The notes under the pieces: model-generated
Told to the model about the DNA's origin: nothing
The model's database searches: none
What the model saw: the letters and a program-made list of their open reading frames with translations, nothing else
NCBI GenBank assembly: GCA_025358765.1
Contig: JANYIG010000341.1
Coordinates: 1-45,656 of the forward strand
Direction of reading: 5' to 3'
DNA from: Candidatus Kapaibacterium sp.
Lineage (GTDB): Bacteria > Bacteroidota > Ignavibacteria > Kapaibacteriales > UBA4661
DNA: 45,656 nucleotides
Shown: positions 1-45,656 of the stretch, in pieces
Numbering within the stretch: position 1 is the stretch's first letter
How the letters are laid out: each line of letters begins with the position of its first letter
Translations under genes and position numbers: made by a program

Positions 1-1
1 A

Positions 2-925
2 TTTGCCGGCACGAGCGATATTAACGCGCTTGGTTGCGTTACGGGTAAACCGATTGCTCAAGGTGGTGTGCGTGGTCGCCGCGAGGCTACGGGACGGGGC
101 GTGATGTTCGGGCTCCGCCAAACGCTTGCTGATAAGACGGATATGAAAAAACTGAAGCTCACAACGGGTTTGGAAGGCAAAACCGTGATTGTACAAGGTT
201 TTGGAAACGTAGGATATTACGCAGCGAAGTTCTTGCAAGAACAAGGCGCAGTAATTACAGGCATCGTAGAGTGGGATGGCGCTGTTGTCAATCCGAAAGG
301 CATCAACGTGGAGGATTTGAACAAATACCGCCTTGAAACAAAAACTATCACTGGCTACCCAAAGGCAAAAACTATCAAAGAAGGTAATGGCGTGCTTGAA
401 TATGAGTGTGATATTTTAGTTCCGGCGGCATTGGAGTCGCAAATCACACTTCAAAATGCGGCAAGAATCAAAGCAAAAATTATCGGCGAAGGCGCAAACG
501 GTCCAGTTACGGCGGATGCGGAAGAAATCCTGCTCAAAAAAGGAACGTTGATAGTGCCGGATATGTATCTGAACGCAGGCGGTGTGACGGTTTCATACTT
601 TGAGTGGCTGAAAAATATTTCGCACGTGCGTTTTGGTCGCATGGGCAAACGGTTCGAGGAAAACTCGCAACTCCGCATGGTTGGTGCGGTGGAGGAACTT
701 GTGGGCAAACGCTTCACCCACGCAGAACGCGACTTGATTACACGCGGCGCGGGCGAGGAAGACCTGGTGAACTCTGGTCTGGAAGACACGATGATCTCGG
801 CGTTCGAGGAAATAAAGGAATATTGGCGCTCGAACCCGAAAATCAAGGATTTGCGGACAGCGGCGTTTGTGTCGGCGATTGACAAAGTGGCAACGACGTA
901 CCGCCAACTTGGTTTGTTCCCATAA
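2..925 (+). CDS. Glu/Leu-type amino acid dehydrogenase, 5' end missing
   Basis: This is the C-terminal two thirds (307 codons) of a Glu/Leu/Phe/Val dehydrogenase, a cytosolic enzyme for the reversible NAD(P)-dependent oxidative deamination of an amino acid, most often glutamate. The reading frame is open from base 2, so the true start lies upstream; the internal GTG at 68 is not the start. The conserved G-GRREATGRGV segment lies at the start of the visible part, followed by the Rossmann motif VQGFGNVG and the IGEGANGP segment typical of the family. Family members are usually about 410-450 residues, so roughly 110-130 residues are missing. Substrate (glutamate versus leucine) and cofactor cannot be decided because the N-terminal substrate pocket is outside the window. 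A palindromic repeat element starts 24 bases after the stop and a strong terminator follows. Confidence 0.9.
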   Translation, partial: FAGTSDINALGCVTGKPIAQGGVRGRREATGRGVMFGLRQTLADKTDMKKLKLTTGLEGKTVIVQGFGNVGYYAAKFLQEQGAVITGIVEWDGAVVNPKGINVEDLNKYRLETKTITGYPKAKTIKEGNGVLEYECDILVPAALESQITLQNAARIKAKIIGEGANGPVTADAEEILLKKGTLIVPDMYLNAGGVTVSYFEWLKNISHVRFGRMGKRFEENSQLRMVGAVEELVGKRFTHAERDLITRGAGEEDLVNSGLEDTMISAFEEIKEYWRSNPKIKDLRTAAFVSAIDKVATTYRQLGLFP

Positions 926-948
926 CTTTTCCGTACCGTATCCAATAA

Positions 949-1112
949 AGTTTATTCCAAATTGTTTACAGGTCTTTCACACCCGCCCCCAGCCTTTGCT
1001 GGGACAACTTCCGGCGAGTGTCCAGAGGTCGCTTGTAGTCTGGATTCCCGCCAGTTTACCCAAGCGAAGGCTGGGGCGGGAATGACATACAAAAAAGTAA
1101 TCGGAATAAACT
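949..1112. repeat. MITE-like palindromic repeat element, copy 1
   Basis: This 164-bp element is bounded by perfect 10-bp inverted ends, AGTTTATTCC and GGAATAAACT. Inside are two GC-rich arms that are near-perfect inverted copies of each other (around 982-1004 and 1058-1080), so the element can fold into one long hairpin. Its right end, GAATGACATAC followed by GTAATCGGAATAA, reappears in inverse orientation at 23388-23420. No coding sequence is seen in it. The internal GGGAATGAC/GGATTCCCG motifs resemble widespread intergenic palindromic repeats. Confidence 0.65.
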
Positions 1113-1139
1113 CAAATGTGCATAATAGCTTTTTTCTGC

Positions 1140-1180
1140 GAGCCTCGCCCTGAGCCTATCGAGGGCGAGGCTCTTTTTTA
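1140..1180 (+). terminator. Rho-independent terminator
   Basis: A perfect 12-bp GC-rich stem (1140-1151 with 1162-1173, loop 1152-1161) is followed by TTTTTTA. It would stop transcripts from the dehydrogenase gene. It ends about 20 bases before the lgt start, so lgt either has a promoter overlapping this hairpin or relies on read-through. Confidence 0.85.
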
Positions 1181-1199
1181 TTTCTTTTGATTACCCTTG

Positions 1200-2081
1200 A
1201 TGTATTCTATGATAGCTTTTTTTGCTTCGCTTATTTCGCTTACAATAGCCTCCATCACGTGGGACGTGCAGCCGGAGATCGGCATCAATCTTGGTCCGTT
1301 CAGCCCGCGTTGGTACGGCTTACTTTTTGCGTCTGGATTTCTTATCGGCTATCAAATCATGTCGCGCATGATGCAGCGTGAACGCCGCCCTGTGGCTGAC
1401 ATGGAGCCACTCACCCTGTATATGATAGCTGGAACGGTTATCGGGATGCGGCTTGGACACTGCTTGTTCTACGAGCCGTTTTATTATTTCGCGCATCCGC
1501 TTGAAATCTTGAACCTGCGTGGCGGCGGTTATGCCAGTCATGGTGCGGTCATGGGCATTTCGATTGCGCTTTGGCTTTATTCGCGCAAACGCCCTGCACA
1601 GCCTTTTTTGTGGGTGATAGACCGCATTGCGATTGCCGTCGCATTAGCCGCATTTCTTATCCGTGTGGGGAATTTCTTTAATCACGAGATGATTGGTCGC
1701 CCGACGGATTTGCCGTGGGGGGTGATTTTTACCATCCGCGACATGATTCCTCGTCATCCGGCGCAACTCTATGAAGCATTTTGTTATCTCGGGATTTTCT
1801 TTTTGATGCGCTTTATTTACAACCGTTACGACGCAAAAACACCAAATGGTTTATTGTTGGGCGTATTTTTTATGACGGTGTTCGGAGCGCGGTTTGCGAT
1901 TGAATTTTTCAAGGAAAATCAGGTGCTTTTTGAGAACTTACTGCCCATCAACATGGGGCAGATACTCAGCATTCCGCTTGTAGGGTTGGGAGCGTGGCTT
2001 GTGTGGCGGGCACGGCGGATAGGATATGTGCCTTTGGAAAAACAGGCGGCAAAACCATCAACAACGAAAAAAATCCAGTGA
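1200..2081 (+). CDS. lgt: Prolipoprotein diacylglyceryl transferase
   Basis: Lgt transfers diacylglycerol from phosphatidylglycerol to the lipobox cysteine of prolipoproteins, the first step of lipoprotein maturation in the inner membrane. Several hydrophobic helices are visible. Family hallmarks include the ASHGA motif (His near residue 115) and the signature RVGNFFNHEMIGRP (about 156-169), matching the family pattern R-x-G-N-F-x-N-x-E-x-x-G-R-P. A later GARF-EFFKENQ segment carries the C-terminal conserved Arg. About 293 residues is slightly longer than E. coli Lgt. A TTG at 1197 directly precedes ATG 1200 and another ATG lies at 1209; no Shine-Dalgarno is obvious, so the exact start is uncertain. 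The SusD lipoprotein in this window would be a substrate. Confidence 0.93.
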   Translation: MYSMIAFFASLISLTIASITWDVQPEIGINLGPFSPRWYGLLFASGFLIGYQIMSRMMQRERRPVADMEPLTLYMIAGTVIGMRLGHCLFYEPFYYFAHPLEILNLRGGGYASHGAVMGISIALWLYSRKRPAQPFLWVIDRIAIAVALAAFLIRVGNFFNHEMIGRPTDLPWGVIFTIRDMIPRHPAQLYEAFCYLGIFFLMRFIYNRYDAKTPNGLLLGVFFMTVFGARFAIEFFKENQVLFENLLPINMGQILSIPLVGLGAWLVWRARRIGYVPLEKQAAKPSTTKKIQ

Positions 2082-2103
2082 TAACATAATAGATAATACA
2101 ATC

Positions 2104-2463
2104 ATGAAAAACACTCTGAAATTAGAAGAAGCTGCCTTATTTGTGCTTTCTATTATTGCCTTTTCTCAGTTGCCATTTGCATGGTGGTGGTATCCGGCAT
2201 TATTCCTACTTCCCGATGTTAGCATGCTTGGGTACCTCGTCAATCCTCGTGTTGGGGCAATGATGTACAATATTGTTCATCACAAAGCAATAGCATTGTT
2301 TGTGTGTGGGTGCGGGTTTGCCCTGTCTCATCAAGGAGTACTATTGGCAGGCATTATCTTGTTTGGACATAGCGCCTTTGACAGAATATTGGGATACGGT
2401 CTCAAATATTCCACGAGTTTTCAGGAAACGCATTTGGGTACGATTGGGGGCAAAGCACAGTAG
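2104..2463 (+). CDS. DUF4260 family membrane protein
   Basis: This 119-residue protein is mostly hydrophobic, with three to four probable membrane helices. It carries the conserved pattern of DUF4260: LGYLVNPRVGA, then YNIVHHKA, then GHSAFDRILGYGLKY and a terminal THLGTIG. The function of this family is unknown; the conserved His residues near the membrane are suggestive but not diagnostic. The ATG at 2104 gives the family-typical N-terminus (MKNTLKLEEAAL), 22 bases after the lgt stop, so it may be co-transcribed with lgt. The open frame extends upstream into lgt, but that part does not look like family sequence. A terminator hairpin follows closely. Confidence 0.85.
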   Translation: MKNTLKLEEAALFVLSIIAFSQLPFAWWWYPALFLLPDVSMLGYLVNPRVGAMMYNIVHHKAIALFVCGCGFALSHQGVLLAGIILFGHSAFDRILGYGLKYSTSFQETHLGTIGGKAQ

Positions 2464-2488
2464 AGCATGACGACAGCCAACTATGCGG

Positions 2489-2526
2489 TAAAAAAGCAGA
2501 ATATCGAATAATATTCTGCTTTTTTT
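2489..2526. terminator. Bidirectional terminator hairpin
   Basis: A perfect 10-bp stem AGCAGAATAT/ATATTCTGCT (2495-2504 and 2511-2520) with a 6-base loop is flanked by an A-run on the left and a T-run on the right. It ends the lgt-DUF4260 transcript and separates it from the TetR gene. Confidence 0.8.
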
Positions 2527-2559
2527 ATTTGGCATTCGTTCTTTTTATTATTATTTTAG

Positions 2560-2576
2560 AACCAATCGGTCGGAAA
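2560..2576. promoter_or_regulatory. TetR operator in front of the tetR gene
   Basis: The sequence AACCAATCGGTCGGAAA lies 18 bases upstream of the regulator's ATG. It is repeated with one substitution (AACCAATCGGTCTGAAA) in front of the next gene at 3219-3235. The core ACC-AATC-GGT is a pseudo-palindrome of the kind bound by TetR-family dimers. A weak promoter-like pair, TTTG at 2528 and TATTTTAG at 2552 with a 20-base spacer, immediately precedes it, so a bound repressor would cover the transcription start region. Binding is inferred, not shown. Confidence 0.65.
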
Positions 2577-2594
2577 CACAAATCAATCACAAAC

Positions 2595-3188
2595 ATGAGT
2601 AAAGGCGAACACACACGGGAAATCATTCTGCAAAAGGCAGCGACACTCTTCAATACGAAGGGATATGCGGCTGCGTCTATTTCGGATATTATGGGAGCAA
2701 CTGGGCTGCAAAAAGGAGGTATCTACAATCATTTTAACAGCAAGGACGAACTCACGCTTGAGGCGTTTGAATATGCATCGAAGGTTGTGGGGCAGCGGTT
2801 TCGGGAATCGGTTAAGGCGCAACATAACGCCATTGCAAAGCTCGAAGCAATAGTAGGAACCTTTCGTATGCATTCGGACAATCCGCCATTAGTGGGCGGC
2901 TGTGTGGTACTCAATGCGGCGATAGAAAGCGATTACTCGAACCCAGCGCTCCGTGCCAAAGTCCGCGAAGTGATGAATGACCTACGTGGCTTGATTCGCT
3001 ACGTGGTGGACGAGGGTATCAAACGCCGACAGATAAAACCCTCGGTGAATAGCGATTACGTTGCAACAGTTATTATCGCTACGCTGGAAGGCGGCGTGAT
3101 GCTTGCCGCGCTGTACCGCGATTCCCAGCACTTGGAACGCGTGATTCATCACGTAACAGAATACATCCAAACACAACTCAACGCCTGA
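2595..3188 (+). CDS. TetR/AcrR family transcriptional regulator
   Basis: This 197-residue DNA-binding regulator has a TetR_N helix-turn-helix at residues ~8-55 (ATLFNTKGYAAASISDIM, then GLQKGGIYNHFNSKDEL). The helical C-terminal ligand/dimer domain includes a GGCVVLNAAIE segment seen in the TetR_C domain of several lipid- and drug-responsive members. The open frame runs upstream to 2529, but ATG 2595 is chosen because it starts right before the HTH and lies after the operator. The same 17-bp operator lies in front of this gene and of the DUF4442 gene, so autoregulation plus control of the downstream acyl/thioesterase cluster is likely. The inducer is unknown; a fatty acid or acyl-CoA would fit the context. 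Confidence 0.88.
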   Translation: MSKGEHTREIILQKAATLFNTKGYAAASISDIMGATGLQKGGIYNHFNSKDELTLEAFEYASKVVGQRFRESVKAQHNAIAKLEAIVGTFRMHSDNPPLVGGCVVLNAAIESDYSNPALRAKVREVMNDLRGLIRYVVDEGIKRRQIKPSVNSDYVATVIIATLEGGVMLAALYRDSQHLERVIHHVTEYIQTQLNA

Positions 3189-3218
3189 CTTCCGGCAATT
3201 TTTTTTGTTTCTTTTACA

Positions 3219-3235
3219 AACCAATCGGTCTGAAA
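3219..3235. promoter_or_regulatory. Second copy of the TetR operator
   Basis: AACCAATCGGTCTGAAA matches the operator at 2560-2576 in 16 of 17 positions. It also sits 18 bases before its gene's ATG, the same geometry as the first copy. No third copy was seen in front of the later genes of the cluster, so those may depend on read-through from this promoter. Confidence 0.65.
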
Positions 3236-3253
3236 TTATTATATTCTCCTGCT

Positions 3254-3781
3254 ATGGCATCATCATCAAAACAAGGGTTTCTAAAAAACATCAAACTCAG
3301 CGCCAATACTTTGCGCTGGCTGTTGAACATTTGGCTGCCCTACGTTGGCGCACGGATTCATGTTGAGTATATTTCGCCGGATTTCCGTTCAATGCGCGTT
3401 CGCATGAAACAAAGTTGGTACAACACAAACTACGTTGGAACGCACTTCGGCGGCTCGCTCTACGCCATGACCGACCCATTTTATATGTTCATTTTACTCA
3501 ATAATCTTGGTAAAGATTACATCGTGTGGGACAAAGCCGCGACGATTGAGTTCAAATCGCCCGGCAAAGGTTACGTCTATGCGGAGTTTGCGCTGACGGA
3601 AGCGCAAATAGCCGACATCAAGGCACAAGCAGATGTGCATGGTAAAGTTGAGCCTGTGCTCACGGTGGATGTGAAAGATAGAGCGGGCAAGATAGTCGCA
3701 ACCGCTCATAAAACCTTGTATGTCCGAAAAATTGTTCCCAAAGCATCATTCGACAAATCATCGCAACCCGTAAATATTTAA
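3254..3781 (+). CDS. DUF4442 hotdog-fold thioesterase-like protein
   Basis: This 175-residue protein has the DUF4442 pattern of the YiiD-C/thioesterase-like hotdog superfamily: N-x-x-VGTHFGGSLYAMTDPF at about residues 57-73, and a central AATIEFKSPGKGYVYAEF strand region. Related proteins are thought to act on acyl thioesters, but the substrate for this clade is not established. It begins 65 bases after tetR, under its own copy of the TetR operator, and ends 5 bases before the alpha/beta hydrolase gene, so it is the first gene of the regulated unit. A second, divergent DUF4442 protein lies two genes downstream; they may form hetero-oligomers or differ in substrate. Confidence 0.82.
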   Translation: MASSSKQGFLKNIKLSANTLRWLLNIWLPYVGARIHVEYISPDFRSMRVRMKQSWYNTNYVGTHFGGSLYAMTDPFYMFILLNNLGKDYIVWDKAATIEFKSPGKGYVYAEFALTEAQIADIKAQADVHGKVEPVLTVDVKDRAGKIVATAHKTLYVRKIVPKASFDKSSQPVNI

Positions 3782-3786
3782 CATCT

Positions 3787-4818
3787 ATGGCACACTCACA
3801 ACCCTCACAACCCTCACGATTTCGGCATTTATCCACACAGCTATTGTTGCAAAGCACACTGTGGCTTATTCGCCAGCGATTAACCCTCACGAGCTTCGTA
3901 GCGCCGCGCATAGCCGGACAGAAAGCGTTCCGACTATTTTGTACGCCGCGCCCTTACTCGCCAAAGCCAAAAGAAGCGCAGATATTGGCTTCGGGGCGAC
4001 GGCGGGAATTGCCCCATAATGATTCTAGCATGACAAACGGTCGTCTTGTTGGTTACACGTGGAATGATGCGGGCGCACAAACAGTGCTGCTCGTGCATGG
4101 ATGGGAGTTGAATGCAGGGCGCATGACTTCATTTGTGCAGCCGCTTGTGGAGCAAGGATTCCGTGTGGTGGCGTTCAACGCGCCTGCTCATGGTGGTAAG
4201 AATGAGCGTTCGTCAGGGACGTGGACGAATGGTTTAGAGTACGGTCGTGCCATTCAGCGCGTGATTGAATCGCAGTGTGGTGGTGCTTTTTACGAAAATA
4301 GTCACGAAAATATTCATGGCAGCGTTCATGGAATAATAGCGCATTCGATAGGATGTTTAGCAACGGCGTATTTCCTTGCATACCTGAATCCAAACGGCGC
4401 GGAGAATGTTGTTTTTATAGCACCGCCAAGCCGATTAGGTGATTTTATCAAGGGTTTCCAAGCTACCCTTGGTTTGCCAGAACGGGTTGCACGCTTGCTC
4501 AAAGAGCATTTCGAGGCAGGATATAATATGACGGTACGTGCGTTTGATTTGCGCTTGATGGCGAAAAAAATCACGATGCCGATGCTGCTGATTCACGACC
4601 GCGAAGATGCTGTATGTTCATTTGACTATGCTCAAACTGTTGCCGCCGAAGCTCCCAATTGCGAATTTGTGCCGACCGAAAAACTCGGACATATACTGAT
4701 TCTGCGTTCGCCAGAAGTAATGGGGCGTGTGACGGCATTTTTGAGCAGCTCCACAATGAGCGACCTCGTGAGCGATAGCTCAAATGAATCTGTAGATCAA
4801 ATTCTTTTTCAACCATAA
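3787..4818 (+). CDS. Alpha/beta hydrolase
   Basis: This 343-residue protein has an alpha/beta-hydrolase fold beginning at about residue 95: the oxyanion segment LLVHGW (~101-106), the nucleophile elbow IAHSIG with Ser at ~187, acid Asp in HDREDAV (~271-274) and catalytic His in LGHIL (~302). The first position of the usual G-x-S-x-G elbow is Ala (A-H-S-I-G), a tolerated variant. The first ~80 residues are not recognisable, and the first dozen include a short repeated S-Q-P stretch encoded by a small tandem repeat. No export signal is clear. It lies between two DUF4442 genes (5 and 15 base gaps), suggesting a shared role in ester or thioester turnover. The substrate is unknown. Confidence 0.85.
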   Translation: MAHSQPSQPSRFRHLSTQLLLQSTLWLIRQRLTLTSFVAPRIAGQKAFRLFCTPRPYSPKPKEAQILASGRRRELPHNDSSMTNGRLVGYTWNDAGAQTVLLVHGWELNAGRMTSFVQPLVEQGFRVVAFNAPAHGGKNERSSGTWTNGLEYGRAIQRVIESQCGGAFYENSHENIHGSVHGIIAHSIGCLATAYFLAYLNPNGAENVVFIAPPSRLGDFIKGFQATLGLPERVARLLKEHFEAGYNMTVRAFDLRLMAKKITMPMLLIHDREDAVCSFDYAQTVAAEAPNCEFVPTEKLGHILILRSPEVMGRVTAFLSSSTMSDLVSDSSNESVDQILFQP

Positions 4819-4833
4819 CTTTTACGGAACTTT

Positions 4834-5325
4834 ATGGCAACGCAAAACAACCTAAGCCGCACGGTAAGGCGTATTCAAAGCTATCCAGCATTGTTGCGGA
4901 CTCCCCTACTATCGTTTGCGATTGGTCGAGTCGTAAAACTCGTTGGCACGGCGGGCATTCGCTTCGAGAAGATGGCGGCGGACGAAGTGATTCTCACGCT
5001 TAAAAACCGACCGAAGATGCGGAATCATATCGGGCAGATTCACGCCGCAGCTATGACGTTGCTCGCCGAGACCGCAACTGGTATGGTGGTTGGGATGAAC
5101 GTTCCTGACGATAAAATGCCGCTCATTAAGTCGTTTACGATTCGTTTTGCACGACGCACACAAGGTGCTATGCGAGCAGTTGCACATCTGACACCAGAAC
5201 AACAAGAACTCATGCACATAACCGATAAAGGCGAAACGATTGTTCCCGTACTCGTCACGGACGAAACGGGCGAGGAAGTGATTGTCTGCGAGATGCTCTG
5301 GGCGTGGACTCTCAGACGGAAATAA
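4834..5325 (+). CDS. DUF4442 hotdog-fold protein, second paralogue
   Basis: This 163-residue protein matches the other DUF4442 branch: KNRPKMRNHIGQIHAAAMTLLAE (written here as its key residues R-N-H-I-G and H-A-A) around residues 55-77, then a TATGMVVGMNVP strand-helix segment and IKSFTIRFARRTQGAMRA. This arrangement is typical of hotdog thioesterase-like proteins with an H-x-x-A-x-x-x-x-x-E helix. It starts 15 bases after the hydrolase gene and is probably co-transcribed with it. It is clearly diverged from the DUF4442 protein at 3254-3781. The role in acyl-thioester hydrolysis is inferred from the fold only. Confidence 0.8.
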   Translation: MATQNNLSRTVRRIQSYPALLRTPLLSFAIGRVVKLVGTAGIRFEKMAADEVILTLKNRPKMRNHIGQIHAAAMTLLAETATGMVVGMNVPDDKMPLIKSFTIRFARRTQGAMRAVAHLTPEQQELMHITDKGETIVPVLVTDETGEEVIVCEMLWAWTLRRK

Positions 5326-5376
5326 GGAAAAACTCATCGTAGCACGGAGAATATTACTCAACAATGCTCCTGAATT

Positions 5377-5726
5377 ATGGCTGTAAACCTCACATCACTG
5401 ACTATTCCTGCAACGGACGGCTTTGGGCTTGCCGCGATATTGCTTGAGCCATCGGAGCCGCCGGCCTAAAGCGGTGATTCAGTTTCATAGCGGGACGGGC
5501 ATAAGCGTACATTGTGGACGACGACAAAATTGCAACACGTCGCACGGGCGCTGAAATTCTCGCATATTATACCAATGCTTCGATTCAGAAAGAAATTATT
5601 GCGCCGCAAGACGTACAGGCAGCCTCCATCGGGCATTTTGGATTTTTCTCGTCAAAATTTTCAACCACTCTTTGGCAACGACCCGTTGAATGGCTTAATC
5701 AAGTATTGTTAGCAGCATCAGCATGA
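5377..5726 (+). pseudogene. Decayed alpha/beta hydrolase remnant
   Basis: Three pieces in three frames are read in order. ATG 5377 begins a hydrolase-like N-terminus (MAVNLTSLTIPATDGFGLAA...) that stops at 5467. One frame over, PKAVIQFHSGTGIS continues it from 5465. From about 5505 another frame reads AYIVDDDKIATRRTGAEI and continues through IGHFGFFSSKFSTTLW to a stop at 5726. The last piece is the C-terminal end of the same kind of serine hydrolase, including the Asp (DDDK) and His (GHFGFF) positions. The middle of the protein, including the nucleophile serine, is missing. The region therefore has a frameshift plus a large deletion. A short functional C-terminal ORF starting at GTG 5514 is unlikely. 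Confidence 0.75.
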
Positions 5727-5795
5727 CATTCTCGGCAAATATTTACAGCAAACTTTTACATTTTCTTTAATTTTTTCACACCGGGAGATACAACG

Positions 5796-6032
5796 ATGGA
5801 AGTAATTGTTCACAACAATTCGCGCAATGCTGTAGCATTGCAACGCGACGACAAACTTCAATACACATTACAATCATTTTTGGATTCGGGCTTGACGCGC
5901 AAGGAATTTAACTGGTTTCGCCACGCTGTTCCGGCAATAGGCGAAGAAGCCGCACTACTGGCACTGTTTGACGGACATACGGATTGGCTTCTCACCGATT
6001 ATTTGCTTGGTGAAAAAAAGCACTATGCGTAA
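5796..6032 (+). CDS. Small conserved-looking hypothetical protein
   Basis: This 78-residue protein is not recognised. It has a clear ribosome-binding site (GGGAG, 8 bases before ATG 5796) and a balanced, coding-like composition, which favour a real gene. The sequence is mixed alpha-helical with several Trp, Phe and His residues (FNWFRHAVPAIGEEAALLAL) and no signal peptide or membrane helix. It lies 57 bases before fabF and in the same direction, so it may share its transcript. No function is proposed. Confidence 0.6.
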   Translation: MEVIVHNNSRNAVALQRDDKLQYTLQSFLDSGLTRKEFNWFRHAVPAIGEEAALLALFDGHTDWLLTDYLLGEKKHYA

Positions 6033-6088
6033 CTTGTAAGTCTGTAATAAAAATTCAGATTCTCAAACAATTCACGTGATAAAACTGT

Positions 6089-7333
6089 ATGTCGAAACGC
6101 ATTGTAGTAACGGGAATTGGCGTACTCACGCCTATCGGTCATGGGTTGGAAGCATTTTGGCAAGGCATGATGGACGGTAAAAGTGGCGCAGCGCCGATAA
6201 CGTACTTTGACACTACCGATTTTGAAACAAAATTTGCTTGCGAACTCAAGGACTTTGCCGTAAACGATTATCTCGACCGCAAGACGGCAAACCGTATGGA
6301 CAGGTATTGTCAATATGCAGTCGTTGCGGCAGAAATGGCACTCAAAGACGCAGGATTTACACCCGCGCAGGTCCCCGACGATGTGTCGGAAAACTGTGGG
6401 GTGGTTTTTGGTTCCGGCATTGGCGGTATGACCTCATACGACATACAGTTCCGAAACTATATGCAGCGCGGTCCGCGGGGTATCAGCCCGTTTTTTGTGC
6501 CGCAGATGATTCCCGATATGGGCGCAGGTATGATTTCAATTCGCAATAACCTCCGTGGACCAAACTACGCAACGGTTTCGGCTTGTTCCACGTCGCTTCA
6601 TGCGATGATTGATTCGTACATGATTTTGCAACAAGGGCTGGCGGACATGATGGTGTGCGGCGGAGCGGAAGCGGCTATCACACAGATGAGCATAGGAGGA
6701 TTTAATTCAGCGCAAGCACTCTCGAAACGCAACGACGACCCTGCAACGGCTTCACGTCCGTACGACACAGACCGCGACGGCTTTGTGATGGGCGAAGGCG
6801 CTGGCGCGTTTGTTCTTGAAACATTGGAATCGGCACAAAAGCGTGGTGCGAAAATTTATGCCGAAGTTGCTGGCGTAGGTATGACGGGCGATGCACATCA
6901 CATCACGGCTCCGCATCCAGAAGGTGAGGGTGCTTTGCGTTCGATGCGGATGGCGGCAAAAAGCGCGGGCATTCAGCCAACGGATATTGATTATATCAAC
7001 GCACACGGCACTTCTACACCACTTGGCGATGCTGCGGAAATTGGTGCAATTATCAAGTTTTTGGGCGATCATGCTTCAAAGGTGAACGTAAGCTCAACAA
7101 AATCTATGATTGGACATTTACTCGGTGCGGCGGGCGCAGTGGAATCGGTAGCATGTATTCTGGCACTTCAAAACCAAATTGTTCCGCCGACGATTAACGT
7201 GTTTAACCAAGACCCCGTGATTGATATGAATATCACACCAAACAAACCGCAAGCCCGCTCTATCAGCTACGTGCTGAACAACGGTTTTGGTTTTGGCGGA
7301 CACAATGCGACGATAATTTTCAAGAACGTGTAA
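6089..7333 (+). CDS. fabF: Beta-ketoacyl-ACP synthase II
   Basis: This 414-residue condensing enzyme elongates acyl-ACP with malonyl-ACP in cytosolic type II fatty acid synthesis. It starts with [14 protein letters not shown], the KAS I/II N-terminus. The active-site Cys lies in [11 protein letters not shown] (~residue 169), with the first His in [11 protein letters not shown] and the second in [14 protein letters not shown], giving the full Cys-His-His triad. The C-terminal [13 protein letters not shown] is the usual closing motif. The length is normal for FabF. No acpP, fabG or fabD lies beside it, so it may be an accessory copy serving the TetR/DUF4442 lipid cluster upstream or the main enzyme placed away from its partners. 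A terminator follows. Confidence 0.92.
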
Positions 7334-7363
7334 ATAACACACACGAGGGCAAAAAAATTTTCA

Positions 7364-7398
7364 ACCCGTAGGATTACTAAAATCTTGCGGGTATTTTT
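7364..7398 (+). terminator. Terminator after fabF
   Basis: A 12-bp stem with two G-U wobbles (7364-7375 with 7381-7392, 5-base loop) is followed by ATTTTTAT. It lies 31 bases after the fabF stop. Confidence 0.65.
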
Positions 7399-7754
7399 AT
7401 GCCATCTCCGCAACAATACAAACCCATAGCAGCTGGCTCATCGTGTTCCAGCGCAACTATTTTGTATGTTTCAAACGCTACGGACGATGCGACTGCCCCT
7501 GTAGGTTCACATCGGCACAAGTGTCACATTAGGGTTTATTCGGAATATACTCTCAATGATTGACGGGAAATTCTATCCAGAACTCACGGTATGCCGAACT
7601 CACCCTCTCTTGAGTATATCCGACGATTGTAAACATGATCAGAGCCACGACTAAGTTCTTGCTCAATAGTTTTTCGGCGTTTCTTTTTGAGCAAGGCAGC
7701 ATGCTGCCTTGTTTCCCATACCGGATTATTTTTGATAAGGAACTTAACACTACA
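7399..7754. other. Intergenic stretch with inverted repeats
   Basis: This lies between convergent fabF (+) and the OmpA-family gene (-). A 54-codon open frame from ATG 7400 is not recognised and is not called. An imperfect inverted pair, TCGGAATATACTCTCAA near 7540 and TTGAGTATATCCGA at 7610-7623, encloses a ~55-bp segment. A perfect 20-bp palindrome lies at 7693-7712. No gene is seen. Confidence 0.5.
7693..7712. repeat. Perfect 20-bp palindrome
   Basis: CAAGGCAGCATGCTGCCTTG is its own reverse complement. It lies 43 bases past the stop of the minus-strand OmpA-family gene and could act as a transcript-end hairpin, though no T-run follows it on the minus strand. On the plus strand TTTCCC follows, which is weak. 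Confidence 0.6.
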
Positions 7755-9965
7755 TCATTGCGTTGCAGTGCGGATTTCCACACGAACAGCGCGATTATAC
7801 AGCCGCCCTTCAGGAATTGTTGGGTCTGTGTTCAGGGGCTTCATCCACGACGCAGCTGGTACGCTACTCTTTACCTTTGCTGTAATACCAAGTGTAGCGA
7901 TTATTCGCGCGAGGTCTTTTGCACGTGCATCTGCCCCTTGTGTGTTGAATGCTTCTCCGGAACCTTCCGCCCAGCCCTCAACCGAAACGCTTGAAGAAGT
8001 GCTGATAAGAGGTTTAAGAACTGTCAACACCTCGTTTTCGGTAAGGTTTTGACCAAGAGGAGTCACAAGTGTCACAATATCAACGTGAGTATCCTTGGTT
8101 TTCCGGCTGATTTTGTCAGCAAGCATGATCACCGTAACGGGTGTTGAAAGGATTGGTGCATCACCATTGCGATTATTCACATCGGTCACGTCGAGTTTGG
8201 TTTCGATATTACCAGAAACATTCGGGATGGATGATGGATGCTCATCAAGTCTCCAGATGTATTCTTTGGGATACGACGACGTTCCTTCCACGGTTTTGAG
8301 CGTACGCGATTCATTGCCCTCAAACTGTGACATTTCCATGTTCCATTGTTTTAATCCAGCGCCAGCGTTAATGTCAATTGCATACCGTAGAGCGGGTGTG
8401 GTGATTGTGCGATAGACGGCATCCATCACAAGCGGTTGCAAGAGCGCCGCGTCCTGAGAAGCAATATCCACGCGACGATAATCGGCTTGAGCGTCAGCAG
8501 ACGATGCCACATCGTCTGAAATTGCCTGCTCTTTGACCGTGATGCGGCTTGCCGGAATCTTCCAAACATCCTGCAAATAGTCGCTCACAGCCTCGGCACG
8601 TTGCCGTGCAAAATTCCGAGGGTTTTTTGTTTCGCTTGCCCCCGCACTATATCCCGTAAGCGTAACGCTGGCTTCCACACGCTCTTGTAGGCGTTTACCT
8701 ACAATGTTCAGCAGATGAAAATGTACATCCGCTGCGGCAAGTGAAGCAAGTTTATTGAAGGAATAGTTTTTCCGCTCGCTCGCAGCAATGCGCTTATACC
8801 GTGCCGGAAGCACAGCGGATTGTTCATTAAAAAAGACATGCGGAAGCAGCTGTACGATTGCGTTGGAACGAAATTCCTCCACATGTACTGTTGGCTGTTC
8901 TACAATACTTCCGTCACTCATAACTCCTACGGGAGCGCCAAGTTTGACAAGTACGCCCGCTTGTCGAAGTTCGTGGAGCTCGGCTTGAATTTTTGAACGT
9001 TCTTGCATGATTTGTTTTTCTAACGCCACAAGTTGCTTCACTTTGAAGGCTTGAGCGTCAAAACGAGATTCGCGGACAGGATAATAGCGCAAAGAAACAC
9101 CGGCTCTTATTGCGTCAATCTTCCAAATTCCACCCGCATCAAGATTTTGTACAACAGAATTGATTTGTTTTGCATAAAATGCTGTGGGTTCAAGAGTCCA
9201 AGCGGCAGAAGGCATAATGGGAAATTCATAACCAATACCAGCAACAAGTTCGGCGTTCATGTTTGCAACACCAAAATTACGAACTTCCGGTATTGTGCCA
9301 CCTTGTTCGTTGCGCGTTCGTTTCCCACTCTCAAATACTCCATCCGACGGCGCAATAAGGACTTCCTCTAATTGATAGGTCTTCGCTACAGCCCATTCCG
9401 CCCGAACGCCCGCATATATGTTTAGTCTTGCTATAGGATTTAATGCGAACAAAATCTCTCCACCAACGGAGGCAAGATTAACCTGAAATTCTCTACGGAA
9501 AATGCCCGCAGCGCCGGTTCCATCCCTTCTGCCAAGCAACACTGAATCAAGTCCTGAATAAAGCGTTCCATTGTGTTGAATATATGTCCCTCTTAGGTCA
9601 ACATTGAGCCAACTGAAAATGGGAGCCTCAATAAATCCTCCTGCCGAAAAGCCAAACCCCGTTCCTTCTTGCGATGCGAAGCCAAGAATATCTTCCTTCT
9701 TTTTGATAGGGATTCCAGGCAGATTAAGGAATTGAGCCGTGTGGCGGTTATAGTTCCCCATACCAAGAATACCGTAGCGAATGCCATCGGTCACAAATGC
9801 AGCGGAGTCTGGCACTGGTGTTTGCGCTTGCAGTCGAGCAAATGATGTGAAAAGAATGCTGTCAGCAACAAGCGCAATGATTGCCATAATCATCGCTTTG
9901 ACAATCATTTTGAATATACTTCCCGTCAAAATTCTCATATTTTTTGATGTTGAACTCTTATTCAT
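7755..9965 (-). CDS. OmpA-family outer membrane protein with N-terminal beta-barrel-like domain
   Basis: This 736-residue cell-envelope protein has a signal/anchor-like N-terminus (~1-48, cleavage likely after LQAQ). An aromatic, glycine-rich region of alternating strands at ~60-295 resembles small outer-membrane barrels. A coiled stretch follows (~305-335), then an OmpA-like periplasmic domain (~375-505) with the entry motif FFNEQSAVL and the typical LTGYSAG...NFARQRAEAVSDYL core. A second, weaker OmpA-like core lies at the C-terminus (~650-735: VSVEGWAEGSGEAFN, ADARAKDLARIIATLG). It is probably peptidoglycan-associated. ATG 9965 has a GAGG ribosome-binding site overlapping the stop of the upstream T9SS cargo gene (5-base gap), so the two are translated from one message. 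Confidence 0.8.
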   Translation of the reverse strand: MNKSSTSKNMRILTGSIFKMIVKAMIMAIIALVADSILFTSFARLQAQTPVPDSAAFVTDGIRYGILGMGNYNRHTAQFLNLPGIPIKKKEDILGFASQEGTGFGFSAGGFIEAPIFSWLNVDLRGTYIQHNGTLYSGLDSVLLGRRDGTGAAGIFRREFQVNLASVGGEILFALNPIARLNIYAGVRAEWAVAKTYQLEEVLIAPSDGVFESGKRTRNEQGGTIPEVRNFGVANMNAELVAGIGYEFPIMPSAAWTLEPTAFYAKQINSVVQNLDAGGIWKIDAIRAGVSLRYYPVRESRFDAQAFKVKQLVALEKQIMQERSKIQAELHELRQAGVLVKLGAPVGVMSDGSIVEQPTVHVEEFRSNAIVQLLPHVFFNEQSAVLPARYKRIAASERKNYSFNKLASLAAADVHFHLLNIVGKRLQERVEASVTLTGYSAGASETKNPRNFARQRAEAVSDYLQDVWKIPASRITVKEQAISDDVASSADAQADYRRVDIASQDAALLQPLVMDAVYRTITTPALRYAIDINAGAGLKQWNMEMSQFEGNESRTLKTVEGTSSYPKEYIWRLDEHPSSIPNVSGNIETKLDVTDVNNRNGDAPILSTPVTVIMLADKISRKTKDTHVDIVTLVTPLGQNLTENEVLTVLKPLISTSSSVSVEGWAEGSGEAFNTQGADARAKDLARIIATLGITAKVKSSVPAASWMKPLNTDPTIPEGRLYNRAVRVEIRTATQ

Positions 9966-9970
9966 CTTGA

Positions 9971-12900
9971 TTACCTCACGATGTGGATTGGTTGTGATAC
10001 AACGGCTGAGGGCGTTCTTAACACGATGAAATACATTCCAGGGGGGAATTCTGACAGCGAGGCAAAAAACTCGTGATTACCCAGTAATGAAGTTTTATGT
10101 AACAACGTTTGTACGGTTTGCCCATCAATATTGACAAGTGAAATAGTCACGGGGGAATCGGCGAACAACTCATACTTAACCAGAGCAACACTATTGATGG
10201 GGTTCGGGGCAATAGCGGCAAGTAGTGGTGCGCGTTCCGAAATAAAAAGACGAACTCCTCCCGCCTGCGAAAGACCCTTCAACGTAAAAATTCCCGGTTT
10301 GAGTGTGAGAACGATGACACCATCAGCGCTTGGATTGCTCAGGATAAGTGGTGTGGCAACCGCATCACCCAACCGTGCTCGAAACGTGAGTGTTTTGAGA
10401 ACAGCCCCTTCATTCGGGCGAAGTTCAAACGTAAGAGGGATAAGCCGCTCGCCATTAACGACAGCCTCTTGGCGTAAATCCGGTCCGGGGTCGAGTAATG
10501 CCGCATTAAACCGTAATGTAGTGCGTACTCTGATCGATCGAACGTTGGACGGAGGGGAGTCAATTCGTTTGAGGATAATGGGTATGATTACCTCTTCTCC
10601 CGGTTTTGCCGAAAGCGTATCGGGGATTTCGAGGAATGCTCGTGCAGCATTATTGGAGCTTTGAAGCGATGTTCGATAAATGGCGTTTCCATGCAGCCCA
10701 ATATATAAATCGGTTGCGCTTACTGCAGCAAACGAAGTCACATCGGCATCTTCAGCCAACCCTTCGTTTACTTTTTGCCATGAGATTCCGTCATCAATCG
10801 AACGCCAAACACCATGTGCATCAGTTCCCGCATAAAGTGCGCCCCCAACGGCAATAAGCGATTGTGCCAAAATAACATCCTTCACAGACCCCGATGAATC
10901 GGGGAAATTCATCCTTACCCACGTTAAACCATTACTCAAGCTGCGGTAAATTCCCGCATCGGTGGAAGCAAAGAGCGCAGAGCGTTCCCGAAGAATATGG
11001 TTGACCCGACTTGCTGATGGAGGAAGTGGCTCCGTACCATTCCGTTCACCGCCAAATATACGTACCCATTTTTTTCCATCGTCGTCCGAGCGGTATATCC
11101 CTTCGCCAATGGTTCCCGCAAATAAAGCCCCGTTAAGACCGACTGCGATGGACTTAACAGCGGGAAAATCTTGGTTTTGTGCATTGACAATTGCCGTCCG
11201 CGTCCATGTTGCACCGTCCGTTGTAGAGCGAAAAACCACGCCTTCATCGCCACCAACGATAATTGTTCCCGGATCGCTTATGGTTACTGTGTGAATCGGA
11301 TGCAATGTTTTGAGCTTGCCACTAGCATCGCGTACAGTGTCAATCAACACCGCCGTCCACGACAATCCGTTATCAACAGAACGATACACACCCGGAACGG
11401 AGATTTTTGCGTTGGAGGGGTCGTATTCATCCGATGCAGCAACAAACACATCTCTGCCTTTGGAAACAAAACCGCCTACGTATCGGGCTTGCAAACCTGC
11501 ATCGGCTTCCGTCCACGAAGCGCCGTTATCGGTGGAGCGAAATACGCCATCCCCCGCAGTGCCAGCGAGCAATACACCACGATGCTCTTGCATATCTGTC
11601 ACAATCGCTCCGGTGATGCCTGTGTTTGCATCTCGCCATGTTTCCGCTTTGTTTTCCGAGATAAACACGCCAGCGTCCGTACCAGCATAAACATCTCCAC
11701 CTTCAATAACAAGAGCAGTCACATTAGGCTCAGTAAGTCCTTTATCGCGCAACTCCCACGTTGCCCCATCGTCAGTGGAGCGGAACACGCCGTCTTCAGT
11801 GCCAGCATAGACCACACCTTCTTTATCAACAGCAAGAGCAAGAACGTATTGCCAGCCATCTTCCGCCTTTTGAGGTGAAAGTTGTTTCCATGTAGCAGTA
11901 GCATCGTCAACAGGTAAACGATAAATCCAACCACCATATGTCCCGGCAAAAAGAGCTTTTTGGTGTTCGGCAAAACACTCAATACGATATTTACCAAAAC
12001 TTTTGTCCAACGTCCATGTTTCGCCGTGATTTGTTGAACGATACAACAAGGAGTCGCCTGTTGCAACAAAGGTTATATTCTCCGAAATATACATAGCCGT
12101 GATGTCCTCATTATTTGCGATGCCGTTGTTTAACGACTTCCACGTATTGCCGTCATCGGTGGAGCGAAACACCCCTTCAAGCGTTCCGGCAAGCAAAGTG
12201 TCGCCTTTGCCAACAATCGTGTGAACAAATTGCGGAAGTCCTGTGCTTCGTTTTATCCATGAACGTCCGTGATTTTCGGATTTATACACACCATCTTCGG
12301 TACCGATAAACACTTCATTGCCAAAAACAACAACACTACGAATCGTTTGTGCTGCATTTGTTTTGAGTCCATCATTACTTGGCAGCCAAGCATGACCGTT
12401 TGTGTTAGAGCGATATAAACCATTGTGTGTGCCAACGTACACCATGTCTTCGTCATCGGCATCCATACAAAGAACGCTCGCGGTGAATGGACCGGACAAC
12501 GGCTCCCAATAAATTGCGGGTGGGGCGATGCCTTCGACGTTGACCAAGGCAAACGCAGTGCGGCTCACAATGGAAATACGATTATCAAAATCGCCAACGT
12601 TTGTTGGTGTGAATTGAACAAAAATTCTTTGCGAAAGCGTGTCGCCTTTGCTTGGAATGGTCAGTGTGTCAGTAAATGAGCCTCCGAGAGATGTTGAGAT
12701 GTGGTACCCACGTGGAGCCGAAACAATAACATCATTTGTTATGTTTTTCCCCACAATCATAAATGATTGAGCATTTGACGATGTTTTTCCAAAAATGACC
12801 GCACCAAAATTTAGATTACCTGGTTCGACCGTCAGTTTGCTTCGTGTTATGGATGAAACGTACGATGCCTTCCAACCAAAATCGGTATCAACATTGCGGA

Positions 12901-13300
12901 CATTATTCGTGATAAACACGACAAGCAAAACACCCTGAGATGAAACCACAGACTCAGACGGATCAACGGATGAACCGCTAAACTCGGCTAAAAGAGGAGC
13001 CGTTGTGTCTGCTCCGTCATAGATACGAACAACGTCACGCTTTTCTTCTGTTCCAAATTCGGTGAACCAAAGACGGATTTGCTGTGCGCCGTTCGGTTTG
13101 ATAAGCCATCGGCACCGCAAGTCCGTATCGTAATGAATATTGCCTTTTGAAGAAGCGGGGCTAAAAAAAACACCGTCGTTTGCCGTCAGCGTTACATCTG
13201 GGCAGGCAGCAAATGTTTTGCACGAAAAGCTAATAAACGCAATAATAACCAACGGGAAAATTGTGAATACAGAGAGCATGCGGAAATAAGGAACAGCCAT
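9971..13300 (-). CDS. Secreted CUB / beta-propeller protein with T9SS sorting-like C-terminus
   Basis: This 1109-residue protein starts with a signal peptide (~1-32, FPLVIIAFISF core). A CUB domain follows (~33-150; paired Cys at CPD and RCRW, YDGADTTAPLLAEFSG), then an Ig-like choice-of-anchor/ASPM-type domain (~155-260). Next comes a long run of BNR/sortilin-type repeats (~265-880), each close to YAGTxxGVFRSTDDGxTW, likely one or two beta-propellers. A cohesin-like strand domain spans ~890-1015. The C-terminal ~80 residues (IAPNPINSVALVKYEL ... GMYFIVLRT) look like a type A T9SS sorting domain. It would be exported and fixed to the cell surface. Substrate or partner is unknown; such arrays usually mediate binding rather than catalysis. 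It is upstream of and coupled to the OmpA-family gene. Confidence 0.82.
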   Translation of the reverse strand: MAVPYFRMLSVFTIFPLVIIAFISFSCKTFAACPDVTLTANDGVFFSPASSKGNIHYDTDLRCRWLIKPNGAQQIRLWFTEFGTEEKRDVVRIYDGADTTAPLLAEFSGSSVDPSESVVSSQGVLLVVFITNNVRNVDTDFGWKASYVSSITRSKLTVEPGNLNFGAVIFGKTSSNAQSFMIVGKNITNDVIVSAPRGYHISTSLGGSFTDTLTIPSKGDTLSQRIFVQFTPTNVGDFDNRISIVSRTAFALVNVEGIAPPAIYWEPLSGPFTASVLCMDADDEDMVYVGTHNGLYRSNTNGHAWLPSNDGLKTNAAQTIRSVVVFGNEVFIGTEDGVYKSENHGRSWIKRSTGLPQFVHTIVGKGDTLLAGTLEGVFRSTDDGNTWKSLNNGIANNEDITAMYISENITFVATGDSLLYRSTNHGETWTLDKSFGKYRIECFAEHQKALFAGTYGGWIYRLPVDDATATWKQLSPQKAEDGWQYVLALAVDKEGVVYAGTEDGVFRSTDDGATWELRDKGLTEPNVTALVIEGGDVYAGTDAGVFISENKAETWRDANTGITGAIVTDMQEHRGVLLAGTAGDGVFRSTDNGASWTEADAGLQARYVGGFVSKGRDVFVAASDEYDPSNAKISVPGVYRSVDNGLSWTAVLIDTVRDASGKLKTLHPIHTVTISDPGTIIVGGDEGVVFRSTTDGATWTRTAIVNAQNQDFPAVKSIAVGLNGALFAGTIGEGIYRSDDDGKKWVRIFGGERNGTEPLPPSASRVNHILRERSALFASTDAGIYRSLSNGLTWVRMNFPDSSGSVKDVILAQSLIAVGGALYAGTDAHGVWRSIDDGISWQKVNEGLAEDADVTSFAAVSATDLYIGLHGNAIYRTSLQSSNNAARAFLEIPDTLSAKPGEEVIIPIILKRIDSPPSNVRSIRVRTTLRFNAALLDPGPDLRQEAVVNGERLIPLTFELRPNEGAVLKTLTFRARLGDAVATPLILSNPSADGVIVLTLKPGIFTLKGLSQAGGVRLFISERAPLLAAIAPNPINSVALVKYELFADSPVTISLVNIDGQTVQTLLHKTSLLGNHEFFASLSEFPPGMYFIVLRTPSAVVSQPIHIVR

Positions 13301-13334
13301 AATCGTAGGATAAAAGATATTGAACTATTCGGGG

Positions 13335-13372
13335 CAAAAAGAAATGGCTTAAAAAGCAAGTTTTTAAGCCAT
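13335..13372 (-). terminator. Terminator of the tRNA-Ser transcript
   Basis: A perfect 12-bp stem (ATGGCTTAAAAA with TTTTTAAGCCAT, 13344-13355 and 13361-13372, 5-base loop) is followed in the minus direction by TTCTTTTTG. It lies 6 bases beyond the tRNA 3' end, so the tRNA is a single-gene transcript. Confidence 0.85.
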
Positions 13373-13378
13373 ATAATG

Positions 13379-13469
13379 CGGAGAGAGAGAGATTCGAACT
13401 CTCGGTAATGCTTTACAACACTACGACGGTTTAGCAAACCGTTGCCTTCAGCCACTCGGCCATCTCTCC
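13379..13469 (-). tRNA. tRNA-Ser (anticodon GCU)
   Basis: This 91-nt class II tRNA has acceptor stem GGAGAGA paired with TCTCTCC (discriminator G, CCA not encoded). The D-arm is GGCCGAGTGGCTGAAGGC-like. The anticodon stem-loop is ACGGT-TTGCTAA-ACCGT with anticodon GCU (reads AGC/AGU). A long variable arm typical of serine tRNAs follows, and the T arm is GAGAG-TTCGAAT-CTCTC. It has its own promoter and terminator. No integrase or duplicated tRNA 3' end is seen nearby, so it is not marking an obvious integrated element. Confidence 0.95.
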
Positions 13470-13491
13470 GAGATGTGGTTAAGGTTAGACA

Positions 13492-13523
13492 CAAATATAG
13501 CACTTATCGAAAAATCCACCAAA
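13492..13523 (-). promoter_or_regulatory. Bacteroidota-type promoter for tRNA-Ser
   Basis: On the minus strand TTTG (13523-13520), a 20-base spacer and TATATTTG (13499-13492) match the TTTG-N17-23-TAnnTTTG consensus of the FCB primary sigma factor. The predicted start would be a few bases downstream, about 15-20 bases before the tRNA 5' end. Confidence 0.75.
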
Positions 13524-13551
13524 CTTTTTTGATACTACGGTTACCATCACG

Positions 13552-13592
13552 CAAAAAACAACAAAGACCGCCTCAGCAATGAGACGGTCTTT
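13552..13592 (-). terminator. Terminator of the 1826-residue protein gene
   Basis: A 13-bp stem with one mismatch (13563-13575 with 13580-13592, GCAA loop) is followed on the minus strand by GTTGTTTTTTG. It lies 22 bases after the stop codon. Confidence 0.85.
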
Positions 13593-13614
13593 GATGTGAA
13601 GAGGCATACGTTGT

Positions 13615-16600
13615 TTATCGAGCTATCATCACTGCTTGCTTCAGCGTTTGAGCGCCGTTGCTTATTACAATGCGATATGCACCGGAACTTAATTTTGCCA
13701 GCGGGATACGTACTTGTCGTGTTTGTGCAGTTTCGTTCAAGCGCAGGCTTTCTTGTCCACGAGCATCCACAATGCTGATGCGAACAGGGGCTGCACGGCT
13801 AAACGTTGCTGGCAAGGTTACTATCACATACTCCGATGCTGGATTGGGATACAACTTCAATTCTGCCAATTCTGTCTCGTCCGTCGTATCATCGTCAGCA
13901 TCCGCCGATACGCTTGCCTTTGCTACTTTTGGCGAAGATTCGTTTATTGCCGATATCTGCGCTGTTGGCTTCAACGCTGTTTGGAAGGTGACGGCGGTTT
14001 GTGCGATTTGGGACAGTGAGAACTGCATTCCTGCACGCAGCGCGTCTGTTTTCCCGTCAGCATTCCGCAACAATACCAAAGGGCTTTTGCATGCAGCGTT
14101 TGCTTTGCGAGCGAGTTGGTCGGGTATGCGGGCGATTATCTCTGTTGGTGTCCATGAAATCACCGGAACCGGCGTATTCAGGACTTCCAACGTCGGGTCG
14201 TTAAAGTTCTGTCCTCGAAGGATGATTGTTTGCTCAATTGCTCCTGTTTGTGCTTGTCGCGGCGACGGAGTTGCAGAACTCATTGTTGGCTCCGCGCCGC
14301 ATGTAATGTTCAGTGTTGCTTGCGTAGCAGCGGCACTACTGTTCAACAATTGTACAGTATAAGTACCAGACTCTTTATTGACATCCGCCGGAATCTCGAC
14401 AATCACCTGCGAAGGGTCAATAACTTGGCTTTTGAGTTTCAGATTTTGCCATGCACGACCGCTTACGTCGGAACCTGAAAGCACTACTTCGGCTGTGTTT
14501 GCAAATCGTGTACCCGTCAGTTTTATGCTAAATGGCTTACCCGTTGCTGACGTGGAAGTCGCTGCTGGCAAAACCGTCAGTTGATTAATGCTCGGCATGA
14601 TTGGGTCGGGAACGATTCCACCCACTGATTGGCTCAAGAATAGCCGTACACCAGTTACTTGTTTGTCGCCGTTCGTAATAGCAAGCACTGGCGGTATCCA
14701 CGACGAATTTGCCTTTTGCACCAACTGAGGGGTCAGTCGAACAATAATTTGCTCTGGCGACCATGAGACCAACGTAAGTGGCGTACCCATATATTCAATC
14801 TGAGGGTCGAAGAAACTTTGCCCTTGAATCACAAAGACGATTTCTTGTTCGCCGGTTGACGACGTTCTTGTTGTCGTTGTTGCGGTTCCAATGCTCGGAG
14901 CCGGACGACGCTTAATGCTGAACGGCGTATTTATTGAGTTTCCATCGGGGTTTTCAATGTGTAACGTAAACGTTCCGCCGTCTCTGTTAATCTCGGCAGG
15001 GATTTCCACAATCGCTCTGCCCGGGCTTACCACTGTCATCCGTAACGGAAAGTCCGTCGGTATTGCACCCGTCGCGCTCTTGCCAGAAAGCGTTATCTTC
15101 GCTGCTTTGAAGAAGTTTTCGCCGTCAATCGCAATGCTAAATGCCTGATTATTTGCGGTTGTGGACGAAGCGGAAGGTAAAATTGTTATGCCGCCTACCT
15201 GTGGTTTTGGCGCAGGAATGATATTGAGTGCTACAGCATTACTCAGTTGACCATCCGGCGTGAGAAACCGCAGTGAATCAATGCCCGGCAATCGAAACGA
15301 GGCAGGAAAACTGATAACGGCTTCTTTTCCGTTCGGATTTGCGGTAATGACGGCAACACTTGTCCCGCCACGTGGCGACATGATAGTAACCGTGCCAACA
15401 TTTGTAAAATTCTGACCGATAAGACGCATAATTGCTTCTTCATCGCCAGATTCTAAGGTATTTGGATCAAGAGCCGTAATCACTGGAGAAGGTAGTTTTT
15501 TATAGACAATTCCACTCGCAAGCGTGAGAATGCCTTGTGGGGTGACCACTTCAACCGCCCCACTGAAGGGCGAATTTACTGTAAAGGTGATGGCGCGGTC
15601 GTTTCTCACGGAGAAGGTTTGTACCGGAACACCACCAACACGAACTTCCGTGGCACCGGATAACATCTGACCCAAAATTGTCACCGACTCACCAAACGTT
15701 GCTTGTTCGGGTGATACGGAGAAAATCGTCGGCACCGGCGGCGGAGCCGGACCGAAAGTGAAAACGCTTCCCGACGTACCTGAACCAAAACCGTTCGTTA
15801 CCTGCACTCGCCCGGTTGCGCCAGATCCAACAATAGCACGAATCTCGAATGGAGAGTTCACCGTGAAACTTTGTACAGGAACACCGCCAATTTGCACATT
15901 TGTTACGCCCGTAAAGTTAAATCCGCTAATGACAACGGGGTCGCCCGTTTGCCCAAACAATGTGGATAGTTGTAAGACTGTCGGAATTGGCGGCGGAGCC
16001 GGCGCTGGCGGTGCCGGTGGTGCTGGATCGATAAATGTGAGTGTAATCGTCGCGGGTGTTAACCCAGTGACGAAGCTCACATTAGCGTTTGTCACCGCTG
16101 CGTTAAAGAAAGTTAATGTAATCGGTGTGCTGTTAGCCGCAGCATGTGCAAATGCTAAACCAACCAATCGAACCTGCGCTACTGATGGAGAAACTCCCGC
16201 TACAACCATCGTCATACCTGCGGGAACACCCGTTGCAGTAAAATGTGTGCCGGGCGTAAACGCTCCAGAGGTTATCCAATCTGTACCAACAAGGGTAACG
16301 TTAATTATATCGGATGAAAAGCCAGTATTATTAGATGACTCGGTCATCTGTGTACTCGAATATGTAGCGCCGACAGGATCCGTGAAGTTGATAGACAGAT
16401 TTTGAGTATTTAATCCAGCAACCGTTCCCGGCAAACCGCTTGTCACCGAAGGAGCGAGGAATGTAAATAGTACGTTGTTTACATTATTTATGACATTATT
16501 ATTTATTGCTGCGCCCGTAAAACTGATGGTCACTTGCAAGGCGCTGTTTTTTGTCACTACGGCTGTCAGTCCAGGCGGAACGTTTGCTACCGTAAAATCT

Positions 16601-19095
16601 GTACCTGCGGCAAGATTGCTTCCGTTCGCTATGCCTGCATTCCAAGTCTCTGTTAGAAGCGTGATAGTGCGTGTTGTTGGCACCGAACCATTATTTGAAA
16701 ATGCTTCGGCAAATGTCGTACCTGAGTATGTTGCTGTCGGAGCGGGGTCAATAAAATCAACGGTTAAGCTCACACCGTTTATTCCCGCTGTGCCAGCAAT
16801 ATTAGCGCTTGCAACGGCAGCATTGAGGAATGTAATCTGAACGTTCGTAACATCATTCACATTCGCATGTGCAGCCGCTGCGCCGGGAAAACTAATGGTA
16901 GCAACTCCGGCAGAGTTTTTGGTAATCACCATCGTCAAACCAGCCGGAACATTTGCGACAGTGTAATGCGTACCAGCTATGAAGGGAGAACCATTTGCTA
17001 CGCCACCTGTCCAAGTCTCGCTTGTGAGAGTAATCGTTCGCGTTGCGGTCACGGTTCCATTATTGGCAACAGCTTCGGGAAAGGTTGTTCCTGAAAACGC
17101 AGCGCTATTGGGATCCAAAAAGTTCACGGAAAGGTTCTGACCGTTTAATCCCACAACAGCTCCAGCATTACCGCCCGTCACTGCCGCATTGAGGAATGTA
17201 AATTGAGCGTTGATTACGCTATTAGCTGCCGCATGTGCTGCCGCATTCCCGGTAAAGGTTATGGTTACTTGTGTCGAAGAGTTTTTTGTCAGAACCTCTG
17301 TTAAGCCCGGAGGAACGTTCACTACCGTGTAGTGTACACCTGATGTCAGCGGTGAGCCGTTTGCCACACCAGCATTCCATGTTTCGCCACCGGAAAGAAT
17401 AATTGTCCTACTTGTAGAAATGGATCCGTTATTCGCAGCTGCGGTTTCGTTAAACGTTGTAGCAGAATACGCCGCGCCAGACGGGTCAATAAAATCAACG
17501 GTGAAAAGATTGCTATTCAAGTTTTGAACACCGATAGCGTTATTGCCTTCTAATGCGCCATTCAGGAAGGTTATCTGCAAATTCGACACGTCGTTTGCGT
17601 TTGCGTGTAACGTAGCATTTCCCGTAAGACTCAAGGTAAGAAGCAACGAAGAAGTCTTCGTGACGACCAAGGTCAAACCCGCAGGCACGTTTGCTACCGT
17701 GTATTGTACGCCGGCAGTAAAGTTCGAGCCATTCGCAACCCCTGTTGTCCACGATTCCACCATCGGACTTCCGCCCACCGGACCAAGCGTAATTGTCCGC
17801 GTCGCCGTTACTGAGCCGTCGTTGGCAACAGCTTCAGGGAAAATAGCGCTAGCGACAAATGTTGCGGCAGCAAAGCCGAACCGAGCAATACGGTTTACTG
17901 CTGATGAAGTGTTATAGGTGCCGAATTGCCCGCCCACAAGGATTTTACCGTCGCTTTGAACGGCAACAACCTGTGCAGGATTGTCAAAACCGTTGCCGGG
18001 GTTAAAGGTATTATCAAGTGTACCACCTGTATTCAGTCGCGCAATATTATTGCGCCCTGTGGCGTTGTAGGTCGTGAAACCTCCACCCACAATGGGTTTA
18101 CCGCTTGCTTCGAGGAAAATTGAGTTCACTATCCCGTCAAATCCGCCGCCCGTTGTGAATGTCCCGTCAACGGTTCCCCCAGTATTCAGACGAATAATTC
18201 TATTACTTCCCGCGCCGTTATATGCCGTAAAATCGCCACCCACAAGGATTTTGTTGGAAGCGTCAATAACGATACTATTTACAACAGCGTTAAACCCCGT
18301 ACCAAGCGCAAACGTACCGTCAATAGTGCCCGTATTGAGGATGCGTGCTATCCGGCTGCTCGGTGTTCCATTGTACGAGATAAATGTGCCGCCCACCAGA
18401 ATATTTCCTGAACCGTCAATGGTCACAGAATTGGCTCCAATACCGCCGACAAACCCTGTTCCTACCGTAAAGGTTCCATCAAGCGCACCACCTGTGGTCA
18501 ACCGTGCAATACGGTTTCGTGCCGTGCCGTTATAGGAAGTAAAAAGCCCTACTGCTACGACATTGCCACCACCGTCCAATGCAAGAGCATTTACTTCGCC
18601 GTTAAGCCCCGTTCCCGTTTGCGTAAATGTCGCGTCAAGAGTACCTGCTGCGGTCAAACGTGCTACGTATTCCCGACCACCCCCGTTAAATTGACCAGCG
18701 ATAATCAGATTTCCGCCTGCTTCACGAATAACGGTGTTTACCCTACCGTTAATAACTGCGTTGCTCGGCGGTGTAAACGTCGCATCAATCGTACCGTCAA
18801 AATTTAGACGGGCAACACGATTGACAGGAGTTCCGTTGTATGAAGTAAAGTTCCCAACTACGATGATCTGCGAACCAGGTATTTCAATAAAACTCCGAAC
18901 CTCATTATCGAATCCTGTGCCTATCACAAACGTGGGATCTAAAATTTGTGCGTAAGCACGTGGCGCAAACACTAACGACAGCACCATGCACAGCAGTGCC
19001 AACGAGCGGTATAAACCGCCATGATGATTACGGCGAATGTTTGGCGGCATTTGTGCAGCACACCGCATGAGATGAGGGTGAGACAATGAGACCAT
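13615..19095 (-). CDS. Giant secreted repeat protein: delta-60, tandem Calx/cadherin-like, IPT/TIG, T9SS C-terminus
   Basis: This 1826-residue surface protein has an RBS (AGGAG, 8 bases before ATG 19095) and a signal peptide with a long n-region (cleavage near residue 49, RAYA-Q). Seven delta-60 repeats follow (~51-415; units like LDGTFTVGTGF...ILVGGxFTSYNGTxxNRIARL), a probable beta-propeller. Five tandem ~115-residue beta-sandwich-like domains span ~416-1045 (each has TFxEA/xNNGS, TRTITL, ETWxxGVANGS, YTVANVPxGLT, FIDP). A proline-rich hinge (~1045-1060) precedes several IPT/TIG domains and TIG-like repeats (~1060-1650). The end is a T9SS-type sorting domain (LYPNPASEYVIV ... SGAYRIVIS). 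It probably serves as an adhesin or surface scaffold; no catalytic motif is seen. Confidence 0.82.
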   Translation of the reverse strand: MVSLSHPHLMRCAAQMPPNIRRNHHGGLYRSLALLCMVLSLVFAPRAYAQILDPTFVIGTGFDNEVRSFIEIPGSQIIVVGNFTSYNGTPVNRVARLNFDGTIDATFTPPSNAVINGRVNTVIREAGGNLIIAGQFNGGGREYVARLTAAGTLDATFTQTGTGLNGEVNALALDGGGNVVAVGLFTSYNGTARNRIARLTTGGALDGTFTVGTGFVGGIGANSVTIDGSGNILVGGTFISYNGTPSSRIARILNTGTIDGTFALGTGFNAVVNSIVIDASNKILVGGDFTAYNGAGSNRIIRLNTGGTVDGTFTTGGGFDGIVNSIFLEASGKPIVGGGFTTYNATGRNNIARLNTGGTLDNTFNPGNGFDNPAQVVAVQSDGKILVGGQFGTYNTSSAVNRIARFGFAAATFVASAIFPEAVANDGSVTATRTITLGPVGGSPMVESWTTGVANGSNFTAGVQYTVANVPAGLTLVVTKTSSLLLTLSLTGNATLHANANDVSNLQITFLNGALEGNNAIGVQNLNSNLFTVDFIDPSGAAYSATTFNETAAANNGSISTSRTIILSGGETWNAGVANGSPLTSGVHYTVVNVPPGLTEVLTKNSSTQVTITFTGNAAAHAAANSVINAQFTFLNAAVTGGNAGAVVGLNGQNLSVNFLDPNSAAFSGTTFPEAVANNGTVTATRTITLTSETWTGGVANGSPFIAGTHYTVANVPAGLTMVITKNSAGVATISFPGAAAAHANVNDVTNVQITFLNAAVASANIAGTAGINGVSLTVDFIDPAPTATYSGTTFAEAFSNNGSVPTTRTITLLTETWNAGIANGSNLAAGTDFTVANVPPGLTAVVTKNSALQVTISFTGAAINNNVINNVNNVLFTFLAPSVTSGLPGTVAGLNTQNLSINFTDPVGATYSSTQMTESSNNTGFSSDIINVTLVGTDWITSGAFTPGTHFTATGVPAGMTMVVAGVSPSVAQVRLVGLAFAHAAANSTPITLTFFNAAVTNANVSFVTGLTPATITLTFIDPAPPAPPAPAPPPIPTVLQLSTLFGQTGDPVVISGFNFTGVTNVQIGGVPVQSFTVNSPFEIRAIVGSGATGRVQVTNGFGSGTSGSVFTFGPAPPPVPTIFSVSPEQATFGESVTILGQMLSGATEVRVGGVPVQTFSVRNDRAITFTVNSPFSGAVEVVTPQGILTLASGIVYKKLPSPVITALDPNTLESGDEEAIMRLIGQNFTNVGTVTIMSPRGGTSVAVITANPNGKEAVISFPASFRLPGIDSLRFLTPDGQLSNAVALNIIPAPKPQVGGITILPSASSTTANNQAFSIAIDGENFFKAAKITLSGKSATGAIPTDFPLRMTVVSPGRAIVEIPAEINRDGGTFTLHIENPDGNSINTPFSIKRRPAPSIGTATTTTRTSSTGEQEIVFVIQGQSFFDPQIEYMGTPLTLVSWSPEQIIVRLTPQLVQKANSSWIPPVLAITNGDKQVTGVRLFLSQSVGGIVPDPIMPSINQLTVLPAATSTSATGKPFSIKLTGTRFANTAEVVLSGSDVSGRAWQNLKLKSQVIDPSQVIVEIPADVNKESGTYTVQLLNSSAAATQATLNITCGAEPTMSSATPSPRQAQTGAIEQTIILRGQNFNDPTLEVLNTPVPVISWTPTEIIARIPDQLARKANAACKSPLVLLRNADGKTDALRAGMQFSLSQIAQTAVTFQTALKPTAQISAINESSPKVAKASVSADADDDTTDETELAELKLYPNPASEYVIVTLPATFSRAAPVRISIVDARGQESLRLNETAQTRQVRIPLAKLSSGAYRIVISNGAQTLKQAVMIAR

Positions 19096-19573
19096 AAAAT
19101 ACTCCTTTGTAAAAGGTACGTAATTGAATAAAAACAGAAAATGTCAAAAGAATTGCTGCGTTGCTTTTCAGGCGTACCGAAAATAGTTCTTCATGTAAGG
19201 AAAATGAATTAACGTGATAGGTAATGACAAGCGTTTCCATTTTTTTGCATTCCTCGCTGTACGCCACAACGCTGTGACCAAAAGATATGCCAGATTTTAG
19301 GCATAGGGATGTAATGGCTCTAAGCGTTGTCAGCACTCATGTTCATGAGTTTAGAATATATTTGTATGGCAAAGGTGGAGGTAATATGTGTCTCGTAGCG
19401 TTGGACACAATGTCATCAAAAATATTACAGAGGAATAGAGGGAATAAGCGACATAAAAAAGCAGAGACCATGCGATGTGTACACATTAGCTCTGCTTTTC
19501 AAACTCAGACCGTGTTCGTGCCAACACATCAGAATGAAGTGTTGATAAAAAGAACAACGATGGTTTTCGTTTT
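19096..19573. other. Intergenic region upstream of the giant repeat protein
   Basis: This holds the RBS and leader of the minus-strand 1826-residue gene near 19096-19115 and the terminator hairpin of the next minus-strand gene at 19457-19499. A plus-strand TATATTTG (-7-like) lies at 19357-19364, with a GGTGGAGG-ATG pair at 19376-19388 behind it. That opens a frame running antisense into the next gene; no -33 element matches and the peptide is not recognised, so it is not called. No other gene is seen. Confidence 0.5.
19457..19499 (-). terminator. Long-loop terminator hairpin
   Basis: AAAAGCAGAG (19457-19466) pairs perfectly with CTCTGCTTTT (19490-19499). The loop itself contains the palindrome ATGTGTACACAT. 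It lies 75 bases past the stop of the minus-strand small gene and is flanked by A/T runs on both sides. Confidence 0.6.
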
Positions 19574-19861
19574 TTATTGTTGTGACTTTGTAAACATTTC
19601 GGGGAATTTTTCTAATGCACCCTCAATCTGTCCGCTCATAGCGTTGCCGAACATCGAAAGTTCAATATGAATTTTCGCTTCGTTATCGCTCAGGGCAATT
19701 GAACCCTCGCCTAAACCAGATTTGAAGTTCATCGTGTTACCTTCCCATGCCATTTCACCGAAGAACATTTTTAAATCCATGCGCTCTTGCGCTTGTTTCT
19801 CAAAAAAGCTCTTCAGAGCATCGGCACCAGCCGGAATCGTAAATGTACGGTCAATAGCCAT
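19574..19861 (-). CDS. Polyhydroxyalkanoic acid system-like small protein
   Basis: This 95-residue protein resembles the small PHA-granule-region family (PF09650-like). Its N-terminal strand MAIDRTFTIPAGADALKSF leads into a helix. The central E-x-A-WEGNTMNFKSGLGEGSIAL matches the family's R-W-E-G-D-x-L-x-F ... G-x-I pattern, and an amphipathic strand/helix end carries ALEKFPEMF. Related genes lie near PHA synthesis genes in Proteobacteria, but no phaC or phasin gene is in this window, so a general fatty-acid or acyl-binding role is possible. It lies 68 bases downstream of adk on the same strand. A terminator hairpin follows. Confidence 0.55.
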   Translation of the reverse strand: MAIDRTFTIPAGADALKSFFEKQAQERMDLKMFFGEMAWEGNTMNFKSGLGEGSIALSDNEAKIHIELSMFGNAMSGQIEGALEKFPEMFTKSQQ

Positions 19862-19929
19862 AAAATTATTGAGAATTGTGATTGATAAAATTTGGGATGG
19901 ACAGTTTTTTGTATAAGTAATTCAACTCT

Positions 19930-20484
19930 CTAAGCGTTTAACGACGTATAAACGCGCTCATACACAACTTCAACTTCTGCGTCACCATCAATGGTTTTGA
20001 TAGCAGCACCAGCATTGGTGTAATAATCCAACAGTGGTGCTGTTTCTTTGGCATAGACACCAAAGCGATGTCGAATAATTTCTTCTTTATCGTCTTTTCT
20101 GCCGCGCAGCAACAAACGTTTGACAATTGTTTCCGTATCAACCGTGATGTTGACAACCACGGACACCGCTTTGCCGTAGCCACGCAGGATTTCTGTGAGT
20201 GCCTCTGCCTGTGCGGTCGTGCGGGGATAACCATCCAAAATTGCACCTTTTGCAAATTCAGGCTGTTTGAGCGTTTCGTCAACAATGCGTGTCACTACGT
20301 CGTCGGGGACTAAGCCACCAGACTCCACATAGGTTTGGGCGAGTTTGCCCACCTCTGTTTGTTTGGCGATGGCATTACGAAGCGCCTCGCCAGTTGACAA
20401 ATACGGAATGCCTTCACGCTGCGAAATTAACGACGCTTGCGTACCTTTACCAACGCCCGGAGCGCCGAAAAATAATGCTATCAT
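19930..20484 (-). CDS. adk: Adenylate kinase, short form
   Basis: This 184-residue cytosolic enzyme catalyses ATP + AMP to 2 ADP. The P-loop is GAPGVGKGTQ (~7-16), and YLSTGEALR (AMP-binding) follows. The DGYPRT motif contains the AMP-contacting Arg. RLLLRGRKDDKEE marks the short LID. The Zn-binding/long LID insertion of ~30 residues found in 210-220-residue bacterial enzymes is absent, so this is the short type. The nearby TIDGDAEVEVVYERV end is typical. ATG 20484 starts right at the first strand. It lies upstream of the PHA-system-like gene and may share its transcript. Confidence 0.93.
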   Translation of the reverse strand: MIALFFGAPGVGKGTQASLISQREGIPYLSTGEALRNAIAKQTEVGKLAQTYVESGGLVPDDVVTRIVDETLKQPEFAKGAILDGYPRTTAQAEALTEILRGYGKAVSVVVNITVDTETIVKRLLLRGRKDDKEEIIRHRFGVYAKETAPLLDYYTNAGAAIKTIDGDAEVEVVYERVYTSLNA

Positions 20485-20683
20485 AACAAGTGTAATTTCA
20501 GTTTATCAGTGGACAGTTATCAGTGTTTAAAATTTGACACTGAGAAGGCGCGAATATACGAATTTTTGCCATATTCATAGGCAGAAAATATGACCGCAAT
20601 TGTAGAATAATACTTCTTTCAAGCTGTACAGCTCTGGCTGGAGCCAATAGTATTTCAGGTATTTCCACAAATGTTCAACTACC

Positions 20684-22498
20684 TCAGTAACCAACCGCCG
20701 TATCGTCACCACGAGGATCCGCGCCGCCTTCGAGCTTTTTAGGCTCCGATTTTTTCTTCGGTAGCACAAGAATCGCATCGACCTTGCCCATAGCGGCAAT
20801 GTCCGTGAACCTATGGCCCTTGTGCTCAAGCGCTTTTCGCACATCATCTGTAAACGCATCCTTTTCAGCTAACACTTGGTCGGGTAAATGTTGGTGATGA
20901 AAGCGTTTTGCGTTCACCGCCTCTTGCATTCCCATTCCATGTTCAAGCACATTCAAAATCGTTTGCATCACCGATGTGATAATCGTTGTACCGCCGGGTG
21001 AACCAACAACCATCAAGAGTTTACCTTTGTGCTCGACAATCGTGGGTGTCATCGAACTGAGCATTCGCTTTCCGGGTGCAATCGCATTCGCCTCGCCGCC
21101 CAACGCACCGAACATATTGGGAACACCCGGTTTCACAGAAAAATCATCCATTTCGTTGTTCATGAAAAACCCTGCGCCACCCACTACCACCCTTGATCCG
21201 TAACCGCCATTCAACGTGGTCGTAACAGAAACGGCGTTGCCTTTTTCGTCCACAATCGAAAAATGTGTGGTTTCCATGCTTTCGTACTGCTGCACAAGGT
21301 TACGACTGCCATGCGTGACCTCCGCGCTGGGTGTGGCTTTGTCAGGGTTAATGCTTTTCATGCGTTCGGCAATATATGCCGTATTCAACAAACCTTTGAC
21401 GGGAACTTTGTAGAAATCAGGGTCGCCGAGGTATTCCGCACGTTCAGCAAAATAGCGGCGTTCGGCTTCTATCATAAAATGCGCGGTTTTTTCCGCATTG
21501 TGTCCCCATTCTTTCAAGGGTTGGGAAGCCAGCATTTTCAGCATTTGCAGTACACCAACACCACCACTTGACGGCGGCGGCATTCCGATAATCGTATAAT
21601 CTTTGTATGTGCCTGCAAGCGGCGTACGCCATTTGGCGCGATAATCACGCAAATCTTCCTGCGTAATAATGCCCGCTGTTCCATTTGCGCCGCGATTCAT
21701 TTCTGCGACAAGGAAGTCTGCCGTTTTACCGCTGTAAAAACCCGCCCGTCCCTTGTCACGAATACGCTCCAACGTTTGTGCCAAATCTTCCTGTACCAAA
21801 AGTTCGCCAGCACTCCATTTTTGGGTTGTGTCCGCAGCAGATTTTAGAAAATATGATTTTTCGGGGTTATGCAACCGCACCGACGCACTAACGCTGTTCA
21901 ACCCTCGTGCTTCACGTTCTGTCAGCACAACGCCCTTCCGTGCAAGGTCTATGGCGGGTTGCACGAGTGCTTTCCACGAAAGTTTTCCATATTTTTTATG
22001 CGCCGCTACCATGCCGTCCACCACGCCCGGAACGCCTGAAGCCTTGTGACCAGCCATACTCAAGCCTTTAATGACTTGCCCAGTGGAATCTAAAAACATA
22101 TCGCGGAATGCCTTTTTCGGTCCAGCCTCACGGTAATCCAACGTATTTGTTTTGCCGTTTGCCAACCGTAGCACCATAAAACCACCACCACCGATGTTCC
22201 CCGCCACCGGATACGCCACCGCCAGCGCGAATTGCACTGCAATAGCAGCATCCACCGCAGTTCCCCCTTTTTGTAGGATTGACGCTCCGACTTTTGAGGC
22301 TTCGGGGTGCGCCGAAACGACCATTGCTTTTGAGCCAATCACCCCAACCTTTTTAGCACTCTCATTCACGACGGCATTTTGCGAAACGGCGTTGTCTTGT
22401 GCTTGAGCTTGACTAATGTCTGCGAACGAGCAATAAAGCCATAGACAACCAATAGCAATCATTTTAAGCATCGTAAAAGTCTGTCTTGCGTGTATCAT
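20684..22498 (-). CDS. ggt: Gamma-glutamyltransferase proenzyme
   Basis: This 604-residue periplasmic enzyme cleaves or transfers the gamma-glutamyl group of glutathione and related peptides. It is made as a proenzyme that cuts itself at a catalytic Thr. The N-terminus is a signal peptide (cleavage near SQAQAQ, ~residue 34). The motif METTHFSIVDEKGNAVS gives the cleavage Thr (first of large-to-small subunit boundary, about residue 410), followed by TTTLNGGYGS. The large-subunit substrate Arg is in NTLDYREAGP. The conserved GSPGGTTIIT lies in the small subunit, and the C-terminal GGADPRGDDTAVGY is the standard end. The length is normal. Its ATG overlaps the stop of the upstream coiled-coil gene (ATGA), so the pair is translationally coupled. 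Confidence 0.93.
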   Translation of the reverse strand: MIHARQTFTMLKMIAIGCLWLYCSFADISQAQAQDNAVSQNAVVNESAKKVGVIGSKAMVVSAHPEASKVGASILQKGGTAVDAAIAVQFALAVAYPVAGNIGGGGFMVLRLANGKTNTLDYREAGPKKAFRDMFLDSTGQVIKGLSMAGHKASGVPGVVDGMVAAHKKYGKLSWKALVQPAIDLARKGVVLTEREARGLNSVSASVRLHNPEKSYFLKSAADTTQKWSAGELLVQEDLAQTLERIRDKGRAGFYSGKTADFLVAEMNRGANGTAGIITQEDLRDYRAKWRTPLAGTYKDYTIIGMPPPSSGGVGVLQMLKMLASQPLKEWGHNAEKTAHFMIEAERRYFAERAEYLGDPDFYKVPVKGLLNTAYIAERMKSINPDKATPSAEVTHGSRNLVQQYESMETTHFSIVDEKGNAVSVTTTLNGGYGSRVVVGGAGFFMNNEMDDFSVKPGVPNMFGALGGEANAIAPGKRMLSSMTPTIVEHKGKLLMVVGSPGGTTIITSVMQTILNVLEHGMGMQEAVNAKRFHHQHLPDQVLAEKDAFTDDVRKALEHKGHRFTDIAAMGKVDAILVLPKKKSEPKKLEGGADPRGDDTAVGY

Positions 22499-23175
22499 TG
22501 TTTTTTCTTTCCTTCTTGTGGTTTAGGTTCTGGCTGCGTTAGAGCATCCATTTTGCGTTTGAGTTCTTCATGTTGGCGCTCTACCTCTTCGATGCGGCTT
22601 CGGAGCGCATTCAGTGAAATTTTGCCGAGATTAATAAGCACTTCATCTTTTGCGACTGATTCCTTGCGTTTAGCCTCAAGCTCTGCTTTTAATGCCGCAA
22701 TTACCTCATCTTTGGTGGCAATGTCCTTTTTCCTTAATTCTGCGTCGTTTTGCAGACCGCGTATTTGCTCATTGCGGTCAGCAACGTCTCGGCGACGGTC
22801 GGCGAGGTCGCTTGAAAGCGAGGATATATCAGCCCTACGAGCAGCAATCACGCTGTCTTTAATAACAATTTCTGCTTTGCGGGCGTTCAGGGAACTTGTG
22901 AGTGAGACGACTTCGACGAGCTTCTGCGCGAGGTCGCCACTAAGCGAATCAATAAATTGGTCTTTTTGCGAAAGTGTCATGGTCTGCAACTTAGAGCTGC
23001 GTTTGAACCCTTCCAATTCTTTGCGATAGCCTTCAATGTCTTTGTTTGCCTTGTTGACGAGTTCGGTCATTCGGTTCAATTGTGACTGACAATCCGTCTG
23101 CGACCATGCAGGCACAGACCAGAGGCAGAGAACGAGACCGACGACGGAACACCGTTGTTTGAGTGTTGATATCAT
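22495..23175 (-). CDS. Exported coiled-coil protein
   Basis: This 226-residue protein has a signal peptide (~1-25, VGLVLCLWSVPAWSQ), followed almost entirely by charged heptad sequence (QSQLNRMTELVNKANKDIEG onwards, through about residue 210). The tail is Lys/Pro-rich. Short repeated units K-x-E/D-V/I-x-x-D-x-V-I (ARKAEIVIKDSVIAA, RKKDIATKDEVIAA, KRKESVAKDEVLI) show internal duplication. It is probably a periplasmic elongated dimer or scaffold; no enzymatic motif is seen. Its stop overlaps the ggt start by 4 bases, an arrangement that suggests co-expression. Its own family is not recognised. Confidence 0.75.
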   Translation of the reverse strand: MISTLKQRCSVVGLVLCLWSVPAWSQTDCQSQLNRMTELVNKANKDIEGYRKELEGFKRSSKLQTMTLSQKDQFIDSLSGDLAQKLVEVVSLTSSLNARKAEIVIKDSVIAARRADISSLSSDLADRRRDVADRNEQIRGLQNDAELRKKDIATKDEVIAALKAELEAKRKESVAKDEVLINLGKISLNALRSRIEEVERQHEELKRKMDALTQPEPKPQEGKKKQ

Positions 23176-23206
23176 TCTAATAGGAAAGGATAAAAATGTA
23201 TATGTG

Positions 23207-23388
23207 AATATGAGAGGTTAAGTTTAGATAACCTTGACTACCCTCAAGCGCATCACCCCTCTGCAAGCTGCCACGAAGACGTGTTGCGTCTTGCTTCTCC
23301 CCTTATAAGGGGAGATTGAGTGGGGTTCTTGCGCGTAAGGTTTGATGCGGTTTTCAGGAACTTATCTAAACTTCAATATGAGAGGTTA
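23207..23388. repeat. Inverted-repeat element flanked by direct repeats
   Basis: Perfect 12-bp inverted ends, AAGTTTAGATAA (23220-23231) and TTATCTAAACTT (23362-23373), enclose ~130 bp that include the palindrome CTCCCCTTATAAGGGGAG (23297-23314). Directly repeated AATATGAGAGGTTA flanks them on both sides (23207-23220 and 23375-23388), as expected for a target duplication. No coding capacity is seen. It is in the leader of the minus-strand coiled-coil gene. Confidence 0.6.
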
Positions 23389-23519
23389 TTCCGATTACTG
23401 TTGTATGTCATTCCGGCTGGGGCCGGGATAAACTCCGGCTGGAATCCAGATGTAGTGCGGGCTGTGGATGCCAACCTTCGTTGGCATGACAATCCCTGTA
23501 CAATAATCGAAATAAACTC
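23384..23519. repeat. MITE-like palindromic repeat element, copy 2
   Basis: Imperfect 15-bp inverted ends, AGGTTATTCCGATTA at the left and the complement of AGTTTATTTCGATTA at the right, enclose ~105 bp with internal GGCTGGGG/CCGGCTGG-type palindromes. The left end matches, in inverse orientation, the right end of the element at 949-1112, including GTATGTCATTCC. The two copies therefore belong to one family. This copy lies directly next to the element at 23207-23388. Confidence 0.6.
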
Positions 23520-23552
23520 TATTCTGTGTCGAACGATTATCAGCATTTTTTC

Positions 23553-24689
23553 TCACTCCGCCAATGGCAATTGTACAATAAACGTCGCACCATGACCAAT
23601 CACGCTTTCGCACCAAACCCTGCCGTGCATCGCTTCTGCCATTCGCTTAACGATGGATAAGCCCAATCCCGTCGAACTTTCGCCGCCCGTCGGACGTGCA
23701 GAAAGTTTCGTAAACGTTTTGAATAAGTTTTTCTGGTCTTCGGCGCTAATACCTGGTCCTTCGTCCTGCACCTCTATGCGAATAGTTTTGTTTGCGATTT
23801 CACGCTGAACACGTAACGCAATACTTTTGCCCTGCGGCGAAAACTTGATGGCGTTCGAGACAAGGTTATCCAAAATCTGAATAATGGAAATTTCGTCACC
23901 AAGGGCGATTCCCCCTTCGTCCAGCTCGACGCTCAACGTCAGCGATTTCCCTTCGGCTTTGAGTCCGTAACTTTCTGCCGTCGCTTGGGTAATAAACGAA
24001 AGATTGATAGGCTGAATTTCGAGCCTGAGTTCGCCACGCTCCAAGGCGTTTACGTTCAATAAGTTTTTGATGATACTGAACATCTTGTTCGATTGCCCAA
24101 TAATCGTATCCAAACATTGGTCAGATGTCTCGCGGTCTAAATCCGGCGTTGTCCGCATGAACTCTGCCAAACCAGAAATACCAGAAAGCGGGTTCTTCAA
24201 ATCATGAACAGCCACACCTAAAAACTCATTCTTGATTTTATTAAGCTCCTGAAGTTCAGCGTTTTGCAAGAGTGTCTGCGCTTGCAAATTTCGGAGTTGA
24301 ACATGCGTTTTGAGTCGTGCAAACAGCTCCGGCGGACGGAAAGGTTTTGTAATATAATCCACCGCACCCAATTCAAAACCCTTCACAATATCAGCAGTTT
24401 CGTTTTTGGCAGTCAAGAAAATTACCGGAATGTCCATTGTGGCAGGGTTTTTCTTGAGTTCCTGACACACCTGGTAGCCATCCATTTCGGGCATTTGGAT
24501 ATCCAATAAAATTACATCGGGATTTTTGGCTTCTGCAATCGTAAGTGCCTGTTTGCCACTCATTGTGGCAATCACTTGAATGCTTTTAACACGCAACATT
24601 GCGCCAAGCATTTCGATATTCGCCGCCGTGTCGTCCACGATAAGCACTGTAGGCATTTCATGCTCTGTCGAAACCTCTAAGGTTTGCAT
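23553..24689 (-). CDS. Response regulator-histidine kinase (REC first)
   Basis: This 378-residue soluble protein has an N-terminal receiver domain (~10-130; Asp phosphosite in VILLDIQMPEMDGY, Lys in YITKPF), then a HisKA dimerisation helix with HDLKNP (His ~185), and an HATPase_c domain (N-box AIKFSPQGK, G1 DEGPGI, G2 TGLGLSIVKRM). There is no membrane segment or sensor domain, so the receiver is probably the input that controls the kinase. ATG 24689 is chosen because GGAG lies 10 bases upstream and the receiver starts right after it. An upstream ATG at 24779, overlapping the previous stop by 8 bases, is the alternative and would add 30 unrecognised residues. It directly follows the TPR-PAS kinase gene, which has no receiver of its own, so a phosphotransfer from that kinase to this receiver is plausible. 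Confidence 0.87.
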   Translation of the reverse strand: MQTLEVSTEHEMPTVLIVDDTAANIEMLGAMLRVKSIQVIATMSGKQALTIAEAKNPDVILLDIQMPEMDGYQVCQELKKNPATMDIPVIFLTAKNETADIVKGFELGAVDYITKPFRPPELFARLKTHVQLRNLQAQTLLQNAELQELNKIKNEFLGVAVHDLKNPLSGISGLAEFMRTTPDLDRETSDQCLDTIIGQSNKMFSIIKNLLNVNALERGELRLEIQPINLSFITQATAESYGLKAEGKSLTLSVELDEGGIALGDEISIIQILDNLVSNAIKFSPQGKSIALRVQREIANKTIRIEVQDEGPGISAEDQKNLFKTFTKLSARPTGGESSTGLGLSIVKRMAEAMHGRVWCESVIGHGATFIVQLPLAE

Positions 24690-24771
24690 TCTATGTTCTC
24701 CATAATATTGATACTGATTAACGTTAGTGGGTATATTGTACCGTTGATGTTGTGAAGCATTTATACGTGCA

Positions 24772-27700
24772 TCACGCATCTGTGCTTGTTTTCAGCCGCT
24801 GCACAAAAAGAGGGAATTCCTCAAACATTATTGTCATTTCTGCAATCTTAAAGGAAACAGATTTCATGTACAAATCTTTTCCATAGTGTTCCAATTCTGT
24901 GACGTTGAATTGCTTGCCAAGTTGTATCAACCGTTCAGCAAATATCTCAATATCCGTATTGATCATCATTTGTTCAATGTTTTTCCATAAATCCATTACT
25001 TCACCTTCCAGCAATGTCAGGAGTTCGGGGGACATTGTAGGAACAGCAACGTTTCGATCGGCATCTGGCGTAATAGTAGGCGTTTTTATGATATGGTTGT
25101 TATTCGTTATCATTAACGACGGTGCAATTGCCAGTGGCGATGGAGCATAATCTGTGGTAATGAGTTGCTGGTCAAATGCTGTCATCACCTGGACATTATT
25201 GAACTGCACGATGAATGACGAACCCTTGCCAACTTCGCTTTCGAGCCTTATTGTACCATTCATCATTTCCGTCAGACGCTTGCAAATAGTCAGCCCTAAG
25301 CCCGTTCCCTCGTAACGGCGCGTGTCCTGACCTTCTTGCTGGCGAAATGGCTCAAAAATAAGCTCATACTGGTTTTCAGGAATGCCAATACCGCTATCAC
25401 TCACGGTAAAAGTCAAATCTACGACTTCATGCTCAACAGCCGCTTGTGAAGGAGCTTGCGACAGTATTTTCGTGCCATCGGAAAACCCTTCAGACGACTT
25501 GATATGGCGTGCGGCATTCGTAGCATCCACGCGGAGCTTGATAAAACCCTCGTCGGTAAATTTTACTGCATTGCCGAGTAAGTTGAGCAGGATTTGGCGC
25601 AAGCGAATTTCGTCTAACAGCAGCACCTCAGGTAGGTTTGGGCTGGCTTCGATGACGAATTCCAAATCTTTCTGCTGCGCCTTCACAAAAAACGTCTGCT
25701 GTAATTCGACAAAGAGCTTGTAAGGATTCACAGGCTCGTAGCGAATATCGAGGCGACCTGCCTCAATCTTCGAAATATCAAGAACGTCGTTGATAAGATT
25801 GAGCAAATTATTGGCGGCAACGCTGATGCCCTGAATATAACTATCAAGCATAAAATCGCCCACCTGTTCGCGCAAAATATCGGCAAAACCCAAAATGGCG
25901 TTCATCGGCGTACGAATCTCGTGCGAGATATTAGCAATAAACTCCGATTTTGTACGATTTGCGGCATCGGCGGCTTCTTTAGCCGCAATCATTTGATCCT
26001 CGAAATGCTTGCGTTCGGTCACATCCCGCGACACGACAAGGATACTGGCAGGATTATCGTGAGAATCGCGCAACAAAACGAATTGATTTTCCGTGATGAT
26101 GACTGTTCCTTCGTTATTTACCGATTCCATCTCTATCGTCGGCACAGGAATACCTTGCCGCAACGTCTTCAGCACATTCGCAAAATGTTCATGCTTGCTG
26201 AATGCCATAAACTCTTGCGTTGGGATATTCTTCAATTCACTTGGCAATGTAAAACCAAACATTTCGGCATGACGCTGATTCGCCGATAGTAAACGCCCCT
26301 CAAGGTCTATCAGCGAAACCGCATCGGGAGAGGCTTCTACGAGTTTGCGATACAGTTCTTCGCTGGTGCGGAGTCGCTCTTCAGCTACTTTGCGCTTGTT
26401 GATATTTTCCATACTCAACGCCACACCCCAAAAAGCACCGTGCTCATCGGTTACAGGGGTGTATTTAACGGCATACCAGACGTTGGTACCGCGGGGGCTT
26501 GTAAAGGCAACATCTTCAACAACGGTCTCGCCTTGGGCTGCTCGCTGAAACCACGCATCGTGTACTTGCAGCAATGCCGGCTGGATATAGTCGCGCATAT
26601 ATTCACCAACAAGAACATTACGACCGAATTGCCGACGAATACCATTCGCTGCGATGATATTGAACGCCAAAATTTCCTGCCTAACACCAAGCAAAATATA
26701 GGCATTATGGCTGCTATTAAAAAGAGCCGTGAGCTTGCGTTCCGAGAGTATGAGGTCTTCTACAGCACGCTTGCGAGCGGAAATATCAGCGAATGTTACG
26801 ACGAGACCGTCTCCAAGTTTAACAAGAGCAACGTAGAGCCAAAACGTTGTTTCGTTCAATACCCATGGATACTCGAATTGAATAGGCGTACCCGTTTCTA
26901 TCACCTGAACGTAGCGCTCAAATAACGCAGCCAGTGGGTTATCCGGGATTTCTCGCAAAAGCCGTTTGGTAATAAGCTCATTGCCCGAAACACCCAATAT
27001 CCGCTCTGCGGCAGGATTGATAAGTGTCCATTGGAAATCTACAATGACACCATTTGCAGACCGCACCGACACAAACGTCATAATGCCGTCCAGCGAAGAA
27101 TTGGTGATGCCGGAAAGTAGTGACCGTGTGCCGGAAAGGATATTTTTTGCAACGATGCTTTCGGTTACATCTTGCAAAAAACCAAGAATAATGTTTTTAC
27201 CGTCAATAGAATTGCTGCTGAGTACTCCGCCAATGCGAATATATTTGATTCTGCCATCTGTTGTGAGCAATCGGCACTCGACTGAAGATTTTACGGGAGA
27301 ATTTGCAGCAAGGTCGGTAAAAAATTGCCGTACATCGGACACATCCTGAACATGGAGAAGCTCCAGAAAGCCATCTTTGCTATGCACAAGCGACTCCGAG
27401 CTTCGCTCCGTAATCGTTAAAAAATACTCCGTCCAGCGCATCATGTTTGTAATGATATCAAGCTCGAAACCAGCCGTCTTACTCAGGTTTTGAACCTGCG
27501 TGAGCATGGACTGGCTTTCACCAAGCTGACGTTTGGTGCGGAGCCGCAGGCGATACCGACTATAAAGCGCTAATGCGAGTAGTGCCAAAAGCGATACGCC
27601 AATGACAATCGTGTACAACAGTAAAGTTTGGCGATGTTTATCGTTTTGTAAAAGCTGAATTTCTTTGTCTTTATGCTCACTATTGTACTGGGCTTGGAGC

Positions 27701-28851
27701 TGCTCAATACGGTAAGCGCTTGTCTCGCTGAAAATTGAGTCGCGCACTGCTACAGCTTGGCGGAACGCCCGTAAAGCACTGTCAGATTTACCCAAACCAG
27801 AATATGCCTCCGCGAGCAGTTCATATGCAGCTTTACGGTCATTCTTCGAGCTATTCGTAGATTGAGTAAGTGCCCGTTCGGCATACCGAAGCGATTCGGT
27901 GTACTTTTTTTGTTGGCAATAGACGGTTCCTATATCATACAACAACGAAGAAAACCCGTCATCATACCCCATCTCCCGCAACAACGCCAACGCTTGGAAA
28001 TAGTATTTCAACGCTGCTTTTTGTCGATTCGCGTCGTCTTGCAACCCCGCACCGCTGCGTAAACGCTGCACATCGCCCATACATGTCAACGCTTCGGCTT
28101 GCGTTTCTTTGTCGCCGGCTTCCAATGCGGCATGGTGTGATTTCTCTGCGAACTCTACCGCACGCTCATATTTGCCCGTTAGTTTATAGACCTCTGCAAT
28201 ATTATTGAATATCCTCCCCATTGGACCTTGTTGATTGCGTTGATGTTGGACAATATCAAGCCCTTTCAGCAAATATTCCAATGCAACTTCGTATTGCCCT
28301 TGGTCTCTGTACAGCTCACCGATATTGAGATACGGGCGCAACATTCCGATGCTATCTCCTATCTGCTCACGAAAACGGAGATGTTCGAGATGATACTGCA
28401 ATGCTTGGTCATATTTTCCACGTTTTTGGTACATCAATGCAATACCGTTGAGCGCCCTCCCCGCAAGGTCATTTTGATGCAATTCGTAGGCAAGTTCGCG
28501 CTGTTTGGTGTACGACTCTATCGCAGACTGTTCGTTGTCCATCTGACGATAAATATTGCCTAACGAAAAATAAGCGTTCACTATGCCTTGTTGGTCGTGT
28601 ATTTGCTGCGCCACCGACAACGCTCGTTGGGCATAACCAAGAGCCTTTTGAGGCTGAATACGCCAGAATTGCCACGCGAGCGCATCCAAGCAGCGTACGA
28701 GCGCCGTGTCCGATTGTGTAAACATGCGTGGTTGATTGTCGTACGAAGCAAGAATGGCTTGGAGAGAATCACGGGACGAGACGAGAATAGAATCACGGAC
28801 AGCAAATGCTGGTGCCGTCTGCAAAAGCAAAATGCAACAAAACACCATCAT
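24772..28851 (-). CDS. TPR-multi-PAS sensor histidine kinase with C-terminal HPt-like helical domain
   Basis: This ~1359-residue membrane kinase begins with a signal peptide (MMVFCCILLLQTAPAFA). Periplasmic TPRs cover ~60-390, then come the linker QYNSEHKDKEIQLLQNDK and one membrane helix (~410-435) ending in YSRYRLR. Four PAS-type domains follow (~450-960), then HisKA with NISHEIRTPMNA and HATPase_c (N-box LGNAVKFTD, G2 EGTGLGLTICKRL). The C-terminal ~90 residues are a helical bundle (LLEGEVMDLWKNIEQMM onward) resembling an HPt fold, but without a clear HPt phospho-His motif. No receiver domain is present, although HEIRTP kinases usually carry or partner one; the REC-first protein downstream could fill that place. 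ATG 28851 gives a clean signal peptide; a GTG at 28872 is the alternative. Confidence 0.86.
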   Translation of the reverse strand: MMVFCCILLLQTAPAFAVRDSILVSSRDSLQAILASYDNQPRMFTQSDTALVRCLDALAWQFWRIQPQKALGYAQRALSVAQQIHDQQGIVNAYFSLGNIYRQMDNEQSAIESYTKQRELAYELHQNDLAGRALNGIALMYQKRGKYDQALQYHLEHLRFREQIGDSIGMLRPYLNIGELYRDQGQYEVALEYLLKGLDIVQHQRNQQGPMGRIFNNIAEVYKLTGKYERAVEFAEKSHHAALEAGDKETQAEALTCMGDVQRLRSGAGLQDDANRQKAALKYYFQALALLREMGYDDGFSSLLYDIGTVYCQQKKYTESLRYAERALTQSTNSSKNDRKAAYELLAEAYSGLGKSDSALRAFRQAVAVRDSIFSETSAYRIEQLQAQYNSEHKDKEIQLLQNDKHRQTLLLYTIVIGVSLLALLALALYSRYRLRLRTKRQLGESQSMLTQVQNLSKTAGFELDIITNMMRWTEYFLTITERSSESLVHSKDGFLELLHVQDVSDVRQFFTDLAANSPVKSSVECRLLTTDGRIKYIRIGGVLSSNSIDGKNIILGFLQDVTESIVAKNILSGTRSLLSGITNSSLDGIMTFVSVRSANGVIVDFQWTLINPAAERILGVSGNELITKRLLREIPDNPLAALFERYVQVIETGTPIQFEYPWVLNETTFWLYVALVKLGDGLVVTFADISARKRAVEDLILSERKLTALFNSSHNAYILLGVRQEILAFNIIAANGIRRQFGRNVLVGEYMRDYIQPALLQVHDAWFQRAAQGETVVEDVAFTSPRGTNVWYAVKYTPVTDEHGAFWGVALSMENINKRKVAEERLRTSEELYRKLVEASPDAVSLIDLEGRLLSANQRHAEMFGFTLPSELKNIPTQEFMAFSKHEHFANVLKTLRQGIPVPTIEMESVNNEGTVIITENQFVLLRDSHDNPASILVVSRDVTERKHFEDQMIAAKEAADAANRTKSEFIANISHEIRTPMNAILGFADILREQVGDFMLDSYIQGISVAANNLLNLINDVLDISKIEAGRLDIRYEPVNPYKLFVELQQTFFVKAQQKDLEFVIEASPNLPEVLLLDEIRLRQILLNLLGNAVKFTDEGFIKLRVDATNAARHIKSSEGFSDGTKILSQAPSQAAVEHEVVDLTFTVSDSGIGIPENQYELIFEPFRQQEGQDTRRYEGTGLGLTICKRLTEMMNGTIRLESEVGKGSSFIVQFNNVQVMTAFDQQLITTDYAPSPLAIAPSLMITNNNHIIKTPTITPDADRNVAVPTMSPELLTLLEGEVMDLWKNIEQMMINTDIEIFAERLIQLGKQFNVTELEHYGKDLYMKSVSFKIAEMTIMFEEFPLFVQRLKTSTDA

Positions 28852-28943
28852 TCGCTGGGAGGGAGGTATCACGAATATGCGTTGAATAGTGTGCTATATC
28901 GTTAGCTTCGGCGCTGTGTGCCGCTTACGCTGGTGTGTGTGTG

Positions 28944-31022
28944 TCAAACGCCTTCAAAGGATGCTGTTCGATCGCTTTGTGATGCGCTTGGGAGTTCGAC
29001 TACGAACGTTGCACCCGACGGAAGCCCGTCGCCAAACTCGCTTTCGCACCAAACGCGCCCGTTCATCGCCTCGACAACGCGCTTGACAATGGATAACCCT
29101 AATCCTGACGAATGTTCGCCCGCCGTTGGCTGCGCCGACAGCCTTGCAAATTTACCAAACACTCTGCTTTTGTCTTCATCCGACAAGCCTGGACCTTCAT
29201 CTTTAACAAGTATCAAATAACAAGGGTCAGGCAGCAAGCCAGAACTGTGTTTCTTGTTGTTTGTTGTTTGTTCCTTGACTTCGACCCAAATATTTTTACC
29301 ACGCGGAGAATATTTGATAGCATTCGAGACAAGATTTTCTAACACTTCATAGAGTCGGGCTTCGTCCGCCAGAACAAGGGCTTCAGCTTCTGGTATCGTA
29401 GTCAAGAGCCGTATTTGTTTAGCAGCCGCCCAATCATCGTAGTTATGAACAATTTCATGAACGAGGTCTATCGCATTCACCGCAATCAACGACACCGCTA
29501 ATTGACCAGATTCAATCATCGTGATGTTGAGCAAATCATTCACCGTATCACGCATTCTAAGCGCTGTGCGTTCAATATCGCCAATACGTTTGCGGAGTTT
29601 TTCTGGTGAAATCTGATCTTGGTGATTCTTCATAACACCGGAAGCAAGCACAATGCTGGTCAGAGGATTTTTTAGGCTGTGTGCCGCAATACCCAAAAAC
29701 TCACTCTTCTCGTTGTTGAGCGTTTCTAACATAGCATTGTGTTCGCGGAGCGCTACGTTCGCGCTTTGAATCTCCATTGTCTGCGCCATAATCAACAATT
29801 GGCTTTGGACAATGCGCTCATTTGCTTTCTTTTTGACGGAATAGCGGTTCACAGCAATACCTAATAACATTGCCAAGAGAATCGTTCCGCCAAGAAGCGA
29901 ATTGCGTACAGTGTTATGAATCTCTGCATCTTTAGTAAGCAATACGATTTGCTGCTCTTTTTGAACACTCTCGTATTGTTCACGAATCTGGGCTATGCGT
30001 TGTTTTGTATCCTCGCTCATAAGTGTATCCCGCAACGCAATATATTGCTTGTAGAGCATGAAGGATGTACCGGAATCACCAAGCGCAGCATAGATTTCCG
30101 AGAGATTGCCAAGTACGTCCTGTTTCTGCGGACGAATCCCTATGCTATCTGCCAGAACTAACGCCCGCCATGCGAACTCTAATGCCTTGCTATTGTCACC
30201 CAAGCCTTTATAGCTCTTACCGATATTATTAAACGATTCACTTTGCCCTTGACTGTTACCAAATTCTTGCAGAAGACCAAGCGCTCGAAAGTGGTATTGA
30301 AGCGCTTCAGAATGTTTTCCACGCTCGGTATAAATTATACCGATATTATTCAACGATGACCACTTGTGCGACTTATCCCCGTTTTGCTCCATGAGCTTTA
30401 GGGATTTTGTATAATACTCCAATGCCCGATTGTCATTGTCTTGCTTGTGGTAGGCTTCTCCGATGTTATTCAGGGTGTACGCCTGCCTTTGTTTATCACC
30501 CGCAGCCTCGAATGCTTTTAATGCCTTGAAATAATACTCCAACGCAATATCGTACTTTTCTTGCGCTACGTAGATACTACCGATATTATTGGATGCTCTT
30601 GCAATACCCGCATTGTCAAGGAGTTCGTCAGATAGTTTGAGCGATTTAAAATACGATTCAATGGCAACTTCATAACGACCGCACTTATCATACGACATCC
30701 CCAAGATGTTGAATGACTGCGCTACGCCGCGTAAATCGCCTATAGATTCAGCAACAGCAAGAGCCTGTGCGGCATATGAGGTGGACTGTTCGGGGTTTTG
30801 CGTCCAATACGCAATAGCCAGATTGTTTAATGCGTGAACGGTTGCCGTATCGGTACAGGGTTCTTTCAACAATCCCTGCACCACAAATTCTAACGAATCC
30901 ACGACTCTGCCATGCGAACGAGGAAATGCCGATCGGGAAACTCCTTGAGCATGAGCAAACACAGCACCAAAACAAACGCTACACAATGCCGCAAACCAAT
31001 ACATTCTACAATAATATATCAT
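28944..31022 (-). CDS. TPR sensor histidine kinase
   Basis: This 692-residue protein has a signal peptide (~1-26, WFAALCSVCFGAVFAHAQ). At least six periplasmic TPRs cover ~60-340 (repeats like ALEYYFKALKAFEAAGDKQ and NNIGxxY). The linker REQYESVQKEQQIVLLTK leads into one membrane helix (NSLLGGTILLAMLLGIAVNRY) ending in N-R-Y. A coiled linker (QTMEIQSANVALREHN) precedes HisKA (FLGIAAHSLKNPLTS) and HATPase_c (SNAIKYSPRGK, DEGPGL, SSGLGLSIVKRV). No receiver is present. AGGA lies 6 bases before ATG 31022. The 275-base gap upstream has a TATATTTG -7-like site (31210-31203, minus), so it may have its own promoter. Confidence 0.88.
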   Translation of the reverse strand: MIYYCRMYWFAALCSVCFGAVFAHAQGVSRSAFPRSHGRVVDSLEFVVQGLLKEPCTDTATVHALNNLAIAYWTQNPEQSTSYAAQALAVAESIGDLRGVAQSFNILGMSYDKCGRYEVAIESYFKSLKLSDELLDNAGIARASNNIGSIYVAQEKYDIALEYYFKALKAFEAAGDKQRQAYTLNNIGEAYHKQDNDNRALEYYTKSLKLMEQNGDKSHKWSSLNNIGIIYTERGKHSEALQYHFRALGLLQEFGNSQGQSESFNNIGKSYKGLGDNSKALEFAWRALVLADSIGIRPQKQDVLGNLSEIYAALGDSGTSFMLYKQYIALRDTLMSEDTKQRIAQIREQYESVQKEQQIVLLTKDAEIHNTVRNSLLGGTILLAMLLGIAVNRYSVKKKANERIVQSQLLIMAQTMEIQSANVALREHNAMLETLNNEKSEFLGIAAHSLKNPLTSIVLASGVMKNHQDQISPEKLRKRIGDIERTALRMRDTVNDLLNITMIESGQLAVSLIAVNAIDLVHEIVHNYDDWAAAKQIRLLTTIPEAEALVLADEARLYEVLENLVSNAIKYSPRGKNIWVEVKEQTTNNKKHSSGLLPDPCYLILVKDEGPGLSDEDKSRVFGKFARLSAQPTAGEHSSGLGLSIVKRVVEAMNGRVWCESEFGDGLPSGATFVVELPSASQSDRTASFEGV

Positions 31023-31202
31023 TCAATCCTACTTACCCTCAAATGAGTTTTATTCTGTGCTATTTCCATTGCAGTAGGACTATCAATACACTGCCAATCC
31101 ATCGTAGTACTGATGGATGTACACGATTGCGCTGGATGACACAACAAGCCAGATGGATTATAATAAAAAGGGACAAGACCCCCACAACAACACTCCCAAT
31201 TT

Positions 31203-31210
31203 CAAATATA
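31203..31210 (-). promoter_or_regulatory. Possible -7 element of an internal promoter
   Basis: TATATTTG on the minus strand matches the TAnnTTTG -7 consensus, as in front of the tRNA-Ser. No TTTG was found at the expected -33 spacing. It would give a ~175-base leader for the kinase gene starting at 31022. The rest of this 275-base gap shows nothing recognisable. Confidence 0.35.
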
Positions 31211-31297
31211 TGAAAAGTAGAGGAGTTTTTGAAGAGATTCTCTCACATTATTGTATGATGATGCCGGAACATAGCTCGCTACCCGCTTGAATTCAAG

Positions 31298-33430
31298 TCA
31301 TATTTGAGCAGGCAGTTCTACAATAAATGTTGCTCCACGCCCAAGCTCGCTTTCGCACCAAACGTTGCCGCTCATCGCTTCTACCATTTTTTTTACAATA
31401 GAAAGCCCCAAGCCTGATGAATGCTCTCCCGCCGTTGGCTGCGCGGTCAATCGTGTAAATTTTTTAAATAATTTTAACTGGTCGTTCTCGCTCAACCCAG
31501 GACCTTCGTCCTGTATCTCCACGCGTACCAAACGAGCGTGATGAGCAACCGTAGGCGACTTTAATCGCTGCAACGTTTTGCCATCGCCCTCCTGACCGAT
31601 ATCACGCTCAGGCGTAGTGCTGTTTCCATCATCTAACACACGGATAAACACATTTTTTTTGGGCGGCGAATATTTTATAGCATTAGAAAGCAGGTTTTCC
31701 AGAATTTCCATCGTGAAGTTTTTATCCGCAGATGCAATCAACGAATCCCCGCTTGTTTCCACGTGAATCGTAATTTGCTTTTCTTCAGACTGAGGGCGGT
31801 AGTGCCGCACAACCATATCCACAAGCTGCGGAAGGTCAAACGGCATAATTGCAACATTCATTTTTCCTTGCTCAATGGCGTTGACATCCAACAAATTCGT
31901 CACCAAAGCGAACATTTGTTCGGTGAGTGTCCGCATATCACCAGAAAATTCGTGAATTTCCGCCGGCGACAGCGCTTCTGCACGCTCGTTGAGCAATTTG
32001 GCGAGCAACCGCATGTTCGAGAGCGGGTTTTTTAGGTCGTGCGCCACCATACCGAGGAAATCGTTTTTCTCAATATTAAGCTCTGCTAACTCATAGTTTT
32101 TGAGCGCCAAAGCATCGTTAAACTGCTGAAGTTCCGTGTTGGCAAGCTCGATTTCGGCTGCTTGGTCTTCCACAATGCGTTGCTGGCGCGTAAGTGCTTC
32201 GTTCAATTCCTTCAGCAACGCTTCCGACGTGCGCTTGTGGCGATAGCGATTGATTAAAAGCGCAACCAGTAGGAGTAACAATGCCGAACCCGCAATGAGG
32301 GAGTTTCGCAGCACCGACAATACGCTAATTTCTCGCTCCTGATGCTCGGTCTCCACCCTCGTTTGCAAATCGGCAATATTATGCTGCATTTCCGCCGAGA
32401 GAATCAAGTCCTTAAGGTCGGTGTATCGTTGGTATTGCTCCAATGCGGCTTTGTCATTGCCCATGACGGTATAAACCTCGGAAAGCGCTTTATAGCTATT
32501 CTTAAGTTCATTGCGAAAGGTGTTTTCAGAGGCAATTCGCACCGATTCGTGTACCCATGACAAAGCCGAATCAAATTGGTGCTGGTGCATTGCACACAAT
32601 CCAATATTGCAGAGTAATGCCGCCTCAAAACGATGGTTTCTCAGTTTCCGCGCAAGCGGGAGCGCTTGGCGATGGTATGTCAATGCCTCCGTGTACCGTT
32701 GTTGATGTTGATAGACAAGAGCCATGTTGAACCACGACCAAAAAATATTGGGGTCGTTCAACGATTGATACAGTGTTGCCGAACGTTCCAAATTTACCAG
32801 CGCCTCACTATACCGTCGTTCAGCTTGGTACGTAGCACCGATATTGGCAAGAACCGTTGCAATGCGCTCCGTATTGTTCAAACTTTGGTACAACACTAAT
32901 GATTTTTGATGATACTCCAATGCCTGCACATTCTTATCCTGTGCTTTATAGACCAAGCCTATAAGGTTCAAACACGAAGCACGACCAGCATTATCATCGT
33001 CGCTCTCGAATAGTTTTAATGCTTGAAATAGATTATCAAGCGCAAAATCATAACGTCCTTGATTTTCAAAGACTAATCCTATGTTGAGCAGGGAATACGC
33101 TAATGCAGAATTATCCCGTCGCTGTTTTGCGAGCGCCCGTGCTTGCATGGCATACAGAAGAGACGAGTCCGGCGAAAGGTACCGATACGCACGAGCAAGG
33201 TTGTTTAAAACAGCCGCACGATGCTCCAACGACGTTGTAGCAAGGATTTTTCGCAGTGAATCAACAGAAGCGGCGTTCTGTGCGAACACAGATTCTACGG
33301 TGAATAGGATGAAAAATAGTGCCCCACACAGAGTCCCACACACCACAGTACGACAATGCGTGAAGTTCTTCAGCGCTTCTTTGAGGAAGCTAAAAACAAT
33401 GGATGGTATGGTATCTGCTGGTGAATGCAT
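31298..33430 (-). CDS. TPR sensor histidine kinase
   Basis: This 710-residue protein has a long n-region then a signal sequence (~27-51, FFILFTVESVFAQ). Periplasmic TPRs cover ~60-350 (ALEYHQKSLVLYQSLNN, ALNLERS-like units). The linker ETEHQEREISVLSVLRN precedes one membrane helix (LIAGSALLLLLVALLINRYR). The coiled linker is VEDQAAEIELANTELQQFN. HisKA has DFLGMVAHDLKNPLSN and HATPase_c has SNAIKYSPPKK, DEGPGLSEND and SSGLGLSIVKKM. It is closely similar in layout to the kinase at 28944-31022, with the same input module and linker, so the two are paralogues. It starts 24 bases after the cyclase gene stop, placing it in one transcript with the cyclase. Confidence 0.88.
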   Translation of the reverse strand: MHSPADTIPSIVFSFLKEALKNFTHCRTVVCGTLCGALFFILFTVESVFAQNAASVDSLRKILATTSLEHRAAVLNNLARAYRYLSPDSSLLYAMQARALAKQRRDNSALAYSLLNIGLVFENQGRYDFALDNLFQALKLFESDDDNAGRASCLNLIGLVYKAQDKNVQALEYHQKSLVLYQSLNNTERIATVLANIGATYQAERRYSEALVNLERSATLYQSLNDPNIFWSWFNMALVYQHQQRYTEALTYHRQALPLARKLRNHRFEAALLCNIGLCAMHQHQFDSALSWVHESVRIASENTFRNELKNSYKALSEVYTVMGNDKAALEQYQRYTDLKDLILSAEMQHNIADLQTRVETEHQEREISVLSVLRNSLIAGSALLLLLVALLINRYRHKRTSEALLKELNEALTRQQRIVEDQAAEIELANTELQQFNDALALKNYELAELNIEKNDFLGMVAHDLKNPLSNMRLLAKLLNERAEALSPAEIHEFSGDMRTLTEQMFALVTNLLDVNAIEQGKMNVAIMPFDLPQLVDMVVRHYRPQSEEKQITIHVETSGDSLIASADKNFTMEILENLLSNAIKYSPPKKNVFIRVLDDGNSTTPERDIGQEGDGKTLQRLKSPTVAHHARLVRVEIQDEGPGLSENDQLKLFKKFTRLTAQPTAGEHSSGLGLSIVKKMVEAMSGNVWCESELGRGATFIVELPAQI

Positions 33431-33454
33431 TCGTTGTGATTGATATGATGCTGG

Positions 33455-35422
33455 TCAGGAAGAAAAATTCTGCGTACTGTCAATTCTGCGCCTAAGCAGG
33501 AAATAGGTCGTCATTATGCCTTTGCTTTTAATCTCAACACCGCCGCGTTCTGCAAACTCAAATGTTGTTCGTAATTTGTCATACACCTCGCGGGTGCAAT
33601 GTATCTTTCCCGGTTCGCTGTGCGATTCCATACGGCTTGCAATGTTGACCGTGTCGCCCCAAAGGTCGTACGCAAATTTATTTTTGCCGATAATCCCCGC
33701 CACAACTGCCCCCGTGTGGATGCCAATCCGTAGCTGCAATGTTGTTTTGTGCATGGCATTAAAGAGTTCCAACGCTGCCAACATACCAAGCGCAGCCGTT
33801 CCCATAGCTTCGGCGCTGTGTTCAAGCGGCTCTGGAACACCACCTACCGCCATGTATCCGTCGCCGATTGTTTTAATCTTCTCCAATTTATGGGTTTCTA
33901 TCAACGCATCAAACTCCGAAAAAACAGTATTCAATAATGATACCACTTCTTGTGGCGGAATATGCGTGGAAAATGCCGTAAAACCAACAATATCGGCAAA
34001 TAAGACTGTTACATCATCAAAATGCTCGGCTATCAACTGTTCTCCGCCAAGCAAGCGTATGGCAATTGGAGCGGGAAGTACGTTCAGCAATAAACGTTCG
34101 GATTGCTCGTGCGCCAGTTGCAATGCGACATTGGCGTTCTCGATTTCGGCAGCTTGCCGCTTAATTTCATTGTTTACGCGCTGTTTCAGGCGGTAACGAT
34201 TGGTTACCAATACAATCATCACCACTGCCACCACAAGGCTTGCAATTAGCCCATAGCGGATCATTTGCTCGTTTTTTTTCACCAATGCAAGCTCCGCCTT
34301 CTGTGCGTCCGTCTCATATTTGAGCTGCACGTTGGCAATTTGGCGAACATTTTCTTCGTTGTTGATGGAATCACGTGTTGCGACCGAGAGCGATTGATAT
34401 TGAAACGCTTTGCGGTAATCGCCAAGCGCTTGATATGTGCGCCAAAGCAGTTCGCTCGACTCTTGAATATCGCGCGAATCGTGGTTGCTTTGGCTCAACA
34501 GCAAGGCATGATGCGCCTCTTCGAGCGCTTTTGGATATTCTTGTTTGTCAAGGTAGGTCGAAGCGATTTTCGCATAAATCGTCGGAATTCCTATCCGTGC
34601 TTGTACCTTCTCGGCAAGGTGCAAGGCGTTGTTGTAGTAACCAAGCGCTTCGTCAAATCTGCGTTCGCGTTGACTGAGTACACCAAGTTTGATGAGCGTT
34701 ACGTATAACTGCGCCGAATCCTTCATCTGCTGGCGAATATTGAATGCCCGCATAAAATATTGCGCCGCTTGACTGTATTGTTGTTGTGCTTCGTAGTGCT
34801 CGCCTAAGCGCACGTAGCTGTACGCAATGGCTTGTTTGTCGCCTTGTACCTCGAACAGACGAAGCGCTTGCAACAGATATTCGCCCGAACGCATGTAATC
34901 ACGCTCCATCCGATAGACATCACCAAGATTGTTGAGTGCGTAGCCCTGCTCGATTTTTGCGTCAAACTGTTGCGCGTATTTCAATGCCTCAAAAAAACAC
35001 CGCACAGCTTCCGTGTGGTTTGAAATATTGCGATACGTAATACCAAGCACGTTCAAGCATTCCGCAAGTTGATACCGTGCATCACTCTCGCCGCCTGCTG
35101 TACGAGCCGCGTCTACCGCCTGCAAACCATAATCCAATGAAAGCCGCAGCTCCGCCTTTCGATATTCCCAACTAAGCGCCCGAAGCGTCCGAATTCGCTC
35201 CACTACACGGTCAGAGCTTTGTGTTACGGTCAAAATAGCTTTTAGGCTATCAATAACAGGTTGCTGTTGTGGTATGACCGGCTTGACGGTTTTTGGAGGA
35301 TTTATAGAATTAGCTTGAGCGAACAGCATCGTTGAAGCCAGCACTACGAGCAGTGCGGATATTATCGTTACAAACCGCATTGCAGGCAGTTTCCCGCGCC
35401 AGATACAAGGTTGTGCTATCAT
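33455..35422 (-). CDS. TPR class III adenylate cyclase
   Basis: This 655-residue protein predictably makes cAMP from ATP at the inner face of the membrane. It has a signal peptide (~15-36), periplasmic TPRs (~55-380; AVRCFFEALKYAQQFDAKIE and similar), linker KYETDAQKAELALVKK, and one membrane helix (LIASLVVAVVMIVLVTNRYR). A coiled linker (AAEIENANVALQLAHEQSER) and the S-helix-like LLLNVLPAPIA lead to a class III cyclase domain (~460-640). Metal Asp residues are in LFADIVGF and IGDGYMA. The adenine-selecting Lys is in KIKTIGD and Asp in YDLWGDTVNIASRM; guanylate cyclases have Glu and Cys there. The transition-state Asn and Arg are in the last motif. It shares its sensor half with the neighbouring kinases. 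ATG 35380 is an alternative start. Confidence 0.88.
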   Translation of the reverse strand: MIAQPCIWRGKLPAMRFVTIISALLVVLASTMLFAQANSINPPKTVKPVIPQQQPVIDSLKAILTVTQSSDRVVERIRTLRALSWEYRKAELRLSLDYGLQAVDAARTAGGESDARYQLAECLNVLGITYRNISNHTEAVRCFFEALKYAQQFDAKIEQGYALNNLGDVYRMERDYMRSGEYLLQALRLFEVQGDKQAIAYSYVRLGEHYEAQQQYSQAAQYFMRAFNIRQQMKDSAQLYVTLIKLGVLSQRERRFDEALGYYNNALHLAEKVQARIGIPTIYAKIASTYLDKQEYPKALEEAHHALLLSQSNHDSRDIQESSELLWRTYQALGDYRKAFQYQSLSVATRDSINNEENVRQIANVQLKYETDAQKAELALVKKNEQMIRYGLIASLVVAVVMIVLVTNRYRLKQRVNNEIKRQAAEIENANVALQLAHEQSERLLLNVLPAPIAIRLLGGEQLIAEHFDDVTVLFADIVGFTAFSTHIPPQEVVSLLNTVFSEFDALIETHKLEKIKTIGDGYMAVGGVPEPLEHSAEAMGTAALGMLAALELFNAMHKTTLQLRIGIHTGAVVAGIIGKNKFAYDLWGDTVNIASRMESHSEPGKIHCTREVYDKLRTTFEFAERGGVEIKSKGIMTTYFLLRRRIDSTQNFSS

Positions 35423-35455
35423 AGAAATATTCGTAATTCGTGCAGAAATTTCTTC

Positions 35456-37378
35456 TTACGCCGTTTCTGGCGAGGGCTGCAAAACGGGCAGGGCGATAAT
35501 CACTTCTGTGCCGCTCCCTGTCTTGCTTTGAAGCTCAATCGTACCATGATGTTTCTCTATGATGTCGTAGGCAATCGTAAGTCCTAACCCGCGCCCTTCG
35601 CCAACATCCTTTGTCGTGAAAAAAGGCTCAAATACTCGTGTGCGGGTATTATCGCTTACGCCAACACCGTTATCACGAATGCTGATAATCACCCAATCAT
35701 CCACCGTACGTGTACTGATGCGAACTTCACCTCGAATATCGTCAGGAATAGCTTGTAAGGCGTTTTTCAGCACGTGCCAAAACACTTGATTGACCAACCC
35801 GGGATAGCACTCAATCTGCGGAACCTCATTGAACTCTCGTACAATACGAATTGCACCCGTAGAGTGTTGTTCATACTCGCGATGCAACATTGTAAGCGTG
35901 GACTCAAGCCCTTCGCCAACATCCGCAAATTTTAAGCCGTCTTCGTCCAAGCGCGTAAAATTTTGCAACACTCGCACAATTTCTGCTATCCGTCGTGCCC
36001 CTTCGTCAATGCTTGCTGCAAGATTACCCGTTTGCACCACAATTTCATCGAACGAAAGCTCATCTTTGAGTGCAGAAATTTCTGCCAACTGCCGCTCTAT
36101 ATCGTTCTTTATATCCGCCTCGATGGAAATATTGCTGTACGCATTGAGTACTCGCAACAAATAAACAAGATTCCGCTTGAGCGGCTTCACAGCACCAGAA
36201 ATGAAATTAACCGGATTGTTGATTTCATGCGCTATTCCGGCAGTTAGCTGCCCTAAACCTGCCATTTTTTCAGACTGCACAAGGTGTGTTTGTGCGGCTT
36301 TGAGCTTGCGGAGCGCTGCTTCAACTTCTTCGTTTTTCTCGTGCAATTGCACGTTGGCAAGCTCAATTTCACGAGCTTGTTCTTCCTGAACACCCAACTG
36401 GCGCTGGATTTCACCGTTTGCGCTCGCAAGCTGTGTAAGAGCGTTCTCAATTTGCTCGTTTTTTTCTTGCAGTTTCATATTCGCAACCTCAATGCCGTGT
36501 GATTGTTCTGCCATCGAACCCATCTGTCGGTGAATTTCCTCGTTTGCGTCCGTCAGGCGCTCATTTTTCTCGCGTACGTCTTCCAACATCCCACGAATAT
36601 TGGTTACCATCACGTTAAACGAGGCACTCAAGCCCCCGATTTCATCCTTCGATTCCACCAAAACGTTCACCTCGACATCGCCACGCGCCACCCGTCGCGC
36701 CGCAGCTTCCAAGCGTTGCACTGGACGGCTCAAAATCCGCGCCACGCCAACCCCCAACAACGCCCCAATAATGAGCGCACCAATGACCACTGAAAATAAA
36801 ATGGTCTTCACGCTGCTCGCGGTGAAGGCAGAGGCTTCGTAGAGCTTTTTGCCCTCGATATCCTGAATATCTACCAATTGCTGTACTACGCTTATCACGG
36901 CAACAATGCTGTCACTCATGATTTCGAGGTGAAATTTACGCGCAGAGTCTTTTTTATTATGACGACTAAGCAACAATTCGTGGTCGTGTAGTGTACGAAG
37001 GGTCGTTAAACTTGCCCTGAGCGTCTCTAACCCTCGTACTTCGGCTGGTACGTTATACGTTGCCGCAAAGTTACTGAGTTGCTGGTTGATATTGTGGTCA
37101 AGCACGTAGATATCGTCTTCGTAACGCTTCATCACACCGACGTTTGTTGTTTGAAGGTGGTTTGCAAGCTGCGAGCGCATGGTCATCAAGTCGCTACTGA
37201 TGCGAAACATCTGTACAGCCGCCATCAAACGGTCGTTATACATCGAGTCGGATCGGTCAAGGATACGCACCACGCCCCAACCACCCGTTATGCCCACAAT
37301 GAGCGTCAACACAAGCATCACAGCAAACGAAATCAAGAGCTTGGAGAAAATAGAAATATCGTAAAACCAGCGTAGCAT
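35456..37378 (-). CDS. 4HB-HAMP sensor histidine kinase
   Basis: This 640-residue kinase is the first gene of the array in transcription order. It has a membrane helix (~14-36) and a periplasmic four-helix bundle of the MCP type (~37-205). A second helix (VIGALIIGALLGVGVARIL) leads to HAMP (RPVQRLEAAARRVARGDVEV). A coiled linker contains two ~38-residue repeats (EQSHGIEVANMKLQEKNEQ, EQAREIELANVQLHEKNEE), then comes HisKA of the KMAGLGQLTAGIAHEINNP type, and HATPase_c (ALQAIPDDIRGE N-box region, DNGVGV, GRGLGLTIAYDII). No receiver is present. ATG 37378 (MLRWFYDIS) is preferred: GGAG lies upstream and the helix follows. The open frame continues to 37423 inside a heptamer repeat array, which is unlikely to be coding. 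It ends 33 bases before the cyclase. Confidence 0.88.
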   Translation of the reverse strand: MLRWFYDISIFSKLLISFAVMLVLTLIVGITGGWGVVRILDRSDSMYNDRLMAAVQMFRISSDLMTMRSQLANHLQTTNVGVMKRYEDDIYVLDHNINQQLSNFAATYNVPAEVRGLETLRASLTTLRTLHDHELLLSRHNKKDSARKFHLEIMSDSIVAVISVVQQLVDIQDIEGKKLYEASAFTASSVKTILFSVVIGALIIGALLGVGVARILSRPVQRLEAAARRVARGDVEVNVLVESKDEIGGLSASFNVMVTNIRGMLEDVREKNERLTDANEEIHRQMGSMAEQSHGIEVANMKLQEKNEQIENALTQLASANGEIQRQLGVQEEQAREIELANVQLHEKNEEVEAALRKLKAAQTHLVQSEKMAGLGQLTAGIAHEINNPVNFISGAVKPLKRNLVYLLRVLNAYSNISIEADIKNDIERQLAEISALKDELSFDEIVVQTGNLAASIDEGARRIAEIVRVLQNFTRLDEDGLKFADVGEGLESTLTMLHREYEQHSTGAIRIVREFNEVPQIECYPGLVNQVFWHVLKNALQAIPDDIRGEVRISTRTVDDWVIISIRDNGVGVSDNTRTRVFEPFFTTKDVGEGRGLGLTIAYDIIEKHHGTIELQSKTGSGTEVIIALPVLQPSPETA

Positions 37379-37412
37379 CAGGAATTGTCTCCGGTAAGAA
37401 TGATTGAATGGT

Positions 37413-37447
37413 TCATTGGTCATTGGTCATTGGTCATTGGTCATTGG
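37413..37447. repeat. Heptamer tandem repeat (TCATTGG)x5
   Basis: Five perfect copies of TCATTGG lie immediately upstream of the 4HB-HAMP kinase start. At 37474-37500 the inverse motif (ACCAATGA, CTAATGACCA) recurs, so the pair can fold into a hairpin. Copy number may vary between strains. No CRISPR-like spacing is present. Confidence 0.85.
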
Positions 37448-37935
37448 GAAAGAGTCTCATTTGTACACAATAACGACCAATAACCAATGACTAATGACCA
37501 CTACCAGACGGAATCTCAACAATAAACTATGCGTTTTATGAGTCCGATATTCTGGAAATGGCGTGTAACGTTGCATCTGTCCACAAAGAAGTTAGCATTT
37601 TTTCAGGAAATTTATCACGATGAAATCCTTTCAACGAAGGAGGATTAACAAGGTTAATACCCACTTCAACTTTCTATAGAGCTTCCATAACAAAACATTT
37701 GGCTCAAGCCCTTGACACCATAGAAAGAAAAAACACCCCTAAAAGTCATGTCAATCCTCACGGCTACGCGAAATGCGTAGCCCGCTCTACGCTGTTTCCG
37801 CAGCTCTTCTCCGTAAAATCCGTTCGTATTACTTCGACAATTACGGGATTAACCCATAGTTTTTGTGGTCGCTCGTTGGCAAATTGTAAATGCTTGCAAC
37901 GGATCTGCAATGTTTCTGATTGAAGGGTCCATCTT
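37448..37935. other. Divergent intergenic region between kinase array and orphan REC gene
   Basis: This region of about 490 bases lies between two divergently oriented genes. It holds the inverse heptamer arm (37474-37500) and a perfect 8-bp hairpin GGCTACGC/GCGTAGCC (37762-37769, 37775-37782) without a T-run. It probably carries promoters for both sides, but no TAnnTTTG element is clear on either strand. An open frame from ATG 37699 (74 codons) is not recognised and is not called. Confidence 0.45.
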
Positions 37936-38253
37936 GTGGTCAAAGTATTGTATATCGCGTGTTCGCAGGAGCGCAGTCAAACGGTGATCACTATGTTTGC
38001 TCACCTGCCGGAGGTGGAACTTGTGTGTTACTCTACCGACGGCTTCGAGGCTCTGACGCTCGCAGCTCTTATTAAACCCGATGTAGTTTTTTTGGATGCG
38101 GCGCTTGAACGATTAACTGGTAACGAAGTCGCACGAGCGCTGAAATCATTCCATTCGCAACATTTACAACGCACAATACTCAAAATTCTCGTGTTAGGCG
38201 AATACATCGGTTGCAGCGAATTGCTTGCAGCCGTTGACATATCAAAGCTCTAA
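37936..38253 (+). CDS. Orphan receiver-like (REC) protein, short
   Basis: This 105-residue protein resembles a CheY-like receiver: VKVLYIACSQERSQTVI forms the first strand, followed by a helix, and PDVVFLDAALERLTGNEVARAL carries the phospho-acceptor Asp (~53). Acidic residues normally paired after strand 1 are replaced (IACSQE instead of I-D-D), and the conserved Lys of the last strands is not evident (VDISKL is near the end). The protein is shorter than a typical 115-125-residue receiver. It is therefore degenerate or the N-terminal remnant of a LytTR/LuxR-type response regulator. The start is GTG 37936, with GAAGGG 9 bases upstream. It may pair with one of the array kinases, none of which has its own receiver except the last. 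Confidence 0.5.
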   Translation: MVKVLYIACSQERSQTVITMFAHLPEVELVCYSTDGFEALTLAALIKPDVVFLDAALERLTGNEVARALKSFHSQHLQRTILKILVLGEYIGCSELLAAVDISKL

Positions 38254-38255
38254 AT

Positions 38256-38311
38256 CAATTCTTCATTCTCAATTCTTCATTCTCAATTTTTCATTCTCAA
38301 TTCTCCATTTC
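38256..38311. repeat. Degenerate heptamer tandem repeat
   Basis: Eight heptamers alternate CAATTCT and TCATTCT, with small changes in the last four. They fill the gap between the orphan REC gene and the SDR gene, ending 5 bases before the SDR ATG. No Shine-Dalgarno is left in that leader. Confidence 0.8.
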
Positions 38312-38316
38312 CTCTC

Positions 38317-39072
38317 ATGGCTACTCTTTCTGGGAAAATCGCCCTCGTAACAGGTGGTGCACGAGATATTGGTCGTGCTATTGTCCTTAACCTCGTATCA
38401 GAAGGCGCTTCTGTGGCGTTCACGTACCTGAACAGTCCGCAAGAAGCCGACGAAACACTTGCGCTCGTCCAACAAGCTGGAGGGCGGGCTATTGCCGTTC
38501 AAGCGGACGTAACAAAACAAGCCGATATTGATGCTCTGGTTAAAAGGACATTGGACGAACTTGGCTCTCCGATTAGCATTCTCGTGAACAATGCCGGTGG
38601 GCTGGTTGCTCGCAAAACGATGTCGGATATGGACGAAACATTCTGGAATACGGTGATAACGCTGAATCTGACCAGTGTATTCCTCGTGACAAAAGCCGTA
38701 CTGCCGTTTATGAGCGATAATGGCTCAATTGTGAATCTTTCTACGCAAGCCGCACGGGACGGCGGCGGAATGGGAGCCATTGCCTATGCCAGCGCTAAAG
38801 CGGGCGTGATGACGTTCACACGAGGTTTGGCGAAGGAGCTTGGTGCACGGCGCATTCGAGTGAACGCTATTGCTCCGGGCATGATTAACACTGCGTTTCA
38901 CAGCACGTTTACAAAGCCCGAAGTCCGGGAGCGCGTGGCAGGTGCAACACCGCTTGGGCGCGAAGGCGAGGCACAAGAAGTTGCTTCGTTGGCGGTATTT
39001 CTGGCATCGGGAGCAGCATCGTTCATCAACGGTGCAACGGTAGATATTAACGGCGGTACGTATTTTTCATAA
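38317..39072 (+). CDS. SDR-family oxidoreductase, possible DEH reductase
   Basis: This 251-residue classical short-chain dehydrogenase has the cofactor motif TGGARDIG (~13-20), NNAG (~90-93), catalytic Ser in VNLSTQAA (~140), and Y-A-S-A-K (Tyr ~158, Lys ~162). The end, GATVDINGGTYFS, is typical of FabG-like enzymes. It lies 61 bases upstream of susC in a locus with a PL17-like alginate lyase. Alginate degraders use an SDR to reduce 4-deoxy-L-erythro-5-hexoseulose uronate (DEH) to 2-keto-3-deoxygluconate, so that role fits. FabG-like beta-ketoacyl reductase is the alternative. The leader consists of heptamer repeats and has no clear ribosome-binding site. Confidence 0.85.
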   Translation: MATLSGKIALVTGGARDIGRAIVLNLVSEGASVAFTYLNSPQEADETLALVQQAGGRAIAVQADVTKQADIDALVKRTLDELGSPISILVNNAGGLVARKTMSDMDETFWNTVITLNLTSVFLVTKAVLPFMSDNGSIVNLSTQAARDGGGMGAIAYASAKAGVMTFTRGLAKELGARRIRVNAIAPGMINTAFHSTFTKPEVRERVAGATPLGREGEAQEVASLAVFLASGAASFINGATVDINGGTYFS

Positions 39073-39133
39073 TTGTTGAAAATGTGAAAGTTCAAGACAG
39101 ATTTTTTTCTATCAATCTTCTGGAGGAGTTGTG

Positions 39134-42094
39134 ATGAATCATTCGATATTTCGTTCAGGTACTCTGAAAAGCAGGTGGAATCTTGTGTTAATGCTTTGCT
39201 TCGTTGTCGGAACGACGTTTGGGGTATCCTTCGCACACGCACAAGAACGCGGTGAAATCAAAGGCAAAATCACCGATGCAACGGACAAACTCGAAGTTGT
39301 TGGCGCAACAGTTTCCGTATCGCTTACGGCAACAGGTGCTCTGAAGGGCGCTATCTCAAGCCGCAAAGGTGAATTTAGTATTCAGGGTTTGCCCGCAGGC
39401 ACATACATGCTCACCGTCAAGGCGTTGGGCTACAAAAAATTCGAGAAATCCGTCGAAGTCGCACAAGGAGCGGCTGCAGTGGTGGACATTCTATTGCCGC
39501 CGGATGCTTTGCGCTCGGAAGAGGTGATTGTAACAGGAAACGCGGGTTTGCCGACCTCGAAACTGCGCTTGGGGAACGCTATTGGGTTGATTTCCGAAAA
39601 AGATATTGACAACGCACCTGTTCGCAGTGTTGGGCAGCTTTTGGATTCACGGACGACGGGTGTGCAAGTCTGGAATAGCTCAGGGATGCTTGGCTCTACG
39701 CCACAGATACAGCTTCGCGGTGTGGGCAATCTGAACGGCAACAGCGCTCCGCTTATTTTTATAGACGGCGTACGGATAACCAACACGAACACGAACGAAT
39801 CCGGTGGTATTGACGGGCGTGATGGGCAATCCGTTTCGACGCTAAATTTTATCAATCCGGCAGACATTGAGCGCGTGGAAATCCTGAAGGGCGCTTCGGC
39901 AGCTACTCTTTACGGTTCTGATGCGGCAAACGGCGTGATTCAGATTTTCACCAAATCCGGCGCAAATGCCTCAAAGCCACTTTCGTTCGGTTTTTCGAGC
40001 GAAATTCGCCGATACGATTGGAGTTTGTTCGACAGCAAACTCAGCCGTGCGGCAGAAGAATTTGTGCGGCTTGGAAGTGGCATTGGCAATACACAAAACC
40101 TGAACGTGCGTGGCAAAGCCGACCGTTTTAGCTTTTTTGGCAGCGTGACGAGCCGTGATGACAACAACGGTCTGGCAGCCAGTCGTCAGAAATTCACGGA
40201 TTTTAAGGCAAACTTGCAATTCACACCGGACGACGTTTCACAAATCAAATTAGGCGCAAGCTACACGCGGGATTTTGTTTCGCGCCCCGAAGCCGACAAC
40301 AACAACCAAGCCACATCCGGCTGGTTTAGCCAACTTATGAAACAGGATTCTGTCGGCGCGAGCGGCGATTTCCGCAATCCGTTCACGGGCATTCAGTTTT
40401 TTCGCTCCAGCATTTACGATAAGCTCCACAACGAGGTGGCAAGCGCCCGCCACAGTGCAAATTTACAGTATTCGCGGACACTTCCGGCAGACGTAAAACT
40501 TGAAGTACGGCTTGGATACGAGGACATCACACGCGACCAGCTAAAATGGACGGAGCAAGGTTTTGTGAACTCTCCGAACGGCAGCCGCGCCCAAGAAACC
40601 ACGACCATCAGCTCGTACACGCTCTATGCAACGCTTGCGAAGCGATTTGAGCTAACGGACAAGCTGAAAGTAGATATTTCAGCGGGCGTAGATTATTACA
40701 ATACCGACAAATATCGTCGTTCGCAAAGCTCCAACACCTTCGACTCCGGGTTTGATGCAACCGTGCAGTTTGGTTTGGGAACAACACGTTCTGTGTTCGA
40801 GGAACAAACGATTTTCGCAACGGGGTCGTTGTTTGGGCAGGGGCAATTTGCTTACGACGATCGCCTGTTTGTCACGCTTGGTGTTCGTGCGGACAAATCC
40901 AGCTCTTTTGGCGGTGATGCTCCGGCGCGAATTTATCCTAAAGTAAGTGCGTCGTATTTATTGCCTGTGGACGGCGTGCCTGCTGTCAGTAGCGCGAAAG
41001 TTCGTGCGTCGTTTGGTTTGGCGGGCAAACAACCAAGCCCTGGTTCAGCAGACCTGACGTTTAGCCGTTTGGACATCTTCGCCACACCCTCGACCGTGAT
41101 TGACCGTCCGGGAAACCCACAACTGCGCCCATCGCTCACAAACGAGGCAGAGGCTGGTTTGGATGTGTCGTTGTTTGAAGGACGGGCGGGCTTTGAGTTC
41201 ACGTATTATCAGCAAAATGTGACGAGTGATTTGTTCAGTGTGCGAACCGCGCCATCACAGGGCTACGGCGGACGCGAACAGCTTTTTAATTTGGGTAAAA
41301 TCCGCACGACGGGTTTGGAAGCCTCTGTTTTTGCGAATATCCAGCTTGCGGAGCAGTTTATTTGGGACACGCGGGTAAACCTCTCGACCGTTGATAACAC
41401 AGTGATTGACGACGGTGGATATCCGTTCACTGCCGGACCGTTTGCAGCAACGCCATTTGTACGGGTACAAACCGGAAGGCGTGTTGCGGAAATTTATCTG
41501 CCCGTGATGATTACCAACCAGTACGGGACGGCATCCAACGACCCAAACCCCACGTTTTTCGGACCGGTCACTCCCACACTGACAGGTAATTGGTCGAATA
41601 CCTTCACGTTGGCTCGCAGTCTGACGTTGAACATCAACGTTGGTTTTGCAACGGGCTTTTTCGTCTGGAACCTGACCCGCGCAAACATGCACCGCAACGG
41701 CATTTGGGATGCGGATTTCACGGAAGCAGATATGACGGCGGGCGTTGCGGCAAGCAAGGTTGCTGAGACCCAGCGCACACCGGAGCAGATAACCGCACTC
41801 GTCAAATTTAACCAGCAAACTGTAAGCCAGAGCGCAGTGTTCATCGAGAAGGGTGATTATATCAAGCTCCGCGAAGCAACACTCAGTTACGTGCTACCGG
41901 ATGAGTGGTTTGGTAATGCGCTCTCGAACGTCACATTGTCGGCATCGGGGAACAATCTGCTCATTCTTAGTGGCTACAAAGGGTTCGACCCCGAAGTATC
42001 TGTCGGCGGTTCGTCGTTGCTCAATCGTGGGGCTGATAACCGCTCTATTCCTAATCCGCGCGTGTTTGTGTTCCGCGCTTCGTTCCAATTTTAA
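39134..42094 (+). CDS. SusC/RagA-family TonB-dependent outer membrane transporter
   Basis: This ~986-residue transporter imports oligosaccharides across the outer membrane, powered by TonB, with the adjacent SusD as surface lid. It has a signal peptide (cleavage near AHAQ), then a carboxypeptidase-like regulatory domain (~40-120; GEIKGKITDATDKLEVVGATV). The plug domain (~130-260) includes QLRGVGNLNGNSAPLIFIDG and ADIERVEILKGASAATLYG with ANGVIQIFTKSG. A long beta-barrel ends in the outer-membrane signature FRASFQF. No STN domain is present, so no anti-sigma signalling is expected. GGAGGAG lies 5 bases before ATG 39134; the GTG at 39131 is too close to it. Substrate is likely alginate oligosaccharide, from the neighbouring lyase. 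Confidence 0.93.
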   Translation: MNHSIFRSGTLKSRWNLVLMLCFVVGTTFGVSFAHAQERGEIKGKITDATDKLEVVGATVSVSLTATGALKGAISSRKGEFSIQGLPAGTYMLTVKALGYKKFEKSVEVAQGAAAVVDILLPPDALRSEEVIVTGNAGLPTSKLRLGNAIGLISEKDIDNAPVRSVGQLLDSRTTGVQVWNSSGMLGSTPQIQLRGVGNLNGNSAPLIFIDGVRITNTNTNESGGIDGRDGQSVSTLNFINPADIERVEILKGASAATLYGSDAANGVIQIFTKSGANASKPLSFGFSSEIRRYDWSLFDSKLSRAAEEFVRLGSGIGNTQNLNVRGKADRFSFFGSVTSRDDNNGLAASRQKFTDFKANLQFTPDDVSQIKLGASYTRDFVSRPEADNNNQATSGWFSQLMKQDSVGASGDFRNPFTGIQFFRSSIYDKLHNEVASARHSANLQYSRTLPADVKLEVRLGYEDITRDQLKWTEQGFVNSPNGSRAQETTTISSYTLYATLAKRFELTDKLKVDISAGVDYYNTDKYRRSQSSNTFDSGFDATVQFGLGTTRSVFEEQTIFATGSLFGQGQFAYDDRLFVTLGVRADKSSSFGGDAPARIYPKVSASYLLPVDGVPAVSSAKVRASFGLAGKQPSPGSADLTFSRLDIFATPSTVIDRPGNPQLRPSLTNEAEAGLDVSLFEGRAGFEFTYYQQNVTSDLFSVRTAPSQGYGGREQLFNLGKIRTTGLEASVFANIQLAEQFIWDTRVNLSTVDNTVIDDGGYPFTAGPFAATPFVRVQTGRRVAEIYLPVMITNQYGTASNDPNPTFFGPVTPTLTGNWSNTFTLARSLTLNINVGFATGFFVWNLTRANMHRNGIWDADFTEADMTAGVAASKVAETQRTPEQITALVKFNQQTVSQSAVFIEKGDYIKLREATLSYVLPDEWFGNALSNVTLSASGNNLLILSGYKGFDPEVSVGGSSLLNRGADNRSIPNPRVFVFRASFQF

Positions 42095-42106
42095 CCAAAA
42101 TTTAGT

Positions 42107-42240
42107 ACCTAACGGATTTGACCGCCGAGGCTTGAGAGAACGCAGAGAATCAAAAATCTGCAACAGAGATTGTCTAAATGATATTTCCAAACTCCGCGCC
42201 CTCAGCGCCTCTGCGGTTATTGTATCGCAAAGCGTTAGGT
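42107..42240. repeat. Long inverted-repeat hairpin between susC and susD
   Basis: Perfect outer arms, ACCTAACG (42107-42114) and CGTTAGGT (42233-42240), enclose longer imperfect arms: ACCGCCGAGGC... (42121-42149) against ...GCGCCTCTGCGGT (42191-42216). The inner arms resemble the ACCGCAGAGGCGC-type repeat found between genes in many genomes. In RNA it would form a large hairpin 21 bases before the susD start. Confidence 0.6.
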
Positions 42241-42261
42241 GCCACAATCAGGAGAAACTAT

Positions 42262-43650
42262 ATGAAAAAGGTTTTGACTCAATTTTTACACACGGCGGCT
42301 TCTTGTCTGCTGGTTGTAACGCTGCTAAGTGGGTGCAGTAGCCCCTTTGAGGCTGAAGTAAGCACAAACGTCACAACGGATGATTTGCTAAAAACAGGCT
42401 ATTCCGGCGCGTTGTTGCAGATGCGTGGTAGCTATCAGCGTTTGGCAAACGTAATGGATGACATCACCGTGAGCGGCGAAGTTGCGAGCGATAATGCCGA
42501 AGAATGTGGTGGATTTACCTCGCAGCGCGATATGGATTACGGAGAATTTTACAACTTTGCGCCGGAAGTAAATCTCATCTACGCCGGATTGCACGACGCG
42601 CGGGGTCAGGCGGATCAATTTTTAACTCAGTACATTGACAAATACGACCTCACGCTGAACTACGGTGGTGGCACGGTTCCAGTGGCAACGCGCAAAAAAA
42701 CGATGATTGCCTATGCCCAACTCATGCGCGGCTGGTCAACGCTGTATTTGGGTTTGTTGTTCAAAGAAGTGAATTTTAACCGAGTCGCTCGCGGAAGCGC
42801 CGAAGAAGCCATTCGCCGTGCGGTGCAGGATTTTGCTGCGATTGAAACCGCATTCGCCTCGGCAGACGCACCGGAAGCCGTGTTTGAGGGAGCGGATATT
42901 CGCCGTGCGGCTGCCACATTGAATGCAAAAGCGCAATTGCAACTTGGCAGCTTTGATGCGGCGGTGCAAGCGGCTTCCAACGGATATGCACCTGCAACAG
43001 GCGGTGCGGCTTTAGCCGGCACAATAAGCATTGCCTTTCTCCGCACAGCAAGCAATATTTCGACGATTGACGGCAACCTGATTTTTACGCTTATCGGCAA
43101 CACAGCAAACGCGCAAAAACAGTTTGCCATGAATAAATGGTATTTGCAGAACGATTCACTCGATCAACGTATCGCGCTTGATTCCACGCTGCCTACAGGC
43201 GCAAAATTTGTGCAAAATGCGTCGGTAGATTTGGAACTATTTCGGGGCTACGTGTTAGGCTACCGCACCAGCGCAACGGTTGTTACGCCGCGTACACCGA
43301 CGAAACATGCTGCGTCAACGGTGCAAGGCAAAGCACTTCGCATGTTGGCATGGCAGGATAATGTGATAACGTGGGCAGAAGCGCTCATCCGCAAAGGCGA
43401 CGTGACGGGCGGTATTGCAAAGCTGAACGAGCTTCGAGCAACGGCAAAAACCGATGCCGGAAAGCCCGTGCCACTTCGCACGGCTTCCACCGCCGATGCT
43501 GCGTTGAACGACATTCTTTGGGAGCGCCGTGTGGAGCTGATGTGCGAAAATGCCGACCGTTTTATCACGCTGCGCCGTTTTGGTGTGCCGCACTACGAAA
43601 GCAAGGCGCAGTACGCACTGCCGATACCAAGCACGGAGGATGGATTATGA
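42262..43650 (+). CDS. SusD/RagB-family lipoprotein
   Basis: This 462-residue surface lipoprotein pairs with SusC to capture glycans. It starts MKKVLTQFLHT and has a lipobox LLSGC (Cys ~31). The N-terminal helical part holds TPR-like SusD helices (AYAQLMRGWSTLYLGLLFKE). The end contains RRVELMCENADRFITLRRFG and LPIPSTE, typical of the family. GGAGA lies 7 bases before ATG 42262; the open frame extends upstream through the hairpin element, but that part is not protein-like. Its stop overlaps the lyase start (ATGA), so the two are translationally coupled. It is somewhat shorter than Bacteroides SusD proteins (~550). Confidence 0.9.
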   Translation: MKKVLTQFLHTAASCLLVVTLLSGCSSPFEAEVSTNVTTDDLLKTGYSGALLQMRGSYQRLANVMDDITVSGEVASDNAEECGGFTSQRDMDYGEFYNFAPEVNLIYAGLHDARGQADQFLTQYIDKYDLTLNYGGGTVPVATRKKTMIAYAQLMRGWSTLYLGLLFKEVNFNRVARGSAEEAIRRAVQDFAAIETAFASADAPEAVFEGADIRRAAATLNAKAQLQLGSFDAAVQAASNGYAPATGGAALAGTISIAFLRTASNISTIDGNLIFTLIGNTANAQKQFAMNKWYLQNDSLDQRIALDSTLPTGAKFVQNASVDLELFRGYVLGYRTSATVVTPRTPTKHAASTVQGKALRMLAWQDNVITWAEALIRKGDVTGGIAKLNELRATAKTDAGKPVPLRTASTADAALNDILWERRVELMCENADRFITLRRFGVPHYESKAQYALPIPSTEDGL

Positions 43651-45656
43651 ACGTGAATAGTGTTATTCCTCAATTTTTGCAAGTGAAATCCGGCTCCTTC
43701 TCCCTTTGGGAGAAGGTTGGGATGAGGGTGATTTTTTGCAATGTGCTGGTGCTTACATGGTGTTTCCTGCTGCCCACGAACGCCTCCGCCCAGCATCCAC
43801 GCCTTGCGCTCACACAACAGGACGTGCAAGCGATTCGGGAGAACCTTGGCAAGTATCCAATGTTCGATTCGTCGTACAACGATGCAAAGCGGATGGTTGA
43901 AAAAGCACTCGCAAAACCGCACGATGTTCCCGTGCCGCGCGATGCTGGTGGCTACACGCATGAACGGCATAAAAAGAATTACAACGAAATGTATGCAGCA
44001 GGGCTTCTTTACGCCGTAACAAAGGACGAGCGTTATGCGCGATTTGTACGCGAGATGTTGCTCAAATATGCCGAGTTGTACCCCACACTCCAGCCCCATC
44101 CAGCTGCTACGTCCAAAAAAACTTACGGTAAACTCTTCTGGCAAGCGCTCAACGAAAATGTGTGGCTCGTGAACACGGCACAGGCGTACGATTGTGTGTA
44201 TGATTTCATCACGCCCGCAGACCGCGCTACGATTGAGGCGAAGGTGTTGCGACCGATGGCGAAATTTCTGTCCGAAGGCGACGAGCTTGATTTAATCCAT
44301 AATCACGGCACGTGGAATTGTGCGGCAGTCGGGATGGCGGGTTACGTCATGGGTGATAAGGATTTGGTAGAAAAGGCGCTGTACGGCACGAAGAAGAAAA
44401 AAGAAGGCGGTTTTTTGCGGCAGTTGGAGGTTCTGTTTTCGCCGGACGGGTTCTATAAAGAAGGTCCGTACTACGTTCGGTATGCTATTCAGCCGTTTTA
44501 TCTGTTCGCGCAGGCGATTGACAACGCGCAGCCTGAGCTCAAAATTTTTGAGTATCGCAATCAAATTCTGAAAAAGGGCGTATATGCTGGCTTACAGCTA
44601 ACCTATACGAACGGTGCATTTTTGCCCATCAATGATGCGCTGAAGGAAAAAACGTTTTTATCGCCCGAGTTGATGATTGCTGTAGATATAGCATACAAGC
44701 GCTATGGAGCGGATAATAATTTATTAGGCGTTGCAATGCGCCAAAACGAAGTGATTTTAAGCGCGGCGGGCGTGGCAGTTGCGCGAGATGCGGCATCATA
44801 TCTGGCTTCGGCAGCATCAAAATCCCCTCTGTCTGAAAAAATATTGCCGGAAATCGTCTGGTCAAGCGTAGAGTTTGCCGACGGCGCGAATGGTGACGAA
44901 GGCGGCATCGGCGTGTTTCGTTCCGGCTCGGTGGCTGACCAATCCTTGCTTTGCATGAAATACACGGGTCATGGGTTGTCGCACGGACATTACGACAAAT
45001 TGAGCTTTTTGTATTACGACCAAGGGCGCGAAATCCTGCAAGATTACGGCGCGGCGCGGTTTATCAATGTGGAATCAAAATTTGGCGGGCGGTATTTGCC
45101 GGAAACGAAGGGGTTTGCGATGCAGACTATCGCGCACAATACCGTCACGGTGGACGGGCAATCGCACTACGAAGGCAAAGAAAACATTGCCGAAAAACTC
45201 CACGCAGACCGCCATTTCTACAACGCGGCGGATTCGATGCTACAAGTGATGAGTGCAAAAGTCAGCAATGCGTACGGTGGCGTTCAGATGCAGCGCACAA
45301 TGGCAATGGTGCGCGACGCGCGGCTTGCGAAGCCTATCGTGATTGACGTATTCCGCATTGTTTCTGCCCAAGAACACACCTACGATTTGCCATTTTATTA
45401 TTTGGGGCATTTTCTTGCCACCAACGCCGCCTATACCGCGCACGACAAAGAGCAGAAGGCGCTTGGTACGGCAAATGGCTACCAATATTTGTGGAACGAG
45501 GCGGACGGGAAAATAGCGGAAAAACAAGGTTCTATCAAGGTTTCATGGATGGCGGGCAACCGTTATTATTCCCTTGTGAGTGCGGCGGACAGCGCCACGC
45601 AGATATATTTTACACGCATTGGAGCGGGCGACCCGAATTTTAATCTTCGCAACGAA
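43647..45656 (+). CDS. PL17-like alginate (oligoalginate) lyase, 3' end missing
   Basis: These are 670 codons of a periplasmic polysaccharide lyase, open to the window end. It has a signal peptide (~27-48, LPTNASAQ), then a helical toroid with HNHGTW (Asn 219/His 220) and EGPYYVRYA (Tyr 275/276), corresponding to the catalytic Asn, His and Tyr of PL17 enzymes such as Alg17c. The C-terminal beta-sheet domain has GHGLSHGHYDKLSF, DYGAARFINVESKFGGRY and IAHNTV, with the metal-binding His/Asp/His set. PL17 enzymes release unsaturated monouronate exolytically. Heparinase II/III-type lyases are the nearest alternative. ATG 43647 overlaps susD, but residues 12-25 are encoded by an intergenic-type repeat; ATG 43722, with AGAAGG 5 bases before it, gives a cleaner signal peptide. 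Confidence 0.85.
   Translation, partial: MNVNSVIPQFLQVKSGSFSLWEKVGMRVIFCNVLVLTWCFLLPTNASAQHPRLALTQQDVQAIRENLGKYPMFDSSYNDAKRMVEKALAKPHDVPVPRDAGGYTHERHKKNYNEMYAAGLLYAVTKDERYARFVREMLLKYAELYPTLQPHPAATSKKTYGKLFWQALNENVWLVNTAQAYDCVYDFITPADRATIEAKVLRPMAKFLSEGDELDLIHNHGTWNCAAVGMAGYVMGDKDLVEKALYGTKKKKEGGFLRQLEVLFSPDGFYKEGPYYVRYAIQPFYLFAQAIDNAQPELKIFEYRNQILKKGVYAGLQLTYTNGAFLPINDALKEKTFLSPELMIAVDIAYKRYGADNNLLGVAMRQNEVILSAAGVAVARDAASYLASAASKSPLSEKILPEIVWSSVEFADGANGDEGGIGVFRSGSVADQSLLCMKYTGHGLSHGHYDKLSFLYYDQGREILQDYGAARFINVESKFGGRYLPETKGFAMQTIAHNTVTVDGQSHYEGKENIAEKLHADRHFYNAADSMLQVMSAKVSNAYGGVQMQRTMAMVRDARLAKPIVIDVFRIVSAQEHTYDLPFYYLGHFLATNAAYTAHDKEQKALGTANGYQYLWNEADGKIAEKQGSIKVSWMAGNRYYSLVSAADSATQIYFTRIGAGDPNFNLRNE
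43696..43716 (+). promoter_or_regulatory. 9-bp hairpin at the lyase start region
   Basis: CCTTCTCCC and GGGAGAAGG pair perfectly around TTT. The right arm includes AGAAGG, the putative ribosome-binding site of the internal ATG 43722, so folding would hide that start. The arms and the following GGTTGGGATGAGGGTG match a widespread CT-rich intergenic repeat type. Confidence 0.5.

Follow-up and report, generated by a model that had tools for sequence, protein, structure and literature searches.

A six-gene signalling array in Candidatus Kapaibacterium as a probable cluster of independent TPR receptors with a heptad-quantised joint

Background

FimS of Porphyromonas gingivalis has several periplasmic TPRs between two N-terminal transmembrane (TM) segments and a histidine kinase as its output. 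According to the accessible part of its description, a peptide-like ligand has only been suggested, and point mutations in the TPRs change the output (PMC11053733). Two further kinds of described system concern the way in which inputs are joined to outputs. The S-helix is a parallel coil of ~40 residues that connects inputs of many kinds to a kinase, cyclase or phosphatase as output and has an Asn at an 'a' position (PMC1592074). In LOV and phytochrome kinases and in PadC diguanylate cyclases, linker lengths are separated by multiples of seven residues, and activity varies with the phase; one added residue can invert the response, and 54% of PadC linkers are divisible by seven (PMC6798134, PMC9587094).

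Here we describe an array of six signalling genes in a stretch of 45,656 nucleotides (the window), which is one contig of a 4.86-Mb Candidatus Kapaibacterium genome assembled in 362 contigs. The order of the modules, the catalytic residues, the quantisation in heptads, the conservation of the coil, output swapping and dispersal were computed directly. Our reading, to which we assign a probability of roughly 0.7, is that the array is specific to this lineage and groups independent receptors drawn from a single large modular family, with outputs heptad-locked at the joint. The FimS-type architecture of signal peptide, periplasmic TPRs, TM segment, HisKA and HATPase is seen in P0002, P0003 and P0004, with the export signal assigned by hydropathy. 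Unlike the array, FimS is one kinase with its own response regulator, FimR; the accessible text on FimS mentions neither cyclase outputs, nor arrays, nor a shared joint coil, and the likeness considered here is one of architecture (PMC11053733). The array itself is ordinary. The notable part is a joint that is conserved in sequence, locked in heptads and able to carry many outputs.

Organization of the array

The features of the array are collected in Table 1. A preliminary description had reported six same-strand signalling genes with gaps of 24, 33, 71 and 82 bases and one 275-base break, and an ORF check of the window recovered all of this on the minus strand between 23553 and 37423. The order from upstream to downstream is P0006, P0005, P0004, P0003, P0002, P0001; from P0001 towards P0006 the gaps are 82, 71, 275, 24 and 33 bases, values that assume start M31 for P0001 and start M16 for P0006. 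Terminator-like stems occur across the region about as often as expected by chance (19 observed, 18.7 expected), and the stem in the 275-base break thus decides for neither one nor two transcripts.

Table 1. Genes of the array and features mapped within them
Feature	Position	Strand	Description	Basis
P0001	23553..24779	(-)	soluble REC-HisKA-HATPase; true start probably M31, 24689	Pfam: REC, HisKA, HATPase
P0002	24772..28872	(-)	TPR-TM-four PAS-HisKA-HATPase	Pfam: TPR, PAS, HisKA, HATPase
P0003	28944..31022	(-)	TPR-TM-coil-HSLKNP histidine kinase	Pfam: TPR, HisKA, HATPase
P0003 joint coil	29712..29819	(-)	diverged copy; phase 5; 54 residues from box to His448	
Break	31023..31297	(-)	275 bases; terminator-like stem 31183-31169, strength at chance level	
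P0004	31298..33430	(-)	TPR-TM-coil-HDLKNP histidine kinase	Pfam: TPR, HisKA, HATPase
P0004 joint coil	32087..32203	(-)	phase 5; 68 residues from box to His464	
P0005	33455..35422	(-)	predicted signal peptide, periplasmic TPRs, TM, short coil, class III adenylate cyclase	Pfam: TPR, Guanylate_cyc (2.8e-63)
P0005 joint coil	34094..34174	(-)	residues 417-443, shortened variant; phase 6; 34 residues from box to LLLNVLP	
P0005 TPR domain	34388..35263	(-)	about residues 54-345; predicted TPR superhelix	high confidence
P0006	35456..37423	(-)	4HB_MCP periplasmic sensor, HAMP, two coil copies, HEINNP-type histidine kinase	Pfam: 4HB_MCP, HAMP, HisKA, HATPase
P0006 coil copy 2	36302..36421	(-)	42 residues (6 heptads) on from copy 1	profile E 1.5e-16
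P0006 coil copy 1	36428..36547	(-)	RQQxxLEEQAxEIELAN	profile E 1.2e-10

The four genes P0002 to P0005 do share the input half attributed to them earlier, namely a signal peptide, TPRs, a YExE stalk, a TM segment and an N-R-Y or R-Y-R box, and the Pfam matches agree with the differing outputs (HisKA kinases, a four-PAS kinase and a class III adenylate cyclase) proposed for this common input. In each of the four an N-terminal hydrophobic segment closes with an AxA-like site, which by hydropathy predicts an export signal, and the single internal TM segment is followed by SRYRLRLR, NRYSVKKK, NRYRHKR or NRYRLKQR. The TPR half is absent from the first and last genes of the array, P0001 and P0006. 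A motif scan together with Pfam found the H, N and G1 boxes intact in the kinases P0001 to P0004 and P0006. The REC domain of P0001 is a candidate phosphate acceptor for the array kinases; no DNA-binding response regulator was seen in the array.

The cyclase P0005 carries a complete catalytic set (D477, K517, D521, D586, N593, R597), comprising the two metal Asp, the Lys/Asp adenine pair and the transition-state Asn and Arg of class III, and all six residues are invariant among 11 TPR-cyclases. It resembles class III adenylate cyclases such as the bacterial 7yz9 and mammalian AC in having its metal, specificity and transition-state residues complete, and differs from both in its input, a single-pass TPR receptor. 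P0005 may make cAMP for the cNMP-binding proteins of this genome, in which seven cNMP-binding stretches are possible targets of the cyclases. The AlphaFold model of P0005 is reliable for the TPR part only: most ten-residue blocks of the TPR superhelix have pLDDT of 84-97, pLDDT is low in the stalk and coil, and the cyclase part is unusable. In this model the superhelix continues into one helix spanning 336-445, and the predicted TPR fold resembles those of LGN, kinesin light chain (KLC) and Rap. All three of these proteins bind peptides. A gamma-glutamyltransferase gene lies ~10 kb from the TPR-cyclase both in the window (20684-22498) and in G004 (L018:972-2759), and the two enzymes are 61.6% identical. 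This common neighbourhood gives a hint that P0005 could sit at an old locus around which the array has grown.

The sensor family and relatives of the array genes

A profile of the TPR-stalk-TM-coil module matched 42 places in this genome, corresponding to about 35 genes, and 14-46 places in each near relative within the family. Among the outputs joined to the TPR half are HisKA, HEINNP-type and HisKA_3 kinases, chemoreceptor signalling tails, SpoIIE phosphatases and class III cyclases. The C313 array opens with a 542-residue TPR sensor (L022:523-2151) that has no recognised output domain. Twenty-three of the 35 TPR sensors of this genome sit in four same-strand runs of 7, 6, 6 and 4 genes, in which sensors of the propeller, 7TMR and REC types are interspersed. 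Only pairs and triples are seen in G003 and G007, holding 12 of 36 and 12 of 44 TPR sensors, respectively.

It is possible, though in our judgement unlikely, that the arrays go back to the ancestor of the family and fell apart in the sister genus, instead of having been gathered in this lineage. TPR-sensor arrays occur in other families of the order too, groups of paralogues are spread over several of the arrays, and the gamma-glutamyltransferase is found near the cyclase orthologue in G004 as it is in the window. Against this, G003 shares no adjacency of array genes, and the runs in G003 and G007 are pairs and triples of other members. Duplication of a whole array en bloc was considered and rejected: some paralogue groups have one member in each array, but their orders are not colinear.

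The preliminary description had further suggested that the array could work as a single system, with phosphorylation and cAMP production both driven by a shared periplasmic ligand or by contact between TPRs. The common strand, short gaps and similar architecture speak for this, and the terminal REC-kinase could collect phosphate, yet we consider such a system improbable on the evidence of orthologues and phylogeny. The gene order, expected to be kept in related genomes, is found in no family genome examined, and a conserved operon in the family was rejected. P0004 has one orthologue (46-49% identity) in seven of nine family relatives, and P0005 has one (41-44% over the TPR half) in two; these sit alone among non-signalling genes, and none of the P0004 orthologues was seen beside other sensors of this kind. 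For three of the six genes, P0002, P0003 and P0006, the thresholds used gave no clear orthologue within the family. A collecting REC-kinase is likewise not a constant part of the arrays, being present in C60 and C25 and absent from C313 and C212.

The expected recent duplication of the four TPR halves did not hold either. The TPR half of P0005 is 24-27% identical to the other three in the window and 18-28% identical to the remaining TPR halves of the genome. A tree of 78 TPR halves, which has many weak forks, scatters the window's four and places the nearest relative of each outside the array; a tree constrained to unite them is worse by 167 log units (AU p=0.0008). Several array members have well-supported one-to-one partners in G003, which lie on contigs C32, C34, C66, C70, C69 and C1. 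Since the relatives of array members are scattered and their orthologues dispersed, position in an array is here independent of descent. As a cluster of independent receptors, the array would reflect shared expression at most and not a conserved pathway, and same-strand runs of paralogous sensors should not be read as one pathway.

The joint coil

In the coil-bearing TPR proteins, P0003 to P0005 included, a coil directly follows the membrane box, with the consensus aNxEIlRQQxiLEeQAxEIElaNTxLqExNxxLexxNxxL; no such coil follows the TM segment of P0002. The recurrence is of seven residues, with mostly Asn, otherwise Gln or Ala, at the 'a' positions and Ile or Leu at 'd'. It occurs in kinases and cyclases of the TPR type, in the 4HB-HAMP kinase P0006, in propeller kinases and in a small number of other cyclases; the 147 non-signalling ORFs in the fetched loci all lack it. 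The coil profile matched 50 places in this genome and two in G017. It gave no match in the other sampled genomes of the phylum, a sample without family relatives; those relatives carry the coil, and there is one copy in G015. Like the S-helix, the joint coil has ~40 residues, lies between input and output and has Asn at 'a'. The S-helix differs in having ERT at c-d-e of its central heptad (PMC1592074), where nearly all of 48 copies of the joint coil have E-I-E; because this signature is absent we do not class the joint coil as an S-helix, though it may work like one.

Heptad lock of the joint length

Lengths were counted from the Tyr of the NRYRxK box, an anchor fixed by the TPR profile. The distance from the box to the phosphoaccepting His takes 11 values (40, 47, 54, 61, 68, 75, 82, 89, 103, 117 and 145), and all 46 kinases with a joint of <150 residues, that is with no long inserted region, share one phase. 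From the box to LLLNVLP the cyclases have seven lengths (27, 34, 41, 48, 55, 62 and 69); the 11 directly coupled cyclases are all in one phase, other than that of the kinases, and three of three HEINNP kinases are in a third. When moduli 3-12 were compared, 7 alone gave a single-phase pattern, and control distances within the kinase domain were spread over the phases. Being homologous, these proteins are not independent cases, and their counts make the evidence look stronger than it is; length changes are a fairer measure, though tree-dependent, and by parsimony on the TPR tree number at least 26 for kinases and at least 7 for cyclases. When the register of the coil is extended arithmetically, the His of the HDLKNP type falls at an outer 'f' position, as expected if the coil and the DHp helix are one.

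The rule was derived from G000 and family relatives, mainly G003. In an out-of-sample set of 46 TPR proteins from G007 and G002, many of them <60% identical to the first set, the phase was kept in 27 of 29 kinases, six of six cyclases and the one HEINNP kinase; the two exceptional kinases are each off by one residue. For proteins with an extra domain between box and output the rule is incomplete, and some disobey it. On the periplasmic side, the distance from stalk to box is 37, 44, 51 or 58 in 56 of 71 proteins and 41, 48 or 55 in 12, lengths that differ by whole heptads or by a step of 3 or 4 residues.

Steps of seven residues might arise by slippage in the repeated DNA of the coil and not by selection on phase, given that the coil is itself a heptad repeat and that some members have two copies 28 or 42 residues apart. 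We find this very improbable: tandem repeats are absent from the DNA of the array, the rule also holds for the shortest joints and the periplasmic side, where the RQQ coil is absent, and phase loss through other indels is almost never retained.

Heptad-length linkers as such are already known, and what is new here is the breadth of the rule and the output-specific phase. LOV, phytochrome and PadC proteins present one sensor type with one output, whereas here one TPR sensor family is joined to several outputs, each in its own phase. Adherence to phase is near 100% here, against 54% in PadC, and, unlike in those systems, the coil is conserved in sequence and common to other sensor types.

Exchange of outputs and proposed mechanism

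A kinase (L021:2220-4292) and a cyclase (L027:5297-6601) are 67% identical over TPRs, stalk, TM segment and coil, and the identity ends at the start of the outputs; this pair is a recent output swap, made at the joint. The tree supports further neighbours that differ in output, among them P0002 and L058, of which the latter is a cyclase, and the cyclase L024 and the kinase L023:364. Overall, output changes between kinase and cyclase at least 10 times on the TPR tree.

We propose that the TPR proteins are membrane receptors, probably homodimeric, whose periplasmic TPR superhelix would bind a peptide or protein. The last TPR helix is predicted to run unbroken through the YExE stalk, the membrane and the coil, which in a dimer would be parallel and two-stranded, into the output. 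Ligand binding may change the twist or register of the coil and so switch the kinase or cyclase, an analogy drawn because LOV and phytochrome kinases and PadC favour seven-step linkers (PMC6798134, PMC9587094). An output would work when joined in its own phase. With the joint heptad-locked, outputs would be interchangeable, and if an in-phase output works, recombination at the joint could exchange a kinase for a cyclase. The targets of the array kinases are probably response regulators encoded elsewhere or the REC domain in P0001.

Because about 50 places carry a nearly identical joint coil in the same register, TPR kinases and TPR cyclases of one array might even pair in mixed dimers or bundles, forming a combinatorial sensor hub from one operon, a conjecture that we regard as a long shot; if it were true, the output of the hub would be set by which receptor halves meet. 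More generally, this one bacterial family offers a large natural set in which one sensor type is joined, through a quantised joint, to kinases, cyclases, SpoIIE phosphatases and chemoreceptor tails. The idea that membrane signals are changes of coil register becomes a testable and usable rule, namely that an output should work in its own phase.

Other arrays and neighbouring genes

The idea that a single TPR sensor gave rise to the array through recent tandem duplication, for which the head-to-tail paralogues and the soluble TPR-cyclase array of G017 could be cited, deserves almost no credence, since each window TPR half has its best match outside the array, monophyly is rejected as above and none of the four arrays contains an internal sister pair. 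The G017 array, which belongs to another family, stems for the most part from local expansion of soluble TPR-cyclases. In G017 and G015, which represent other families of the order, soluble TPR-adenylate cyclases stand head to tail in arrays of 4-6 genes (L083, L085, L086 and L087); these proteins are mostly without a TM segment, and their cyclase ends are very alike. In G015, more than 20 genes of this kind are present in 3.0 Mb.

Within the window, the same strand carries an uncharacterised ORF of 226 residues (22495-23175) immediately downstream of the array, with a sub-threshold Pfam match only. A tRNA-Ser gene at 13378-13469 is flanked by two large proteins (9971-13300 and 13615-19095) that have secretion sorting tails as well as propeller and CUB domains. 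Such tails, a SusD-like protein and a TonB receptor together suggest the Bacteroidota/Chlorobiota side. On the plus strand, 39131-45656 encodes a TonB receptor, a SusD-like protein and an alginate lyase/heparinase-like enzyme, and is probably a polysaccharide-use locus adjoining the array.
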